The notes below the pieces were generated by a model. That model searched no databases, was not told the DNA's origin, and worked only from the letters and a program-made list of their open reading frames with translations. From contig JAERTG010000175.1 in assembly GCA_016845065.1 (NCBI GenBank), forward strand, positions 62,001-126,000: 64,000 nt of DNA. The letters are read 5' to 3'. The DNA comes from Fidelibacterota bacterium (GTDB taxonomy: Bacteria > Fidelibacterota > UBA8477 > JABMPR01). Shown in pieces: positions 1 through 64,000 of the stretch. How positions within the stretch are numbered: the stretch's first letter is position 1; every line of letters starts with the position of its first letter. The position numbers and the translations under genes were made by a program.

Positions 1-1
1 C

Positions 2-280
2 GAAAAGGGTGATTCGCTTCTCAGTCAACATAATATTCCCAAAATGTTTCCAGCCGTGCTCAAAGAGAGTAGCGGTGAGTATCCCTTTTATTATTTCGCT
101 GGTGATTTTTCTGACAATCCAGTTACACCCTCAACCGCAATCTTTATGGGAATCGAGCGTTTCCATAAGTTTTTATACAACAAAAATGATGTGGAGGATC
201 GTCGGCAATTCTTTTGGAGATATTACCGCCCGCTTATCTCAACTATCCTTAATAATGAAGTGAATCGGTTAAACCGCTAA
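2..280 (+). CDS. C-terminal fragment of an unrecognised protein (5' truncated by window edge)
   Basis: An open frame runs in from the left edge and stops at 278-280, leaving about 92 residues. An internal ATG at 44 could be read as a start, but the frame stays open to the window edge, so I read this as the 3' end of a longer gene. The segment is rich in aromatic and charged residues (for example YYFAGDFSDN and FFWRYYRPL) and has no membrane segment. I do not recognise the family. The next gene follows after about 150 bases on the same strand with no obvious terminator between. Confidence 0.5.
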   Translation, partial: EKGDSLLSQHNIPKMFPAVLKESSGEYPFYYFAGDFSDNPVTPSTAIFMGIERFHKFLYNKNDVEDRRQFFWRYYRPLISTILNNEVNRLNR

Positions 281-434
281 TGCAAATAGTGATGAATTTC
301 TTAATATGGAAACATTCCCAGCTAGTAGTGATGAATCTCTTCGAATAGCTTAGAATTCGATACCAGTCCACGTAATTAACACTAATTTACAGGGCCAAAA
401 CAAATCACGATTCATCCATTTAGGAAAATATCCA

Positions 435-1772
435 ATGACTATCTTCCATCGTACGTCGCTATTCATTCTCCTCCTTCTAGTTTCTTCGCCAGTACAGGCC
501 TGGGAATTACATACCCTTCTTGCTCAACCTGTTTTTTCATCTATGGAGGAAGTAGCCTATGCTGATGATGTCATTGTGACAAGCTTGGAGGAATTTCTCA
601 TATTAGCTGAGCTTCATCTAGAGGAAACCCTTCAGAAGGAGGAAGTGTGGGCTAGAGAGCATTTGGAATTTTACGCACCTTTGCCGGACTCATTAGCTTT
701 TCATGCCAACAATAACGAAAACACAGTCCGTCAGAGATTTGCAAAAGCAATTCGAATAAATCCCGAGTCTAAACTCATCTCATACTTTCAGCTGTTACCG
801 GGTGCCGATGCTGGTGCATATCCATTGCTGGTTCCTGAAGATGTAACGCCGCTCAAGGAGAATGATGGTTTTTATAATGTCGTATTCGTCGAATTAACAC
901 CTGGCGATAAAATTGACCCCCTCAGTGTCCTGGTTTCTGCCAACCATGAACCCGATTTGGGTATGGATATAGGGCTATATGCAAATAATGATACTGAATG
1001 GGGCAAAATGTACGGCATGGGTACCCAACCTTTTGGGGATGCAAAGCTTGAATATGGCTCCCAGGCTCCTTTTCATATGGGTCTTTATCACGAGGCAGTT
1101 CTGATCAATATGATTGCACCGTTTATCAGAAAATGTTATCCTGAATACAGAATTCATCTATACAAGACATTGTCTGAGCTAGCCTTTAGCCTGGGTCATG
1201 ACTACTGGGGATGGCGCTTTATGGGTTGGGGACTACACTATCTGGCTGATCTAGTTCAGCCATACCATGCACAAGCCCTGCCTGGAGTGGGAACCTTGAA
1301 GATGATATTGATGAATGTCATGGACTTGATGGGCAGTAGTGGTATGAAGGACAGGGCCATTAGGTTGGTCTCAAACAGGCACATGGCCATCGAACTTCTG
1401 GAAAGGCAACTCCTGGAGCGAGCATATTTGGAGAATGATTCAGGTTATCTACACTTTCAAACCCTGTCATCCAGTGGTACAGTTCCCCATTACATGGATA
1501 TGATACCTCGTGAAATTATTACTAAGAAATCACATTCCAGAGCGAAGAGACTAGATAAAATCATTGCTGAGAATTTCCCTGAGCAATTGGTTTCTGACCC
1601 CCAGTACCAGTTGGGGAAATTCCCTCAGAAAAATGAATTGATAGATGTACTTCAGAATTCCGAAAAGCCCGGAGCACTTGAAAATCTTGAGTTGGAACTC
1701 AATGATATCCTGACAGAGTTTTCCATTTATGGTCGTAGTTATGCGAGGAGCATTCTCTCAAAAAATTCCTGA
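435..1772 (+). CDS. Secreted zinc phospholipase C/P1-nuclease-fold protein
   Basis: A 445-residue exported protein. The signal peptide (residues 1-22, ending VQA) would leave Trp23 as the mature N-terminus. In zinc-dependent phospholipase C and S1/P1 nucleases the mature N-terminal Trp is itself a zinc ligand, so this cleavage fits the fold. Residues 268-278 read H-x3-D-x5-H (in GLHYLADLVQPYHA), the same spacing as the zinc-binding core HIVGDLHQPLH of the P1 nuclease encoded at 43803 in this window. His255 and several acidic residues lie nearby. The protein is longer than typical nucleases (about 250-300 residues), with extra sequence before the motif, so the substrate (phospholipid, nucleic acid or other phosphoester) cannot be assigned. 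An AGGA sits about nine bases before the ATG. Confidence 0.6.
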   Translation: MTIFHRTSLFILLLLVSSPVQAWELHTLLAQPVFSSMEEVAYADDVIVTSLEEFLILAELHLEETLQKEEVWAREHLEFYAPLPDSLAFHANNNENTVRQRFAKAIRINPESKLISYFQLLPGADAGAYPLLVPEDVTPLKENDGFYNVVFVELTPGDKIDPLSVLVSANHEPDLGMDIGLYANNDTEWGKMYGMGTQPFGDAKLEYGSQAPFHMGLYHEAVLINMIAPFIRKCYPEYRIHLYKTLSELAFSLGHDYWGWRFMGWGLHYLADLVQPYHAQALPGVGTLKMILMNVMDLMGSSGMKDRAIRLVSNRHMAIELLERQLLERAYLENDSGYLHFQTLSSSGTVPHYMDMIPREIITKKSHSRAKRLDKIIAENFPEQLVSDPQYQLGKFPQKNELIDVLQNSEKPGALENLELELNDILTEFSIYGRSYARSILSKNS

Positions 1773-2219
1773 GTGATGAAACGTAACCAAAACTTCGTCT
1801 AGCTATTGAGGTCCCCTTTTTATAGCTCTACTATTGAATCTAGATACACCGATTTGTTTTAGGTCAAAATTCCACCTTAATCATTTCAATTTTTACCAAA
1901 TGCCGTTAACTGATTATTTCGGTCTGCATATGGTTATATCATTTCCATATAGATTTGAATCAAAATGATGTCTTTTTGTGCTGGACGACGGAGAATTATA
2001 TGAATGTATCTAACTGTATCTATTGTAATTAATCATCGCCAGGTGTGACTGGCATATGGATTGACACTATTAGGCACATGATTCTCATAGACAGAACAGA
2101 CTATGTATTCATCAATACTTGGCTGAATCAGGATGATCTCATCTGAATGACACCAATGAGACTGTTGCACATCAGATCTTGATCAGCCATTGACACGGAA
2201 CACACAAATTGGGGCTATC
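1773..2219. other. Intergenic region, no gene seen
   Basis: About 450 AT-rich bases between the PLC-fold gene and the DUF5916 gene. I find no convincing open frame and no clear terminator. A TGGCAT-N5-TTGA string at 2050-2064 resembles a sigma-54 element but lies about 155 bases from the next start and is treated as chance. The promoter of the downstream gene is presumably here but I cannot place it. Confidence 0.5.
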
Positions 2220-4889
2220 ATGAAACACACTATCATCTTTCTTAGCATTTTTGCAGGCGTATTTGCGTATGAAGAGCCTTTTGATCCAAACAACTATAGA
2301 CAGCGTGAAATAAAAGCGGTTCGGATTTCAGAACCGTTGAGAATTGACGGTCTTCTGGATGAGACTCTTTATCATGGTACCAGCTATTCAGATTTTATTC
2401 AATACGAACCCTTCAACGGGGCCAAAGCCACACAGAAAACAGATATGTGGATAGCCTACGATGATGCTGCGGTTTATGTAGGGGCACGAATGTGGGATTC
2501 GAATCCCGATTCCGTGGTGGGTAGAATTGGACGCCGGGATGCCTATCTCAACTCAGATATATTTGAAGTCATCATTGATTCATATCATGATAAACGCAAT
2601 GGTTTCTCGTTTCAGATCAACCCAGCCGGTTCCAAGCGGGACGAAGTGTATTTCAATGATACATGGACTGATGATTCCTGGGATGGGATCTGGGAAGGTG
2701 AAACAACGATAGACAACCAGGGTTGGACAGCAGAAATGAGGATACCTCTCTCCCAGTTGAGGTTTAGTGAAAAGGGAGAGTATGTATGGGGAATTCTGCC
2801 CACGCGTTATATCCAAAGAACGGGTGAATGGGATTACTACATCTACCATCCATTAAACGAAAGTGGTGCCATGAGCCGTACTGCTGATCTTACTGAAATT
2901 AGAGAGATTCATCCCCCTAAAAGGAGAGAATACCTTCCTTACGTCACAGCCAGTGCCAGCAATTTGCCTACTCGGGAAGACAACGCCTTTATTAAGGGGA
3001 AGGATAGTGATTTTGGAATCGGTGCTGATATCAAACTGGGAATCGGTGCCAATTTGACTGTAGATGCCACGATAAATCCAGATTTTGGTCAGGTAGAGGC
3101 AGATCCTTCCTCCATTAACCTTTCTGACCACGAAACCTATTATGATGAAAAACGCCCCTTCTTTCTCGAAGGTCGAAGTATTTTTCGGTTCGGTAGTGGG
3201 GGACCTACCAATAATATCGGCATCAATTTCAGTGAACCCCGTTTTTTTTATAGCCGCCGAGTTGGAAGGCCACCTCAAGGTTATGTAAATGCTGATCCCG
3301 ACTCATCGGAGATACCATCGGCAACCCGAATTCTTGGGGCAGCAAAGATCAGTGGCAAAATAGATGACACCTGGTCCATCGGTGGACTCACTGCCATAAC
3401 CAACCGGGAAGATGCACGTTATTATCAGAATGGTGATGTGCTGAAGGATCAGGTAGAGCCTTATACTCACTATAACCTTATCCGCACACTGAAAGAAGTA
3501 GACAATGGTCGTTATGGACTGGGACTCATCGGAACTTTCACCCAGCGTCATATTGATGGTTTCAATGTTTATAAAGGGGCTGATTCTGAACATGCAATTG
3601 ACGACCTCCTCTCACACAAGGGAATGGGTCTCGGCGTAGATGGTTGGGCATTTTTAGGGAAGGATCGAAGTTGGGCGCTTGGCGGTTGGGGCGGTTTTTC
3701 GCAAGTGAGTGGATCAGTGGATAGAATGTACCGTTTACAGCACAGCCCTAGCCACTATTTCCAAAGACCAGATGCAAATCAAGTAGAGGTAGATTCTGGT
3801 ATGACCACGATGCGGGGTCATGCTGGTCGTATCAAACTCAACAAGGAAGAAGGAAATTTACAGTTCAATGCTGCCTTTGGATGGATATCACCAGGTTTTG
3901 AATCTAATGACCTTGGCCTGACCTTTTCTACTGATGTGATAAACAAACATATTATGGTAGGTTATCGATGGTTGGAAAGAGGCACATATATTCGCTCGGC
4001 TAATGCCAGCGTCATGTATGCAAATAATCATGACTTTGATGGTGTAAAAACTTCTGATGTCTTTTTTGGGATGGGCTCCATGCGGTTTGTGAATTTTTGG
4101 AGTCTGAACATGAATGGGGGGTATGCTCTTGATAATTTGAACAATACTGCCTTGCGTGGAGGTCCCAGAGTAATTGTGCCAGGTGAAATCTTTTTTGGTG
4201 CCGGTTTAAATTCTGATTATCGCAAGGACGTTTCCTACTCCTTCTCGTTAGATGGAGGCTCAGAGAATAATGGCAGTAATCAGCTAAGCTTATCCATGCA
4301 CTTGAACTTAAAATTAGGCGATCAGCTTAATTTTTCCATTGGTCCTTCCATATATAGAGAAACAGAATTGTCTCAATACATTACATCTATCGAAGATCCA
4401 ACACATACCGTTATGTACGGCAAGCGCTATATCCTATCAAGACTGGACCAAACAGTTACCTCAGCAGATCTTCGCATTGATTATCCAGTCACGCCGCGTT
4501 TTACTCTGGAAGGTTACTTCCAACCCTTTATTGCCGTAGGTGACTATTCGGAATTCAAGGAGTACAAACGTCCCGAATCTGATGAATTTCTGGTGTATGG
4601 AGAAGAGGGATCCACCATTGATGAAAATTATACCATTGATCCCACCGGTGGAAGCGCAGATGATGCATTCACCCTCTATAACCCAGATTTCAATTATAAA
4701 GCTCTTGTTGGAACATTGGTTCTGCGCTGGGAATTCTCTCCAGGATCAACCATGTTTTTTGTCTGGACTCACAATGGATCCGATTTTCAGAACCATGGTA
4801 GGTATGATTTCACCAAAGACTTCAAACGCCTACTCAAATCGGAAGCTGATGATGTCTTTGCCTTAAAACTCTCTTATTGGTTTGGGTAG
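2220..4889 (+). CDS. DUF5916 outer-membrane protein with N-terminal CBM9-like domain
   Basis: An 889-residue exported protein. I start at ATG 2220, which gives a short clean signal peptide (MKHTIIFLS... ending near VFA); the in-frame TTG at 2190 would add ten polar residues in front. Residues of roughly 30-210 resemble a family 9 carbohydrate-binding (DOMON-like) domain, with the IDG-x-LDE opening and a SDIFEVIIDS strand. The following region carries the DUF5916 hallmark: NPDFGQVEADP, then YYDEKRPFFLEG around residues 305-320. The rest has alternating aromatic strands and glycine turns of an outer-membrane beta-barrel and ends in YWFG. The family is common in FCB bacteria; its role is unknown, though carbohydrate or polymer handling at the outer membrane is often assumed. 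A terminator follows at 4926. Confidence 0.8.
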   Translation: MKHTIIFLSIFAGVFAYEEPFDPNNYRQREIKAVRISEPLRIDGLLDETLYHGTSYSDFIQYEPFNGAKATQKTDMWIAYDDAAVYVGARMWDSNPDSVVGRIGRRDAYLNSDIFEVIIDSYHDKRNGFSFQINPAGSKRDEVYFNDTWTDDSWDGIWEGETTIDNQGWTAEMRIPLSQLRFSEKGEYVWGILPTRYIQRTGEWDYYIYHPLNESGAMSRTADLTEIREIHPPKRREYLPYVTASASNLPTREDNAFIKGKDSDFGIGADIKLGIGANLTVDATINPDFGQVEADPSSINLSDHETYYDEKRPFFLEGRSIFRFGSGGPTNNIGINFSEPRFFYSRRVGRPPQGYVNADPDSSEIPSATRILGAAKISGKIDDTWSIGGLTAITNREDARYYQNGDVLKDQVEPYTHYNLIRTLKEVDNGRYGLGLIGTFTQRHIDGFNVYKGADSEHAIDDLLSHKGMGLGVDGWAFLGKDRSWALGGWGGFSQVSGSVDRMYRLQHSPSHYFQRPDANQVEVDSGMTTMRGHAGRIKLNKEEGNLQFNAAFGWISPGFESNDLGLTFSTDVINKHIMVGYRWLERGTYIRSANASVMYANNHDFDGVKTSDVFFGMGSMRFVNFWSLNMNGGYALDNLNNTALRGGPRVIVPGEIFFGAGLNSDYRKDVSYSFSLDGGSENNGSNQLSLSMHLNLKLGDQLNFSIGPSIYRETELSQYITSIEDPTHTVMYGKRYILSRLDQTVTSADLRIDYPVTPRFTLEGYFQPFIAVGDYSEFKEYKRPESDEFLVYGEEGSTIDENYTIDPTGGSADDAFTLYNPDFNYKALVGTLVLRWEFSPGSTMFFVWTHNGSDFQNHGRYDFTKDFKRLLKSEADDVFALKLSYWFG

Positions 4890-4925
4890 TATTTTACTCT
4901 GACAGACCTTTATGAATACGATAGA

Positions 4926-4956
4926 GAGGCCAGCTTTGCTGGCCTCTTACTTTTTA
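4926..4956 (+). terminator. Rho-independent terminator after the DUF5916 gene
   Basis: A perfect 9-bp stem (GAGGCCAGC at 4926-4934 with GCTGGCCTC at 4938-4946), a three-base TTT loop, then a T-rich tract. It lies 37 bases after the stop codon. Confidence 0.9.
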
Positions 4957-5612
4957 TTCGCCCAAGCGAGCCTACAGAGAAAGGTTTCTGGAGGAGACCC
5001 CGATGTAATGAAGAACATGAATCCAGTGCGTCCTAGCTGACCAGGAGCCTAGTCTTTTAGCACGCTTCGTCATTAACTGAGAAAAGCATGTAATATTCTT
5101 AAATGAAAGTTTTTTAATGTTGAGAATTTATGAAACTAATATGATCATGATTTGCTAAAGTATTGATAATTGTGCAGTAACAAAAGGCCGTAATTCAGTA
5201 CCCACAAGTGAATGAGAACTGTTCGTAATTACTACTATATTGCATATAGACCACCCTTCCATATATTTCAATGTTCAAAAGGTTTCTTCTCAATCAGGGA
5301 GTGTTTTACTAAGGCACATATTGTGTTTTGACCGTTGTGGTGGCATTCTTTTTGCGCCATTCTACGACACGTCTTACCGTCCTGAATTTGATTTTGATAG
5401 ATTTTTCTCAAGTTTGAGCATGATGCCCACGACCATAAGCAGTCTAAACCATTGATTGCTCCCCAGTTGTTGGGTTTTTTTTAAAGGAAATACTTGCTGA
5501 TGGAGACTATTCCTATCATCAAGATTTTCCAATATTTAGGAATGCTTAGGAGTAGATTCTCAATCGTAAGAATGAATGAAATTAACAATAGAAGTTAACA
5601 TGGAGGAAAGAA
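4957..5612. other. Intergenic region upstream of the cytochrome gene
   Basis: About 650 bases without a supported gene. A 71-codon frame at 5240-5455 has no ribosome-binding site or recognisable protein character and is not called. A weak CCCA/TGGG hairpin followed by eight T at about 5462-5483 could be a terminator or part of a leader. The promoter of the cytochrome gene should lie here but no clear -35/-10 pair is visible. Confidence 0.4.
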
Positions 5613-6668
5613 ATGAGTAAAAAAATCAACCTGTTTGCTATCCTGGTATTGTCCTTGATGGTGATGTTTACAGTTAGTTGTGAAGGTCCTGCCGGTGCAG
5701 ATGGTATTGCTGGTGCTGATGGTGCCGATGGTGCTGATGGTGCTGATGGTGTCGATGCTAACTCAAATTGTCTGGATTGTCACTCCGCGGATCGATGGGA
5801 TGGTATTGAAGGCTTGTATGCCATTTCAGGCCATGCAAATCCTGGTCGTGGTCTAACCTATGCTGGTGCTCTTGATGGATGCGCCCGTTGTCATTCAGGC
5901 CAAGGGTTCACAGATTTTGTTGCTGGCTATACAAGAACAGATATTGATGAAGCATCAGCCTTGTCTTGTGAGTCCTGCCACGGAAATCATGGCGTTCTTG
6001 AAGGTGATGTCGACGCACCCATGGCAACCACTGACCCAGTGGTTCTTATAGTTGATCCAACAATGTCAATTGATCTTGCTAGTACATCCAACCTTTGTGG
6101 TACCTGTCACAACTCTAGAAGGAATGGCGACTACTATGCGACTGTCGATTCAGTAGAGATCGACGGTGTCATGACTGAAGTTGGAGATGGCATGATGGGA
6201 ATCAGCAGTACCCATGCTGGTCCTCACTACAGTGCTCAGCTGAATACCATGAAGGGTTTAGGCGGCTACGGTGCTAGCTCAGAAAGTACACACGCAACTG
6301 TTGGTTGTGTTAGTTGTCACATGGGCGAATCCACTGATACACAAGGTGGACATACATTTGATCCAAATTTGGCTAACTGTACAGTTGCCTGTCACTCAAG
6401 TGTCACAGATATCGAGGCTTTCGCAACTGAAAAGCATGATGCTACCAAAGCTCGGATGGACGCTATTGCAGATGCTTTGGTTACAGCTGGAGCTCTGTCA
6501 GTAGATGATGATGGACATTACAGTCCTGCAGTTAGCATCGTCACTGACGATGTTTTCGAAGCATTCTGGAACTATAGAGTCATGTACCAGGATCACAGCT
6601 ATGGTGTACATAACCCAGGTTATTACAACACCATGCTGACTACAGCTGAGGCTAAACTCGGTCTGTAA
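5613..6668 (+). CDS. Multiheme c-type cytochrome lipoprotein with collagen-like linker
   Basis: A 351-residue predicted lipoprotein: a hydrophobic signal followed by FTVSC, with the lipid-modified Cys at residue 23. Residues 25-46 are Gly-x-Asp-Gly/Gly-Ala-Asp repeats, a collagen-like stalk. Five canonical CxxCH heme sites follow (CLDCH at 53-57, then CARCH, CESCH, CGTCH, CVSCH), plus a sixth non-canonical C-x3-CH site (CTVACH). Extra His residues (SGH, STHAGPHYS, GGH) could serve as distal ligands. The protein should sit in the outer membrane or periplasm and pass electrons; its partner is unknown because it forms a single-gene unit with its own terminator at 6691. GGAGG precedes the ATG by eight bases. 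The heme count (five or six) depends on whether the CX3CH site is filled. Confidence 0.85.
   Translation: MSKKINLFAILVLSLMVMFTVSCEGPAGADGIAGADGADGADGADGVDANSNCLDCHSADRWDGIEGLYAISGHANPGRGLTYAGALDGCARCHSGQGFTDFVAGYTRTDIDEASALSCESCHGNHGVLEGDVDAPMATTDPVVLIVDPTMSIDLASTSNLCGTCHNSRRNGDYYATVDSVEIDGVMTEVGDGMMGISSTHAGPHYSAQLNTMKGLGGYGASSESTHATVGCVSCHMGESTDTQGGHTFDPNLANCTVACHSSVTDIEAFATEKHDATKARMDAIADALVTAGALSVDDDGHYSPAVSIVTDDVFEAFWNYRVMYQDHSYGVHNPGYYNTMLTTAEAKLGL
5712..5756 (+). repeat. Tandem 9-bp repeat encoding the Gly-Ala-Asp stalk
   Basis: Five consecutive 9-base units of the form GGTGCTGAT (with GCC and GTC variants) inside the cytochrome gene encode the collagen-like Gly-Ala-Asp stalk. Such tandem units can change in number by slippage in frame, altering stalk length without disrupting the protein. 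Confidence 0.85.
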
Positions 6669-6690
6669 TCTTCATTAGAAATGATTGACA

Positions 6691-6725
6691 AAAGCGGCCA
6701 CCCGTTTGGGTGGCCGCTTTTTTTG
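6691..6725 (+). terminator. Strong rho-independent terminator after the cytochrome gene
   Basis: A perfect 13-bp stem (6691-6703 with 6708-6720) with a GTTT loop, preceded by A residues and followed by a T run, so it could work in both directions. It lies 23 bases after the cytochrome stop codon. Confidence 0.95.
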
Positions 6726-6787
6726 CTATCCCCACATTGCCTACCATAAAATGGCAAGGGTCTCGGCAAGCTCAGCCTCCGAAGTCA

Positions 6788-6811
6788 GTCATCCTAGACT
6801 TGTCGAAGGAT
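6788..6811 (+). repeat. Dispersed intergenic repeat, family A copy 1
   Basis: A 24-base unit GTCATCCT-N5-TTGTCGAAGGAT. Related copies lie at 6953-6976 and 18097-18120. All are in intergenic DNA on the same strand. The string resembles a short repeat seen between genes in many unrelated bacteria. Confidence 0.75.
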
Positions 6812-6829
6812 TATATTCGATTGCGGTCT

Positions 6830-6863
6830 GAGATTGCTTCGTCGCAAGCTTCTCGCAAAGACG
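6830..6863 (-). repeat. Dispersed intergenic repeat, family B copy 1
   Basis: Reads GAGATTGCTTC ... TCTCGCAAAGACG on the plus strand. It is the inverted counterpart of the copy at 15039-15078, which begins CGTCTTTGCGA and ends GAAGCAATCTC. The ends are conserved while the centre differs, as in small hairpin-forming intergenic repeats. Confidence 0.7.
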
Positions 6864-6952
6864 CAAGGAATGATCCTATCCAGTCTTCGCGAGTCCGAAT
6901 GGACGCTGCGATCTCGATATAGAAACAGAGCCTTTTTACCAGGTACTAGTCT

Positions 6953-6976
6953 GTCATCCTGAGCCTGTCGAAGGAT
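6953..6976 (+). repeat. Dispersed intergenic repeat, family A copy 2
   Basis: The unit GTCATCCTGAGCCTGTCGAA followed by GGAT matches the copy at 6788 at all but a few positions. The 6.7-7.06 kb interval between the two convergent transcription units holds these repeats and no gene I can support. Confidence 0.8.
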
Positions 6977-7062
6977 AAGACATAGATGGTTCTACCCAAT
7001 TAGCTATGGGAAAAGCCTAGAGCTTTCGAGGACCTCAACCTCCAGTGGTTCAGTCTCTGGAC

Positions 7063-7100
7063 AAAAAAAAGCTGGAGCAGCGTTAACTGGCTCCAGCTTT
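7063..7100 (-). terminator. Rho-independent terminator of the sulfur cassette
   Basis: Read on the minus strand: an 11-bp stem (7100-7090 with 7078-7068), an 11-base loop and a run of eight U (complement of 7063-7070). It lies 25 bases beyond the stop codon of the DsrE-like gene. Confidence 0.9.
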
Positions 7101-7125
7101 CAGGATTCTCCTCGAACAGGATATA

Positions 7126-7641
7126 TCAGGTAAAGATGATCGAAGCTCCAGCGGAACGCTCGTAAAACTCACCGACAGTCAACACGGATGAGACTTGATC
7201 ACATAGATCATCCTGGGTCAGCTTGAACATGTCCATGGCCAGTTTACAGGCAAAAACTTCACCACCTGCATCTGTAAACATCTCCAGAAATTCTGGTACA
7301 GTAGGTATATCAAGATTTTCCATTTCATTCTTCATCATCCAGGTGGCAAAATTTGAAACGCCTGGAATTGCGCCCATAATCGTAGGGAAGGGCATGGTGA
7401 TAGGCATTTTCAACATGGGCATAGCCATATTCATTGCAGGATTACCCACAGTTGCGACTTTTAGTGAGTTCTGGGTTTTTTTGATCAAAGCACCCAGTCC
7501 AAAGAAGGTGAAAAAGATAGAGGCTTCCATACCTTCCATTCGAGCGCCATTTCCCATGACGAGGGCTGGATAGACATCTACCAGAGACCCTTTGGAAACG
7601 ATCAGGGATACTTTTTTGATTGGTTCAGGTTGTTCACTCAT
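7126..7641 (-). CDS. DsrE-superfamily (COG2210-type) sulfur-relay protein
   Basis: A 171-residue cytoplasmic protein of the DsrE/F-like superfamily. I start at ATG 7641 because AAGGAG lies seven bases upstream. The N-terminal beta strand (KKVSLIVSKGSL), the MEASIFFTFFGL stretch and the FACKLAMDMF motif match the larger DsrE-like proteins annotated as peroxiredoxin-family or DsrE2-like. The Cys of FACKLAM is the usual active-site Cys for persulfide carriage. A second Cys (DDLCDQ) follows twelve residues later. It is the last gene of a four-gene unit after the SQR, DUF1641 and DsrC-like genes, so it probably accepts or stores sulfane sulfur released by sulfide oxidation. The exact partner is not shown by the sequence. 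Confidence 0.8.
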   Translation of the reverse strand: MSEQPEPIKKVSLIVSKGSLVDVYPALVMGNGARMEGMEASIFFTFFGLGALIKKTQNSLKVATVGNPAMNMAMPMLKMPITMPFPTIMGAIPGVSNFATWMMKNEMENLDIPTVPEFLEMFTDAGGEVFACKLAMDMFKLTQDDLCDQVSSVLTVGEFYERSAGASIIFT

Positions 7642-7652
7642 CTCGATACTCC

Positions 7653-7970
7653 TTAGATGCAACCCTGGGGTTTACCCAGACCAGCAATTTTTGCAGCTTT
7701 CTTAGCTGGACCACCAGGAAAGAGAGCATAAAGTTCCTTGGTAGGTACAACATTAAGCTTATTCATTTTTCGAATTGAAGGGGCCGTGCCATTTTCTTCA
7801 AATTCCTTACGCATAAAGTTGAGTACATCGATATGACGATCTGTTAAGGCCTCAATTCCCTCTTCCTTGGCGATGGCGGCTGCCAGATCGAGGTTCCATA
7901 CTGTGTGGTCAGTGAGAAATCCCTCTGCATCCACATCGACTGAGATTCCAGCAAGTTCTTTTGTTGTCAT
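7653..7970 (-). CDS. DsrC/TusE-family sulfur carrier with a single C-terminal Cys
   Basis: A 105-residue protein. The start at ATG 7970 (MTTKELAG) has GGAG just upstream, and the size equals that of DsrC/TusE proteins. Family signatures are VDVDAEGFL near the N-terminus, and EEGIEALTDRHIDVLNFMR and NGTAPSIRKM in the middle. The C-terminal arm ends KPQGCI with the essential penultimate Cys. The second redox Cys of dissimilatory DsrC, eleven residues earlier, is Ala here (KKAAKIAG instead of the usual CKIAG). It therefore cannot form the intramolecular trisulfide of dissimilatory sulfite reduction and is more like TusE or a simple persulfide carrier. It lies one base after the DUF1641 gene and eleven before the DsrE-like gene. 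Confidence 0.88.
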   Translation of the reverse strand: MTTKELAGISVDVDAEGFLTDHTVWNLDLAAAIAKEEGIEALTDRHIDVLNFMRKEFEENGTAPSIRKMNKLNVVPTKELYALFPGGPAKKAAKIAGLGKPQGCI

Positions 7971-7971
7971 T

Positions 7972-8661
7972 TTATTTTTCTCCTTTAATAGATTTAGATT
8001 CTTGTTGGGCAAAATTTTTCATAAATGCGATTATAAACCCTAAGCCCCGTTTCATCTCAGGCGTGTTCAACTCTCTCATCGCTTTCCAGATGGAGACTTC
8101 CTGAATATCATCCACATTCATTTTGTCAAATACGGTAATACCATTTTTGATGGCTCCCATCATTTGGGGTTGAGTGATTGATTTAAGCGTTTCAAGGATG
8201 GGTACAATATTATCGGCTAATAACTTGACGTCTTCACCTGAAAAATGCTCAACAACATTGTCACTGATATGCACAGCCTCGCTTGCAAATTCGAAGTATT
8301 TTGCCCGATCCAACTTATCCAGACTATCCAGAGTATCTGCGAACAGTTCTTTTCCTATGGGTTTGAAATCTTCAAAGAAATCAAGGGCACTTTCAAGCTT
8401 GCCTATCACTTCGGTGATGTTGTTGGTATTTCTCAATATGAGTTTAATGAGATGGAGGAAGTCCCCAGTCCTGACAAAAGGAGCAATATCCTCAAATTCT
8501 TCAATGGCTCCTGCGAAGAGATCCTTTGCTACTCGAGTTAGATCCTCCTTTAGATCTTCCATCTCCTGTCGCTGCTGTCTGACCAGAGCCAGTTCAGCTG
8601 TGATTCCATCCAGAGTAGTCTGGATTTCTGCCAGCTGACCAGAAATATCGCTGCCGCTCAT
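7972..8661 (-). CDS. DUF1641 protein
   Basis: A 229-residue, mostly helical soluble protein. Residues 5-45 form an amphipathic, coiled-coil-like stretch (LAEIQTTLDGITAELALVRQQ). The middle and C-terminal parts contain the DUF1641 features FFEDFKPIGKE and a late block resembling AMRELNTPEMKRGLGFIIAFMK. DUF1641 proteins are repeatedly found next to sulfide:quinone oxidoreductase-like flavoproteins. Their function is unknown; a role as an SQR partner or scaffold is inference from neighbourhood. The gene starts one base after the SQR stop codon and ends one base before the DsrC-like start, so all three should be co-translated. Confidence 0.8.
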   Translation of the reverse strand: MSGSDISGQLAEIQTTLDGITAELALVRQQRQEMEDLKEDLTRVAKDLFAGAIEEFEDIAPFVRTGDFLHLIKLILRNTNNITEVIGKLESALDFFEDFKPIGKELFADTLDSLDKLDRAKYFEFASEAVHISDNVVEHFSGEDVKLLADNIVPILETLKSITQPQMMGAIKNGITVFDKMNVDDIQEVSIWKAMRELNTPEMKRGLGFIIAFMKNFAQQESKSIKGEK

Positions 8662-8662
8662 G

Positions 8663-9892
8663 TCAGGCTCGCTTTCCAGCCATTAACATATGGGATTCGA
8701 TGGGTAGCTCAGCCCCCTTCAATAACAAATTCCAGTACATCCAGCGGAACATCATTTTACCATAGTGATTCATGCGGGTTTCTTCTAGCAGTGAGAATGG
8801 TCCAACACCAGGAAGTGGGAATTTGCCAGGGAGCGGCTCAGTATCATAGTTAAAGTCAATCAGGATACCTTTGCCAAAACCTGACTCAATGTAGCAGTTC
8901 GCATGACCGTCAAATTTACCCTTGAGAGGTTTCCCATCGATATAGCTCAGGAGGTTGTCTGTCAGGATATCTGCCTGGAAGTGGGCTACTGAACCTGCTT
9001 TTGAACTGGGCAGGTTGGTGGCATCGCCAATTACAAAAATATTGTCGTTGGCTTGTGATTGCAGAGTGAATTTATCAGTAGGGATAAAGTTTAGCTCATC
9101 TCCAAGACCTGAGCGTGCAATAAGATCATCACCCATGTTGGTGGGGATGGTTACCAGGAGATCATAGTCAATACTGGTTTCATCCCAGGAGACTAGCTTG
9201 TTGTTTTCCCAGTCCACGCGACCCGTGCTAAACTCAGGTGTAAGACTGATATTTTTCTTATTGAGAAAGTCGCCAAAGACTTTGGACGCTTTGGGCTTTG
9301 TGAAGGCACCTGGCAAGGGTGTGACAAATTCAATATCGACTTTATCACGAATGCCTTGCTCAGTAAACCACCAATCAGCCAGGAAAACAAATTCCAGAGG
9401 AGCAACTGGACATTTAATGGGCATCTCAACTATATTGAGAACCATTTTGCCGCCTTCCCAGTATTTCAGGAATTGTTGGAGAGCTACCGCGCCTTCAACA
9501 GTATAGAAATCGAAAATATTCTTGTGCCAGCCGCCATCAGCCATGCCATCAGTCTCAGCAGGATTGATTTTGGTACCCGTCGCTACTAATAAAATGTCAT
9601 ATGAGAGCACTTTACCACCATCTAGAATCACCTGGTTTTTACCAGCATCGACAACATCTATTTTGGAGAATATTACATTGACTCCGGGAGGAAAAAAATC
9701 TCGCTTGGGTTTAATGACATCACGTCGGTTATAAATACCGAAGGGAATAAACAAGAATCCAGGCTGGTAATAATGGGTTTCATATTGATCAACGATGGTG
9801 ATATCCCATTCTTCCTTATCCAGAACAGCTTCCATTTTATTAAGCATCATCGTGCCGGCAGTGCCAGCCCCAAGGATTAATAGTTTCTTCAT
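8663..9892 (-). CDS. sqr: Sulfide:quinone oxidoreductase-like FAD protein
   Basis: A 409-residue flavoprotein of the SQR/type II NADH dehydrogenase superfamily. I start at ATG 9892 (MKKLLILGAGTAGT), where the FAD-binding GxGxxG motif begins. YYQPGFLFIPFG and the FVIGDATNLPSSKAGSVAHFQA block near the C-terminus are typical of SQRs. Of the three Cys that can take part in SQR catalysis, two have visible counterparts (IKCPVAP in the middle and HANCYIESG near the C-terminus); the first is absent, as in several SQR types. The late amphipathic helices (FRWMYWNLLLKG) should contact the membrane. It would oxidise sulfide to sulfane sulfur and reduce quinone. It heads the four-gene sulfur cassette. Confidence 0.85.
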   Translation of the reverse strand: MKKLLILGAGTAGTMMLNKMEAVLDKEEWDITIVDQYETHYYQPGFLFIPFGIYNRRDVIKPKRDFFPPGVNVIFSKIDVVDAGKNQVILDGGKVLSYDILLVATGTKINPAETDGMADGGWHKNIFDFYTVEGAVALQQFLKYWEGGKMVLNIVEMPIKCPVAPLEFVFLADWWFTEQGIRDKVDIEFVTPLPGAFTKPKASKVFGDFLNKKNISLTPEFSTGRVDWENNKLVSWDETSIDYDLLVTIPTNMGDDLIARSGLGDELNFIPTDKFTLQSQANDNIFVIGDATNLPSSKAGSVAHFQADILTDNLLSYIDGKPLKGKFDGHANCYIESGFGKGILIDFNYDTEPLPGKFPLPGVGPFSLLEETRMNHYGKMMFRWMYWNLLLKGAELPIESHMLMAGKRA

Positions 9893-9983
9893 ATTTCTCG
9901 CTCCAGTTTGGTTGACGGTGAACACTTCACCTGAAGTGCTATAAAACAGTCTTGCTGCTTCAGTTCTATCTGTTTTGTTACAT

Positions 9984-10048
9984 GTTTGGTATGATTAAAA
10001 TTCAGTATCATATAATGCTGAATTATATTAACAAATCTTATACCAAAC
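9984..10048 (-). promoter_or_regulatory. Nested inverted repeats upstream of the SQR operon
   Basis: An outer 9-bp inverted repeat (GTTTGGTAT at 9984-9992 with ATACCAAAC at 10040-10048) encloses an inner 6-bp pair (ATTCAG at 10000-10005 with CTGAAT at 10018-10023). It lies 92-156 bases upstream of the SQR start in very AT-rich DNA. This could be a regulator-binding region of the sulfur cassette; no known consensus is recognised. Confidence 0.4.
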
Positions 10049-10388
10049 TGTTGCATGAACCATAATGGTTGCCAGGTCTAAAGCGATGAAATCAATAGAT
10101 TTGCATTGTCATATCCATGCCAATATCACCTAGATAATCATTGTGATTGGGACAGAAAAAAACATACATATATGACAAACAGGTAATTGTATAACTTCAA
10201 TAATAATAATAGAATAGAATTTGATTGGAAGGATTAACCCATATCAAGGTTTCGAGGTGAGTCAGGAGTGATTGCTTTTCGCAAGAGTTGGTTTTGGCAG
10301 GTGGCTCAGTCTCGATAAACGAGCCACATAAGATCAAGATTAAAAGTCTTTCATCTTTTATGAGTAACTCGCTTTGAGAAGTTGTCAC
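10049..10388. other. Intergenic region between the aminopropyltransferase-like gene and the SQR operon
   Basis: No gene is supported. An imperfect inverted repeat, GTGGCTC (10301-10307) with GAGCCAC (10321-10327), lies 62 bases downstream of the stop of the gene that ends at 10389. It lacks a U tract on the minus strand, so it is at best a rho-assisted or weak terminator. Confidence 0.4.
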
Positions 10389-12683
10389 CTATTCCTGTGA
10401 GTTTTGCCACGTGAGCAATCCCGCTGCTGCGTAACTCACCAGACCAACTCCAAGACCCACGGAATAGCCCCAGCTTATCACAATGAGAATGGTTACCGTT
10501 GATCCCAATACCGAAGCTGCACCATTGACAGCGAAACTCCAATCTACCAGCGGTCCGACGTGCCTGACACCCTTGGGAAACGGCATACCCATGAAAAACC
10601 CAAGTGGACTTACCAGAATCATGGTGGCTGCAATACGTGCAACTTGTCCAAAATCACCAAACACCAAAACAAAATATTTGAATAATACAATATCGATGAA
10701 TAACCATGATATGATTGCAAAGAAAACAATTTTGGACTCAAAGGTTGATGAGTACCGACTTCCAATCCCCGAACTGATCAACAAGGTCATGAGAATTGCA
10801 GCAATACTGTACATTGATGGACCTACTAATAGTGTGAACTGCTGCATTAGAATCAACTCAACACACATGTATGAAAACCCGATGATAGCAAAGTAAGCGA
10901 AGTGATTGAGTGACAGTCCAGGACCTTTTTTCATGTAGGGAATGATGGTGATGGGAAATATGAGCACCAACACCACCAGAATGATAATAACAACGATCAT
11001 TTTGGTAAGTGGGAACCCCCTGAACTCATATGGTAGCAATCTGGCATCTTTATCAAAACTCAGGTTTTTCCACAAACCCATTTGAGCGGCGAAGGGTCGG
11101 TTATCATTATTGGGAGATATATCTATGGCCAAGGTATCAGCAACTTTCTCCCAACCCTCATCTACAATTTTCTGATAGATGTTATCCTGAAGCGAATCAA
11201 CTGCTGGATATACCAGATGGACATCGTCATAGTTTTCACTGGTGATATCTCGCAGGGCGATCTGCAGGAAATCGTTGTTTAAAAGCTTTTTTGACATCAA
11301 TAGAACTTTCCGTCGCATCTGTGGCAAATTGTATACAGCAATATGGTTTTTTGGCTGCTGAACACCCAGTTGTTCAAGTGCAATAATCGATTCACTCACT
11401 AGTCTGGGCATATAAAATTGATGCTCCATCATGAGAAATCCTGAATCTGATAGAGCAGTCCAGTAGTCCTGGAATGCTTCAGTCGTAAACAAGTAGTTCT
11501 CTGCCAGAGCAAAGGATCCAGATGCCAGTGCAGCAAAGGTGTTGGAGCTCAGCGAATAGATCACATCAAAACGAGAATCATGGCGTCGGATAAAGGCTCG
11601 GGCATCTTCAGAGACTACTGTCACCCTTGGGTCATCATAAAAATGACTCGTATACTCTGGCAACGTGATCAGATCAGTTGAAAGCGTGTCAGTATATGAT
11701 TTTAGGTATCCCCCTGGATCCCCGTCAGTCAGCATCTTATTAAACCAGGGGTTCACTTCTACAGCATAAACCTCTGCGGCACCCTCAGCCAATGCCTGAA
11801 TAACATCTGCGCCACCACCAGCCCCAAGCGATAGAAATCTGCAGGATTCGAACTGACGAATCAGATCACCTGCTGGAATTCCCCACAGGTCTTCTGATCC
11901 GCTGTCTGGTAAACTGAAGTCACCATCGAATCTATATACGGGTGTATTGGCTGCATTGTCGATTACCATGCCTCTGGCTTCATCACCAGGATAGGCAAAC
12001 ATCTTGATTTGGGCCATGGCATCCCAATGCTGGTATATACCAGGTAATCGCTCAGGTTTGGTCGACTTCAGCAGGTCGTGCGCATTGTAGCTGGCACCCA
12101 CTGCTAAAAGAATTAGCCCAAGAGGTATTAACTTCGACATTCTGTAACTATTCAACAGTGCGGCGATAAAAATTGGTATGCTAATGAGAAAGGCAGCCAC
12201 GGGCGTACTGAATACATTCATTGAAAAAATGGCCCCAATCACTCCCAGTCCTGCACCTAGAAGATCAGCCATATATAAATTAGAGATATTGATGTGAAAG
12301 CGCTTGAAAAGGATGGCCAGTGCAATTCCACAGAAATAAAAACTGGAACTGAGAATGAGGATAACAAGGATAAGTTTCCCCAGCATCATCAGACTACCTG
12401 TGAGAGCAGAAAAACTCATTCCAAGACGATAAACTAGAGGAGGACCAATTAGAATCATGGTCCCACCCAACAAGAGACTGTTTTTCATACTCTTCATCGT
12501 ATCCACCCTGGGGATCAAGCGGAGGGTTAAGGCTCCCATTCCGAGACCAAGAATGGCTAGAGATAGCACCAGAAACGCAAAGGTATAGAAGAACTCTGCT
12601 GCAAGAATGCGGGTCCAGATCAATTCAAGTGATAATAGTGAAAACGACAGAAGTGCAATAGTGTAAGATTGTTTACGATTCAT
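10389..12683 (-). CDS. Membrane-embedded spermidine-synthase-like methyltransferase-fold protein
   Basis: A 764-residue polytopic protein; ATG 12683 (MNRKQSY) is preferred to the in-frame start six codons earlier. The N-terminal part (about residues 5-205) holds around six to eight membrane segments, a central soluble domain follows, and the C-terminal part (about 555-760) has five or six more. The soluble domain contains a SAM/dcSAM-binding motif I (FLSLGAGGGADVIQAL, near residue 285), the acidic strand end VYAVEVNP, and SEDARAFI plus FDVIYSLSS as in spermidine synthases. Such fused proteins are annotated as spermidine synthase or fused MFS/spermidine synthase; whether they make polyamines is unproven. 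No other polyamine gene lies nearby. Confidence 0.7.
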   Translation of the reverse strand: MNRKQSYTIALLSFSLLSLELIWTRILAAEFFYTFAFLVLSLAILGLGMGALTLRLIPRVDTMKSMKNSLLLGGTMILIGPPLVYRLGMSFSALTGSLMMLGKLILVILILSSSFYFCGIALAILFKRFHINISNLYMADLLGAGLGVIGAIFSMNVFSTPVAAFLISIPIFIAALLNSYRMSKLIPLGLILLAVGASYNAHDLLKSTKPERLPGIYQHWDAMAQIKMFAYPGDEARGMVIDNAANTPVYRFDGDFSLPDSGSEDLWGIPAGDLIRQFESCRFLSLGAGGGADVIQALAEGAAEVYAVEVNPWFNKMLTDGDPGGYLKSYTDTLSTDLITLPEYTSHFYDDPRVTVVSEDARAFIRRHDSRFDVIYSLSSNTFAALASGSFALAENYLFTTEAFQDYWTALSDSGFLMMEHQFYMPRLVSESIIALEQLGVQQPKNHIAVYNLPQMRRKVLLMSKKLLNNDFLQIALRDITSENYDDVHLVYPAVDSLQDNIYQKIVDEGWEKVADTLAIDISPNNDNRPFAAQMGLWKNLSFDKDARLLPYEFRGFPLTKMIVVIIILVVLVLIFPITIIPYMKKGPGLSLNHFAYFAIIGFSYMCVELILMQQFTLLVGPSMYSIAAILMTLLISSGIGSRYSSTFESKIVFFAIISWLFIDIVLFKYFVLVFGDFGQVARIAATMILVSPLGFFMGMPFPKGVRHVGPLVDWSFAVNGAASVLGSTVTILIVISWGYSVGLGVGLVSYAAAGLLTWQNSQE

Positions 12684-12888
12684 AGTCCCCTCAGTACGCA
12701 ATGTTAAATCAAATATATGTACTCGGGTTGGAAGCGATTAAGAGATTCGGTGAATGGCTCCAGTATACGCTCAGAGGTCCTCACTCGGGATGGATAGGAA
12801 ATCGTTTATCAGGATCAATTTCATCGTATTAAATGAAAAGGGGTCAGACAATGAATCGGATCTAGTCGTTTTTAGCGGATGTCGATAT

Positions 12889-13308
12889 CTAAGGAAATTG
12901 CAGGCAGTCCTGCCACCATTTTTCAGTCTCGATGTTTTTCAAAATAATGGCATCGATGGTACAGTTGGCCGGTGCCAGGGCTACGGTTGTTTCGGAGCCC
13001 TTATAATTAATATCCATCTCAACCCAGAGTAGTTCGACTGGACGATCTGACATATTGGCAATTGCTGCTGCAGCAGCGAAGGCAAAAGCCAGATCTTTAC
13101 CGCTATTACTTCGACTGGCCACAATCTTCAATTTTATGGTACGTCCAGATTGGTGGTGATTGAATACTTCTGCAGATACGAGTTCAGGACCCTTACGATT
13201 CATGTTGAAGTATTTCTCAATATTGGAAGGGATTTTAATATCGGGAATCTGGGCCGACAGAAACAGCGGAAAAAAGATAATACTATATAACAATTGTCGT
13301 GTATTCAT
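12889..13308 (-). CDS. Small secreted protein of unknown function
   Basis: A 139-residue protein with a signal peptide (MNTRQLLYSIIFFPLFLSA). The mature part of about 120 residues is probably a beta-rich domain with one alanine-rich helix (AFAFAAAAAIANM). Two Cys (ANCT and QDCLQ) could form a disulfide in the periplasm. I do not recognise a family. It lies upstream of the aminopropyltransferase-like gene on the same strand with a gap of about 200 bases and is divergent from the hemerythrin gene. Confidence 0.55.
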   Translation of the reverse strand: MNTRQLLYSIIFFPLFLSAQIPDIKIPSNIEKYFNMNRKGPELVSAEVFNHHQSGRTIKLKIVASRSNSGKDLAFAFAAAAAIANMSDRPVELLWVEMDINYKGSETTVALAPANCTIDAIILKNIETEKWWQDCLQFP

Positions 13309-13489
13309 AAGAATGTATCCCCCTGTTACTTATACATATTCCCATTTAAATCGAGGATAAGTTTAGAGTTCCGGGACCCCAAAAAGCAACACAAATATAG
13401 CTGTGTACCTGCATGTTTACAATGGATTGAATACATAGGAAACGGCTATTTAAACCTCAAGCTTATAAAAATTATTGTTGTTGCACACA

Positions 13490-13535
13490 TTGCAGATGAA
13501 CAAGTTAACATATATCTTAGTTAACTTTATCGAGG
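13490..13535 (+). promoter_or_regulatory. Promoter and palindromic operator of the hemerythrin gene
   Basis: TTGCAG (13490-13495) and TATCTT (13513-13518) are spaced by 17 bases and resemble -35 and -10 elements. A perfect 8-bp inverted repeat, AAGTTAAC (13502-13509) and GTTAACTT (13520-13527), brackets the -10 with a 10-base centre, where a repressor would block polymerase. The ribosome-binding site GAGGAG follows at about 13530. The promoter match is moderate; the palindrome is exact. Confidence 0.5.
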
Positions 13536-13545
13536 AGATCCACAA

Positions 13546-13950
13546 ATGCAGGTTCTAGTATGGGAAGACCGTTTCAGTGTTGGTATACGACAATTTGATC
13601 AACACCACAAAATTTTATTTGAAATGATCAATTCACTCATTTTCGCACAGGAAGACAAGAGCGACCCCGATGTCATTAAGAATACTCTGGAACAGCTGCG
13701 CAGCTATGCACTCTTTCATTTTGTAGCTGAAGAAGCCATGATGAAACACTTTGGCTTTGATGGTCTGGATGAACACATCGCTGAACATGAAGTTCTTCTG
13801 TCCCATGTAATTGAATATCAGCAGAGAATCGCTAATCATGATGGGGTGACGTTAGAGGAAGTCCTCGAATTTTTAGCAAGCTGGCTCATTGATCACACAT
13901 TAGGACTGGATCAACTATATGGTCCATTTCTAAGTCGATATTCCGATTAA
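13546..13950 (+). CDS. Bacteriohemerythrin
   Basis: A 134-residue single-domain hemerythrin, a diiron protein that binds O2 reversibly or senses it. Ligand motifs appear in order: DQHHKILFEMIN (His21), LFHFVAEEAMM (His and Glu), the HIAEH pair, and WLIDHTLGLDQLY at the C-terminus (His and Asp). The usual D-x-Q-H has His at the Gln position (DQHH), a small deviation. Length and ligand spacing are those of full-length bacterial hemerythrins. GAGGAG lies about nine bases before the ATG, below a palindromic candidate operator. In an organism with hydrogenase and other oxygen-sensitive metalloproteins it could scavenge or carry O2; this is inference. The DUF697-like gene follows after 36 bases. 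Confidence 0.93.
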   Translation: MQVLVWEDRFSVGIRQFDQHHKILFEMINSLIFAQEDKSDPDVIKNTLEQLRSYALFHFVAEEAMMKHFGFDGLDEHIAEHEVLLSHVIEYQQRIANHDGVTLEEVLEFLASWLIDHTLGLDQLYGPFLSRYSD

Positions 13951-13986
13951 CCCACATCAGTGTAACACATCTATTTATATTCCACG

Positions 13987-15027
13987 ATGAAGATGCTTAA
14001 ACGACTCGTATTCTTTATCATCGCTCTTTTTGCTTATCTCATTTTGCGGGAGATGCTCAATTTCTATGTTCTGGCCTACACGGTCAATCAGTACCTGGGC
14101 TATTTGGTACTCCTCCTCCTCGTAACCATTCTAGCCTATTACGTCATTATTCCACTTTACAGGATTAGTCGACTCAGCGGGGACCCAGGTCCAGTTCGAA
14201 AAAAGCGTAAAGAAATGGACCTTATGGAGATGCGTCTCCAGCGAAGGAGTACAAACAAATACCTCAAGGAAATCAAGTATGAGATACCTCACACTGGATC
14301 CATTGCTGAGCGTTACGAGTCATCCTCAATAGAACTTTCCCAAGCGTGTGATGAGATCAGGCGTAAGTATGTGGTACACCTATTCTATAGTAGTGCAGTT
14401 TCACAATATGGATTTATAGATGCCATCCTGATCTTCTCCGCCAATGTGAACATGGTTAAAGAAATATTTACACTATATACCGGTCGGGCAACTGGTCGGG
14501 ATCTTTGGCAGATTGCAAAACAGATCTATTACTCAGTAGCAATCGGTGGTTCGGAGGGTGTAGAATTCGCCGCGGAGGAACTTATCTCCAAACTCGGTTC
14601 GGAAACCCTCAAAAGTATACCCTTCTTTGATAAGGTCATGATATCCATAGCTGGAGGTTTTACCAATGCTGTACTTCTCTCTAGAATCTCGCTCATTACA
14701 GAGAACTACTGTAGAATGACCTATATCGAGTCAACGCGTGACCTTTCACCGGACCCTGGTGAGATCCTGAACTCAACAAAGGCCATCGTGGAAGAACCTA
14801 TCCGCCATATCAAGAAGCAACTAAATGACATTGCCAGACAAAAAGCCATTGATTTTTCACGTTATGCCATCAATCCCACCCGAACAGTAATTGAAAAGGC
14901 CTTGGATAAATTTACGCCTCAATCAGCCGAGGATGATGAGGAGACCATAAGAGTAAAAAGAAGTATTGCAGCGGGATTGAATCCATTTAGATACCTGAAC
15001 TTTCGCCGATTTCGCAAAAACAAATAA
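13987..15027 (+). CDS. DUF697-like (YcjF-type) membrane protein
   Basis: A 346-residue protein with two N-terminal membrane segments (about residues 6-23 and 33-55), then a basic linker (RKKRKEMDLMEMRLQRR) and a helical cytoplasmic region. Residues of about 135-245 resemble the DUF697/YcjF domain: AVSQYGFIDAILIFSANVNMVKEIFTLY followed by a YYSVAIGG segment and a glycine-rich hydrophobic stretch (ISIAGGFTNAVLLSRI). The C-terminus is basic. DUF697 proteins are often linked to stress or envelope functions and their biochemical role is unknown. The family match is by eye and moderate. Confidence 0.5.
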   Translation: MKMLKRLVFFIIALFAYLILREMLNFYVLAYTVNQYLGYLVLLLLVTILAYYVIIPLYRISRLSGDPGPVRKKRKEMDLMEMRLQRRSTNKYLKEIKYEIPHTGSIAERYESSSIELSQACDEIRRKYVVHLFYSSAVSQYGFIDAILIFSANVNMVKEIFTLYTGRATGRDLWQIAKQIYYSVAIGGSEGVEFAAEELISKLGSETLKSIPFFDKVMISIAGGFTNAVLLSRISLITENYCRMTYIESTRDLSPDPGEILNSTKAIVEEPIRHIKKQLNDIARQKAIDFSRYAINPTRTVIEKALDKFTPQSAEDDEETIRVKRSIAAGLNPFRYLNFRRFRKNK

Positions 15028-15416
15028 TATGACCACCCCGTCTTTGCGAACCGAGCGAAGCTATGGTGAAGCAATCTCCGACTTTTAGTTTGGCTGTTTA
15101 TCGAGAAGATCACTTCGGTCAGTGACTTTCTCGCAAAATCACTTTTTACTGTTTCTACTTAACTGTTATTGAGAATGTTTGTTTAAATCGGAGAATACCA
15201 ATTTCAGGTTAGATTATCCTGCTTTTCAGTGGGTGCTCAAGCAGAACACGGGGACATTACAATCCATGCAAATCCTGTCCAAAAAACGTCTGAAATACAC
15301 CGATTGCTGTTGCTCCAAGAGGTTTTGTGACTATTATAGTCACGTTAGTATGAGTTACTCTGAATTATCCTTCCAACTTTCTATAAAAAAAACATTATTA
15401 TTTATTGAGGTATACC
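15028..15416. other. Repeat-bearing intergenic region upstream of aceE
   Basis: About 390 bases with no supported gene. It holds the family B repeat at 15039-15078 and an imperfect hairpin at 15103-15132 (GAGAA ... CACT ... AGTG ... TTCTC) that may be part of the same repeat. The aceE promoter should lie in the AT-rich 3' half; no clear consensus is visible. Confidence 0.5.
15039..15078 (+). repeat. Dispersed intergenic repeat, family B copy 2
   Basis: Begins CGTCTTTGCGA and ends GAAGCAATCTC, the inverted orientation of the copy at 6830-6863. It starts 12 bases after the stop of the DUF697-like gene. Confidence 0.7.
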
Positions 15417-18089
15417 GTGGCTAGTGTAAATATTCACAAAGATACAGACCCCCAGGAAACCAGCGAGTGGTTGGATTCTCTTGCTGCTGTTTTCGAAGAG
15501 GAGGGGGTAAATCGAGCTCATTTTCTGGTGAACGAACTTATCGATTATGCCAGCCGACATGGTGTGCGACTACCCTATAGCGCCAATACGTCCTACCTGA
15601 ACACCATCCCTGTCTCCCAACAGCCTCAATTTCCAGGGGACAGAGCCATTGAGCGTCGTATCAAATCTATCGTACGCTGGAACGCGATGGCGATGGTCGT
15701 TCGAGCGAATAAAGCAAGTGATGGAATTGGTGGTCATATCTCAACCTATGCCTCTTCAGCAACACTGCTAGAGATAGGGTTCAATCATTTTTTCCGCTCC
15801 GCGACTGATGAATTTGGCGGAGATCTGGTCTATTTTCAGGGACATGGTTCGCCTGGAATTTATGCACGTGCCTTCTTGGAAGGTCGTTTGAATGAACAGG
15901 ACCTGGTTAATTTTCGTCGTGAATTAGCACCAACCGGTGGCTTGTCATCCTACCCACACCCCTGGCTCATGCCAAATTTCTGGCAATTTCCAACAGTATC
16001 AATGGGTCTTGGACCACTCCAGGCCATCTACCAGGCGCGTTTTATGCGCTATATGGAAAACCGTGAGCTCATTCCCAGGAGTGACCGTAAAGTCTGGGCT
16101 TTTCTGGGTGATGGTGAGATGGATGAACCGGAATCTTTGGGAGCCATTACCCTGGCTTCCCGCGAGAAACTGGATAACCTCATCTTTGTGGTGAATTGTA
16201 ACATGCAACGTCTGGATGGTCCTGTCCGTGGAAACGGCAAGGTTGTTCAGGAACTTGAAGGTGCCTTCCGGGGAGCTGGATGGAATGTCATCAAGGTCAT
16301 TTGGGGTTCTGAATGGGATGAGCTTCTGGCAAAAGATAAAGATGGCATCCTGGCCAAACGTATGGAAGAAGTGGTGGATGGAGATATCCTCAAGTACATC
16401 GTTGAAGGTGGCGCTTATATCCGGGAGCATTTCTTTGGTGCCTATCCTGAATTGCTGGAAATGGTGAATCACCTGAGTGATGAAGATCTGGAAAAACTGA
16501 AACGTGGAGGTCACGATCCAGCCAAGGTTTATGCAGCCTATGCGGAAGCACTGTCACACGTGGATCAACCAACCGTGATTCTTACCTCAACAGTTAAGGG
16601 TTATGGAATGGGTGAAGCCGGTGAAGGTAAAAATATTACTCACGGCCAGAAGAAGCTCAATGATGAAGAGTTAAAGGCTTTCCGTAGCCGTTTTGGGATC
16701 CCCATTTCTGATGATGAGGTGACCAAAGCTCCTTTTTATCGTCCCGATGATAATTCCGAGGAAGTAAAATATTTAAAAGAACGTCGTGAAGCCCTGGGTG
16801 GACATTTCCCTGCTCGACGTACTTCTGCAGAACCTACCAAAACCCCTGAACTATCTGCTTTTAAGGCTGCACTTGAGGGCACCGGAGATCGGGCACAATC
16901 CACAACTATGGCCTTTGTACGCATATTGTCCATGTTGACAAAAGATAAAAACATGGGCAAACGAGTTGTGCCCATCGTGCCTGATGAAGCCCGCACATTT
17001 GGCATGGAATCTCTTTTTCGAAGCCTGGGAATTTACTCCAGCGTTGGTCAGCTCTACGATCCTGTAGATTCAGACCAATACCTTTATTATCGTGAAGATA
17101 TAAAGGGACAGATTTTAGAGGAAGGTATAACTGAAGCTGGCTCCTCCAGCTCCTGGGTTTCAGCGGCGACCTCCTATAGCACACACGGTGTCAATATGAT
17201 GCCTTTCTACATTTATTACTCCATGTTTGGTTTCCAAAGAGTGGGGGACATGTTCTGGTTGGCCGGTGATATACGCGCAAGAGGATTCCTCCTAGGCGCT
17301 ACTGCCGGCAGAACCACCTTGAATGGGGAGGGTCTACAGCATCAAGATGGACATAGCCTCCTTGCCGCGGCAACCATACCCAATTGTCGTGCTTATGATC
17401 CTGCTTACTCATATGAGATCGCCGTCATTATCCAGCATGGAATGAAACGAATGATGCAGGAGCAAATAGATGAATTCTATTATATCACTCTGGAAAATGA
17501 ACCATACGTTCATCCAGCCATGCCTAAAAATGCAGAGGAAGGCATTATCAAGGGTATGTACCAGTTATCAAGTACTGGCAAAGCCAAGGGGGATATGCAT
17601 GTCCAATTGATGGGTTCTGGTGCTATCCTTGGTGAAGTTCAGGCTGCTGCTGATATTCTCAAGAAGGAATGGAAGGTCACTTCTGACATCTGGAGTGTGA
17701 CAAGCTACTCAGAATTGAGATTAGATGCACAGGATGCTCAGCGCTGGAATCGTCTCCATCCAACCTTGGAACGACGTAAAGCCTTTGCATGTGAACTCAT
17801 GCAGGACAAGGTCGGTCCCGTGATCGCTGCATCAGACTATATCAAATTGGTTGCGGAACAGATTTCCATATTTATTGATAAACCTTTCATTGCTTTGGGT
17901 ACAGATGGATTTGGCAGAAGTGAATCCAGAGAAGAACTTCGCAAATTTTTTGAGGTAGATCGCTACTCAATCGTGGTTGCTGCACTTTTCCAACTACAAA
18001 AAATGGATGTGATCAAGGGTGATGTCGTAGCCAAGGCCATCAACAAATATGATATTCAAACTGAATCAGACAATCCAGTCAAGCGTTGA
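15417..18089 (+). CDS. aceE: Pyruvate dehydrogenase E1 component, homodimeric type
   Basis: An 890-residue homodimeric E1, close to the E. coli length of 887. I start at GTG 15417 (MASVNIHKDTDP), with GAGG six bases upstream, rather than TTG 15405. It decarboxylates pyruvate with thiamine diphosphate and transfers the acetyl group to E2 lipoamide. The ThDP motif is visible at about residues 231-262 (FLGDGEMDEPESLGA ... FVVNCNMQRLDGPV). Family blocks such as YFQGHGSPGIYARAFLEGR, TVKGYGMG and LNGEGLQHQDGHS are intact. It is followed by E2 and E3, making a complete complex. The 138-base gap to aceF carries a family A repeat. Confidence 0.97.
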   Translation: MASVNIHKDTDPQETSEWLDSLAAVFEEEGVNRAHFLVNELIDYASRHGVRLPYSANTSYLNTIPVSQQPQFPGDRAIERRIKSIVRWNAMAMVVRANKASDGIGGHISTYASSATLLEIGFNHFFRSATDEFGGDLVYFQGHGSPGIYARAFLEGRLNEQDLVNFRRELAPTGGLSSYPHPWLMPNFWQFPTVSMGLGPLQAIYQARFMRYMENRELIPRSDRKVWAFLGDGEMDEPESLGAITLASREKLDNLIFVVNCNMQRLDGPVRGNGKVVQELEGAFRGAGWNVIKVIWGSEWDELLAKDKDGILAKRMEEVVDGDILKYIVEGGAYIREHFFGAYPELLEMVNHLSDEDLEKLKRGGHDPAKVYAAYAEALSHVDQPTVILTSTVKGYGMGEAGEGKNITHGQKKLNDEELKAFRSRFGIPISDDEVTKAPFYRPDDNSEEVKYLKERREALGGHFPARRTSAEPTKTPELSAFKAALEGTGDRAQSTTMAFVRILSMLTKDKNMGKRVVPIVPDEARTFGMESLFRSLGIYSSVGQLYDPVDSDQYLYYREDIKGQILEEGITEAGSSSSWVSAATSYSTHGVNMMPFYIYYSMFGFQRVGDMFWLAGDIRARGFLLGATAGRTTLNGEGLQHQDGHSLLAAATIPNCRAYDPAYSYEIAVIIQHGMKRMMQEQIDEFYYITLENEPYVHPAMPKNAEEGIIKGMYQLSSTGKAKGDMHVQLMGSGAILGEVQAAADILKKEWKVTSDIWSVTSYSELRLDAQDAQRWNRLHPTLERRKAFACELMQDKVGPVIAASDYIKLVAEQISIFIDKPFIALGTDGFGRSESREELRKFFEVDRYSIVVAALFQLQKMDVIKGDVVAKAINKYDIQTESDNPVKR

Positions 18090-18096
18090 CGAGGGT

Positions 18097-18120
18097 GTCA
18101 TCCTGAGGCTCTCGAAGGTT
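18097..18120 (+). repeat. Dispersed intergenic repeat, family A copy 3
   Basis: GTCATCCTGAGGCTCTCGAA followed by GGTT, closely matching the copy at 6953-6976. It lies seven bases after the aceE stop, inside the aceE-aceF gap. Confidence 0.75.
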
Positions 18121-18227
18121 AGACACAAAGAGGATTTATTTTATGCATCGCCAGTCTCAGCAAGACGTACACAGAGATTTTTTGAAAAAGTATCAGATAT
18201 TCATAATGATTGAAGAGAGAAAATGAT

Positions 18228-19487
18228 ATGCTAAAAGAAATAATCATACCGGATCTTGGGGAAGGCATCGATAGTGTTGAAGTCGGCGAGATTAATGTCA
18301 AACCGGGTGATCATGTAGATGTTGGCGATATTCTGGTATTACTGGAGAGTGATAAGGCTTCCATGGAAATTGAGGCCGAGATTGCTGGAACTATTAAAGA
18401 TGTCAGGATTACTGCTGGGTCAGAAGTGAGCACCAATACGATTCTGGCAACCATAGAAGCAGATGAGACTAAGTCCGAGGTGGCACCTGAGCCAGCAGCC
18501 AAAGCTGAGAAAAAACCAGCGAAAAAGGCAGCGCCTGAACCTCCTGTTGAAGAAGAAATGCCCAAAACTCCCATTGAGGTCCCAGTTACCAAGCAACGAG
18601 TAGTTCCTGCCAGTCCATCCGTCCGCAGGTTTGCCCGTGAATTAGGCGCAGATCTTAGTCAGGTCCGTGGAACGGGACCAAAAGGTCGCGTTCTCAAAGA
18701 AGATGTCCAGAATTATGTCAAGGTACGCCTCAGCGATGCACCTTCGGCAGGTATTAGTGGACCTCCTCAACCCGATATTGATTTCAGCCAATGGGGTGAG
18801 ATTGAAAAGGTCCATCTTAGTAAAATACGCAGAGCGACAGCTGTAAACCTGCAGCGTGCCTGGCAAACTATTCCTCATGTAACCCAATTTGATGAGACTG
18901 ATATTACGGAGCTGGAAGCTTTCAGGCAGATTTATAAACATGCCGTGTCAAAGGATGGTGGTAAACTGTCAATTCTACCCTTCATTATGAAGGCAGTGGC
19001 CAGTGCGCTAAAGGAATTTCCTGACTTTAATAGTTCTTTGGATACCCATGGTGAAAATCTGATCCACAAAAAATATATCCATTTGGGGATTGCTGTGGAT
19101 ACACCAAATGGTTTGGTCGTTCCTGTCATTAGAGATGTGGACCAGAAAAGTCTGGCTCAGCTGGCTGTGGAGCTCGTGGATATAAGTACTCGAACCCGGG
19201 ATCGCAAAATCAAACCAGCTGAACTGGTAGGGGCCACTTTCTCTATTTCAAGTCTCGGTGGGATCAGTGGAACTGGGTTTTCACCCATTGTAAATCCACC
19301 TCAGGTTGCCATTCTCGGTGTTTCCCGCTCAAAAATGCAGCCAGAATTTGATGGGACAACGTTTCAACCCAAACTGATGCTACCTTTCTCTCTCTCATAC
19401 GATCATCGGGTCATCGATGGAGCAGCTGCAGCCAGATTTACAAAATTTATAGCTGATGAGTTGAAAGCGATTAAAAATTTACTTTAG
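18228..19487 (+). CDS. aceF: Pyruvate dehydrogenase E2, dihydrolipoyl acetyltransferase
   Basis: A 419-residue E2. I start at ATG 18228 (MLKEIIIPDLGEG), where the lipoyl domain begins; upstream in-frame codons add only a few polar residues. It has one lipoyl domain with the modified lysine at about residue 43 (ESDKASMEIE), an Ala/Pro/Lys-rich linker, a peripheral-subunit-binding domain (VPASPSVRRFARELG ... GTGPKGRVLKEDV) and a CAT-fold catalytic domain ending in SYDHRVIDGAAAARF with the active-site His near 393. The single lipoyl domain makes it shorter than the three-lipoyl E. coli AceF. It transfers the acetyl group to CoA. Confidence 0.96.
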   Translation: MLKEIIIPDLGEGIDSVEVGEINVKPGDHVDVGDILVLLESDKASMEIEAEIAGTIKDVRITAGSEVSTNTILATIEADETKSEVAPEPAAKAEKKPAKKAAPEPPVEEEMPKTPIEVPVTKQRVVPASPSVRRFARELGADLSQVRGTGPKGRVLKEDVQNYVKVRLSDAPSAGISGPPQPDIDFSQWGEIEKVHLSKIRRATAVNLQRAWQTIPHVTQFDETDITELEAFRQIYKHAVSKDGGKLSILPFIMKAVASALKEFPDFNSSLDTHGENLIHKKYIHLGIAVDTPNGLVVPVIRDVDQKSLAQLAVELVDISTRTRDRKIKPAELVGATFSISSLGGISGTGFSPIVNPPQVAILGVSRSKMQPEFDGTTFQPKLMLPFSLSYDHRVIDGAAAARFTKFIADELKAIKNLL

Positions 19488-19501
19488 TTTCAGGAGTATA
19501 A

Positions 19502-20917
19502 ATGTCTAATTCATTTCATGCTGATGTAGTTGTACTCGGTGCGGGTCCTGGAGGTTACGCTGCAGCATTTCGAGCAGCTGATCTTGGAAAATCAGTCATA
19601 CTCATCGATAAGGATGAAACCCTTGGGGGCGTTTGTCTAAATCGTGGCTGCATCCCTTCCAAAGCTTTGCTTCATCTTGCCCGAGTGAAATCAGAGAGCT
19701 CTGAAGTACAAAACTTTGGACTCACCTTTCCAGAACCAGAGTGGGATTTAGAAGCAGTAAAACAGTGGAAGAATGAGAGAGTTGTTGGTCGCCTGACCAA
19801 GGGTATTGCAGCACTGGCCAAAGCTCGAAAAGTGCAAGTTATAACTGGTTCTGGTGTCTTTACTTCACCCACCAGTATTGAAGTTTCCGGAACAGAAGGT
19901 GCAAAAATTGTCACTTTTGATGATGCCATCATTGCTGTAGGTTCTCATCCCACAAAGATACCTGGTTTTCCAGAAGACCCCCGTATCATGGATTCAACCT
20001 CAGCATTAGATCTTGATAGCATCCCTGAAAACCTGCTGATTATTGGTGGTGGTTATATAGGACTGGAGATGGGTACTATCTATTCAGCTCTAGGGTCCAA
20101 TGTCACGGTTGTAGAATTTATGCCCAACCTGCTACCAGGTGCTGATGCGGATGTGGTCAAACCACTTGAAAAACGCTTGAAGAAGGAATTTGCTTCCATC
20201 CAAACTGGAACCAAAGTTTTGGGGATTGAACCACAGAAGGATTTTCTTGAAGTAAAAATTGAAGGCAAGTCTGGACCGGAGACCATGCAGGTTGATAAGG
20301 TCTTGGTAGCTGTAGGTCGTCGTCCCAATACCTTTGGAAATGGTTTTGAAAACATTGGTTTGGATATTGATGATCGTGGATTTATTAAAGTCAATGAGAA
20401 ACGCCAGACAAACCTCCCACACGTTTATGCCATCGGTGATATTACTGGTGACCCCATGCTGGCTCATAAAGCAACACATGAGGGCAAAGTAGCTGCTGAG
20501 GTTATTTGTGGACAGCCCGCTGCATTCGATGTCTCAATAATCCCTGCAGTTATTTTTACGGATCCTGAGATTGCCTGGGCTGGTCTGACAGAGACACAGG
20601 CTAAAGAGCAGGGGATTGACTATGACAAGGGAGTTTTCCCCTGGTCTGCCAGTGGTCGTGCTCTGGCTCTTGGTCGGACTGAGGGATTCTCTAAGGCTCT
20701 ATTCGATAAAGAGACTGGTAAGCTGATTGGAATGAGTATTGTGGGGACCAATGCAGGTGACCTTATTGCCGAAGCAGTCCTAGCCATGGAGATGGGAGCT
20801 GATGCAGAGGATATTTCACTGATTATTCATCCCCACCCTAGCCTATCAGAATCAGTTGGGAATGCAGCAGAGATAGTAGCTGGTAGCATTACTGATCTTT
20901 TTGCCCCAAAGAAATAA
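19502..20917 (+). CDS. lpdA: Dihydrolipoyl dehydrogenase (E3)
   Basis: A 471-residue pyridine nucleotide-disulfide oxidoreductase of the usual length. It has an N-terminal FAD motif (VVLGAGPGGYAAAFRAA), the redox disulfide CLNRGCIPSK (Cys45 and Cys50), an NAD-binding motif (IIGGGYIGLEMGTIY), a second FAD block (YAIGDITGDPMLAHKA) and the catalytic C-terminal HPHPSLSE with His445 and Glu450. It reoxidises E2 dihydrolipoamide and makes NADH. It starts 14 bases after aceF with AGGAG in front. It may also serve other lipoamide enzymes, because no second E3 is visible here. Confidence 0.97.
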   Translation: MSNSFHADVVVLGAGPGGYAAAFRAADLGKSVILIDKDETLGGVCLNRGCIPSKALLHLARVKSESSEVQNFGLTFPEPEWDLEAVKQWKNERVVGRLTKGIAALAKARKVQVITGSGVFTSPTSIEVSGTEGAKIVTFDDAIIAVGSHPTKIPGFPEDPRIMDSTSALDLDSIPENLLIIGGGYIGLEMGTIYSALGSNVTVVEFMPNLLPGADADVVKPLEKRLKKEFASIQTGTKVLGIEPQKDFLEVKIEGKSGPETMQVDKVLVAVGRRPNTFGNGFENIGLDIDDRGFIKVNEKRQTNLPHVYAIGDITGDPMLAHKATHEGKVAAEVICGQPAAFDVSIIPAVIFTDPEIAWAGLTETQAKEQGIDYDKGVFPWSASGRALALGRTEGFSKALFDKETGKLIGMSIVGTNAGDLIAEAVLAMEMGADAEDISLIIHPHPSLSESVGNAAEIVAGSITDLFAPKK

Positions 20918-20932
20918 ACTTCAGAGGGGATA

Positions 20933-21586
20933 ATGTCAGACTTCCGAATCATTGATATTGACCAATGGGAGCGGAAGGAGCAGTTCCAGTTTTTTAAAGA
21001 GTATGATAACCCCTTCTTCGGCTTAACTGCGGATATTGAGGTCAGCAAACTGCTTGAGTATACCCGGCTCCGCGGCTACTCTTTCTTTGCAGCATATTTG
21101 TACATTTCCCAACTTCAGGTAAACAAAATAAAAGAATTCCGCTACCGAATTGTAGATGGTCAGGTCCGTGACTATGGAAAAATAACAGCTGGGTCTACGG
21201 TTCTGAAGGAGAATGAAGTATTCACTTTTTGCTACTTTGATTATATGGATTCGTTTAAAAAATTTGAAACCCATGTTTTGGAGCAGGTGGAGCACTGTCG
21301 TCGGCCTGAAAGTCGTCTTGACGACGAGGATCATAATCTTGGACAGGTACACTATTCCGTGATTCCCTGGGTTCATTTCAAGGGTTTAAACCACCCCCGT
21401 AACTATGGGAATGGAGACAGTATTCCAAAGATAGTCTTCGGGAAATATACTCAAACAAATCGATCAACATTGATGCCTGTTTCAGTGGAAGCCCACCACT
21501 CACTAATGGATGGATTTCATATGGGACAGTATTTTGAAGGCTTTCAGTCTTGTGCTAACTTGCCCGAAAATTTTTTAGAAGGCTGA
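20933..21586 (+). CDS. Chloramphenicol-acetyltransferase-fold protein
   Basis: A 217-residue protein of the CAT family, which normally form trimers and acetylate small alcohols with acetyl-CoA. The catalytic signature HHSLMDGFHMGQYFEGFQ near the C-terminus contains the active-site His and the HxxxDG motif, and TLMPVSVEAHH precedes it. FFGLTADIEVSKL and the FRYRIVDGQV segment match the family start. Length agrees with CAT enzymes. It begins 15 bases after lpdA, with an upstream AGAGGGG. Many chromosomal CAT homologues do not confer resistance, so the substrate is open. It shares its fold with the nearby E2 catalytic domain. Confidence 0.8.
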   Translation: MSDFRIIDIDQWERKEQFQFFKEYDNPFFGLTADIEVSKLLEYTRLRGYSFFAAYLYISQLQVNKIKEFRYRIVDGQVRDYGKITAGSTVLKENEVFTFCYFDYMDSFKKFETHVLEQVEHCRRPESRLDDEDHNLGQVHYSVIPWVHFKGLNHPRNYGNGDSIPKIVFGKYTQTNRSTLMPVSVEAHHSLMDGFHMGQYFEGFQSCANLPENFLEG

Positions 21587-21588
21587 AC

Positions 21589-22044
21589 TTGGAATATAGT
21601 TTAATTCAACATGGCACTGATGCCTATGAAGCGTCCCTCGAGCTAAGGCATCGAATCCTAAGAAAACCTATTGGGATGGATCTCTTTGACGGTTCTTATG
21701 ATGATTTGAGTCAGGAATCACGTTATTATCATTTTGGAGCGTTTGATGAGAGTGGTGATTTGATCTCGAGTGTTATCGGAATACCCACCTCCACCCATGA
21801 AATTCGAATCAAGCAAATGGCTGTCGCTGAGGGTTATCAGAATCAAGGTGTTGGGAAAAGACTTTTCATGGCTTTTGAAGCATATCTCTTGAATCTTGGA
21901 TTTCAGGTATTCGTACTCCACGCACGTATTAGTGCCCACGGATTTTACTTGAATATGGGATATACTATTCTTGGAAAAGAATTCCAGGAAGTTGGTCTTC
22001 CACACTATAAGATGAGCAAAACATTTAGACCCCACCCTGAGTAA
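21589..22044 (+). CDS. GNAT-family N-acetyltransferase
   Basis: A 151-residue GNAT enzyme using acetyl-CoA. The acetyl-CoA-binding motif A is clear: IKQMAVAEGYQNQGVGKRLFMAFE (the Q/R-x-x-G-x-G/A type), followed by the strand VFVLHARISAHGFYLNMGY typical of the C-terminal half. Start is TTG 21589, two bases after the CAT-like stop; no better start is near. The target could be an amino group on a small molecule or protein. The arrangement of two acetyltransferases behind the enzyme complex that makes acetyl-CoA suggests co-expression but not a specific substrate. Confidence 0.85.
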   Translation: MEYSLIQHGTDAYEASLELRHRILRKPIGMDLFDGSYDDLSQESRYYHFGAFDESGDLISSVIGIPTSTHEIRIKQMAVAEGYQNQGVGKRLFMAFEAYLLNLGFQVFVLHARISAHGFYLNMGYTILGKEFQEVGLPHYKMSKTFRPHPE

Positions 22045-22060
22045 TAGTTTTTCCCCGATT

Positions 22061-22663
22061 TTACTTCCCCTTACGAAGCGGAAAAAACTGTAGTGGCCAC
22101 CCTCTTTTCGCACTTCGACGTCGAGAAGAAAGTGGGAAAGTCCCTTCAGAAACCGTTTTTACATCTTCTATGGAATAAAATGCCTTTGGATTGAATTCCT
22201 TGACCTTCTCAATGATACTTCTCAAGTCTCTACGGTTGACTACACTATAGAGAATTTTTACTGGACCTGTGGCCCCCTCAGCGTCAACTGCAGTAATACC
22301 CAGATGTTTTTCTCTAAAATAAATCAACAGGTCATCAGCCTTACTGTTTGTTATAACGCGGAGAGCAACTTTCCCTACATATAAATGTCGCTCTATGGAA
22401 ATACCCACATAATTACCGGCGGCAAAACCCGCTGCATAAAAGATATAGTAGAAGGGAGAACTAAGATTGTTCATGATGCTAGAGATGACCAATAACCAGA
22501 TAAATACTTCAAAAAATCCTAATAAGGCTGCCAGTGCTTGAATTCCACGAGCTACAAATAGAATTCTAATTGTCCCTAAGCTGACATCCACAATGCGAGC
22601 AAAAAATATGAGTAAGGGTAAAATGATATAAGCAAACCACCAGACATTTAGCCAGGATTCCAT
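22061..22663 (-). CDS. UPF0316-like membrane protein (DUF5698/DUF2179)
   Basis: A 200-residue protein starting at ATG 22663 (MESWLN) with GGAG six bases upstream. Three N-terminal membrane segments (about residues 8-95) contain the conserved FFARIVDVSLGTIRILFVARG and FEVFIWLLVISSIMNN. A soluble C-terminal DUF2179 domain (VALRVITNSKADDLLIYFREKHLGITAVDAEG) and a basic tail follow. The family function is unknown; DUF2179 domains may bind small ligands. The gene is convergent with the GNAT gene 16 bases away and sits downstream of the secreted glycosidase on the same strand. Confidence 0.8.
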   Translation of the reverse strand: MESWLNVWWFAYIILPLLIFFARIVDVSLGTIRILFVARGIQALAALLGFFEVFIWLLVISSIMNNLSSPFYYIFYAAGFAAGNYVGISIERHLYVGKVALRVITNSKADDLLIYFREKHLGITAVDAEGATGPVKILYSVVNRRDLRSIIEKVKEFNPKAFYSIEDVKTVSEGTFPLSSRRRSAKRGWPLQFFPLRKGK

Positions 22664-22685
22664 GTTCAACTCCAGATAATAAGTG

Positions 22686-25157
22686 TTATTTCAACAGCAG
22701 ACATTTTCCCGATAGTTCCTGAGCACCCAGAGTTGCTTTAAAAACATAAACTCCACTGGGTAGATTACCCGCTTCCCAATTAATTATGTGGCTACCGGGT
22801 CTGGCCTCCTGTGTGAGAATATCAACCTCGCGACCGTCCAGACCATAGAATCGCAACTCAAGTGTGCCTGGCTGCTGAATGCTGAAACGAAATCTCGTAC
22901 TGGAGTTAAAAGGGTTTGGGAAATGATCCTCTAAATGAAACATCTTGGGCTTCATCCCTGGAGAATCATTAATTTCGCTAGAGGTAAAATTTATGCTGAA
23001 ATCATCAAAGTATATGCTTCCTGAGTCCTTGTTATTGTCATCGGTTTCAGCAAGATAGATTTTTGTCCAGGTGATAGGAAAACTCATGCTAGCATTAGGG
23101 TTGCCCCAATGCGGTGTTGCATCCATAAGCATCACTGTAAGTTCCTGCCACTCTTCGTCCCAGTTGATACCGGGAGATGCTTGAGTAAAATTGAGGATAA
23201 ACTTCTCGTCATTAGAATTTTTGAATTCTCCGCGAATCCAATGAGCTGAGTTGTCTCCGTAAACTTGAATTGAAACAGATTCAGGTGTTCCTGAAATCGG
23301 GATATTACAGTTCATGTAGAGAACACTCACCCCACCAGTGGTGAGACTGTAGTTGAGTTTTGCTGAGCTGGGGTTTGAAACGATTTGTTCCGTGCTGGTT
23401 TCGAGACTGCACGATTCAAGGTTTATAACGGCACCGCTGAGGGTAAAATTATCGGTATTGGTAAAGTCATCCAGCACAACCGAGGTAGAACTACCTATCA
23501 TCAAGGGGACGGATCCTGTGACACCGTGGTATGATGCCTCAATAGTACCATTACCAGCCTGTTGCGCATAGACTGCTCCATCTCCTGAAATGGATGCAAT
23601 TTCCGGAGTTACCCACCAATTATAAGATTCATAGTCTACTTGAATTAAATTACCAAATCCATCTCGAGCCTCAGCGCTCATCAGTTGATGATTACCAATT
23701 TCTAGCACAACTGGATCAGGAGTGAGCACCAGCGAGGCAATATCTGTGATATGGACCAGCATTGTGTCTGTGATCGCTCCGATAGAGGCAATAAGATTTC
23801 CGCTACTTTCCGTAGCAGCGGCAGTGAAAAGACCTGCTTCACTTATTGAACCAATGACGGGGTCACAATACCAGGTAACTGAATTTCCATCAATAACCAC
23901 GGGATTATAATAAATATCCGTTCCTGTGACATTAAATTGAGTCTGACTTTCAACCAGGGCATAGCGCTCGTCCCTGGGCAAATTAATGTATGCCAGAGGT
24001 CCAATGGGAGCTTTAGAGACCACCATAAGTGCATTGGCAACTAATCGCTCACCACCTGCATCAGAAGGACTATTGATTACATCTCCCCGGACTACCATGG
24101 TTGTTGATCCGCCACCATCCAGGTTTACGCCCTGATAGATGTCCCACTCCAGCATATAGTCTGCCAGTTCAATTAGGCTCATACCAATACTATATCCACC
24201 CTGACGGCCATCCACGGTGAAGAAATATACCACTGTGCTATCAGCGTTAAATCCAACAGCTGTTCTTGGATGACGATCATGGGTAAAGCTGGAACCTACT
24301 GATTCTGCCTCCCATTCAACACTTCTGACGCCATCTCGAATGAGACGTGGCGTACCACCAATGAGTTCAAGAAGCGTACTATTTTCAGCAGGGTGAAGCA
24401 GTAACTGAATGGCCAGTGTGTCACCCACAAAAATGTTGTTATTCAGGAAATCGCGTGCAAGACCATGCCCTGATAGAATAGCTCCCATATTTATGGGTAT
24501 TTGCATGTCTCCTGAATCTCCACCCATGAGGCTGTCCTTTGAGGTAACCACTGCATACTGTGACCCATTGATCCCTGGAGGGGGTTGGAGATACTGAACA
24601 CTAATCTCTGTTCCCCACTGATTGGTTCCAGTTGATGTCCCAAAATAGTGGTTATAGGCAATAAGCTGATCCTCGTTCCTTACCTCATTGACTCCAGCAA
24701 TGGTGAAAACTGTGCTATCATTTTTAACAACTTGCCCATTGAAGTCTAAGATATTTATGAGGGGTCTTTTTGCAGAGGTGAGCCCAAAAACAGAACGAGG
24801 ATAAGGTCTTTTTAAAAGCGTCCCTTTGATTATCTGGGCACCAATAGTGATTCCGCCGCTGGCATAAAAATCTCCATTTATTGCACCCACAACTGTATGT
24901 CCAACTGTACTGCTGCGATTTGCCATGGAAGAGGTTCGCTCATAGCCTTGGATATTGTTCAAAGCTTTAATCGTCTCCAGGGTATTCATCGTATCGTTGA
25001 GATCAATCTCCAGTATTTGGATATGCCAGGGTCCACCAGGCAAATAGGCGTGATGATGGTTAATGCCAGGGCCAACGGGTCGACTGGTGAGTGTTTGAGC
25101 CAAAATTGAGCTGATGAAGAATGCTACAGCTATGATCCAGGTGGAAGCTTTTCGCAC
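22686..25157 (-). CDS. Secreted phosphodiester glycosidase-family protein with type IX sorting domain
   Basis: An 823-residue exported protein with a signal peptide (first ~20 residues). Residues of about 40-385 form a phosphodiester glycosidase (NAGPA, DUF2233-type) domain: VGAINGDFY, HPRTAVGFN, FFTVDGRQGGYSIGMSL and GVNLDGGGSTTMVVRG. Two Ig-like segments follow (about 400-570), then a jelly-roll-like domain (570-730). The last 80 residues are a type IX secretion sorting domain: HFPNPFNSSTRFRFSI ... LRFYGLDGREV ... LPSGVYVFKA. It would be exported through the outer membrane and cleave sugar-phosphodiester links, for example in exopolysaccharide or teichoic-acid-like polymers; the substrate is not known. 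Confidence 0.85.
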   Translation of the reverse strand: MRKASTWIIAVAFFISSILAQTLTSRPVGPGINHHHAYLPGGPWHIQILEIDLNDTMNTLETIKALNNIQGYERTSSMANRSSTVGHTVVGAINGDFYASGGITIGAQIIKGTLLKRPYPRSVFGLTSAKRPLINILDFNGQVVKNDSTVFTIAGVNEVRNEDQLIAYNHYFGTSTGTNQWGTEISVQYLQPPPGINGSQYAVVTSKDSLMGGDSGDMQIPINMGAILSGHGLARDFLNNNIFVGDTLAIQLLLHPAENSTLLELIGGTPRLIRDGVRSVEWEAESVGSSFTHDRHPRTAVGFNADSTVVYFFTVDGRQGGYSIGMSLIELADYMLEWDIYQGVNLDGGGSTTMVVRGDVINSPSDAGGERLVANALMVVSKAPIGPLAYINLPRDERYALVESQTQFNVTGTDIYYNPVVIDGNSVTWYCDPVIGSISEAGLFTAAATESSGNLIASIGAITDTMLVHITDIASLVLTPDPVVLEIGNHQLMSAEARDGFGNLIQVDYESYNWWVTPEIASISGDGAVYAQQAGNGTIEASYHGVTGSVPLMIGSSTSVVLDDFTNTDNFTLSGAVINLESCSLETSTEQIVSNPSSAKLNYSLTTGGVSVLYMNCNIPISGTPESVSIQVYGDNSAHWIRGEFKNSNDEKFILNFTQASPGINWDEEWQELTVMLMDATPHWGNPNASMSFPITWTKIYLAETDDNNKDSGSIYFDDFSINFTSSEINDSPGMKPKMFHLEDHFPNPFNSSTRFRFSIQQPGTLELRFYGLDGREVDILTQEARPGSHIINWEAGNLPSGVYVFKATLGAQELSGKCLLLK

Positions 25158-25206
25158 GAGAATTTCTCCGATAGGTCTGAATGCTTTATGAATATAGACG
25201 CTGGGT

Positions 25207-25689
25207 CTATTGAATACTAGAGACTGCTTTGACAGCTTCAGGCTCTTTTTTCCGCACGAGATAAATTGAAACTACCAGAATAAGAATTGAGAGAGTCAGA
25301 ATGCTGATTTCAACCATGGTTCTTCGAAAAACAACTTCAGACAGGTCAGCAATATGGGCTGCCTCTACCGTAATAATCAGTATCCGTCTTACGGCTGCAA
25401 TAAGTCCTACGGCCAGGAAGGGTTCTGTTTTGATCACATGGGTTTTCAGACTAACCAGAATGGTATGTAGAATTTCAACCAGCATGAGGACCAGGAGGAG
25501 GTCATCTAATAACCTGAGAGCTGTTTCGCGGGGGGTGGACTCACTAAGGGCAGAAAAGAATGAAAGTACGGCTTTACCGAGCATGGCGAAGGCAGCTACG
25601 ACCAATATTCCCCCTGCAATGATGTAAATGGCTTTTTCTAGTTTCTCGAGGGTGGGGATGGGTCCCTGATAAATAGACTTGATATTCAT
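25207..25689 (-). CDS. PsiE-family membrane protein
   Basis: A 160-residue inner-membrane protein with four predicted membrane segments (about residues 18-48, 62-84, 90-112 and 125-147). The loop LLLVLMLVEILHTILVSLKTH and the block LAVGLIAAVRRILIITVE match the phosphate-starvation-inducible PsiE family. AGAGGAG lies just upstream of the ATG. PsiE function is unresolved, and the name does not prove phosphate control here; no Pho-box-like repeat was recognised upstream. Confidence 0.75.
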   Translation of the reverse strand: MNIKSIYQGPIPTLEKLEKAIYIIAGGILVVAAFAMLGKAVLSFFSALSESTPRETALRLLDDLLLVLMLVEILHTILVSLKTHVIKTEPFLAVGLIAAVRRILIITVEAAHIADLSEVVFRRTMVEISILTLSILILVVSIYLVRKKEPEAVKAVSSIQ

Positions 25690-26119
25690 AATGTCTCCTC
25701 TGTAGGCCGGAATATAACCTGTTAAAATTGTGGATATACCAGTTTGTTTTTTTGTTACACAAATTCAGAAATTGCTGAAATCAGAAAAACTGAGATCACA
25801 AAAATCCTTAACTGTGTTGACTTATCTGCAATCCAAACATGACAAAATGTATCATAAAAGATCAATAAAAATAGCTGTTTATGAAAAAAATTTAAGACAG
25901 AAATACAGTATTTGTAACTACCGATCTTCACACTATATTCCTTACGCAATTACTGAGAAAAATGAATTAATAAAGACAAATTCTATCATGAATTTACACT
26001 GTGCATTCTACATGGTGTCACTATTTGAATTCTTCTCAATTTCAGATTCATTCTGAATTTTTGCCATCATTCTGATGAATAAGCCATAGGCGATAACAAT
26101 AGCGGGAAAGGGTAAATGA
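25690..26119. other. Divergent intergenic region between psiE-like gene and hyb operon
   Basis: About 430 AT-rich bases between divergent transcription units. A 108-codon plus-strand frame across 25730-26056 has a composition typical of noncoding AT-rich DNA and is not called. The 3' end holds two palindromes listed separately. Confidence 0.5.
26041..26077 (+). promoter_or_regulatory. Two palindromes upstream of hybO
   Basis: TTCAGA-N5-TCTGAA (26041-26057) is a perfect palindrome, followed by CATCA-TTC-TGATG (26065-26077). Both lie 43-79 bases before the hybO start and share the string ATTCTGA. They could be operator half-sites for a hydrogenase regulator. No known consensus is matched. Confidence 0.4.
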
Positions 26120-27265
26120 ATGGGAAAACTATTAACATCCACTGAATCCTTAGAGATGTCCTTCTCAAGCGAGTTGGAGGCACAAGGAGTAAGCCGTCGG
26201 AGCTTCCTTAAATTTTGTACTGCCATTACAGCAGCAATGGGTCTACCTGCCACCATGGTGGCCAGGGTTGCAGATGCCATTACCAGCCCAACAAGAACGC
26301 CTGTCATTTGGTTGCACTTCCAAGAATGTACCGGTTGTACCGAATCACTCCTCAGAACCACACATCCCACTGTGGAAGAATTGGTTCTGGATATGATATC
26401 CCTGGATTACTCAGAGACACTCTGTGCCGCAGCAGGCCACCAGGTCGAAAAATCCCTCATTGATTCAGCCAAACTGAATGAAGGGAAGTACATCCTGGTA
26501 GTTGAGGGTTCGATTCCTGTAAAACAAGATGGTATTTATTGTAAGATCGCTGATAGAACTGCACTTGATATCTTGAATGACTACGGTTCAAGAGCCGCCG
26601 CCATCGTGGCCATAGGGTCCTGTGCATCCTGGGGAGGAGTTCAATCATCCAGTCCCAATCCAACAGGAGCCACTGGAGTTCATGATATCATTAAAGACAA
26701 ACCAGTTATTAATCTACCTGGTTGTCCTGCCAGTCCATACAATCTACTCTCCACAGTATTGTATTATCTAACACTAGGAAAACTGCCTCAGCTGGATAGC
26801 AAGGCTAGACCAAAATTTGCTTATGGTCGTCTTATTCATGAGCATTGCGAACGTCGTCCTCATTTTGATGCTGGCCGCTTTGCTCTGGAATTTGGGGATG
26901 ATGGTCATCGCGAAGGATATTGTCTCTACAAACTGGGCTGTAAGGGTCCAGAAACGTATAACAACTGCTCTTCCATCCTTTTTGGTGATGTGGGGTCAGG
27001 TGCCTGGCCTGTTGGTACAGGTCATCCCTGTTTTGGTTGCTCAGAAGAAGGTGTGGGTTTTACAAAATACATTCATGAACAGTCCGATGTGTTTACTGAT
27101 TCACCGCCTGCTTCATACGCACAAATCTCTGGCGATAAAGCTGGTGGTATCAGCGTTGCCGGAGCTGCTGTCGCAGGAGCTGTTGGTGGTGTCATCGTCG
27201 GCGCCAGCGCAGTCGCTGCCAAGAAGATGAAGGCTGAAGAAACTGCTTCGGAATCTGACGCATAA
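26120..27265 (+). CDS. hybO: [NiFe] hydrogenase small subunit (Hyb type)
   Basis: A 381-residue Fe-S electron-transfer subunit, exported folded by Tat (SRRSFLKF, residues 25-32). Cys ligands of the proximal cluster are ECTGC (Cys70, Cys73), GSCASWGG and LPGCPASP. The HEHCERR, CLYKLGCKGP, CFGC and FGCSEEGVGF blocks bind the medial and distal clusters. The proximal motif lacks the two extra Cys of oxygen-tolerant group 1d enzymes, so a standard enzyme is expected. A C-terminal Ala/Gly-rich membrane helix (GISVAGAAVAGAVGGVIVGA) anchors it at the periplasmic face. It starts the hybOABCD-like operon; GAAAGGG lies seven bases before the ATG. Confidence 0.95.
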   Translation: MGKLLTSTESLEMSFSSELEAQGVSRRSFLKFCTAITAAMGLPATMVARVADAITSPTRTPVIWLHFQECTGCTESLLRTTHPTVEELVLDMISLDYSETLCAAAGHQVEKSLIDSAKLNEGKYILVVEGSIPVKQDGIYCKIADRTALDILNDYGSRAAAIVAIGSCASWGGVQSSSPNPTGATGVHDIIKDKPVINLPGCPASPYNLLSTVLYYLTLGKLPQLDSKARPKFAYGRLIHEHCERRPHFDAGRFALEFGDDGHREGYCLYKLGCKGPETYNNCSSILFGDVGSGAWPVGTGHPCFGCSEEGVGFTKYIHEQSDVFTDSPPASYAQISGDKAGGISVAGAAVAGAVGGVIVGASAVAAKKMKAEETASESDA

Positions 27266-27275
27266 GGAGTTTATG

Positions 27276-28247
27276 ATGAACCTTGAACGTAGAGATTTTT
27301 TAAAGGTTCTTTCAGTTGGCGCGTTGACTGCGGGTAATGTCACAAGTGTTTTTGCCGGGATCAGAAAGACCTTGTCGGCAGATGCTGTTGGTATTCTGTA
27401 TGATGGAACCATATGTATCGGTTGCAAGGCCTGTGAGGCAGCTTGTAAGCAGTATAATGATATGCCACCTGAAAGTGCAAATTTGGAAAAAGCCACAGGA
27501 GTAGATGGAATCTGGGACGAATCCTATGATCTATCGGAAAAAACTCTGAATAAAATCAAACTCTATGAACACGGTGATGCTTCAACTCGCAACCGCGAGG
27601 AGAACGGCTTTGCATTCGTGAAGAAAGCCTGTATGCATTGTGTTGATCCAGATTGTGTTTCTGCCTGTCCTGTGACAGCCCTGACCAAGAACAGCACCAC
27701 TGGTATAGTAGAGTACGATAAGGATGCCTGCATAGGTTGTCGCTATTGCATGGTAGCCTGTCCATACAATGTGCCGAAATTTGAGTATGCTAAGGCTATC
27801 CCTGAAATCACTAAATGTGAAATGTGCAACCATCGTCAGGCTGAGGGAGATATCCCAGCTTGTTGCGAGTTTTGCCCAACGGGTGCCTCACTTTTTGGTA
27901 ATGTAACTGACCTATTGGAAGAAGCTCGAAAACGAGTCAAGCTGGTGGCAGGGAGTACCTATGAATATCCCATGCGAAGTCTTGATGAAGGTGATCTGAC
28001 TCCAAAGACAGTAGCACCATACATCAACTATATATATGGTGAAAAAGAGGGTGGTGGTACTCAGTACCTATTACTCTCAGCGATACCATTTACGAAATTG
28101 GGTCTACCTGAGCTTTCTGCTACATCTTCTGCCTCTAAGTCAGAAGGTATTCAGCATGGCATTTATAAAGGTATGGTCGCACCAATTGCTCTCCTGGGCG
28201 GATTGCTATATGGTGCATATCAAACAACCAAGAATTCAGAAGGATAG
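27276..28247 (+). CDS. hybA: HybA-like periplasmic ferredoxin subunit
   Basis: A 323-residue Tat-exported protein (ERRDFLKVL) with four 4Fe-4S motifs: CIGCKACEAAC, CMHCVDPDCVSACP, CIGCRYCMVACP, and CEMCNHR ... CCEFCP. I prefer ATG 27276, six bases after AAGGAG, over the adjacent ATG 27273. A C-terminal hydrophobic helix (MVAPIALLGGLLYGAYQ) provides a membrane anchor, as in HybA. It carries electrons from the hydrogenase small subunit to the quinone-reducing HybB. A paralogue lies at 41531-42403 on the other strand. Confidence 0.95.
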   Translation: MNLERRDFLKVLSVGALTAGNVTSVFAGIRKTLSADAVGILYDGTICIGCKACEAACKQYNDMPPESANLEKATGVDGIWDESYDLSEKTLNKIKLYEHGDASTRNREENGFAFVKKACMHCVDPDCVSACPVTALTKNSTTGIVEYDKDACIGCRYCMVACPYNVPKFEYAKAIPEITKCEMCNHRQAEGDIPACCEFCPTGASLFGNVTDLLEEARKRVKLVAGSTYEYPMRSLDEGDLTPKTVAPYINYIYGEKEGGGTQYLLLSAIPFTKLGLPELSATSSASKSEGIQHGIYKGMVAPIALLGGLLYGAYQTTKNSEG

Positions 28248-28256
28248 GAGCTGATT

Positions 28257-29396
28257 ATGCACGAAAAACAAGCTCTCGGTGGCAAACTGCTCACCAAGCC
28301 ATTCTGGGTTTTACTTGGATTGGCTATGATAGCCGGATTACTCCTGATCAAACGATTTCTATTTGGAATTGGTGCAGTCACCAATCTCTCAGATGGTTAT
28401 CCCTGGGGTATCTGGATTGTATACGATGTTCTGGTTGGAACTGCCCTGGGTTGTGGTGGATACTCCATCGCGCTCCTGGTATACATCTTTAATAAGGGTG
28501 AATACCATCCGCTAGTTCGATCCGCACTGATGACCAGTGCTTTTGGTTATACGCTGGCAGGTGTGTCCATCTTTATCGATATCGGTCGCTACTGGCAGAT
28601 GTATAATGTGTTTCTACCCTGGCACATCAATGTCAACTCAATCATGTTCGAAGTAGCTGCTTGTATAGGGGCCTACGTATTTGTTTTATGGATTGAGTTT
28701 TCACCCACATTCCTGGAACATCGGAAATCTTTGGAAACAAAAAGAAAGCTCAACAAGTTCCTCTTCTTTTTTATTGCATTGGGAGTGCTACTCCCCACAA
28801 TGCATCAATCCAGTCTTGGATCGCTCATGATCATAGCCGGTGAGAAACTATCTCCGATCTGGCAAACTGGCTGGTTACCACTGCTCTTCTTGCTGACTGC
28901 CATCACCATGGGTTATGCGGTTGTGATTTTCGAATCCCTCTTTTCTGCAGTCGCATTAAAACGACCCCTGGATGAAACACCAATACTCGGGAAGTTAAGT
29001 ACTATGATGATTCCACTATTGGTGCTATTTCTCTTACTTCGCTTTGGCGATCTCATCTGGCGTGGTCAATTAGGGAATATCTTCAATGACGGCATGCTGG
29101 GAGCATTCTTTGTTGTTGAGAATGTATTATTTCTGATTCCCGTCATCATGTTGGCTTCAGCTAAAAATCGCATGAAGGCAACCACGCTCTTCTGGTCTGC
29201 AGGATCAATGATACTGGCTGGAGCACTCTACCGATTTGATACTTTCCTGGTCGCATTCAATCCCGGTGTTGGATATCACTACTTTCCATCGGCCTCAGAG
29301 ATATTGATTACTGTGGGTATCATCTCAATTGAGATTATGGCCTATCTGATATTTGTTAAAAAACTCCCGGTCCTACCGGCAATCAAACATTCATAA
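28257..29396 (+). CDS. hybB: HybB-like NrfD-family quinone-interacting membrane subunit
   Basis: A 379-residue integral membrane protein with about ten hydrophobic segments. Features of HybB/NrfD proteins are GYPWGIWIVYDVLVGTALGCGGY near the first periplasmic loop, LPWHINVNSIMFEVAACIGAYVFVLWIEFSP, and PTMHQSSLGSLMI. It exchanges electrons with menaquinone/ubiquinone and may couple this to proton movement. Length is close to E. coli HybB (392). It starts nine bases after hybA. A paralogue of similar design is encoded at 40309-41538 on the opposite strand. Confidence 0.95.
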   Translation: MHEKQALGGKLLTKPFWVLLGLAMIAGLLLIKRFLFGIGAVTNLSDGYPWGIWIVYDVLVGTALGCGGYSIALLVYIFNKGEYHPLVRSALMTSAFGYTLAGVSIFIDIGRYWQMYNVFLPWHINVNSIMFEVAACIGAYVFVLWIEFSPTFLEHRKSLETKRKLNKFLFFFIALGVLLPTMHQSSLGSLMIIAGEKLSPIWQTGWLPLLFLLTAITMGYAVVIFESLFSAVALKRPLDETPILGKLSTMMIPLLVLFLLLRFGDLIWRGQLGNIFNDGMLGAFFVVENVLFLIPVIMLASAKNRMKATTLFWSAGSMILAGALYRFDTFLVAFNPGVGYHYFPSASEILITVGIISIEIMAYLIFVKKLPVLPAIKHS

Positions 29397-29420
29397 ACTG
29401 AAGATATGAGGATTATATAA

Positions 29421-31127
29421 ATGAGTAAAAGAATCGTAGTTGATCCAGTCACTCGAATAGAGGGACATCTAAGAATTGATTGTGATATCAAAGATGGCAA
29501 GGTTGCAAAAGCCTGGTCATCAGGCCAGATGTGGCGCGGAATTGAAACCATCTTAAAAGGTCGTGATCCCCGGGATGCGTGGGTTTTCACCCAGAGGATA
29601 TGTGGCGTTTGTACAACGGTCCATGCTATTGCATCTGTTCGAACTGTAGAAAATGCACTCGATATGGAAATTCCCGTGAATGCCCAGTATATCAGAAACA
29701 TGATCATCGCTGCTCACGGAATCCATGACCACATCGTGCATTTCTATCATCTCTCTGCGCTGGATTGGGTCGATGTTGTATCTGCGCTTTCTGCAGATCC
29801 CAAAGCAGCTTCAAAATTGGCTCAAAGTCTTTCTGACCACCCCAATAATGGCTGGCAGGAATACAAAGCCGTTCAGGAAAAGCTGAAGACATTCGTAGGT
29901 TCAGGACAATTAGGTATTTTTGCCAATGGTTACTGGGGTCACCCTGCCATGAAATTGCCACCAGAAGTCAATCTCATAGCAGCTGCCCATTATCTTGAAG
30001 CCTTTGAAATCCAGAGAAAAGCAAACCAGATCACCACAATCCTGGGATCAAAAACACCTCACGTCCAGAATATGGCAGTAGGTGGTGTTTCAAACCCAAT
30101 TAATCCGGATAGTCAGGCTGCTCTTAATATGGAACGTCTCCAGATGGTCAAGAATCTCATGAATGAGCTGAAATCCTTTATATACAATGCCTATATCGTA
30201 GATGTTGCCGTTGTGGCATCATTTTACCAGGACTGGTTGGGTTATGGTTCTGGTGTCATGGATTATCTATCTGTTCCTGATTTTCCCACTGATACCAAGG
30301 GAACACAGTTTGGAACACCCGGTGGATATATACCCGGTGGTGATATTAGTAAACTCAAACCAATCACATCATTTCAGGACATGTATTTCCGTGATGGTGT
30401 AAAGGAAAGTGTGAAACACTCCTGGTATGAAGGTGAGAGTAATCTCCACCCATATAAGGGTGAAACTGAACCTCATTATACTGATTTTGAAGATGATGGA
30501 AAATACAGTTGGGTGAAAGCACCAACCTTCCTAGGTAAACCAGCTCAGGTTGGACCCCTTGCTAATGTGTTGAACATGTTCGCCCAGGGTCATGAGACAA
30601 CGCAGAAAGTCGCTGGAGTAGCCTTTGCCAAGATCAAAGCCATCACTAAATCCAAATCTGATATACCAATCAGCGTTCTACATTCAACACTGGGTCGTCA
30701 TGCTGCCCGTGCAATTAGAACGGCTGTGCTCTTCGAGGAACTCGAGAAAAACTACAATCTGCTTATTAACAATATTGCCGGTGGTGACATGACAACCTTC
30801 AACCCACCTGTCTTTCCTAAGGGTGAGCAACAAGGTTTTGGTTTCCATGAAGCCCCACGCGGTGTTCTTTCACATTGGATTGTTATAAAAAATGGTAAAA
30901 TCGAGAATTATCAGGCTGTGGTTCCTTCGACCTGGAATGCAGCACCACGGAATGATGACGATGCAGTAGGTCCTTATGAGTCTTCACTCATGGGTAATCC
31001 CATTGCAGATGAAGAAAAACCACTTGAGGTTCTACGGACGATTCACTCCTTCGATCCTTGTCTGGCATGTGCCATACACTTGCATGACAATAAACGTAAG
31101 AATATCTCGAAAGTCCATGTCCTCTAG
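29421..31127 (+). CDS. hybC: [NiFe] hydrogenase large subunit (Hyb type)
   Basis: A 568-residue catalytic subunit holding the NiFe(CN)2CO centre. The N-terminal metal motif is RICGVC (Cys61, Cys64) and the C-terminal one is DPCLACAIH (Cys547, Cys550, His553). The 15 residues after His553 form the extension removed by the maturation protease once nickel is loaded. VVDPVTRIEGHLRI at the start and LSHWIVIKNGKIENYQAVVPSTWNAAPR are typical of group 1 uptake hydrogenases. Partner genes hybO, hybA and hybB precede it in E. coli hyb-2 order, and the protease hybD overlaps its 3' end. It should oxidise H2 in the periplasm. Confidence 0.97.
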   Translation: MSKRIVVDPVTRIEGHLRIDCDIKDGKVAKAWSSGQMWRGIETILKGRDPRDAWVFTQRICGVCTTVHAIASVRTVENALDMEIPVNAQYIRNMIIAAHGIHDHIVHFYHLSALDWVDVVSALSADPKAASKLAQSLSDHPNNGWQEYKAVQEKLKTFVGSGQLGIFANGYWGHPAMKLPPEVNLIAAAHYLEAFEIQRKANQITTILGSKTPHVQNMAVGGVSNPINPDSQAALNMERLQMVKNLMNELKSFIYNAYIVDVAVVASFYQDWLGYGSGVMDYLSVPDFPTDTKGTQFGTPGGYIPGGDISKLKPITSFQDMYFRDGVKESVKHSWYEGESNLHPYKGETEPHYTDFEDDGKYSWVKAPTFLGKPAQVGPLANVLNMFAQGHETTQKVAGVAFAKIKAITKSKSDIPISVLHSTLGRHAARAIRTAVLFEELEKNYNLLINNIAGGDMTTFNPPVFPKGEQQGFGFHEAPRGVLSHWIVIKNGKIENYQAVVPSTWNAAPRNDDDAVGPYESSLMGNPIADEEKPLEVLRTIHSFDPCLACAIHLHDNKRKNISKVHVL

Positions 31128-31608
31128 CCCTGAGGTGGTCGTCCTCGGTCTGGGCAATATCCTCATGGAAGATGAGGGTATTGGTGTTCATGCCGCGAAC
31201 CATCTTCAGGAACACTACCATTTTAAGCCAGAAATCGAGATCGTTGATGGGGGAACCAGCGGTCTCGATCTTCTGACTTTCTTTGGACCGGAAAAGTCAG
31301 TTCTAATCATTGACGCAGTTAATTTTGAAATGGAACCGGGTACGGTAGGCAAGCTTGAAGATGACGCCATACTAGCCCAGCTCGATCCAAAAGTTTCCCT
31401 CCATCACCTTGGATTATCAGATCTTATCAGTGTAGCTGAGCTTACAGATAGAAAAGCCAAACGGATGACCCTTCTTGGTATTCAACCTGAGTCCATGGAG
31501 AATTTGGACCTGGAAATGACTCAAACTATAAAAGAGGTGTTTGACAAGGTTATCGAAAATGCACTGCGTATTCTCGAGGAGTGGGGGATAAAGAGCCACA
31601 AAAACTAG
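31117..31608 (+). CDS. hybD: Hydrogenase maturation endopeptidase (HybD/HyaD type)
   Basis: A 163-residue protease that removes the C-terminal extension of the large subunit after nickel insertion. I start at ATG 31117 (MSSSPEVVVLGLGNILM), overlapping hybC by 11 bases; this gives the length of E. coli HybD (164). The Ni-binding residues are visible: Glu in LMEDEGIGVH, Asp in LIIDAVNF and His in SLHHLGLSDL. The frame extends 47 codons further upstream, but that stretch lies in hybC and has no family similarity. The pleiotropic hyp genes needed for cofactor assembly are not in this window. Confidence 0.95.
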   Translation: MSSSPEVVVLGLGNILMEDEGIGVHAANHLQEHYHFKPEIEIVDGGTSGLDLLTFFGPEKSVLIIDAVNFEMEPGTVGKLEDDAILAQLDPKVSLHHLGLSDLISVAELTDRKAKRMTLLGIQPESMENLDLEMTQTIKEVFDKVIENALRILEEWGIKSHKN

Positions 31609-31666
31609 TCCATGCTCGTGAGTCTGTACTAAATTCCTTGGCGTGATATTTGAACGCCTAAGAATC

Positions 31667-32071
31667 ATGAAAATTTTCAAAAACATCCACCTTTTTCAAA
31701 TACTGCTATATCTCATAGCCTTGCATTCATTTTCTGTGGGTATTGCACTGATAGTCCTTCCATTTGGTGCTCTCTCATGGTTTGGATTCACAGTTGATCC
31801 ATATCGTTTCTTCTCTACACAGGGTGGAGTCTTTCATGTTGTCATGAGTATCGGCTATCTGTTGGCAGCTAAGAATCCCCTGGCAGAGAAAAGTCTAATT
31901 ATTTTCATTATTCTCGCCAAGTGGATTGCCTTCTTTTTCCTGGGTTTCTATTTTCTGTTCTCAGAGATGGTTCCTGTTATAGCCATTTCAGCCGTCAGCG
32001 ACGGCTTAATGGGTTTAATGGTCATGATGTTTTTCCTCGAGATGTATACAGAGGAGAAACCGGGTGACTGA
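31667..32071 (+). CDS. Small four-helix membrane protein
   Basis: A 134-residue integral membrane protein with four hydrophobic segments (about residues 8-32, 48-68, 75-97 and 102-125 from ATG 31667). An upstream in-frame start would add eight residues. I recognise no family. It lies 58 bases after hybD and overlaps the first SDR gene by eight bases (GTGACTGA), so it is probably co-transcribed with that gene and perhaps with the hydrogenase operon. Confidence 0.65.
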   Translation: MKIFKNIHLFQILLYLIALHSFSVGIALIVLPFGALSWFGFTVDPYRFFSTQGGVFHVVMSIGYLLAAKNPLAEKSLIIFIILAKWIAFFFLGFYFLFSEMVPVIAISAVSDGLMGLMVMMFFLEMYTEEKPGD

Positions 32072-33602
32072 TAGTGCTCTTCCTAGAATAGTCATAACAG
32101 GCGCGTCTGGATTTATCGGTAGGAACTTTGTAGAAACCTACCAGGATGATTATCAGATATTCGCCATTGCCCGCCGCAGTCAACAGGAAGCAGGGATCGC
32201 GAGACATAAAAATATTACCTGGTTTCTGGTAGATGTAGCCGAACCTGAAAATGTCCGGGACGCCATGGATGAAATCCAGGGGAGTGGTGGTGCAGATTAT
32301 TTTATTCACCTCGCTGCATTCTTTGATTTTTCCAATGAGCCCAACGATGAATACCATCGCACCAATGTCATGGGCTCGCAATTTATTTTTGAAGCTGCAG
32401 CAAACCTGGGTTTAAAACGATTCATCTTTGCCAGTTCATTGGTAGTCTCAGAATTTCCGAAAGCAGGGGATAGGCTCACCGAGGAAAGTTCTCTGGATGC
32501 TGATTTTCCTTATGCTGTCACCAAGATTGCCGGTGAAGCCATGGCAAAGGAATGGTCCAAGTCCTACCCATGTACAGTTGTCCGATTTGCGGCTGTTTAC
32601 AGCGACTGGTGCGAATATGGACCCCTATATAAATTTTTAGATACCTGGTCATCTCGTTCCTGGAAATCAAGAGTGCTTGGAGGTCGTGGTGAATCAGCGG
32701 TTCCTTATATTCATATCGTCTGCCTGGTTAGAATGTTAAAGACCATTCTGGATAAAACGGAAAAGCTGAAACCCTTTGATGTGCTCATTGCCAGTCCAGA
32801 TGAAAGTACAAGTCACCAGGAACTTTATGATTTAAGTACCCGCTTTGTTTTTGGTAAAAAACGCAGGGCAATTCATATGCCTGTTATCCTGGCCAAACTG
32901 GGTGTATATCTGATGGATTTTGCAGGACGACTCATCGGTCGTCGTCCTTTTGAACGTCCCTGGATGATGAAATACATTGATGAACGCATGGACGTAGATG
33001 CTGCATATACCAGGAAAGAGCTGGAATGGCAGGTTATTCCCAGATATCGACCGGAGCGTAGAATATTACATGTCATTGAGCATATGAAGACATATCCCAT
33101 AGAGTGGCATCAGAAAAATGCATTAGCGCTTTATAAATCTCCTGAACGACCGAATCTGGCCATCTCAGAAGCCTTGGTGCATTTGGAAGATTCCATTCTA
33201 ACGGCTTTGCAAGACCGATTAATGGATGTTAACCAACCCACCCGATATCCCTCGTACAAGAAAATGGATCCTGAAAAACTAGCCTGGTATCTTGGGATAG
33301 TTTACAACCTTCTAAAGGTTTCGGTACGAACAGGTGATCGATTATCAATGTCAAACTATGCCCGTTTTATTGCTAGTATTCGTATCCATGAAGGATTTAA
33401 ATTATCGGAAGTTGTGGATGTGTATGAAACATTGGCTGAAATAGTGATTCAGCAACTTCTTGATTATGATTCAGTTAAGCATTTAGAAGAACGCATCCGC
33501 GACGATGTAGACCTGACCATTCAAATGGCAGTTGATGAAATCGAAGACGCTTACGACATAGCCAAAGCTCCCGCCTCCTACGTTCGATTTCATAACAGAT
33601 AG
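32064..33602 (+). CDS. Extended SDR (NAD-dependent epimerase-like) with C-terminal helical domain, copy 1
   Basis: A 512-residue protein starting at GTG 32064. Residues 1-330 are an extended short-chain dehydrogenase: the Rossmann motif TGASGFIG (residues 12-19), HLAAFFDF, the FASSLVVS Ser region and the catalytic YAVTK (Tyr-x3-Lys). About 170 C-terminal residues are not part of the usual epimerase fold and are helical, with RTGDRLSMSNYARFIASIRIHEG and a run of acidic helices at the end. This layout recurs in the next gene, its paralogue. The C-terminal pattern loosely recalls RsbR-type N-terminal helical domains, a weak impression. The substrate is unknown. Confidence 0.8.
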   Translation: MTDSALPRIVITGASGFIGRNFVETYQDDYQIFAIARRSQQEAGIARHKNITWFLVDVAEPENVRDAMDEIQGSGGADYFIHLAAFFDFSNEPNDEYHRTNVMGSQFIFEAAANLGLKRFIFASSLVVSEFPKAGDRLTEESSLDADFPYAVTKIAGEAMAKEWSKSYPCTVVRFAAVYSDWCEYGPLYKFLDTWSSRSWKSRVLGGRGESAVPYIHIVCLVRMLKTILDKTEKLKPFDVLIASPDESTSHQELYDLSTRFVFGKKRRAIHMPVILAKLGVYLMDFAGRLIGRRPFERPWMMKYIDERMDVDAAYTRKELEWQVIPRYRPERRILHVIEHMKTYPIEWHQKNALALYKSPERPNLAISEALVHLEDSILTALQDRLMDVNQPTRYPSYKKMDPEKLAWYLGIVYNLLKVSVRTGDRLSMSNYARFIASIRIHEGFKLSEVVDVYETLAEIVIQQLLDYDSVKHLEERIRDDVDLTIQMAVDEIEDAYDIAKAPASYVRFHNR

Positions 33603-33649
33603 TCCAGTTACTACCGTTTGATCCTGAGGATCAAATATGGATAGATAAA

Positions 33650-35167
33650 ATGGGACATCAAGAAACCAACAAGACCGTTCTTATCACCGGTGCATCCGGA
33701 TTTATTGGTCACCATCTAGTAAAGTATTTATGCCCGGATCATAAGGTCATCGCCTTTGCTCGTCGCACGCAGAAAGAGGTGGGGTTACAACCTCACGAGA
33801 ATCTGGAATGGATGTTAGTGGATCTCATGGATCCAGTACAATTAAGAAGTTCGTTCCATAAAGCCGCAAGTACCCACTCAATTGATTTCATTTTCCACCT
33901 AGCAGCCTACTATGATTTTGGAGATCAGGTGTATTCACAGATCTATGAAAAAACCAATGTAGAGGCGACACGTATCCTGTTAGAGCTGTCAAAAGAGATA
34001 AAGATTGAACGGTTTGTCTTCACCAGTTCACTGGTGGCCAGCAAATTCCCGGTAAGTGGAGATCTGGTATATGAGAAAAGCGTACCAGACGCCAATTTTC
34101 CCTATGCAGTCACGAAGCGTCAAGGGGAAGCACTGGTTGAGGAATTCTCAGAGTTCTATCCCTGCACAATAGTTCGATTGGCAGCCGTTTGTAGTGATTG
34201 GTGTGAATATGAACCCCTGTATCATTTTCTGAAAATATGGTTATCTGATCGTTGGGATGCGCGAATCCTACCTGGAAATGGAAGCATGGCCATACCATAC
34301 ATTCATGTATGCTGCGTAGTCGCCATCTTTGAAAAAATCATGATGAAATCATCGGAACTGAAAAATTTCGATACTTATCTTGCCAGTTCCGATAGCCCGG
34401 TGTCACTCGTAGAGTTGTTTAAATTAGCAACCCAACAATATTTTGGGATAGAACGACAGCCAACCTTCATCCCTGTACTCTTTGCCAGAATTGGTGTCAT
34501 ATGGCGCAACATTTGGGGAAAGGTTACGGGAACTCCACCTTTTGAAAAATTATGGATGCTGGAGTACACTGATAGACAGTTCCCTACAGACTCCTCATAC
34601 ACACGAGAAACTCTGGAATGGTACCCCAAACCTCGACACCACTTGAAACGTCGCTTATTACATCTGATAGAAAATCTGAAAGCGCGACCTGAGGAGTGGC
34701 ATCAGAGAAACATCGATCGATTGCATAGATTCTCAAGAAGCAGACCCTCCTTGACGCTAGCTGAAGAGATGGTCAAAATGCATGAACCACTTGTTGAGAA
34801 GATATTCTTAAAAATCATGTTACCAGAAAATCGGGATTTGCTACATTTTTACCACGCCATGGATGGTGATGATCTCAAATGGTATATCAGTGTGGTCTAC
34901 AACAACTTGCTCACATCAGTTCGACATGGCGATAGATCGATTATGATTACCTTTGCCCGTGATTTGTCTCATCGCCGGATGCAGGAACACGCCAGTTTAG
35001 AGGAATTATGTGGAGCCCTCTGTATAACGAGGGATGTCATCACTCATGGACTGTATAACAATCCCAACCTACTCAACATGAAATTACTGGTCCATGATTA
35101 TATCACCCTGGCAATTCAGTTGGCCATTGATGAAATCAAGGATGTTTACGAGAATGTCCCTCGATAG
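33650..35167 (+). CDS. Extended SDR with C-terminal helical domain, copy 2
   Basis: A 505-residue paralogue of the preceding gene. The same order is seen: TGASGFIG, HLAAYYDFG, FTSSLVASKFP, YAVTKRQGEA (catalytic Tyr and Lys kept), SDWCEYEPLYHFLK, and a matching C-terminal helical region (VRHGDRSIMITFARDLSHRRMQEH). The two proteins align across their whole length, which indicates tandem duplication followed by divergence. The gap between them is 47 bases. It is tail-to-tail with the archaemetzincin gene, nine bases away. Confidence 0.8.
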   Translation: MGHQETNKTVLITGASGFIGHHLVKYLCPDHKVIAFARRTQKEVGLQPHENLEWMLVDLMDPVQLRSSFHKAASTHSIDFIFHLAAYYDFGDQVYSQIYEKTNVEATRILLELSKEIKIERFVFTSSLVASKFPVSGDLVYEKSVPDANFPYAVTKRQGEALVEEFSEFYPCTIVRLAAVCSDWCEYEPLYHFLKIWLSDRWDARILPGNGSMAIPYIHVCCVVAIFEKIMMKSSELKNFDTYLASSDSPVSLVELFKLATQQYFGIERQPTFIPVLFARIGVIWRNIWGKVTGTPPFEKLWMLEYTDRQFPTDSSYTRETLEWYPKPRHHLKRRLLHLIENLKARPEEWHQRNIDRLHRFSRSRPSLTLAEEMVKMHEPLVEKIFLKIMLPENRDLLHFYHAMDGDDLKWYISVVYNNLLTSVRHGDRSIMITFARDLSHRRMQEHASLEELCGALCITRDVITHGLYNNPNLLNMKLLVHDYITLAIQLAIDEIKDVYENVPR

Positions 35168-35176
35168 TTAGGGCTG

Positions 35177-35707
35177 TCATTGAGTTAGCTCAGTTAGTTC
35201 CGCTTGACAGCTATGACAAAATAAATCTGACTTTTGATCCATTTCTTCCACATAGGTTGTCGAGACCATGACACATCCTAGCTTCAGACAGTGTTTTAGA
35301 CCAAAGGCATGACCCAGTTCGTGGATAAGACATTTTAATAGACGATTAAAATATAAATTGGGGTCTTCAGCCAGACCATATCTGCTATTGTGAAGTCGGT
35401 GTCCAGATACCAAGGCAGCAGAACCACCAAGATAGGCCTGCCCAAAAATGTATCTCAAAACAGGAATGAAAAGATCCAGCTCGGTAATACCAACTATCTT
35501 ATTATTCTCAGCAGCTGATGTGACCAATTTCTGAATAATCTCATTGGCGTTGTACTGTGAGCGCACTGGGTTGAAATAGGGATTCATGTCAAATGGTCGT
35601 GTGCTCAGGCTGGTTTCCATTTTAAATCGATTACTTATGATTGAGAGCATTTTTTCCAACTCTTCAACGGCAGGAAACTGCAAGGGAATGATCTTGATCA
35701 GGGGCAC
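35177..35707 (-). CDS. amzA: Archaemetzincin-family zinc metalloprotease
   Basis: A 176-residue archaemetzincin starting at GTG 35707 with AGGAG seven bases upstream. The metzincin zinc site HELGHAFGLKHC is complete (three His and the catalytic Glu), followed by the family-specific second site: Cys in LKHC, Cys in LGCVM, then CHSC near the C-terminus that can bind a structural zinc. Length is normal for the family (about 170-200). Substrates are unknown. It is the last gene behind the two-component system (15 bases after the regulator stop), an unusual position for a protease of this type. Confidence 0.9.
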   Translation of the reverse strand: MPLIKIIPLQFPAVEELEKMLSIISNRFKMETSLSTRPFDMNPYFNPVRSQYNANEIIQKLVTSAAENNKIVGITELDLFIPVLRYIFGQAYLGGSAALVSGHRLHNSRYGLAEDPNLYFNRLLKCLIHELGHAFGLKHCLKLGCVMVSTTYVEEMDQKSDLFCHSCQAELTELTQ

Positions 35708-35722
35708 TGGTCTACTCCTGAT

Positions 35723-37063
35723 CTAGCTGCCCTTATTGATCTTGTATTTTTTAATTTTGCTATATAAGGTTACACGGTCAACGCCCAATGCCTTTGCTGC
35801 CTGGGATATGTTCCAATCGTATTTCTTAAGAATATCTTCAATATGATGGTGCTCCATATCCTGAATGGATTCCCAGGATGGCTTCTCAATGTTGTCCTGA
35901 AAAGGCAGATCTTTTAGCTGAACCGTATCACCGCTACCGATAACGATTGCTCGCTCAATTAGATTCTCTAACTCCCGGACATTACCTGGGAATGCATAAT
36001 TCTGCAGGGCTTTGGTAGCCCTTTTACCAATATGGCGTGTTCCCTTATTCATTTGATCAGCATATAGTTTGACAAAATGCTCAGACAGCAATTTGATATC
36101 TTCTACACGTTCACGCAGGGGAGGGATATCGATTGAAAAAACATTAAGCCTATAGTATAAATCATCCCTGAACTCACCATTTTTAACCATGGTCGCCAGG
36201 TCACGGTTTGTGGCACATATTACTCGGAAATCAGATGAAAATTCACGATTACCACCAACTCTGGCAAATTTCTTAGTTTCCAGGACCCTTAGAATTTCAA
36301 TCTGCATTTTCATGGAGATCGTAGATATTTCATCCAGAAAGAGGGTGGCGCCGTCTGCCATTTCAAATTTCCCCTTTCGAGCGTACTGAGCACCAGTGAA
36401 TGCACCTCTTTCATGACCAAAGAGTTCGCTTTCCATAAGATTTTCAGCTATGGCTCCACAATGAACAGTAACCATGGGGAAGAAACGCCTGGATGAGTTC
36501 ATGTGAATCGCCTTGGCAATGAGTTCTTTTCCAGTACCGCTATCACCATTAATTATGACAGTCGAATCAGTTTCTGCAACAACTCTGACTTGTTCCAGCA
36601 CGTTTAGAATGCCTTCACTTTCACCAATGATATCCTCAACATTCACCAGGCTTTTAATTCTGTCCTGGAGGGATAGATTTTCCTGACTGAGTTGAATGGA
36701 CTTGCTGGCATTACGAATGATGTGGGTGACGGCATCAGGGTCGAAGGGTTTGCAGACATAGTCGTAAGCGCCATCCTTTAATGCCTGAACTGCGGAATCG
36801 ACAGAGGCAAAGGCTGTCATGATGATGACGATGGTGTCCTCATTGATGGTCTTTATCCTGCGGTTGAGTTCAAGACCATCCATGCCAGGAAGTTTTATAT
36901 CAATCAGAATGATGTGAAAATGATATGCTTCAATTTTTTTTAAGGCAACTTTGGCGTCTTCCGCTGTGTCGACGGTGTATCCGTCCTCGATAAACCAGTT
37001 GGACAATGAATCACGTACCGAGAGTTCGTCATCAACTACTAATATTGAAAGATTATTATCCAT
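35723..37063 (-). CDS. NtrC-family sigma-54-dependent response regulator
   Basis: A 446-residue activator with three domains. The receiver (residues 1-120) has the phospho-acceptor Asp55 in IDIKLPGMDG and acidic VVDDE. The AAA+ domain has Walker A GDSGTGKELI, GAFTGA for sigma-54 contact, GATLFLDEI (Walker B) and the sensor arginines. A Fis-type helix-turn-helix ends the protein (ISQAAKALGVDRVTLYSKIKKY). It overlaps the upstream kinase gene by eight bases, so they form a coupled pair. It likely acts at a sigma-54 promoter; a candidate lies upstream of the first gene of this cluster at 43198-43213. Confidence 0.95.
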   Translation of the reverse strand: MDNNLSILVVDDELSVRDSLSNWFIEDGYTVDTAEDAKVALKKIEAYHFHIILIDIKLPGMDGLELNRRIKTINEDTIVIIMTAFASVDSAVQALKDGAYDYVCKPFDPDAVTHIIRNASKSIQLSQENLSLQDRIKSLVNVEDIIGESEGILNVLEQVRVVAETDSTVIINGDSGTGKELIAKAIHMNSSRRFFPMVTVHCGAIAENLMESELFGHERGAFTGAQYARKGKFEMADGATLFLDEISTISMKMQIEILRVLETKKFARVGGNREFSSDFRVICATNRDLATMVKNGEFRDDLYYRLNVFSIDIPPLRERVEDIKLLSEHFVKLYADQMNKGTRHIGKRATKALQNYAFPGNVRELENLIERAIVIGSGDTVQLKDLPFQDNIEKPSWESIQDMEHHHIEDILKKYDWNISQAAKALGVDRVTLYSKIKKYKINKGS

Positions 37064-38729
37064 CGTCAGCCCTCCCAGAGCTTATTTCAAAGGTGAATTT
37101 TAGCGAAGTACCAGCCCCTGGAGCAGAATTCACAGCAACTTTTGCATTATGCTGTTCCAAAATTCCATATGTGACTGCCAGTCCCAACCCAATACCTGAC
37201 ATTTCTTTTTTACTTGAGAAGAACGGTTCAAAAATATGCTCCTGATCTGCTTCAGATATCCCAATGCCATTATCTTTGATCTCAACGGTGATGTGATCCA
37301 TATCTGGATTGTAGCTACGATAGGTCACCTGGCTGTCAGGTCCTGGACTGACAGCTTCCAGGGCATTTGTTAATACAGCCAGGCAAGCCTGGATGATTTG
37401 GTTGCCATTGCCCCTGATTTGATCTCTTGTTGCGGAGAAGTCAGTTGCCAGGGTCACATCTGAAATTTGAAAGCTGTGCTGGATGAGTTGTTCCGTTTCA
37501 GCCAGGACTTCATTCACGTTTACCTCATCAAATTTTTGGCTACCCTCTCGGGAAAAATTAAGAAGACCCTTGACTATGTTTCCACATCTAGTGGTTTCAG
37601 ATTGAATCATATCGAGATGCTTTAGGACAGCTTCTTTTTTCTCATCTGTCAAATCAGGGTTCCTCAGAATTCGAGAAACCAGCTTTGCATAGGTGAGAAC
37701 TCCAGCTAGTGGATTGTTTATTTCATGAGCAACTGAAGATGAAAGCCGACCCAGCGAGGCCAGACGTTCAATTTGATAAATCTCGTTTTGAGTTCTTGCG
37801 ATATCCTCAGATTTGGTTCGTACTTTATTCTCAAGTTCATTGGACCATTGATGCAGTTCTCGACTGCTCTCATTAATTGATTCCAACATGGTGTTTAATG
37901 CCAGACCGACCTCGTGAATATCGATCAAATCATTCGGTTGAACATTTACACGGACTGACAAGTTTCCTGTGGAAACAGCCCTGCTGGCATCCACAATACG
38001 TTTGAGTGGTTTGTGAATTCGACGCTTTACGAAAAAGAGCAAGGATCCCATGACCAGCACCAGAAATAGCAGGATCAGTCCAAAATACTCATAGAGAAGT
38101 TGGCTCAGCGTGCGATCTAGTTCATCAAGAGGTAATTCAATTTCTAAAAAACCTAGAACTTCAGAATCCAGATGGGTCTGATGACATCCTGAGGACCTGC
38201 ACTCGGGAGTGGACATGATAGGAGAAAGGACCACCATGTTGCGACCTTCCTCTGCGTCCCTATTGTAGATACAAGTCCCAGGCATACCCCATTGACCGCG
38301 ATCGACTTCAGTATGACAGTGAGCGCAAGGAGTCATTGGTGCCTGGTATTCACCTGATTGCGAGGCTCCAGGTGAAAAATGCCTGATCTCTCCTTCATCG
38401 TTGTAAATACGAATGGCTTTTACACCTGGAACATCTTGAACTTTTGTGATAGCAATAGTGAGTTCGGCATGATCTTTACGGATCATGCTGGATTTGATGC
38501 TCAGGTCTACCATAGCAGACATTCTTTTCCCGCATCGCGTTAAAACATTTTCAAGATAGTTGTTAGATATGGAAAAGATTAACCAAGCTAAAAAAATGAA
38601 AAGTAGCAATGACATGGAGAGTAACATCGCTACCAGATGACTGTACAGAGATTTGGTCTTGAAGAGGTCTCGCCATGCTTCTTTCCAGTGAGATCGGGTC
38701 TCTTCTTTTTGCGCTGTCTCGTGTTCCAT
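37056..38729 (-). CDS. Membrane histidine kinase with heme-type periplasmic sensor
   Basis: A 557-residue NtrB-like kinase. Membrane segments at about 31-55 and 212-235 flank a periplasmic domain of about 155 residues containing a canonical c-type heme site, CAHCH (135-139), and a CX4CH site (177-183). A HAMP domain (about 236-290), a coiled-coil, the HisKA site SVAHEINNPLAG and HATPase boxes (ALEAV, DNGIGI, FSSK, GIGLGLAV) follow. The periplasmic domain should bind one or two c-type hemes and sense redox state or a gas. It sits directly upstream of its cognate regulator and behind a gene set for quinone-linked electron transfer, which suggests that the kinase monitors that pathway. Confidence 0.88.
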   Translation of the reverse strand: MEHETAQKEETRSHWKEAWRDLFKTKSLYSHLVAMLLSMSLLLFIFLAWLIFSISNNYLENVLTRCGKRMSAMVDLSIKSSMIRKDHAELTIAITKVQDVPGVKAIRIYNDEGEIRHFSPGASQSGEYQAPMTPCAHCHTEVDRGQWGMPGTCIYNRDAEEGRNMVVLSPIMSTPECRSSGCHQTHLDSEVLGFLEIELPLDELDRTLSQLLYEYFGLILLFLVLVMGSLLFFVKRRIHKPLKRIVDASRAVSTGNLSVRVNVQPNDLIDIHEVGLALNTMLESINESSRELHQWSNELENKVRTKSEDIARTQNEIYQIERLASLGRLSSSVAHEINNPLAGVLTYAKLVSRILRNPDLTDEKKEAVLKHLDMIQSETTRCGNIVKGLLNFSREGSQKFDEVNVNEVLAETEQLIQHSFQISDVTLATDFSATRDQIRGNGNQIIQACLAVLTNALEAVSPGPDSQVTYRSYNPDMDHITVEIKDNGIGISEADQEHIFEPFFSSKKEMSGIGLGLAVTYGILEQHNAKVAVNSAPGAGTSLKFTFEISSGRADDG

Positions 38730-38799
38730 GTTTTCCCCGGGGTCAAAGATAAAACTATGTTTTTAAAAGCAATAGTTTACTAAGCATAATACATGCCAG

Positions 38800-39504
38800 T
38801 TAACATATAAATATGAAGTTGTTGCTAACCTCCAGGAGGTACTTTGAGAATACTTTCTTGTTCAATTGTGATCTACGAATGAGAGTGTGGGGGGTTGCCT
38901 TCTCTCTGGCCTGGAGAAGTTCATCAAACCTTTTAATATCTTCTTTAGCCTGTTTCATGTAGTCATTCATGCAAAGAAATTCGAGTTCCAACTCGCTTTC
39001 ATCCATCTCGAGTTCCAATAACCATAAATCCTCTTCTGGACCCAGATACAGATGGGAATTCAGGGTCCCTTGGGAGTTGAAGCGTGGATTCGTATTTATT
39101 ATGGTTCCTGAAATCGGTGTGCGCAGAAATATTATATCATTTTCAAGCTGTAACCAGGCAAAGCACTGCTTCTGGACCAGTGGTGTCGTCACTTTCGGGG
39201 TGATTATCTTCTGAGCCGAAGATAGAATTTGCAGTAGAAAAGCATCGAGACCGAGATACACCCTGCCCTCCCCAGTCCTTTTCAACCAAAAGTGACGATT
39301 AATAAACTGGAGACCGGGTGTGAATTGGATGACCGTTGCCTCTGGGTTGCGAATTTCTATAGTTGATGACTCAGCGGTCTTCCCTGGGTGGCATCCGCGT
39401 ATCATTTCCTGGTGAAAATCACACAAATCACAGTTCTGATTCAATGGACAAAGTTGGTACTCAACAGATTCTGCATCCATCCATATGCATTTTTGTGATT
39501 CCAT
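38800..39504 (-). CDS. GcvH-like protein with N-terminal Cys cluster (third of three)
   Basis: A 234-residue soluble protein; I start at ATG 39504 (MESQKCIWM), with a weak AGGA upstream, because the Cys-rich segment starts there. The first 40 residues contain C-x12-C-x5-C-x2-C (CIWMDAE ... LCPLNQNCDLC), a likely Zn or Fe-S site. The middle resembles a glycine-cleavage H-type barrel: FWLKRTGEGRVYLGLDAFLLQIL then FLRTPISGTIINTN and a long C-terminal helix. There is no lysine at the lipoylation position. It belongs with the GcvH-like proteins at 39601 and 42454 in a gene set with ferredoxin and NrfD subunits. I infer a structural or redox role, not lipoate carriage. Confidence 0.6.
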   Translation of the reverse strand: MESQKCIWMDAESVEYQLCPLNQNCDLCDFHQEMIRGCHPGKTAESSTIEIRNPEATVIQFTPGLQFINRHFWLKRTGEGRVYLGLDAFLLQILSSAQKIITPKVTTPLVQKQCFAWLQLENDIIFLRTPISGTIINTNPRFNSQGTLNSHLYLGPEEDLWLLELEMDESELELEFLCMNDYMKQAKEDIKRFDELLQAREKATPHTLIRRSQLNKKVFSKYLLEVSNNFIFIC

Positions 39505-39600
39505 TTTGGGTAGTTTCCTACACGGTTTAGATGGTTGAAAAAGGGGAGTCCTGAACCTGCAAGGAATCCCCTTCAATTGCATCTATTTGATTGCTGTGTG

Positions 39601-40293
39601 TCACTTCGTTGCGTCGATGAACTCAGATTGAAACTCTTCCCAGATTTCAGGAGACAACGATTCCAATACTCTATCTTCGATTTCACCACCTTCCTGGAGA
39701 AGGACAGGTTGAGCAGATAGATCATATTTTCTCTCTGCAAATGCCAGGACATCACGCAATCTGGATTGCTCTTGTTGGATCCATTGCTGAGCTTTCTCAC
39801 CAATTATGAGCTTGGTTTTCTCCACATCCCAGCGCTTGGGTGAAACATCAAACAGCCAATTCTCGGTAAAATCATTGCTTGTACGTTTGCTGAATTTATG
39901 CAACGCCTTCTTATTGATTGATTTTAGGGTTCCACTCACAGGAGAATAGACTTTCAGACTTTTACCCTCAGCCATAAGGGTAGCGAGGTGATCCCCACGA
40001 TGAACCTCTTCACCGCTCATCTTGTGAAGCTGTAAGGATACAGGACCAGTAAGAGCAGTCAGAAAGTCATCAATCCCAACTTGCACTTGACCAGCGGATT
40101 TGAGATAAGCCCAGGTATGGGTTTTATCAAAAAAGACCCCTCTGGGTAGTCGGACGTTTGCCAATGAAAAGAGTGGACCTTCAACTTCTTTGAGGAAGGA
40201 GTAAAAGGGGATGAAAACAAGGAAGAAGCTGATGATGAGTAGATATTCAATTCCTTTGGTTGCGAAAATATCGGTATAAAAAAGATTGGGCAT
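39601..40293 (-). CDS. Membrane-anchored GcvH-like protein (second of three)
   Basis: A 230-residue protein with an N-terminal membrane helix (about residues 15-35). A glycine-cleavage H-like domain follows: GVFFDKTHTWAYLKSAGQVQVGIDDFLTALTGP, then EGKSLKVYSPVSGTLKSINK. In true GcvH the lipoyl lysine lies eight residues before the Pro of the xAPxSG motif; here the nearest lysine is one residue out of register in a shortened hairpin. The C-terminal half holds helices (AQQWIQQEQSRLRDVLAFA) and ends acidic. The gene lies 15 bases after the NrfD-like gene. It may scaffold the ferredoxin/NrfD complex. Confidence 0.65.
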   Translation of the reverse strand: MPNLFYTDIFATKGIEYLLIISFFLVFIPFYSFLKEVEGPLFSLANVRLPRGVFFDKTHTWAYLKSAGQVQVGIDDFLTALTGPVSLQLHKMSGEEVHRGDHLATLMAEGKSLKVYSPVSGTLKSINKKALHKFSKRTSNDFTENWLFDVSPKRWDVEKTKLIIGEKAQQWIQQEQSRLRDVLAFAERKYDLSAQPVLLQEGGEIEDRVLESLSPEIWEEFQSEFIDATK

Positions 40294-40308
40294 GATTCAG
40301 TTACCTTA

Positions 40309-41538
40309 TTATGGTTTTGAAGTTGCTGTCATGGATTCCATGGTTCTTAACACAGGCATGCGATGAAGAATCCAGCGAAAAATCCAGATCTGAACAAAAA
40401 GGATGGCTACAGTTACAGTTATCTCCATCCAGGTTGGGATATATCGCGGGATCTCGTCCCAGCGGAAAGCGATCACAGATACGTTCATACGATTTAGGAC
40501 AATCCCGATTAATGTCATGATAGAAGCCAATTTGATGGTAAAAGGTGTACCCAACCTGACACCCCTGACGAAGAGAAGCATCGGTGCGAGTACAAAACCA
40601 ATCATTTCGATCATGTACCATACTCCCATGGGTGTCATGAGATACCCTAGGCTATGATTATGGACTGCGTCAACAATCTTTAGAAAGAAATACACAAACA
40701 TGGCGATTGCACAAACTCTTGATAGTCCACGAATCATGATATTATGGTTTTCATCGCTGTGCTTATCCAACTGATAGGCAAAAATTTTTTGTAAGATACT
40801 TCCCTGGAAAATCACCATGCTCAGTCCAGCAAAAATGCTGGAAATGAAGAAAAGCGTGGGGATGAATTCAGAGTACCAGAGCGGATGTATTTTGCCCTTA
40901 GCCATTAGGAAGAGAGCCCCTAAACCGGATTGGTGGAGCGTAGATAATGTGATCCCAAAAACCACGGCACCAATTGTTAGACGTTTCAGGTTACGCCTGG
41001 CACGTTCTGAACCTAACCATTCTGCAACTGTGGGTGAAAATTCGATGAGCTGAGCTACTATGTAAAGCATGAAGTGCCATGCTACTAGAAAAAGAATACT
41101 ACTGGTCCCAAATGAATTGCCGATTATGGGATTAATAATGTTCCAGGGTTTCCCCAGATCAAGAATTAAAGCGATTGCGTAAAAAGTATAGGCCAGAAAT
41201 CCGTTCAATACAGTGACACGCACAAGCGGTTTGTACTTTTCCAACCCAAGAATGTATACCATAAAGGTTAGAACGTAAGCGCCACCTGCAAATGCTACAC
41301 CAGTAACAACATTAAAACCCTTCCACAATCCCCAGGGCATGGTTTGCGTCACATTTGAAACTGCAGAGAGTCCATACACAAACCGTATTATGATAATTAC
41401 AGTTGCTACAATCACTGTGGGTACGGAAATCATGTTGAAGATGGTCCAAGGATTACCTCGGGGCTTTAACTCAGAGAGTAAAAACTTCCAGGTGCTGGTA
41501 GGACGTTCATAGGTGCTATTCATAGCGCTCTCACTCAT
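40309..41538 (-). CDS. NrfD/HybB-like quinone-interacting membrane protein
   Basis: A 409-residue integral membrane protein with about ten hydrophobic segments. I start at ATG 41538 (MSESAMNS), which overlaps the ferredoxin stop by eight bases and has GGAGGGG upstream. NrfD/HybB features are TMPWGLWKGFNVVTGVAFAGGAY, DLGKPWNIINP, LIEFSPTVAEW and STLHQSGLGALFLM, paralleling hybB at 28257. It should exchange electrons with the quinone pool through the preceding ferredoxin-type subunit. There is no catalytic subunit in the cluster, unlike hydrogenase, polysulfide reductase or formate dehydrogenase operons. The electron donor or acceptor is therefore unknown. Confidence 0.9.
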   Translation of the reverse strand: MSESAMNSTYERPTSTWKFLLSELKPRGNPWTIFNMISVPTVIVATVIIIIRFVYGLSAVSNVTQTMPWGLWKGFNVVTGVAFAGGAYVLTFMVYILGLEKYKPLVRVTVLNGFLAYTFYAIALILDLGKPWNIINPIIGNSFGTSSILFLVAWHFMLYIVAQLIEFSPTVAEWLGSERARRNLKRLTIGAVVFGITLSTLHQSGLGALFLMAKGKIHPLWYSEFIPTLFFISSIFAGLSMVIFQGSILQKIFAYQLDKHSDENHNIMIRGLSRVCAIAMFVYFFLKIVDAVHNHSLGYLMTPMGVWYMIEMIGFVLAPMLLFVRGVRLGTPFTIKLASIMTLIGIVLNRMNVSVIAFRWDEIPRYIPTWMEITVTVAILFVQIWIFRWILHRMPVLRTMESMTATSKP

Positions 41539-42403
41539 GATCCCCTCCTTCCACCACTTCATTCTCCTCTTTTTTGGTTGCTTCCCTCAAGCCCATGAGC
41601 AAGGCTGGCCATAGAACAAAAACGGAGGGGACACTGTATAGAAACCCCTTTGTGAGTTCGGGATAAGGTTTCGTCTCCAGGTCGGTTTTGAAACCGAGCT
41701 CCTCAAAGGGAACAGGGGAGACATTTAACCATGATGTCCCACCTGCTTCATATTCACCATATACATGGTCGACATATGAGCCAGGATCTTCTAGAATCCT
41801 ACGGTGAGCTTCAGCAAGTATCTCGCTGCGTTTTCCAAAAGTGAGAGCCTCTGCAGGACAGTTAGCAACACAGGCAGGAACTTCGCCTTCCTTTAGTTTA
41901 TCGAAGCACATCTGGCACTTTCCAATTTTTGGATTGTTATCATCAAACTCAAATTGGGGGATATCAAATGGGCAGGAGACCATACAGTATCGGCATCCCA
42001 TGCATTTACCCTCAGTCCAAGTAACAGGGCCTTCTTCCTGCTTGTGCATGGCTTGGGTCAGACAAGCTGATGCGCAGGCAGGTTGGGCACAATGCATGCA
42101 TTGTTGCTTGGTGTATACTTCACCGATACTGGTCTCCACAGCATTGATTACTGAATATTGATCCGGTTTTAATGTTCGTTTTACTTCAAAATCGGGATAA
42201 TCATCGGGTTCGGGCAAGTTATTGGCAGCAGCACAGGCGAATTCACATTCTTGACAACCTTCACAGAGACTTATGTCATGTAGGATGGCATAAAACTCTT
42301 CCTGGTCTGGCTCCTGCTTTGATTTTCCTAGTGCAGAGGCTCCACTCAGGCTTGCGCCGGCGACCCCCAGGGTTTTGAGAAATTCTCGTCTATCAATAGA
42401 CAT
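41531..42403 (-). CDS. HybA-like Tat-exported 4x[4Fe-4S] ferredoxin
   Basis: A 290-residue protein with a Tat signal (DRREFLKTLG) and four 4Fe-4S sites: CEGCQECEFAC, CMHCAQPACASACL, CMGCRYCMVSCP, and CQMCFDK ... CVANCP. A C-terminal hydrophobic helix (LYSVPSVFVLWPALLMGL) anchors it, as in HybA and the hybA gene at 27276 here. It should be periplasmic and pass electrons to or from the overlapping NrfD-like gene. It lies 50 bases after the first GcvH-like gene. Its closest relatives are HybA/HmcB-type subunits; this copy is not next to a hydrogenase, so its partner is unassigned. Confidence 0.92.
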   Translation of the reverse strand: MSIDRREFLKTLGVAGASLSGASALGKSKQEPDQEEFYAILHDISLCEGCQECEFACAAANNLPEPDDYPDFEVKRTLKPDQYSVINAVETSIGEVYTKQQCMHCAQPACASACLTQAMHKQEEGPVTWTEGKCMGCRYCMVSCPFDIPQFEFDDNNPKIGKCQMCFDKLKEGEVPACVANCPAEALTFGKRSEILAEAHRRILEDPGSYVDHVYGEYEAGGTSWLNVSPVPFEELGFKTDLETKPYPELTKGFLYSVPSVFVLWPALLMGLREATKKEENEVVEGGDHE

Positions 42404-42453
42404 AGGGTATTGTCCTTACAATTTCTAGAATCAGTTACGCGTATGTAGGATCA

Positions 42454-43164
42454 TCAAGAATCGTGAAGCAGTTCTTGATTAGATGGATCAAGGATGAGTT
42501 TCTGGAATGAACCCCACAGGCCTTTGCCTGCGAAAGCCAGGGCACCATCAGCGATATCGCCCCCTTCCTGGAGTAATGCCAAACCACGCTCAGCATGTGG
42601 AGGTGCGAAGGAATGAGCAAAGAAATCTCGCATCCTTGCAATTTCAGCCTTTAACCAGGATGAAGTACGCGAACCCCTATAGAGTCGCTGGGTTTCATTT
42701 TCCCAGTCTGAGGGTTCGAGCTTTGCCAGCCAACCAGCAGAATAGGGATCTCTATGTACAATACCCAGATTTTGCAGGACGACATGATTGATCTTTTTGA
42801 TTGTTCCCGAGACTGGAGCAGAGATCACCAGCGTCTTGCCTTCGTGGGAAATCTTAAACATGGGCTCTCCCTGCTGGATTTCCTGTCCCTTTTCAGGAAT
42901 TTTAATTTCGGAAAGAACACCTGTTAACCCATTAAGAAATGCATCAACGCCAACCTTTGCGACTCCATTAGACTGCATATGTGCCCAGCTATGTGTTGGG
43001 CTAAAGTAGACCCCAGCAGGTGAGGTGAGTCTATCCGGTTTGAATTGATACGTTTTCTTCAACACGATGGGTGAATCACTCAAAGCCTGACATCGCTTTT
43101 CTTCCCTGTACCAGGAAATTGATACTGCGATAGCGGCAAATAAAAAAACGAGAAAGATGACCAT
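42454..43164 (-). CDS. Membrane-anchored GcvH-like protein (first of three)
   Basis: A 236-residue protein with an N-terminal membrane helix (MVIFLVFLFAAIAVSISW). Residues of about 45-130 form a GcvH-like barrel: GVYFSPTHSWAHMQSNGVAKVGVDAFLNGLTG and EGKTLVISAPVSGTIKKIN. The hairpin is one residue shorter than in lipoylated H proteins, so the lysine is misplaced. The C-terminal half (SSWLKAEIARMRDFFAHSFAPP ... LLQEGGDIADGAL) resembles the same region of the protein at 39601 (VLLQEGGEIED). The two are paralogues flanking the ferredoxin and NrfD genes. AGGAGG precedes the ATG; a sigma-54-like promoter lies 34-50 bases upstream. Confidence 0.65.
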   Translation of the reverse strand: MVIFLVFLFAAIAVSISWYREEKRCQALSDSPIVLKKTYQFKPDRLTSPAGVYFSPTHSWAHMQSNGVAKVGVDAFLNGLTGVLSEIKIPEKGQEIQQGEPMFKISHEGKTLVISAPVSGTIKKINHVVLQNLGIVHRDPYSAGWLAKLEPSDWENETQRLYRGSRTSSWLKAEIARMRDFFAHSFAPPHAERGLALLQEGGDIADGALAFAGKGLWGSFQKLILDPSNQELLHDS

Positions 43165-43197
43165 TATGAACCTCCTTTTATGTTCACCTCTACTAAT

Positions 43198-43213
43198 TCA
43201 AGCGCGATGCCAT
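43198..43213 (-). promoter_or_regulatory. Candidate sigma-54 promoter of the GcvH/ferredoxin/NrfD operon
   Basis: Read on the minus strand: TGGCAT-CGCGC-TTGA. The GG and the TTG have the -24/-12 spacing; the last base of the -12 GC is A rather than C. Transcription would start near 43187, about 22 bases before the ATG at 43164. A sigma-54 activator is encoded in the same cluster. The eight fixed bases would occur about twice by chance in 64 kb over both strands, so position rather than sequence is the main support. Confidence 0.4.
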
Positions 43214-43802
43214 AAATATTTTCATCATTTAAACACATGTTAAACAGTGAGATAGATGCATAATTAATTTATAAGGAGATAAAATAAAAGTGTATAGATA
43301 TTCATCACATCAAGTTGACCAATGATAGAAACGTGTCTCACACTCATTTCTGAATAGTGCTGAATAATCCAACAACTGTTTAAAATCCTTACAATGCACA
43401 GAAAAGAGAATATATTGCTCTAACACAATGATAATTAAGATGTTAGCGCAATATAATTGGGATTAAATCTTACAGGAGAGTTATAATTGGTTAAAAATGA
43501 TTAAGCCGATTTTCGAATTATTGATTTTTTATACACCTTATTGATCATGACAGGCATTCGTTGACCTGATGGGGCAAAAACGCTTTGGAAATAGCCAAGG
43601 TAAAGCAATAATAAACAATAAGAAGTGGATGTTGTTTTACATGGAGTGAATTGTTGAGAATGTAAACAACTCACAGTATACAATTAAAACTCCCTGATAT
43701 AGCTGGATCAATGTAATTTTATCAGTCTCACGCATTTTGTTTGACAGTTTAAATGCATCTCAGTTTAGATTCTTGGACAAATAATTTTTAGGAGAGTCCA
43801 TC
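43214..43802. other. Divergent intergenic region upstream of the ferredoxin/NrfD cluster
   Basis: About 590 AT-rich bases between two divergent units, with no gene I can support (a 60-codon frame at 43501-43683 lacks coding character). Binding sites for the NtrC-like regulator would be expected in the half near 43213; I see no clear dyad. A perfect TTGACA (43741-43746) with a poor -10 (TTTAGA at 43764-43769) may be the promoter of the nuclease gene. Confidence 0.4.
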
Positions 43803-44552
43803 GTGCGACAGTTCATTATCATTCTTGTTACTGCCAGCGTATTGTTTGGCTGGGGAAAAACAGGCCATCGAGTTATAGGCAAAATTGCCGAAGAGAATCT
43901 TACACTTGAAGCAAAAAAGCAAATAACACAATTGCTTGGACACACAGACATAGCCAACGTTGCAAATTGGGCAGACGAAATCAAATCTGATCCAGCATGG
44001 GACCATTCGCATGACTGGCATTATTGTACCATTCTTGAAGGTCAAGAATATGAAGGACCAGAGGCAGGAGGTTACGCAGTTAAAAAAGTAACTGAATTTA
44101 CTGCATTACTGAAAAAAGGTACTCTCGGTAAAAAAGATCAACTCGATGTTTTTCGATTTATCGTTCACATTGTTGGAGATCTGCATCAACCTCTTCATGT
44201 CGGGAATGGTACTGACCGAGGTGGTAATGATGTGAAGGTGACCTATTTTTGGGATGAAACAAATCTTCACAGAGTCTGGGATTCCCAAATGATTGATGGG
44301 ATGCAATACAGCTATACTGAATATGCACAGCAGATTCAGATTGGTCTATCTGAGGAGAATAAGCAGGCTATGCTCGACCCGGATGTTCTTAGCTTTGTGA
44401 ACAACTCTCGTGCCGTACATGATCAAGTATACGATATTGGTGAAGGCAAACTGTCATATGAATATGTTTACAAGAATGGGAAATTGATGGAAGATAGGCT
44501 GTTAAAAGGTGGATACCATCTTGCAGCCATATTGAATGATATTTTCAAGTAA
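43803..44552 (+). CDS. Secreted S1/P1-type zinc nuclease
   Basis: A 249-residue nuclease starting at GTG 43803 with AGGAG upstream. A short signal peptide (residues 1-16) leaves Trp17 as mature residue 1, itself a zinc ligand in this family. The other ligands are visible: His22 (KTGHR), Asp58 (NWADE), His73 (DWHY), His122-x3-Asp126-x5-His132 (HIVGDLHQPLH), and His156 and Asp160 (NLHRVWD). All nine ligands of the three-zinc site are present. It should hydrolyse single-stranded DNA and RNA and nucleotide 3'-phosphates outside the cytoplasm for phosphate or nucleoside scavenging. The patatin gene starts at the base after its stop. Confidence 0.93.
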   Translation: MRQFIIILVTASVLFGWGKTGHRVIGKIAEENLTLEAKKQITQLLGHTDIANVANWADEIKSDPAWDHSHDWHYCTILEGQEYEGPEAGGYAVKKVTEFTALLKKGTLGKKDQLDVFRFIVHIVGDLHQPLHVGNGTDRGGNDVKVTYFWDETNLHRVWDSQMIDGMQYSYTEYAQQIQIGLSEENKQAMLDPDVLSFVNNSRAVHDQVYDIGEGKLSYEYVYKNGKLMEDRLLKGGYHLAAILNDIFK

Positions 44553-45557
44553 ATGTTAAACCTGCGTCACCCAATCCAGATCATTGTTTCTGCAAACCTC
44601 CTTCTGGTGCTTGCATTTGGTGCGTCACCCAACAGCTCTGAAATGGACCATAAGTTTAAGCTTGTTCTGCAAGGGAAGGCTGAGCAGGATTTTTCTGTAG
44701 GTTTAGCACTGGGTGCAGGGGCTGCCAAGGGCTTTGCGCATATTGGTGTCTTAGAGGCCTTGGAAAAAGCAGGTGTCCGCATTGATATGATTGCCGGCAG
44801 TAGCATGGGTGCAATCATCGGCGGTGGTTACGCTGCAGGTCTAAGTGTTGATTCATTATCAGATGTTGCCCTTAATTCTGATTGGCTGGATGTTCTCAAT
44901 CTTATCGATCCAGTTTTCCCAACCAGAGGTTTTATTGATGGCCAGAAAATTCATGCATTTCTAGATGATTTGTATAGCCACAAGAACATCGAAGATTTAG
45001 CTATTCCCTTCTCGGCAACCACTGTTGATATCCTCAATGGTGACCTATTTGTCCTCAATGAAGGCAATCTTGCCAATGCTGCCCGGGCTAGTTCATCCAT
45101 ACCCATCATCTTTAACCCTCTGGCAATTGGTGAGCAGGTTCTGGTAGATGGTGGTATGATTGATCCTGTACCTATCGATGTCGTTCGATCCATGGGAGCC
45201 GACTATATCATCGCAGTGAATGTACTGGCTCTTTCTGATGACAATATGGATAAACCAAATTTCCAATATATGAATGCCGATGAATTAAAAAATAGCCGCT
45301 CCACCTGGCGCTTCCCAAAGGCGAATGAAGCCTGGTACCAGGCCGGGAAACCAAATATGGTGGAGATTGCTCACGAGACAGTCATTCTATCTATGGCATT
45401 GATTGCGGCTAATCAAGTTGAATTGGCCAATCCTAATATGATTATCAACATAAACACTGGTCTATCGGCGTGGAATTTCCTGGAAGCAGAAATTGCCATT
45501 GATAAGGGTTATCGAGAAACCCTCCAGCAATTGGAAGAGGCAAAACAAAAGCCTTAG
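44553..45557 (+). CDS. Patatin-like phospholipase, exported
   Basis: A 334-residue lipid acyl hydrolase of the patatin family. After an N-terminal hydrophobic signal (about residues 8-25), the oxyanion-hole motif GAGAAKGFAHIGVLEAL, the nucleophile elbow GSSMG (Ser84) and the catalytic Asp in DGG (Asp199) form the Ser-Asp dyad. It is of the bacterial RssA/YlbK type but exported rather than cytoplasmic. The ATG abuts the TAA stop of the nuclease gene, so translation is probably coupled, which could link phosphodiester and lipid breakdown outside the cell. Confidence 0.88.
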   Translation: MLNLRHPIQIIVSANLLLVLAFGASPNSSEMDHKFKLVLQGKAEQDFSVGLALGAGAAKGFAHIGVLEALEKAGVRIDMIAGSSMGAIIGGGYAAGLSVDSLSDVALNSDWLDVLNLIDPVFPTRGFIDGQKIHAFLDDLYSHKNIEDLAIPFSATTVDILNGDLFVLNEGNLANAARASSSIPIIFNPLAIGEQVLVDGGMIDPVPIDVVRSMGADYIIAVNVLALSDDNMDKPNFQYMNADELKNSRSTWRFPKANEAWYQAGKPNMVEIAHETVILSMALIAANQVELANPNMIININTGLSAWNFLEAEIAIDKGYRETLQQLEEAKQKP

Positions 45558-45640
45558 AACCATCACATACTCCCGATTTTTATCCCAACTTTTATGCAGG
45601 TTTTAGTTGACTCAGTCAATGGTCTGTTGAACTTAAATCC

Positions 45641-47083
45641 ATGCGAAAAACACCCTTCTTCAAACATGCAATGAAGATTTGGATAATCCTTCTCATTCTC
45701 AGTATGATGTGGTCATGCAGCTTTTTTGGTGATCGCAAAAAAGGTCAATACATTCCAGTTGAATTTGACATGCAGAAAGAAGTCGGACCTTTCGAAGGTC
45801 TCGGTGCAAACGTTCCTCTCAGTTTTTATAGTCGCAGAATGAAAGTGCTTCAGACCTTTAATGAGCTAGGCATCAAGTATATACGCGTCAAAAGGGAGGA
45901 TGAAAACTGGGATGATATTCTGGCGCTTAGAGCATCAACCTCTCGTCTCGGTATTAAATGGATATATAGCCTGGATGTGATACCTCCCGATTATCTGGAT
46001 GACTTTGGCAAGCTTGTCGATGTGAACGGTTTTGCTGGTTGGTGGGCTGAGGAGGTGGATGAACTACTCTACCAGGATGTCCCAGCGGACTATATTGAAC
46101 TATTGGACACACCAGATATTCTGAGGGGGGATTCACTGGCACTCACATCCGATCTATTTAATGAATTGATTCATGCTACACGTGCAGAGCTTGACTTGAG
46201 AGATTTTCAGGATGTCGAAATTGTGGGTCCTGGACTTTCAACACCAAAATTTAGCGGAGATCTGGAAACCTGGTACATGGACCTTGATCAAGCGGCTTTT
46301 GATATATTGCCATTTTGGACGGTTCATTGCTGGGAGGACAAACTTGAAAGTGGACGTGTTGGTCCAGCGGTGACACAATATTTTGATTATCTGGATAGGA
46401 TTGAATCGAGAAAACCCCTATTTGTGACTTCATTTGCGACGTCTGAGACAAAATTCAACGATATCCAGTACCCCGATCCAGATCAATATGACCTACTGGG
46501 TAATTTGAACACATTTGAAACATATTATTATAGCGCAACATTCACTATACCCTATGCTCTGAGGGTTTATTCAAATACGATGGATTTATTAAAACATAAA
46601 CAGGTCGTACCCTTTTTGTATCAGCTCTACGACGCACCTGCAGATGTTAAATACAAAAAAAGATCCTGGGGTCTTTTGGATCTGAATGGAGGTGAGAAAC
46701 CGGTTTTTTCCCTCCTTTCTCAGCTCATGAAAAATGTTCCAAAACGCTCTACCATCGTATCCACTCTCAATCCAACCCAAGATGGATTAAACGCCTTGAC
46801 CTTCACAAACTCGGATGAATTGCTTGTAACCGTGGTAAATGAAAGTCTTGAGTCTAAATCCATTCAAGTAAGTATGCGGGGAATAGAACGTAAATTGGAA
46901 ATAAATAAAGCTGAATTCCACTTTGCACAGGAAATCTTTCCCACAGAGCAAGGTAAAAAAGACATGATTCAAACTGAAGAGCTGGAATTAAAACTCCGCT
47001 CAGATGGTCCTAATGAAAGCTATGTATTCACCCTCACACTGGAACCTCAATCTGTTTTTATAGGCGAATTCCAGTACAGATAA
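45641..47083 (+). CDS. Lipoprotein with glycoside-hydrolase-like TIM-barrel domain
   Basis: A 480-residue predicted lipoprotein: a hydrophobic stretch ends in MMWSC, so the lipid-linked Cys is near residue 26. The start at ATG 45641 has no good ribosome-binding site; ATG 45671 is an alternative and would shorten the signal. The rest reads like a TIM-barrel followed by a beta-sandwich, with patterns such as FNELGIKYIRVKRED, WWAEEVDELL and RKPLFVTSFATSE. The closest resemblance is to GH30/GH39-type glycosidases, but I cannot identify the two catalytic Glu residues with certainty. Function is not assigned. Confidence 0.55.
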   Translation: MRKTPFFKHAMKIWIILLILSMMWSCSFFGDRKKGQYIPVEFDMQKEVGPFEGLGANVPLSFYSRRMKVLQTFNELGIKYIRVKREDENWDDILALRASTSRLGIKWIYSLDVIPPDYLDDFGKLVDVNGFAGWWAEEVDELLYQDVPADYIELLDTPDILRGDSLALTSDLFNELIHATRAELDLRDFQDVEIVGPGLSTPKFSGDLETWYMDLDQAAFDILPFWTVHCWEDKLESGRVGPAVTQYFDYLDRIESRKPLFVTSFATSETKFNDIQYPDPDQYDLLGNLNTFETYYYSATFTIPYALRVYSNTMDLLKHKQVVPFLYQLYDAPADVKYKKRSWGLLDLNGGEKPVFSLLSQLMKNVPKRSTIVSTLNPTQDGLNALTFTNSDELLVTVVNESLESKSIQVSMRGIERKLEINKAEFHFAQEIFPTEQGKKDMIQTEELELKLRSDGPNESYVFTLTLEPQSVFIGEFQYR

Positions 47084-47171
47084 ATCACCCTGGCCAATTC
47101 AGGTTACTTATTCATCGTCAAATGAAAGATTCTTGATAATTCTTGCCAAGTTGGTCTAGATTGAAAGTGAT

Positions 47172-48470
47172 ATGGAAAAGCTGACTGCTGGAAAGATTTT
47201 CAAGTTTTGGTTACCCCTTGCAGGGACCTGGCTCATGATGTCCCTTGAGGGACCCTTTATTGCCGCCATCATTGCCCGATTGGTCGACCCAAAATTCAAT
47301 CTGGCAGCCTATGGTGTTGCCTTCTCATTTGCCCTAATTGTTGAGGCACCGGTTATCATGATGATGACCGCCTCCACATCCCTGGTAAAAGATTTCAATT
47401 CCTTACGAAAACTTCGTCAATACACCTGGATTTTGAATGGTATCATAACTCTGGCGATGCTGATTCTCATTATACCAAAGATATTCTTTTATATCACTAT
47501 AGATCTCATAGGGCTACCTCAAAATGTTGCACAATTGACCCATGTTGGTACCATTATCCTGTTGCCCTGGCCTGGAGCTATTGGTTTTCGCAGGTTTTAT
47601 CAGGGCGTCTTGATTCGGAATCATGCAACTCGACGTGTTGCCTATGGAACAGTCATCCGACTCTTCTCAATGGCGTCTACTGCACTGGGTCTATTCATTT
47701 TCACTAAACTTCCTGGTGTATACATAGGAACTGCAGCCTTATCAGCCGGAGTGACAATGGAAGCGATAAGTACCAGAATTATGGTTAGGCACATATTGCA
47801 TCGAATCAAAGTTGCTCCAATTTACAAGGATGAGACAACAGAAACCACTGTACCACTCACCTTCTGGTACATTAATAAATTTTACTACCCCTTGGCCCTG
47901 ACATCCATGCTCACTCTTGGTGTTCATCCCCTGATCACCTTCTTTATTGGAAAAAGTCACATGGCCCTGGAATCCCTTGCTGTCCTGCCTGTGGTAAGCT
48001 CATTTGTATTTTTATTTAGAGGGGTGGGACTCTCGTTTCAGGAGGCCGCCATCACCATGTTGGGTTCCACCAAAGAGAACGATCGGGCAATCTATAAATT
48101 TGCGGTTGTGTTGGGATTTGGTCTTGCATCTGCGCTCATTGTTACCGCCATCACGCCACTTTCAAGGTTATGGTTCTCCAATGTGAGTGGACTTAGCGAT
48201 GAACTCACTGGGTTAGCTTTAACTCCGTTGCTTATCATGGGACTGTTTCCAGCTTCCACGGTCTTGATCTCCATGCAACGCGCAGTTTTGGTAAAGGCTG
48301 GGCAAACCAGTCCAATTACCAATGCAACCATTATTGAAGTGTTAACTATTATTGGAGTTCTCTACATCAGTATTATTCATTTATCTGCTGTGGGAGTGGT
48401 TGCAGCAGCTTCAGCTTTCTTATCAGGTCGATTGGCAGCCAACACCTATCTGTATTTTAAGACGAGATAA
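47172..48470 (+). CDS. ANK/MATE-like multidrug/oligosaccharidyl-lipid/polysaccharide (MOP) superfamily transporter
   Basis: A 432-residue inner-membrane protein with about 12 hydrophobic segments. The opening FWLPLAGTWLMMSLEGPFIAAIIARL and NLAAYGVAFSFALIVEAPVIMMM resemble bacterial homologues of the progressive ankylosis (ANK) branch of the MATE/MOP superfamily. Charged residues in the central loop (YKDETTETTVPL) separate two halves. Animal ANK is linked to pyrophosphate or nucleotide export; the bacterial substrate is unknown. The gene stands between unrelated genes, 89 bases after the preceding stop. Confidence 0.65.
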   Translation: MEKLTAGKIFKFWLPLAGTWLMMSLEGPFIAAIIARLVDPKFNLAAYGVAFSFALIVEAPVIMMMTASTSLVKDFNSLRKLRQYTWILNGIITLAMLILIIPKIFFYITIDLIGLPQNVAQLTHVGTIILLPWPGAIGFRRFYQGVLIRNHATRRVAYGTVIRLFSMASTALGLFIFTKLPGVYIGTAALSAGVTMEAISTRIMVRHILHRIKVAPIYKDETTETTVPLTFWYINKFYYPLALTSMLTLGVHPLITFFIGKSHMALESLAVLPVVSSFVFLFRGVGLSFQEAAITMLGSTKENDRAIYKFAVVLGFGLASALIVTAITPLSRLWFSNVSGLSDELTGLALTPLLIMGLFPASTVLISMQRAVLVKAGQTSPITNATIIEVLTIIGVLYISIIHLSAVGVVAAASAFLSGRLAANTYLYFKTR

Positions 48471-48601
48471 GAAATGGCGATGAAAATGTTATCAAGGATT
48501 GCCATATCTCCATAGATAAGACCTTGATACCTTTGCCAATGGAACGTATTTTCGCCTCGCTCTACTGTGAGATTCTGTAATACCTCAGAAAGGAACACAC
48601 A

Positions 48602-50521
48602 ATTAAATCGAGATTGTGGCCATTTGTTAAATCCGGGCTAATTGTAATATTGCTGGCAATTCAGTTTGTCAGTTGTTCTGATGGGAGTCCTGGCAATCCA
48701 GTTGCGAGGAACGGTATTCTTGATTTACGGGATCATGATTCTATTAGTCGTCTCAGGCTTGATGGCGAATGGAGATTTGTATGGCGGGACACCAGCTCTT
48801 CTGGTATAGATGCTTCAGAGGATCATATAAACATTGAAGTCCCTGATTCATGGAATGGTTATCGCTACAATGGAGTGAAACTCCCGGGACATGGAGCAGG
48901 GAGTTACTTTCTTACTATCCTTATTCCCGAACGATCTGAATCATATGCCATCAAAATCTCAACAGCTGGTACGGCTTACAATCTATTTGTAAATGATGAT
49001 CTTGTTGGCAGTGTGGGTATTTATTCCATTGATTCAAGCATGTCCAGGCCGTTGTATGAACCAAAAATTTTCAATCTTGGACCCCTGTCTAATCAATTAA
49101 CCTTGAGATTTGATGTATCGAATTATGATCATCGACTGGGTGGCCTCTGGGAATCTATTACCTTTGGGACAACTGAAAAGATATATGAATATCGTGAGAA
49201 ACAGGTCGCTATGGCGCTGTTTATGTTCGGAACCATTTTTGTCATGGGTATTTATCACCTCGGTGTTTTCTCCTTAAGTACGCGTGGAACTCCGGCTCTG
49301 TACTTCGGTGTTTTCTGTTTAATTATTGGATTGAGAACCCTAACTACTGGAGAAATATTCATCCACCAAATCTGGCCTTCCCTGTCATGGCAGATGCTCA
49401 TCAAACTTGAATATCTCACGTTTTTCACAGGTATTCCCATATTTTTCCTCTTCGTACGCCAACAGTTCCCAGACGAACTCAGTGAGCGGGTAAGCCAGAT
49501 CGTTGTAGGAATCTCCGCACTGTTTGTCTTGCTGGTGCTGTTTACTCGGGTGGACACCTTTTCAGCATCCTTGACTTATTTCCAGCCTCTAAGTTTAATC
49601 ATAATGCTTTATGTCATTTATGGTCTTGTATTGGCTTTTATTCGAGGAGAAGAGGGCTCTACCATGGTTCTGGTAGGATTTCTGTCTATCGTGATCACTT
49701 TCATTAACGATATGCTTTATGTGGCCAACGTCCTACATACCGGTCATCTCATCTCATTGGGATTGTTAATTTTCATACTCACCCAGGCATTCTTGATCTC
49801 GACACGATTCGCGAAGGCATACTCCACCATAGAACTCCAGCGCACCAAACTGGAACGTACAAACACTGCATACCAATCTGAGATTGAGAGCCGTAAGGCA
49901 GCTGAGTTGCAGGTGCTCCAGCATAAAGATCACCTCGAGGAGCTGGTTGAAGAACGCACTGCAGAATTACAGATAGCCAATGAGCGCCTCAAAGAGCTGT
50001 CACGGGTTGATGGATTGACTGGCATCGCTAATCGACGTCGACTAGATGAAGAATTGGACCGGGAATGGAAACGAATGCTTCGCGAAAAGCGTCCACTCAG
50101 CGTCGTGCTATGCGATATTGATCATTTCAAACTTTATAACGATTCCTATGGTCATCAGGGTGGTGATGAATGCCTCATTCAAGTTGCCAATGCCATAAAA
50201 GATTCAGTAAATCGACCTGGTGATTTAACCGCTCGTTATGGAGGAGAGGAATTTTGTCTGGTGTTACCAGAAACCAGCGGTATTGGAGCTATGCAGATTG
50301 CAGAATTGGTTCGGAAGAATGTGTTTGAACTCAATATGGAACATAAATCCTCACCCATGGCTGAAGTGGTTACGCTCAGCTTGGGAGTAGCGACGCTTAT
50401 TCCAGATATTGACAGCCAGCCAAGTGTGTTATTGGAGGCTGCAGATAGAGCGCTTTACCAGGCCAAAGGTAGTGGTCGCAATAGGGTTGAACAAAATCTG
50501 ATTGAGTCACCTGAGGAATAG
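48602..50521 (+). CDS. 7TMR-DISM diguanylate cyclase lipoprotein, probable ATT start
   Basis: About 639 residues. It has an exported sensor domain (about residues 25-195, jelly-roll 7TMR-DISM extracellular type), seven membrane segments (about 205-405), a coiled-coil (TIELQRTKLERTN ... LEELVEERTAELQIA) and a GGDEF domain with GGEEF. An RPGD inhibitory site lies five residues before it, so product inhibition is expected. It makes cyclic di-GMP. No ATG is available: TTG 48614 would have its nearest AGGA 19 bases away, whereas ATT 48602 lies seven bases after AGAAAGGA and restores a basic signal-peptide start (MKSRLWPF) ending in FVSC, a lipobox. The start remains uncertain; TTG 48614 is the alternative. 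Confidence 0.85.
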   Translation: MKSRLWPFVKSGLIVILLAIQFVSCSDGSPGNPVARNGILDLRDHDSISRLRLDGEWRFVWRDTSSSGIDASEDHINIEVPDSWNGYRYNGVKLPGHGAGSYFLTILIPERSESYAIKISTAGTAYNLFVNDDLVGSVGIYSIDSSMSRPLYEPKIFNLGPLSNQLTLRFDVSNYDHRLGGLWESITFGTTEKIYEYREKQVAMALFMFGTIFVMGIYHLGVFSLSTRGTPALYFGVFCLIIGLRTLTTGEIFIHQIWPSLSWQMLIKLEYLTFFTGIPIFFLFVRQQFPDELSERVSQIVVGISALFVLLVLFTRVDTFSASLTYFQPLSLIIMLYVIYGLVLAFIRGEEGSTMVLVGFLSIVITFINDMLYVANVLHTGHLISLGLLIFILTQAFLISTRFAKAYSTIELQRTKLERTNTAYQSEIESRKAAELQVLQHKDHLEELVEERTAELQIANERLKELSRVDGLTGIANRRRLDEELDREWKRMLREKRPLSVVLCDIDHFKLYNDSYGHQGGDECLIQVANAIKDSVNRPGDLTARYGGEEFCLVLPETSGIGAMQIAELVRKNVFELNMEHKSSPMAEVVTLSLGVATLIPDIDSQPSVLLEAADRALYQAKGSGRNRVEQNLIESPEE

Positions 50522-50533
50522 TAAAAGTAGTTT

Positions 50534-52027
50534 TTAGTTCCCCGGTTTCCCATCTTCAAGAACCTTCCACTCAAAGTCCCACTTCCATTTATCAAAATAA
50601 AGGTTTCCGCCTGCCCATTCAACTTCACCTCTCTGGCTATCAACCGTCTCTGAACGGAAATGCTGCTTGGTAGGTGTAAAGGGCTGGCTTATATCATCGT
50701 TAAAAATGATGCGATAGCTATCCATACCACTGAGATAGAACCAACGGAGTTGGGGGTCATCGCTATTCCTTAGTCCATAGGTAACATCCATGGGTACCCA
50801 ACCGTATGGTTCAAAATAGATCATACCCCAATCATGCATGCTGTCATCAGGTGGTTGAAGCTCCCAACCAGATTGCCAACGGGCAGGTATGCCACTGATT
50901 CGACATAGAGTGATGAAAAATAGAGTCTGTATACCGCAATCACCATGATGATTCTGAAAGGCGTACTCCGGTATGCTTGGTATACTGGAATACTCTCTGG
51001 CAGATGCCCAGGGAGTATTGTTGTCAACCCAGGCAAATAGGAGTTGAGCTTTTAGATAGGGATTCTGTTCATCTCCAACTATCTCAGCTGCCAGAGTTTT
51101 CAGATCTTCTGTAAAAACGATATGAGGAGCATCCTCTTCAAGATATTTATTCAAACTTACCTTATCTTTTAAATGGAGGACTTGACCAGGGTCAATTGCC
51201 TGGAAGACACCGTGTGAAGTAAATTCATATTCAACTGAAAATTCAGTCGCCACACCAGCGACGGCAGGTCTCTCCACATATATAGTCCGCTGAAGTGCAT
51301 CTGGGTTTGCTAATTGGTGTTCAGCTGGAAATGATTGAATCAGATCAATGTTCACCTGACGATTCTCAATATATCGAGGGTATGGTATCCAGCATTTGAC
51401 CATCTCACCAGCCGGAACTTCATCTGCAAGGACCTCCACACTCTGTTTGATGTGTAGCCTTCGGGGTTCCACATATAATTTTTGTGATGTGTTGGCCGCT
51501 TTGATTACCTGTGAATTATGTTCATCGAGGATCAGCTTAGCACCAGAACCGGAGCTGATTTGATCTCCAGGATGTAGAGCGGTCCAGACTTTCTTCATTT
51601 CTTGATTGATTCGGAAGAGGTTACGACCAGCGTAGTTGAAATAAAGTTTCTGGCCATCGATAATTTTGAACTCAAGAGATTTTTCATCATCCCAAGCTTC
51701 GATTTCTTCAGGAGTTACCTCAGGATAATATTTTTTGATATAGCTCAGAACTTCATCTGGGGTCTTGGTGAAATCTGCACGTACCCGATTTAATCGCTCC
51801 TTTTCAAAACTATAAAACTTGAGATGCTCATCAGATATGCCGGTATCTTCCAGATATTGATTGATCAAATTAGTAGCTGTTGAAAACTCTCCATTTCGGA
51901 TTGCTAGATCTATCTGTGTATTCATATCTATTGAATCCTCAATCACATTTTGACTACTGCACATACCTAATACTCCCATAGTAAAAACTATGAGTCCTAT
52001 CTTTATGAAGCTGGTTTTGTCTGGCAT
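50534..52027 (-). CDS. Transglutaminase-like lipoprotein
   Basis: A 497-residue exported lipoprotein: basic start, hydrophobic segment, VLGMCSS lipobox with Cys about residue 23. Residues of about 320-440 form a transglutaminase-like (papain-fold) core with a Cys-His-Asp triad: HHGDCGIQTLFFITLCR (Cys) and HDWGMIYFEPYGWVPMD (His, Asp). The N-terminal half contains helices and a beta domain of the type preceding such cores. Activity may be peptidase-like or amide-modifying rather than cross-linking. It is convergent with the diguanylate cyclase gene, 12 bases away. Confidence 0.8.
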   Translation of the reverse strand: MPDKTSFIKIGLIVFTMGVLGMCSSQNVIEDSIDMNTQIDLAIRNGEFSTATNLINQYLEDTGISDEHLKFYSFEKERLNRVRADFTKTPDEVLSYIKKYYPEVTPEEIEAWDDEKSLEFKIIDGQKLYFNYAGRNLFRINQEMKKVWTALHPGDQISSGSGAKLILDEHNSQVIKAANTSQKLYVEPRRLHIKQSVEVLADEVPAGEMVKCWIPYPRYIENRQVNIDLIQSFPAEHQLANPDALQRTIYVERPAVAGVATEFSVEYEFTSHGVFQAIDPGQVLHLKDKVSLNKYLEEDAPHIVFTEDLKTLAAEIVGDEQNPYLKAQLLFAWVDNNTPWASAREYSSIPSIPEYAFQNHHGDCGIQTLFFITLCRISGIPARWQSGWELQPPDDSMHDWGMIYFEPYGWVPMDVTYGLRNSDDPQLRWFYLSGMDSYRIIFNDDISQPFTPTKQHFRSETVDSQRGEVEWAGGNLYFDKWKWDFEWKVLEDGKPGN

Positions 52028-52092
52028 AATATTATCCCCGAAATATTAAAATTTTAATGGTAAATATATTGACTAAGAATTGATCACCCTAG

Positions 52093-52824
52093 CTATTGAT
52101 CCGATTGTTTTCCTGCTTCAAACGGTTCCAGGCCATTAAATATAGCTGTGTAAGTGGTAGATAGCACTTCATCCAGATCCATGTCAGCTATGGTTTCTGC
52201 CCGTATAATTGGTTGAAACCGTACGATGATTGGACCAGGGTTTAAATGAAATGACTCTTTGTTCTTGATATTAAATACACCTGAAAAGGACATAGGCACA
52301 ATGTGAGCACCGCTTTCCTTAGCAAAACGAAAAACAAGGCGCTTAAATGGGATAAGCTGACCATTTTTTGATCGTTCTCCCTCAGGCAGTACCACAATGG
52401 GGAATCCCTCTTGAAGTTTCCGTTTTGCCAGATTAAAACTTTTAAGTGAGGCACGGATATTTTCTCTTCGTATAGGAATATTACCCATACGTTTTACTAG
52501 AGCACCATAGATGGGGTAGTTTGTATGATTCTCTGCGAGCATTCCCACGTAGTATTCAGGAACAACTGCTTTTAGGAGAGGGAGATCCATAAGACTTCCA
52601 TGGTTTGCCATGAATATCAGTGGTTCTCCAGTAGGCAGATCTTCAGCATATTCAATCTTCAACTTACAATTCAAAAGTTTGAACAGGGTTAAGGTCCTCC
52701 TTCTAAGCCAGGCATCATATGCCTGTGGCGGTTGAAAGTAAGACCTAAAAAAAAGAATAAGGAGGATGGGGCCATAATAAACCCAGCCTACTGTCCAGAA
52801 ATATATGGAAAGTAACGTTCTCAT
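52093..52824 (-). CDS. plsC: 1-acyl-sn-glycerol-3-phosphate acyltransferase (PlsC-type)
   Basis: A 243-residue acyltransferase starting at ATG 52824, which overlaps the stop of the lipid-kinase gene as ATGA. An N-terminal membrane helix (LLSIYFWTVGWVYYGPILLILFF) precedes the catalytic motif NHGSLMD (H-x4-D). The PEGERSKNG motif binds the glycerol phosphate substrate; IPIRRENI and VPMSFSGVF are also family blocks. It would acylate lysophosphatidic acid or a related acceptor with an acyl donor to make phosphatidic acid. Overlap with the diacylglycerol-kinase-like gene suggests a joint lipid-synthesis unit. Confidence 0.88.
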   Translation of the reverse strand: MRTLLSIYFWTVGWVYYGPILLILFFRSYFQPPQAYDAWLRRRTLTLFKLLNCKLKIEYAEDLPTGEPLIFMANHGSLMDLPLLKAVVPEYYVGMLAENHTNYPIYGALVKRMGNIPIRRENIRASLKSFNLAKRKLQEGFPIVVLPEGERSKNGQLIPFKRLVFRFAKESGAHIVPMSFSGVFNIKNKESFHLNPGPIIVRFQPIIRAETIADMDLDEVLSTTYTAIFNGLEPFEAGKQSDQ

Positions 52825-53711
52825 TTCCAGAATACATCGATGGCCTGTTTCAAGCAATCGATCTCCAGTGGTGTTGTACCCATTAGTTCTCCATCAGGTG
52901 TTAAAACTTTTGGAATATTTGATTCTATGCGAATATGGCTAGCCTGGAAACATTCCACTTCTTCCATGTGGATATGCTCCCCGGTGATAATCTTTGGAAA
53001 ACTTCTCATCAAACCTATTCTACTTTTTGGACCAAGGATTGTAATATCCAGCAGACCATCATCAGTTTTGGCTGCAGGAGCCATAAGATAATTCCCCGTG
53101 TATCGGGAATTTGAGATTTCCACAAACACGTTTTCTCTCTCTATCATCTCACCATCCATGTCCAGTTTAACCTGGAAAGTTTTTAACCTCAGAATGTGAT
53201 AGAAACTAGCAATCGTATACGAAATACTTCCCAGGGTCTTCAGTTTGTTAGCCGTGTCCACAATATCTGCTACGAGTCCAACACCCAGGATATTCAAATA
53301 GTACCATGTTTTTCCCTCGTTGGTGAAATGTCCCACATCAAACTTATTAGTTCTTCCAGCCTTTATAATATCCAAAGCTGGTTTCCAATCGTGGTCGTAC
53401 AATTCCATATCTTTGACAAAAGCATTACTGGTCCCCACCGGCACAACACCGATAGGAATTCTCGTAGAAGAATTGTTTCTATAGTAACCGTTTATTACTT
53501 CGAACAGCGTGCCATCTCCACCTGCCGCAATGACAGAACTATATTTGCTGAAATCAGCTTCAGTTACTATTTCCAGCCCATGCCCTCTATGGTCTGTGAT
53601 CATAATATCACACACAAGATCAATTTCCTGAAGGTATGCTTCAATTTGAGGTAATAGTTTGCCAGCCCGTCCGCGGGCAGCCCATGGATTATAAATAATG
53701 AGATTTTTCAT
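52821..53711 (-). CDS. Diacylglycerol kinase-family lipid kinase
   Basis: A 296-residue DAGK-catalytic-domain protein. The ATP-binding motif VIAAGGDGTLFEVINGYY and PIGVVPVGTSNAFVKDM match DgkB/YegS-type kinases, and NPWAARGRAGKLL at the N-terminus is the usual opening. The C-terminal half is a beta-sandwich (VEISNSRYTGNYLMAPAAKTDDGLLDITI). Substrates in this family include diacylglycerol, sphingosine and other lipids. It precedes plsC with an ATGA overlap. A second family member, more diverged, lies at 56706. Confidence 0.88.
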   Translation of the reverse strand: MKNLIIYNPWAARGRAGKLLPQIEAYLQEIDLVCDIMITDHRGHGLEIVTEADFSKYSSVIAAGGDGTLFEVINGYYRNNSSTRIPIGVVPVGTSNAFVKDMELYDHDWKPALDIIKAGRTNKFDVGHFTNEGKTWYYLNILGVGLVADIVDTANKLKTLGSISYTIASFYHILRLKTFQVKLDMDGEMIERENVFVEISNSRYTGNYLMAPAAKTDDGLLDITILGPKSRIGLMRSFPKIITGEHIHMEEVECFQASHIRIESNIPKVLTPDGELMGTTPLEIDCLKQAIDVFWK

Positions 53712-53894
53712 CTTATCCGTTCATTCATTTTTTACAAGATAGTCGATTCAATATAGTCGAAAAACCCTTTCATCTTTGCAGATAATTAAACGAGATGACT
53801 CGATGCAAGACTTGATTGTAGCTGGCTCTTATTTTAGTTTTCATGGCTCCATCAACTCTGATGAAGCAAGCTTGATTTAAATGAAGGAATAGCA

Positions 53895-55325
53895 ATGGAT
53901 CTACATCAAATACTTTCTGGTATTGACGTAAGAGCTGATTGGATCGGTCTGCGTTATGTAAAAGAAAATACAGGATTTCGACTGGTAAGGGACGGAAAAC
54001 CCGAGTCCAATACGAGAGAATCAAAGCAGGGCGTCATGGTAGAAGTTTTGGTGAACGGACAGTTTGCCTACTATGGAACCAGCCGTCTTGATAAACCAGG
54101 TATACAGGCTGCAGCCGAACGAGCAGTAAAGATAGCGACTGCTGCCTCTCAGTATAGTTTGCACTCTTTTGGAGTTGATGCACGACCTGTGGCCAAGGGC
54201 ATTTACAACTCGCCTTTTCAAACTGCTGCTGCAGCATTTTCTCCTGGAGAACTATCAGAACTCCTGATTAAAGCGACTGCAGAATTAAAAGTCTCGGATA
54301 AGGTGGTTACTACCAATGCCATGGCCCGAACTGTGGAAACTGAATCGCATTTTGTGGCCTCCAATGGTAGTGATGTCGAACAAAAGTATCTTATGGTTTC
54401 GGCTGATTACTCTGCCATCGCCCATGAAGGTAGTGTAACACAAAAACGTACTGACGGTGGTCTTTTGGCCAAAAGTTATCAGGCTGGTATGGAAGTATTT
54501 AATGAAGCTGATGTTCTGGCTCGTTGTCGCAATATTGGTGCAGAAGCAGTTGAATTACTCACTGCTGAAGAATGTCCAACAGGCACCATGGATCTCGTCC
54601 TGGCTCCTGACCAGATGATGTTACAGATTCATGAAAGTGTGGGTCATGCCCTTGAGATTGATCGAATCCTCGGTGATGAACGAAACTATGCTGGATGGAG
54701 TTTTGTACGATTGGAAGATTTTGGTAAATTGCAGTACGGTTCACCTCTAATGAACATCACCTTTGATCCATACGTAGAGAATCAATTTGCGTCTTATGCC
54801 TATGATGATGGTGGTTTGAAAGCTGAAAAGGAGTTCCTTATCAAAGATGGTCTCCTGATTCGTGGACTGGGTGGTAAGGAAAGTCAATTACGCTCTGGTA
54901 TCAATGGCGTGGCCAATTTCAGGGCAAGCTCGTGGAATCGTGCTCCCATCGACAGAATGGCCAACCTCAATCTTGAACCTGGTAGTTCAACTCAAGATGA
55001 GATGATTGCCTCTGTTGAGAAGGGAGTCTATATGACCTCCAACCGATCCTGGTCTATCGATGACTACCGCAACAAATTTCAGTTTGGTTGCGAATATGGC
55101 AAACTCATCGAAAACGGAAAACTTACCAAAACAGTGAAGAATCCGAATTACCGAGCCATTTCAAATCCATTCTGGCGCAGTCTTAAAATGCTTGGGAATG
55201 AAGAAACCTTCGAAGTTTACGGGACACCATTCTGTGGCAAGGGAGAGCCCAATCAGATCATTCGTGTTGGACACGCCAGTCCATTATGTCTGTTTGATAG
55301 TGTGGAAATATTTGGTGGAGCATAA
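53895..55325 (+). CDS. tldD: TldD-like zinc metalloprotease
   Basis: A 476-residue TldD-family protein. The zinc motif HESVGH (His246, Glu247, His251) sits in QIHESVGHALEIDRILGDE, and the third ligand is expected among the later conserved Cys/His. Typical blocks are VATNAMARTVET-like segments, TFDPYVENQFASYAYDDGG and GLGGKESQLRSGINGVANFRAS. TldD works with TldE (the next gene) as a heterodimer that cleaves unstructured peptides and in some species matures ribosomally made peptides such as microcins or CcdA. GAAGGA precedes the ATG by five bases. The partner gene starts 57 bases later. Confidence 0.93.
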   Translation: MDLHQILSGIDVRADWIGLRYVKENTGFRLVRDGKPESNTRESKQGVMVEVLVNGQFAYYGTSRLDKPGIQAAAERAVKIATAASQYSLHSFGVDARPVAKGIYNSPFQTAAAAFSPGELSELLIKATAELKVSDKVVTTNAMARTVETESHFVASNGSDVEQKYLMVSADYSAIAHEGSVTQKRTDGGLLAKSYQAGMEVFNEADVLARCRNIGAEAVELLTAEECPTGTMDLVLAPDQMMLQIHESVGHALEIDRILGDERNYAGWSFVRLEDFGKLQYGSPLMNITFDPYVENQFASYAYDDGGLKAEKEFLIKDGLLIRGLGGKESQLRSGINGVANFRASSWNRAPIDRMANLNLEPGSSTQDEMIASVEKGVYMTSNRSWSIDDYRNKFQFGCEYGKLIENGKLTKTVKNPNYRAISNPFWRSLKMLGNEETFEVYGTPFCGKGEPNQIIRVGHASPLCLFDSVEIFGGA

Positions 55326-55382
55326 TTGTCTTCTGAATGTTGCTGCAATTCTAACAGTTGATAATATTTATTGAGGTACCCA

Positions 55383-56705
55383 ATGGAAAAATTATTTAAG
55401 CAAATTAACCAGACAATTATGGCTGAACTCCAAGAAGGAGAATGTCTGGGATTAGGTTTCGGAGGTGAGCAATCTACCTTTACACGTATCAATGCAGCCA
55501 AAGTGAGACAAATAGGTAATGTTGACGAGGCTGATCTTAGTTTCAACCTCATATTTGATGGTCGTAGAAGTACTGGCAGCATCTCTCTTTCCGGTGATTT
55601 AGAGGAAGATCTGGGTCGTGCGAGAGGAGAGTTTGAGCGATTGAGAGCAGAGGTGGTTCAACTTCCTGAGGATCCATATCTTGTGCTTCCAGAGAGCAAG
55701 GAAACCAGCCATAGTGAAAAGCATGGGAAGATACCTGATGCTGAAAACATTCCTGAAATTCTCCTGCCTGCCATGGGTAAGGTAGATCTCACTGGTATCT
55801 GGGCTTCTGGTCGTGTTTATCAGGGTAGTGCAAATTCAGCAGGTGGGTATCATTGGTTTGCTTCAGATTCGTTCTCACTAGACTACTCTCTGATTACACC
55901 TTCTGAGAAGATGGTCAAAGCAACCTATGCTGGAACAGAATGGGATCAGACGGCCTATGAGACGTTTCTGGCTGATTCAATTAACAAGCTGGAACTTATG
56001 TCACTAGAGCCCAAAAAGATAGAACCTGGCGATTACAGAACCTTTATAGCAGCAGCTGGTGTATCTGATGTTCTATCCATGTTTTCATGGGGTGGAGTTT
56101 CAGAAGCTGCGATTCGTCAGAGTGAGAGCTGCTTGGGTAAAATGCGAAATGAAAAAGTCAAACTGAGCAGTTTGTTTACTTTCTCTGAAGACTTCAGCTC
56201 GGGTTTTTCACCTCGTTTCAATGGAAATGGGGAAGTAGCTCCTGAAAAAACTATCCTTATTGATGGAGGCGAGCTCACCAACACGCTTGTGAGTACCAGA
56301 ACTGCCAAGGAGTATGGCGTCGAATCGAATTTTGCAGCGGAGGGTGAGGGCATGCGTGCTCCTTCCATGGCTGCAGGTTCATTAAAGGAGTCTGACATTT
56401 TGGAAGCTCTGGGAACCGGTGTATATCTTTCAAATCTCCATTATCTGAATTGGAGCGATATGATCGGTGGTCGGATTACCGGAATGACCCGCTATGCCTG
56501 TTTCTGGGTAGAAAATGGTAAAATTGTTGCTCCGATTGAAAATATGCGCTTTGATGATAGCATCTACAGCTTTCTAGGTGAAAACCTTGAAGCGGTCACT
56601 GAAAAGCTGCAAATCAATCCTGATGTAGGTACTTATGATGGACGAGAGCTCAGTGCTATTGTTTGTCCGGGGATACTGTTAAAATCATTTTCATTGACCT
56701 TATAG
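55383..56705 (+). CDS. tldE: TldE/PmbA-like partner of TldD
   Basis: A 440-residue member of the PmbA/TldE branch starting at ATG 55383, seven bases after GAGG. It lacks an HExxxH zinc motif, as expected for TldE. The later blocks FIAAAGVSDVLSMFSWGGVS, KTILIDGGELTNTLVSTRTAKEYG and SNLHYLNWSDMIGGRITGMTRYACFWVENGKIVAP are typical. It should form the inactive-looking half of the heterodimer. The lipid-kinase gene starts at the base after its stop. Confidence 0.9.
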   Translation: MEKLFKQINQTIMAELQEGECLGLGFGGEQSTFTRINAAKVRQIGNVDEADLSFNLIFDGRRSTGSISLSGDLEEDLGRARGEFERLRAEVVQLPEDPYLVLPESKETSHSEKHGKIPDAENIPEILLPAMGKVDLTGIWASGRVYQGSANSAGGYHWFASDSFSLDYSLITPSEKMVKATYAGTEWDQTAYETFLADSINKLELMSLEPKKIEPGDYRTFIAAAGVSDVLSMFSWGGVSEAAIRQSESCLGKMRNEKVKLSSLFTFSEDFSSGFSPRFNGNGEVAPEKTILIDGGELTNTLVSTRTAKEYGVESNFAAEGEGMRAPSMAAGSLKESDILEALGTGVYLSNLHYLNWSDMIGGRITGMTRYACFWVENGKIVAPIENMRFDDSIYSFLGENLEAVTEKLQINPDVGTYDGRELSAIVCPGILLKSFSLTL

Positions 56706-57632
56706 GTGAACATGCCCCAGTCCACAGCTAAACATCGCTATTTACTGATTGTCAATCCAGAGGCAGGTAGTCGATCCACAATGAAAGCCTTACCGGAGAT
56801 CGAACGCCTTTTTCGGGAACGAAAAGCTGAGTACGAGTTCCATTTCACCAAGGATAAAGGCCATGCTACCCAATTGGTCAAGGAGGTTGGGTCTGGTTTT
56901 GATGTGATTGTCTCCGTAGGTGGAGATGGTACCATCAATGAGATCGTGAATGGCATGCCGGAGCTCAACAAACCAATGGGTATTATACCCATTGGTACTG
57001 GTAATGATTTTGCCAGAACCTGCTCCATTGAAATTGGTAATCTGGAAGCTGCAGTGGATGTCCTTTTAGCTCACGAAGTTAAGAAAATTGATATCGGTGA
57101 AGTTGATGGCCGAAGATTTGTCAACGTGTTGGGGTTGGGTTTTGAAGGGATGGCCAATGATTATGGTGCTGTTCTATCATTCCTTAAAGGTACTCCGAAG
57201 TATCTGCTGGCGATCGGTGGCGCTTTTCTAACCTATCGACGAATGCCCCTTCGAGTAAAATTTAATGATATGGAAATGGATGAGAAAGTCTTCCTCTTAA
57301 GTGTTGGGAACGGCTGGAATGTGGGAGGTGGTTTGCAGTTAACACCCAAAGCAGTAATTGATGATGGATTCTTTGACATCTGTTATGTCCGAAACATCAC
57401 CAGGTTTCGTATCATACAGGCTTTCACAAAACTTTATGATGGTACAGCAGACCAAGTACCGGAAGTGGAGATGCACCAGACCAAGGAATTGGAAATTATG
57501 AGTGATCAATTCATTAGAGCTCATGTTGATGGAGAATCATTTGATCCGAAGCAGAAATCGTTTAAGATTAGTCTGATCCCCAAGGCTCAGGAGATTATTG
57601 GTAACTGGTCAGCAGATACAAGATTCAATTGA
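56706..57632 (+). CDS. Diacylglycerol kinase-family lipid kinase, second copy
   Basis: A 308-residue DAGK-family protein. LLIVNPEAGSRSTMK opens it, and the catalytic glycine loop VSVGGDGTINEIVNGM plus IPIGTGNDFARTCSIE identify the ATP- and lipid-binding site. It is most similar in layout to YegS/DgkB-type enzymes, as is the protein encoded at 52821, but the two differ throughout. The start is GTG 56706 or ATG 56712 (MPQSTAK); the latter has an AGGTG a few bases upstream. The gene abuts tldE and overlaps no other. Confidence 0.88.
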   Translation: MNMPQSTAKHRYLLIVNPEAGSRSTMKALPEIERLFRERKAEYEFHFTKDKGHATQLVKEVGSGFDVIVSVGGDGTINEIVNGMPELNKPMGIIPIGTGNDFARTCSIEIGNLEAAVDVLLAHEVKKIDIGEVDGRRFVNVLGLGFEGMANDYGAVLSFLKGTPKYLLAIGGAFLTYRRMPLRVKFNDMEMDEKVFLLSVGNGWNVGGGLQLTPKAVIDDGFFDICYVRNITRFRIIQAFTKLYDGTADQVPEVEMHQTKELEIMSDQFIRAHVDGESFDPKQKSFKISLIPKAQEIIGNWSADTRFN

Positions 57633-57670
57633 TAGATTATGCAATAACAAATAGATCAGAGGTGATTTTA

Positions 57671-58570
57671 ATGAAACGTCTATTTATCGTAGCAATGGTG
57701 TTGGTTTTAACAAGTAGTATACTCCTCGGACAGGAATTAAAACCATATACCATGGGAGCGCAAAGTTCTGAATCACTTGAAGTGGTTCGTGAAATGACCA
57801 GCGAGGCACTTGTAACTGCTGGCTTCACTATCCTGGGTGAGTATCAACCTGCTATGGATGAAACCAGATGGGTTTTCGTTGTTAATTCTAATGAGATGAT
57901 AGAGGCTGTTCAAGAGATTGGTGAGTTAACAGGATTTGCCGCAGCCTTGAGAGTGGGTCTCACTGTTGCAGAGGAATCAGTAAACATTTCTTATACAAAT
58001 CCGCTCTATCTTGGGAACGCCTATTTCCAGAAGAAATTTTCAGATGTTGAAGACAAGTTCCTCATAGTTCAGGACAGTCTGAAAAAAGCCATGGCGACTC
58101 TGGGAACGGTAAAGGACGAACCTTTTGGCGCAGAAAAGGGCATGACTCCTAGGGAAATTGGACATTATCACTACATGTTTGGCATGGAATACTTTGAAGA
58201 TGTGGTCGAGCTTACAGAGTTTTCAAGCTACAAAGTGGGAAAAAGTATTATTGAATCCAAAATATCCAAAGGTGGGGACACCAAGCTGGTTTATGCCTAT
58301 GAAATTCCTGACCATGATTTAAAGCTTTACGGTATTGCTTTAAGTGGCGAAACTGGTGAAGAGCACTTTATGCCAATAATCGATATCAATACTCCCAAAC
58401 ATACAGCCTTCTTACCTTACGAAATTCTACTAATGGGCAATACTGCTGTTATGATGCATGGTCGCTATCGAATCGCGCTGGCCTTCCCAGATCTCACCAT
58501 GACCACATTCTCCAAAATCATGTCGACACCTGGAGATATTGAAGATTTGTTGCGTTCAGTCACCGAGTAA
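57671..58570 (+). CDS. Exported protein of unknown function, DUF302-like
   Basis: A 299-residue protein with a signal peptide (MKRLFIVAMVLVLTSSILLG) from ATG 57671, preceded by AGAGGTG nine bases upstream. An N-terminal segment (PYTMGAQSSESLEVVREMTSEALVTAGFTILGEY) and AALRVGLTVAEESVNISYTNPLYLGNAYFQKKF are weakly reminiscent of DUF302 proteins, which bind small ligands. A second half with strands such as TKLVYAYEIPDHDLKLYGIAL follows. The family call is tentative; function is unknown. A hairpin terminator follows. Confidence 0.5.
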   Translation: MKRLFIVAMVLVLTSSILLGQELKPYTMGAQSSESLEVVREMTSEALVTAGFTILGEYQPAMDETRWVFVVNSNEMIEAVQEIGELTGFAAALRVGLTVAEESVNISYTNPLYLGNAYFQKKFSDVEDKFLIVQDSLKKAMATLGTVKDEPFGAEKGMTPREIGHYHYMFGMEYFEDVVELTEFSSYKVGKSIIESKISKGGDTKLVYAYEIPDHDLKLYGIALSGETGEEHFMPIIDINTPKHTAFLPYEILLMGNTAVMMHGRYRIALAFPDLTMTTFSKIMSTPGDIEDLLRSVTE

Positions 58571-58596
58571 CCACATAGTATAATTCACTCGATAAC

Positions 58597-58631
58597 CTGC
58601 CTCGTTTTGGTTCCAAAGCGGGGCAGTTTTT
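58597..58631 (+). terminator. Rho-independent terminator before the aldo/keto reductase gene
   Basis: Hairpin arms CTGCCTCG (58597-58604) and CGGGGCAG (58619-58626) with one G-T pair extend through TTTT/AAAG toward the loop and are followed by five T. It lies 27 bases after the preceding stop and ends 16 bases before the next start. Confidence 0.8.
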
Positions 58632-58646
58632 AAATGGGGACTTTTT

Positions 58647-59588
58647 ATGCAGTATACAAAACTTGGAAAACGCGGACCAATGGTCTCAACGGTAGGATTT
58701 GGAGCCTGGGCTATCGGTGGGATGAATTGGGGACCTACAGATGATGAGGTATCGCTAAAGGCAATCCACACTGCTCTTGATGAGGGTGTCACTTTTATAG
58801 ATACTGCTGATGTGTACGGCTTTGGTCATTCAGAGGATCTTATAGCACAAGTCTTGAAGGAGCGTGGCAAAGGTGACCTCATCATCGCCACCAAGGCAGG
58901 CAACGACTTTTATTATGCCGATGAGGAAGCCAATAATGGTTATGGTGCCATCCAACAGAATTACAAGAAGGAATATCTTATTGAGGCGGCTGAGAAAAGT
59001 CTCAAGCGTCTCGGTGTAGAAACTCTGGATGTTTTACAACTTCATAGTCCAGATATCGAAAAATTGGAGTGGGATGATCCCTGGGAGGCATTGACCAGGT
59101 TGAAGGAGCAGGGCAAGATCCAACATGCCGGACTCTCTATTCAATCTTTCAAAGAGTCTGATCAAGCTTACCTCATAGAGCGGCATCAGGATCTGCTTGA
59201 TGTAATCCAGGTTCGTTACAACCTTTTGGAGCGCAAAGCTGAAAAAGTACTCTTTCCCGAAGCACTTAAATATGGAGTAGGCGTTATCGTTCGCATTCCC
59301 ATGCTATTTGGATTGCTTAGTGGTAAATTCGATAGAAAAAGCATTTTTGAGGACGATGATCATAGACGATTCAACCTGGATCCTGAAAAGTTAGATAGTT
59401 ATCTCACAAAAATGGAGTCAATGGACGATTTATTTCTGCGCTATGCTGATTGGAGCCCGGCTCAAGTTGCCCTACGGTTTGGGATTTCTCATCCTGCCTG
59501 CCATGTATCTATACCAGGTGGTAAAACTCCGAACCAGGTTAAAGAAAATTGTGGTGCATCTGATATGCCTGAAGTCATATTGAAATAG
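58647..59588 (+). CDS. Aldo/keto reductase
   Basis: A 313-residue NADPH-dependent AKR with a TIM-barrel fold. Active-site residues are visible: Asp in FIDTADVYGFGHSE (Asp-Tyr of DxxxxY), Lys in IATKAG and His in LDVLQLHSPDIE. The RIPMLFGLLSGKF and CHVSIPGGKTPNQV blocks near the end bind the cofactor. It reduces aldehydes or ketones of unknown identity. The start is ATG 58647. The SDR gene follows within 12 bases. Confidence 0.92.
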   Translation: MQYTKLGKRGPMVSTVGFGAWAIGGMNWGPTDDEVSLKAIHTALDEGVTFIDTADVYGFGHSEDLIAQVLKERGKGDLIIATKAGNDFYYADEEANNGYGAIQQNYKKEYLIEAAEKSLKRLGVETLDVLQLHSPDIEKLEWDDPWEALTRLKEQGKIQHAGLSIQSFKESDQAYLIERHQDLLDVIQVRYNLLERKAEKVLFPEALKYGVGVIVRIPMLFGLLSGKFDRKSIFEDDDHRRFNLDPEKLDSYLTKMESMDDLFLRYADWSPAQVALRFGISHPACHVSIPGGKTPNQVKENCGASDMPEVILK

Positions 59589-59600
59589 TTGGGGAAAACA

Positions 59601-60416
59601 GTGGGGAAAGCATTCCAAAAAATATTTATCACAGGTGCCAGTACAGGTATTGGTCGACAATTGGCTCTGGACTATGGCAAAACTGGGTCCGAATTGTGGC
59701 TTCTGGCAAGATCTGAGGCGAAATTGACCGAACTTGCTGGTGAAATCGAGATAGCAGGTGGACAAGCTCACATTCTGATTTGTGATGCCACAGATGAACC
59801 AGCATTTCTCAACTCACTGGGGACCGCCCAGGTGGAGTCAGGTGGATTTGACCTTGTGATAGCGAATGCAGGATGGGGTGGAAGAATGAGATATCCTGGT
59901 GATAAGAATATTGACGTTTTGAATCAGGTTATTGATTTAAACTTTCGGGCAGCGACTCAAACGTTAGAATTTTTTGCTAAATATATGGTGATTGCCAAAC
60001 ATGGCCACCTCGTTGGTGTTTCAAGCATTGCCGGATTCAGAGGTGCGCCTAGTGCAGCAGCATACAGCGCCACCAAGGCCGCCTTGATATCCTATCTTGA
60101 ATCCCTCAGATTTTCCGTACGTCCTTTTGGCGTTTATGTTACAGATATACGCCCCGGCTTTGTAAGAACACCGATGACAGACCGGAATGTGGTGCCGATG
60201 CCATTTCTCATGGAAGTAGATTTAGCAAGCAAGAAGATTAGACGGGCTATTTTCAGGAGAAGGAAACGATTTACATTTCCGTGGCAAATGGCTGTACTGC
60301 TACATTTAATAAAAGCTGCTCCAGATTTTCTATATGACTTTGTAGCAGCCCTTACCTTTGGAAAGCAAGCTGTGTCTGGTCGTACTGGCAAAGCAGAATC
60401 CAATTCCCCATCCTAG
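59601..60416 (+). CDS. Short-chain dehydrogenase/reductase
   Basis: A 271-residue classical SDR. The nucleotide motif TGASTGIGRQLAL, the VIANAGWGG segment, the catalytic Ser in VGVSSIAG and Tyr-x3-Lys in YSATKAALISY are all present. IRPGFVRTPMTD follows. GTG 59601 is preferred because GGGGAA lies upstream; TTG 59589 is an alternative and would add four residues. It probably oxidises or reduces a hydroxyl or keto group of a lipid or sugar; there is no clear indication of substrate. The gap to the ABM-like gene is 42 bases. Confidence 0.9.
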   Translation: MGKAFQKIFITGASTGIGRQLALDYGKTGSELWLLARSEAKLTELAGEIEIAGGQAHILICDATDEPAFLNSLGTAQVESGGFDLVIANAGWGGRMRYPGDKNIDVLNQVIDLNFRAATQTLEFFAKYMVIAKHGHLVGVSSIAGFRGAPSAAAYSATKAALISYLESLRFSVRPFGVYVTDIRPGFVRTPMTDRNVVPMPFLMEVDLASKKIRRAIFRRRKRFTFPWQMAVLLHLIKAAPDFLYDFVAALTFGKQAVSGRTGKAESNSPS

Positions 60417-60458
60417 ATTCAGCAAAATTGAGCAGACAAAGAGTGGAAGGAATAAGTT

Positions 60459-60779
60459 ATGGCAATTAAGAGAGTATGGCACGGATGGACCACACTGGAA
60501 AATGCAGATAAATATCAGCAAGTTTTACAAAATGAGGTGATTCCCGGGATAGAGGCTAAAGATATTCCGGGATTCAGGAAATTTGAAATTCTGCGACTTG
60601 AGCGAGAGGAGGAGGTTGAGTTTTTAACCATTATAACCTTTGATTCAATTGAAAATGTGATCGCATTCCAGGGAGAGAATTATAAAAAATCCTATGTCCC
60701 TGAAGTTGCTCAAAAGGTGCTCAAAAGATGGGATATCGAAATACCCCATTATGAATTGATAGAAACCCGGGATTACTAA
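60459..60779 (+). CDS. Small ABM-like dimeric alpha/beta-barrel protein
   Basis: A 106-residue protein with the ferredoxin-like topology and size of antibiotic-biosynthesis-monooxygenase (ABM)-type proteins: RVWHGWTTLENADKYQQVL, IPGFRKFEILRLEREEEVEFLTIITFDSIENVIAF and a C-terminal strand/helix. Such proteins can act as monooxygenases, stress responders or small-molecule binding proteins; no catalytic residue can be assigned. AGGAA is upstream of the ATG. Confidence 0.7.
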   Translation: MAIKRVWHGWTTLENADKYQQVLQNEVIPGIEAKDIPGFRKFEILRLEREEEVEFLTIITFDSIENVIAFQGENYKKSYVPEVAQKVLKRWDIEIPHYELIETRDY

Positions 60780-60828
60780 GCCAAATCTTTATCCTAGACT
60801 CAGAGTCAATCCCTCCTATACTTGAACG

Positions 60829-62202
60829 ATGTTTAAAACCTTAGATAAATACGTTTTTCGGGAATTACTTACCCCATTTATGTATTCATTGTTGGTACTG
60901 ACAATGATCTTTCTGGTGAACTTCATCATTCGGGCCATGGATCGAATTTTAGGGAAGGGACTCGCCTTCCTCGTTATCCTCGAGTATATCGTTCTCAATC
61001 TAGCCTGGATTCTGGCTCTGGCCATCCCACTCTCTGTCCTGGTAGCCGTCCTGCTGGCATATGGGCGTCTGGCAACAGATCATGAGGTCACAGCCATGCG
61101 GTCTGGTGGGATATCACTTCCCCGTATCATGGCACCAGCCCTGGTCTTCGCTATACTGGTCGGAAGTTTTACCCTTTATTTCAATACAACCATTCTGCCT
61201 GATGTGAACCATCGAGCTCGTCTCCTGGGCTCAGACATCTACCGTAAGCGACCTGATATGGATATTGTCCCCGGATACTTTATTGATGACCTGCCAGACT
61301 ATAACATCAGAGTGAATGAAGTCAATGAGGCTGGTCTTAGCGGAGTAGTTATATTCTCAAAAAGCAATCTCAGAGAGCAGGTCTCCATTTTTGCGGAAAC
61401 GGGTCGTACAGAAACCGTTGGAGGACAGATCATCTTCACCCTCTACAATGGTGAAAAACATCTCCTGGATCTAGATAAGCTGGATGATTACCAACGCGAG
61501 TATTTTGATTCGACCCGACTTACTGTAAAGGTCAACAATCTTGAGTTAAAGCGTCGGGAGTCGGCCGTCAGGGGTGACCGTGAAATGACACCCGCTATGA
61601 TGTATACCAGGATTGAGGAGAATAAGGAAAGATTCAATCGAACCATCGGTCGAATGCATAGCATTCGACTTAATAGTCCAGTATTCAATGGTGATTCACT
61701 GGTGGATATGATGGCATTGATGGATACGATCAAACATATCCCCATCCCAGAAAAAACACCCACTGAGGCAAGAACAAGGGTTTGGAATCGTACTGTGGAT
61801 AAATTGGAGAGCCAGGAGCGTCTTCTGAATAGCTATTTAAAGCAGGTGAACAAGTACCTTGTAGAAATCCACAAAAAATATGCAATGGCGGTTACCTGTA
61901 TCGTGTTTGTGCTCGTGGGTGTACCTCTTGGCATTATGACTCGGAAATCCAGTGGTACCATTGGTGTAGCTATTGGTATGTTTTTCATTTACTGGGCTGC
62001 ACTCATAGCTGGAGAGGAATTAGCTGATCGCCGGATTATGGATCCTGTCCTGGCTATGTGGGCTCCTAATGGGATAATGGCTGTTGCAGGAATCTGGATC
62101 AGCTTCCAGGTTTCGAGAGAAAGAACAGTGATCAATATTCTCTGGTTGAAGACATTTTTAAATCCACTGAACTGGAAAATTATTCCAAGTAAAAAAACTT
62201 GA
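60829..62202 (+). CDS. LptF/LptG-family LPS-transport permease
   Basis: A 457-residue inner-membrane protein of the YjgP/YjgQ family, with six membrane segments grouped as three at the N-terminus (about residues 12-110) and three at the C-terminus (about 348-435). Between them is a periplasmic beta-jellyroll domain that passes LPS along the bridge. FLVNFIIRAMDRILGKG and LAIPLSVLVAVLLAYGRLATDHEVTAMRSGGISLPRIMAPAL are family hallmarks. At 457 residues it is longer than E. coli LptF (366). It indicates an LPS-type outer membrane. The partner permease is not in the window. Confidence 0.92.
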   Translation: MFKTLDKYVFRELLTPFMYSLLVLTMIFLVNFIIRAMDRILGKGLAFLVILEYIVLNLAWILALAIPLSVLVAVLLAYGRLATDHEVTAMRSGGISLPRIMAPALVFAILVGSFTLYFNTTILPDVNHRARLLGSDIYRKRPDMDIVPGYFIDDLPDYNIRVNEVNEAGLSGVVIFSKSNLREQVSIFAETGRTETVGGQIIFTLYNGEKHLLDLDKLDDYQREYFDSTRLTVKVNNLELKRRESAVRGDREMTPAMMYTRIEENKERFNRTIGRMHSIRLNSPVFNGDSLVDMMALMDTIKHIPIPEKTPTEARTRVWNRTVDKLESQERLLNSYLKQVNKYLVEIHKKYAMAVTCIVFVLVGVPLGIMTRKSSGTIGVAIGMFFIYWAALIAGEELADRRIMDPVLAMWAPNGIMAVAGIWISFQVSRERTVINILWLKTFLNPLNWKIIPSKKT

Positions 62203-62213
62203 CAAAGTAAGCA

Positions 62214-62242
62214 TTTACAAAAGTGAGGTATCCGTCTATATT
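62214..62242 (+). promoter_or_regulatory. Candidate sigma-70-type promoter of etfBA
   Basis: TTTACA (62214-62219), a 17-base spacer and TATATT (62237-62242) resemble consensus -35 and -10 boxes. Transcription would begin about 25 bases before ATG 62275, with AGGAGA as the ribosome-binding site. Confidence 0.55.
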
Positions 62243-62274
62243 GCCTCAAATTTTCTGCTTAGGAGAGATGGTTA

Positions 62275-63174
62275 ATGTCACTTCATACAATCGTTTTAGT
62301 TAAACAAGTTCCTGATACTTCAAATATTTCTGGTGACGTCATGCGTCCCGATGGAACCGTAAACAGGGCGAGACTGCCTGCTATTTTTAACCCTGAGGAT
62401 CAAGAGGCTCTGGAGCTGGCTCTGCGCCTGAAGGATAAACATGGTGGCAAGGTGACTGCCTTGACTATGGGTCCCCCCAATGCTGCCAATATGCTCCGTG
62501 AATGTCTTTATATGGGGGCGGACAGGGCTATCCTGGTTAGTGATCGTAGATTCGCTGCTGCTGACACTTTGGCAACCTCCTATGCTTTACACAAGGCAGT
62601 GCATCGTATCGGTGACTATGACCTCATCTTTGGTGGTCGTCAGGCAATTGATGGCGATACTGCGCAGGTGGGTCCCCAAACTGCTGAAAAATTGGGTATA
62701 CCCCAGATCACTTATACTCTGGAAGTTCAAGAATTGAATCTGAAGAAGAAAACGGTTCGCGCCAAACGCGCCATCAAAAATGGATATGAAATTCTTGAAT
62801 CTCCACTGCCTGTTCTACTGACAGTGACCAAAGATGCAGCTGAACCGCGCCCCTTCGATGTACGAAGATTATGTACCTACAAGAGGGCACAGTCCAGATT
62901 TGAAATAGAAGCAACCGTTGACGACAGCCATGACCTGGTGTGGATGGATGAATTAATGGAAAAAATCAAAGCTGACGATTTGCTCATCGAAACCTGGAAT
63001 ATTGAAGACATCGAAGCGGATGTACAATGGTGCGGGCTCGCAGGGTCGCCAACTAAGGTACATAAAGTGGAAAATGTGATACTCAGCGGAGCAGAATTCA
63101 AGAAAGTACCTGCTACCACAGAGGGTTTAAACGACATGATTACTGATCTGATGCAAGATCACATCTTTGGATGA
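62275..63174 (+). CDS. etfB: Electron transfer flavoprotein beta subunit
   Basis: A 299-residue ETF beta subunit (FixA family). The IVLVKQVPDTSNISGDVMRPDG start, the INPEDQEALELALRLKDKHGG-like block and the adenine-binding DLIFGGRQAIDGDTAQVGPQTAEKLGIPQ segment are present. It pairs with EtfA, which begins six bases after its stop, to carry electrons from flavin dehydrogenases to the quinone pool via ETF-QO or through bifurcation. It is a little longer than human or E. coli-type ETF beta, as in many anaerobes. Confidence 0.95.
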   Translation: MSLHTIVLVKQVPDTSNISGDVMRPDGTVNRARLPAIFNPEDQEALELALRLKDKHGGKVTALTMGPPNAANMLRECLYMGADRAILVSDRRFAAADTLATSYALHKAVHRIGDYDLIFGGRQAIDGDTAQVGPQTAEKLGIPQITYTLEVQELNLKKKTVRAKRAIKNGYEILESPLPVLLTVTKDAAEPRPFDVRRLCTYKRAQSRFEIEATVDDSHDLVWMDELMEKIKADDLLIETWNIEDIEADVQWCGLAGSPTKVHKVENVILSGAEFKKVPATTEGLNDMITDLMQDHIFG

Positions 63175-63180
63175 TCGGAT

Positions 63181-64000
63181 ATGAATACAAAATTAAAAGA
63201 TTTGGTGTGGGTGTTTGCAGAGCAAACGGATGGTGTACTCGCTGATGTTAGCCTGGAATTACTTCATAAAGCCAGAACGCTGGCAGAGAAAATGAACTCG
63301 CAGGTGAGCGCTGTACTACTTGGGGATAATGTTGAAGGATTGTCTAAGGTCCTGTTCGCCCACGGTGCAGACAATGTCTATTTGTTAGACAATTCAGAAC
63401 TCAAAGATTTCCGTAGTATGCCCTATGCAAATCTGATAACCAATCTGGTGGAGGAAAAAAGACCCCGGGTCGTGCTTTTTGGAGCAACACATATTGGGCG
63501 GGATATCGCACCTCGAGTAGCCTCACATACTCGTTCCGGACTAACCGCAGATTGTACAGAGTTGAAGATTAAAACCCTGACCATAAGAAAAGTCGAACAT
63601 GAAGACCTCCTTCTTCAGATTCGCCCTGCATTTGGTGGAAATATCATCGCCACTATTATTTCACCCGATGTAGAAATCCAGATGGCGACCATCCGTGAAG
63701 GAGTCATGGAGATGGGTGAACCTGATTCATCGCGGAGAGGGACTATCACTCCCGTAAAGGTTGAGCTGGATCCAGTTGAAACTGCAGTAAAAATTATTGA
63801 AAAACATCAGGAAGCTTCCAGCGTTAATTTAAAAGGGGCACCAATCATTGTAGCCGGGGGTTACGGAGCTGATACACCTGAAAAATTTCAATTAGTTAAA
63901 GATCTGGCCAGGGTACTGGGTGCTGAAGTAGCTGGTTCCCGCGCTGCTGTTGATGCAGGTCTGATAGATTCTGAGCGACAGGTGGGGCAGACAGGTACAA
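63181..64000 (+). CDS. etfA: Electron transfer flavoprotein alpha subunit (3' truncated by window end)
   Basis: An open frame begins at ATG 63181 (MNTKLKDLVWVFAEQ) and has no stop before the window end, giving 273 residues of a family usually of about 310-330. GATHIGRDIAPRVASHTRSGLTADCTEL is the alpha-subunit signature, and LKGAPIIVAGGYGADTPEKFQLVKDLARVLGAEVAGSRAAVDAG opens the C-terminal FAD domain, ending in ERQVGQTG. It lies six bases after etfB. The fragment is complete up to the window edge. Confidence 0.95.
   Translation, partial: MNTKLKDLVWVFAEQTDGVLADVSLELLHKARTLAEKMNSQVSAVLLGDNVEGLSKVLFAHGADNVYLLDNSELKDFRSMPYANLITNLVEEKRPRVVLFGATHIGRDIAPRVASHTRSGLTADCTELKIKTLTIRKVEHEDLLLQIRPAFGGNIIATIISPDVEIQMATIREGVMEMGEPDSSRRGTITPVKVELDPVETAVKIIEKHQEASSVNLKGAPIIVAGGYGADTPEKFQLVKDLARVLGAEVAGSRAAVDAGLIDSERQVGQTGT

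Follow-up and report, generated by a model that had tools for sequence, protein, structure and literature searches.

The closest described systems for the protein analyzed here are OcwA, the nonaheme surface reductase of Thermincola potens (PDB entry 6i5b), the protein of PDB entry 6qvm, which we take to be OmhA of Carboxydothermus ferrireducens, and the pentaheme nitrite reductase NrfA (PF02335). In OcwA, a His-His pair (380/381) is positioned above the open face of the five-coordinate heme 5 (PMC6703420). Heme sites with expanded Cys-Cys spacing have also been described: MmcA of Methanosarcina acetivorans carries heme at CX3CH and CX4CH peptides, as indicated by a +615-Da shift in mass spectrometry (PMC11024163), and the ImcH proteins of Geobacter conserve a CX3CH site (PMC6295460). 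The gene described here comes from an uncultured marine bacterium and is located in a 64,000-nucleotide stretch of DNA (referred to below as the window). Its product, a lipoprotein with six heme sites, represents a novel form within the OcwA/NrfA superfamily. CX3CH sites as such are already known; the interesting part, and the most useful point of the analysis, is the occurrence of two, three, or four spacer residues at one orthologous heme of a single family, followed in importance by a candidate open-site heme (heme 2).

Gene, product, and genomic context

The open reading frame (Table 1) encodes an exported protein whose N-terminal sequence, MSKKINLFAILVLSLMVMFTVSC, ends in a lipobox with a Cys residue that is kept across the lipoprotein homologs, as is characteristic of bacterial lipoproteins, and whose five CxxCH motifs and single CTVACH motif are those of a multiheme c-type cytochrome. 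This is the lipid-anchored cytochrome recognized in an earlier sequence-only reading, and the analysis confirms that it is a real, well-conserved hexaheme lipoprotein, for which the relatives discussed below suggest a function. The strong downstream terminator and a 723-base gap on the 5′ side indicate that the gene is probably transcribed alone. In the AlphaFold2 model, the C-terminal helices have pLDDT values of mostly 75 to 95, whereas residues 20 to 170 are poorly modeled (mean pLDDT, 58); the model is too weak to give the geometry of heme 6.

Table 1. Features of the hexaheme lipoprotein gene and its product (positions in the window)
Feature	Position	Strand	Basis
Hexaheme lipoprotein gene, 351 aa	5613..6668	+	ORF (ATG at 5613, stop codon ending at 6668); 58 homologs; GGAGG at 5602-5606
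Lipoprotein signal sequence up to lipid-acceptor Cys23 (FTVSC)	5613..5681	+	Sequence; Cys conserved in lipoprotein homologs
Gly-X-Y tether, eight triplets, residues 25-48	5685..5756	+	Uninterrupted register in all lipoprotein homologs
9-base tandem repeat (GGTGCTGAT) coding for most of the tether	5694..5751	+	TRF period 9, 6.4 copies, score 81
Heme site 1, CLDCH, residues 53-57	5769..5783	+	C, C, H invariant
Heme site 2, CARCH, residues 90-94	5880..5894	+	Invariant; presumed NrfA heme 1/OcwA heme 5 position
Heme site 3, CESCH, residues 119-123, then invariant His126	5967..5981	+	Invariant; aligns with NrfA heme 2
Heme site 4, CGTCH, residues 162-166, then invariant Arg169	6096..6110	+	Invariant; aligns with NrfA heme 3
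GPHY, residues 203-206 (GPH[H/Y] motif), candidate distal pocket of heme 2	6219..6230	+	His205 invariant; aligns with OcwA/OmhA His-His
Heme site 5, CVSCH-M, residues 232-236	6306..6320	+	Invariant; aligns with NrfA heme 4
Heme site 6, CTVACH, residues 256-261, CX3CH variant	6378..6395	+	C, C, H invariant; aligns with NrfA heme 5/OcwA heme 9
C-terminal helices, residues 267-348, D-x-S-x-G-V-H333-N-P motif	6411..6656	+	AlphaFold2; NrfA-like helix bundle by profile; His333 invariant
Rho-independent terminator, 14-bp stem and T tract	6690..6721	+	

The sequences searched were those of the class and the phylum, GTDB contigs, and the Ulvibacterium family, and they yielded 58 sequences for alignment. 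These come from Neomarinimicrobiota and Flavobacteriaceae and include two domains excised from larger nonaheme proteins (L084 and L085, which have no Gly-X-Y stalk and were trimmed to the shared domain). At each of the six heme sites, both Cys residues and the His (18 residues in all) are invariant in the 58 homologs, as are His126, Arg169, His205, His247, and His333; His74 is found in 57 of them. Another His residue (His227 in the window protein) precedes the heme 5 Cys by 5 to 9 residues in all 39 homologs of the first set, its position shifting by a few residues among homologs. Position 206 is occupied by His in 46 of the 58 sequences and by Tyr in 12, the window protein having Tyr.

In the window's genome, terminators on both sides set the hexaheme gene apart from its neighbors, and the distance to the closest NrfD genes exceeds 20 kb. 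A gene for a DUF5916 protein is found upstream, and genes for DsrE, DsrC, DUF1641, and SQR-like proteins (positions 7129 to 9892, minus strand) are convergent to the cytochrome gene; this sulfur cluster also adjoins the cytochrome gene in three relatives (L025, L026, and L029). In all 8 Flavobacteriaceae loci, the cytochrome gene heads a conserved operon that encodes, in addition to the hexaheme lipoprotein, a lipoprotein with one CxxCH, a DUF5777 beta-barrel, a Fer4_11 FeS protein, NrfD, a protein without a Pfam match, a cytochrome c, and GlutR (HemA). In Neomarinimicrobiota loci L027 and L030, FeS and NrfD genes are located 6 to 7 kb downstream of the hexaheme lipoprotein gene, in a region that also encodes a sensor kinase, a regulator, and a cytochrome with eight CxxCH motifs. 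The presence of such NrfC/NrfD-like genes near the hexaheme gene in the relatives suggests a quinol-linked electron supply. The sensor kinase downstream of the hexaheme lipoprotein gene in L030 (positions 9493 to 11238) has a CAECH motif in a Cache-like domain. Elsewhere in the window, hydrogenase-like genes at 26120 to 31124 (plus strand) encode a small subunit, an FeS protein, NrfD, and a large subunit with the VDPVTRIEGH motif, and the segment from 39604 to 43164 (minus strand) carries an NrfD and FeS gene pair (40312 to 42403) between genes for two lipoyl/GcvH-like-looking proteins (39604 to 40293 and 42457 to 43164).

The sixth heme site and the Gly-X-Y tether

The spacing at site 6 is CX2CH in 44 of the aligned homologs, CX3CH in 9, and CX4CH in 5, the two longer forms being found, among these 58 sequences, only in Neomarinimicrobiota. 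On a 39-sequence tree built without the signal, tether, and site-6 columns, the three states require at least 7 changes of spacing. In one genome (G004), paralogs encoded a few kilobases apart have CX2CH and CX4CH, respectively; two adjoining hexaheme lipoprotein paralogs are seen at L028:5179-9065, with CX4CH in one and CX2CH in the other. Distant nonaheme relatives in Ignavibacteria have CX2CH at every site, so this spacing is probably the ancestral one at site 6, and the CX3CH form may have been derived from it by a one-codon insertion. A chance CX3CH was ruled out by conservation, and a sequencing or assembly artifact at CTVACH was rejected because six genomes from the genus to which the window belongs share this in-frame spacing.

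Variability of the Cys and His residues of CTVACH was specifically looked for, and Cys256, Cys260, and His261 proved invariant in all 58 homologs. The earlier suggestion that the CX3CH site may hold a sixth heme is well supported, since 44 homologs have a regular CxxCH where the window protein has CTVACH, and MmcA provides a mass-spectrometric precedent (PMC11024163); judging from these comparisons, a sixth heme at CTVACH is very likely. The window's genome encodes CcmE, and searches of that genome did not find ResB, which points to System I; this Ccm machinery would then tolerate the one-codon insertion at site 6. No report of spacing variation at one heme was found in the open-access papers searched. 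An orthologous heme that comes with CX2CH, CX3CH, or CX4CH makes the effect of spacing on attachment, redox potential, and electron transfer separable from that of the fold, and the family represents a natural experiment on the flexibility of heme attachment. Unusual spacing was also observed in other proteins: a multiheme protein at L070:1-1269, encoded in the neighborhood, has CAASCH (CX3CH) and ends in a tail of the C-terminal sorting type (SLGQNYPNPFNP), and a sensor histidine kinase in the window (37059 to 38729, minus strand), adjoined by a response regulator gene (35726 to 37063), has periplasmic CAHCH and CRSSGCH (CX4CH) motifs and may be a diheme redox sensor.

The tether triplets of the window protein are, in order, GPA GAD GIA GAD GAD GAD GAD GVD, with GAD, encoded by GGTGCNGAT units, accounting for five of the eight. 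The collagen-like stalk described in the sequence-only reading is therefore real, but it comprises 24 residues rather than 22 and starts two residues past the lipid Cys rather than directly after it; its encoding by 9-base tandem repeats was reproduced by TRF (Table 1). The length variation, anticipated in that reading between strains, is seen in comparisons between species, as steps of one triplet. As also suggested there, the stalk may lift the heme domain away from the membrane. Absence of the stalk from relatives was also looked for, and all 56 lipoprotein homologs inspected have it, with 5 to 14 triplets: the register is unbroken in all 37 lipoprotein homologs of the first set (6 to 14 triplets), and 19 further Flavobacteriaceae homologs have 5 to 10 triplets. 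In the first set, the tether begins just past the lipid Cys, or slightly farther on in the case of Flavobacteriaceae, and ends no more than 5 residues before heme 1. A chance origin was rejected, as eight in-register triplets did not arise once when these 28 residues were shuffled 100,000 times. All four Gly codons are in use (GGT, 140; GGA, 100; GGC, 47; GGG, 23) while the residues at X and Y differ, so that the Gly of each triplet seems to be maintained by selection and not merely copied by repeat slippage. Despite the perfect register, the Collagen domain (PF01391) is matched with only 16.5 bits (E = 0.0072) against a cut-off of 27.2. An unrelated Ulvibacterium lipoprotein (L100:1471) has the same CEGPAGPPG Gly-X-Y tether (CEGPAGPPGLDGFDGADGAQGPPGP), which indicates that the tether is modular and suggests a spacer or surface-display module of general use. 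The shared-tether search of the window's own genome found no second CEGP[A/D/E]G-type lipoprotein, and no collagen-like multiheme lipoprotein was reported in the open-access papers searched.

Short, Asp-rich, proline-poor Gly-X-Y sequences without hydroxyproline form weak triple helices. It therefore seems unlikely that the Gly-X-Y stretch is a true collagen triple helix that makes the cytochrome a trimer on a rigid stalk: an unbroken register in every lipoprotein homolog, kept while X, Y, length, and Gly codons vary, is what selected Gly residues would produce, but the tether has just 5 to 14 triplets, few prolines, and Asp at 164 of 310 Y positions, the same tether is present on an unrelated lipoprotein, and OcwA is a dimer (PMC6703420). 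More likely, in our view, the tether is a short spacer or surface-display segment that is acidic and extended. A bolder reading, speculative and rather improbable, is that the family is a natural allelic series of CX2CH, CX3CH, and CX4CH with repeated switches, that System I tolerates spacing freely here, that the loop may tune redox potential or partner contact, and that the protein is displayed at the surface on a true collagen-like, possibly trimeric tether. A protein that matures as a pentaheme cytochrome, with CTVACH devoid of covalent heme or holding heme by a single thioether, is very improbable; CX3CH is indeed non-canonical, but its C, C, and H residues are invariant throughout the 58 homologs, 44 orthologs have CxxCH at that site, +615 Da was recorded on the CX3CH and CX4CH peptides of MmcA (PMC11024163) and CX3CH is conserved in the ImcH proteins (PMC6295460).

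Superfamily placement and proposed function

Searches with the family profile gave 6qvm (1.9e-14) and OcwA 6i5b (3.1e-14) as the best structures, with NrfA structures ranging from 2e-9 to 3e-4 (1.9e-9 for 6v0a). Significant profile similarity, matching heme order, and the C-terminal helix bundle place the family in the OcwA/NrfA superfamily. In the profile alignments, hemes 3 to 6 of the family pair with NrfA hemes 2 to 5, and hemes 5 and 6 pair with OcwA hemes 8 and 9; heme 2 would accordingly occupy the position of NrfA heme 1 and OcwA heme 5. Foldseek with the AlphaFold model gave weak matches, OcwA ranking first, and Pfam and NCBIfam gave weak or cut-off-level matches only. The score for NrfA (PF02335) was 24.1 bits, at its cut-off, and that for the DmsE-type decahemes (TIGR03508) was 33.7 bits against a 192-bit cut-off, the protein having six heme sites rather than ten. 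The family also departs from NrfA nitrite reductases in having CxxCH rather than CxxCK at the heme 2 site and the invariant Arg169 at the position of the NrfA catalytic Tyr, which we take to be three residues past the heme 4 His of the family.

In the profile alignments, the counterpart of GPH[H/Y]GPQ is GVHH-PQ in 6qvm and an HHPH in OcwA, the 6qvm match being clear and the OcwA match lying at a low-confidence alignment edge. The OcwA HHPH, at chain positions 351-352, corresponds to HH 380/381 only if the chain lacks some 29 residues of the signal; in that case, heme 2 would be the open-site heme, and the five other conserved His residues would serve the five other hemes. OcwA has a Met near the position of the His upstream of heme 5, and its heme 9 is His-Met ligated, which would fit a role of that His as distal ligand to heme 6. 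Five hemes are probably six-coordinate, with His74, His126, His227, His247, and His333 as distal ligands, and the distal side of heme 2, under GPH[H/Y], is probably open or only weakly occupied.

The protein could instead be a plain electron conduit with six bis-His hemes and no substrate site, the GPH[H/Y] His being the sixth distal ligand. Six candidate distal His residues (74, 126, 205, about 227, 247, and 333) equal the hemes in number, and both the Arg at the NrfA catalytic Tyr position and the absence of a CxxCK heme fit such a protein. However, His205 aligns with the His-His pair over the five-coordinate heme of OcwA, and the remaining five His residues exactly match the five non-active hemes; the plain conduit is accordingly a possible but rather doubtful alternative. 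Improbable, on present evidence, is an NrfA-type reductase of a soluble substrate (nitrite, hydroxylamine, or a sulfur compound) that takes no part in extracellular electron transfer. The homology to NrfA and OcwA, the slow reduction of nitrite by OcwA and its activity on hydroxylamine (PMC6703420), and the sulfur cluster facing the gene in the window and in three relatives speak for a soluble substrate. Against it stand the invariant Arg and the missing CxxCK catalytic heme, a PF02335 match that only reaches the cut-off, and the location of the sulfur cluster, which is on the opposite strand and is not beside the gene in other relatives.

The favored reading, held with modest confidence, is that of a Gly-X-Y-tethered hexaheme lipoprotein of the OcwA/NrfA superfamily, probably in the outer membrane, that acts as a quinol-fed electron conduit or terminal reductase. 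The lipid anchor and the tether of variable length would hold the cytochrome in place, probably in the outer membrane, with six c-type hemes, the last in CX3CH. Electrons would pass from a quinol-linked NrfC/NrfD-type partner to the hexaheme lipoprotein and from there to an acceptor, either at the outer membrane or farther out. Points that count against this reading are the isolated position of the gene in its own genome, the poor model of residues 20 to 170, the Tyr in place of the second pocket His, and the low-confidence edge at which the OcwA pocket match lies. If so, the family suggests quinol-linked surface electron transfer in groups that are seldom credited with it.

Compared with the known systems, the window protein shares with OcwA and OmhA the C-terminal heme core, the helix bundle, the CxxCHM heme, and the His-His and GVHN motifs, but it has six hemes instead of nine or eleven, a lipid anchor on a Gly-X-Y tether, and CX3CH rather than CxxCH at the last heme site. 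NrfA hemes 2 to 5 have their counterparts in the family, whereas the extra N-terminal heme and the lipoprotein nature, like the differences at the catalytic heme and Tyr noted above, set the window protein apart from NrfA. MmcA and ImcH are likewise multiheme cytochromes with a CX3CH site; in them the odd site belongs to other architectures, and the available portions of these reports do not describe spacing variation at one orthologous heme. In the nonaheme proteins of Ignavibacteria and Neomarinimicrobiota (L042, L043, L045, L084, and L085), the last six hemes form the same domain as in the window protein, preceded by three more N-terminal hemes; all their sites are CX2CH, and a C-terminal sorting domain replaces the lipid anchor. 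These sorting tails suggest that, in related bacteria, the heme domain operates extracellularly, and the family connects the OcwA-type extracellular reductases of Gram-positive bacteria with the lipid-anchored forms in Neomarinimicrobiota and Flavobacteriaceae.
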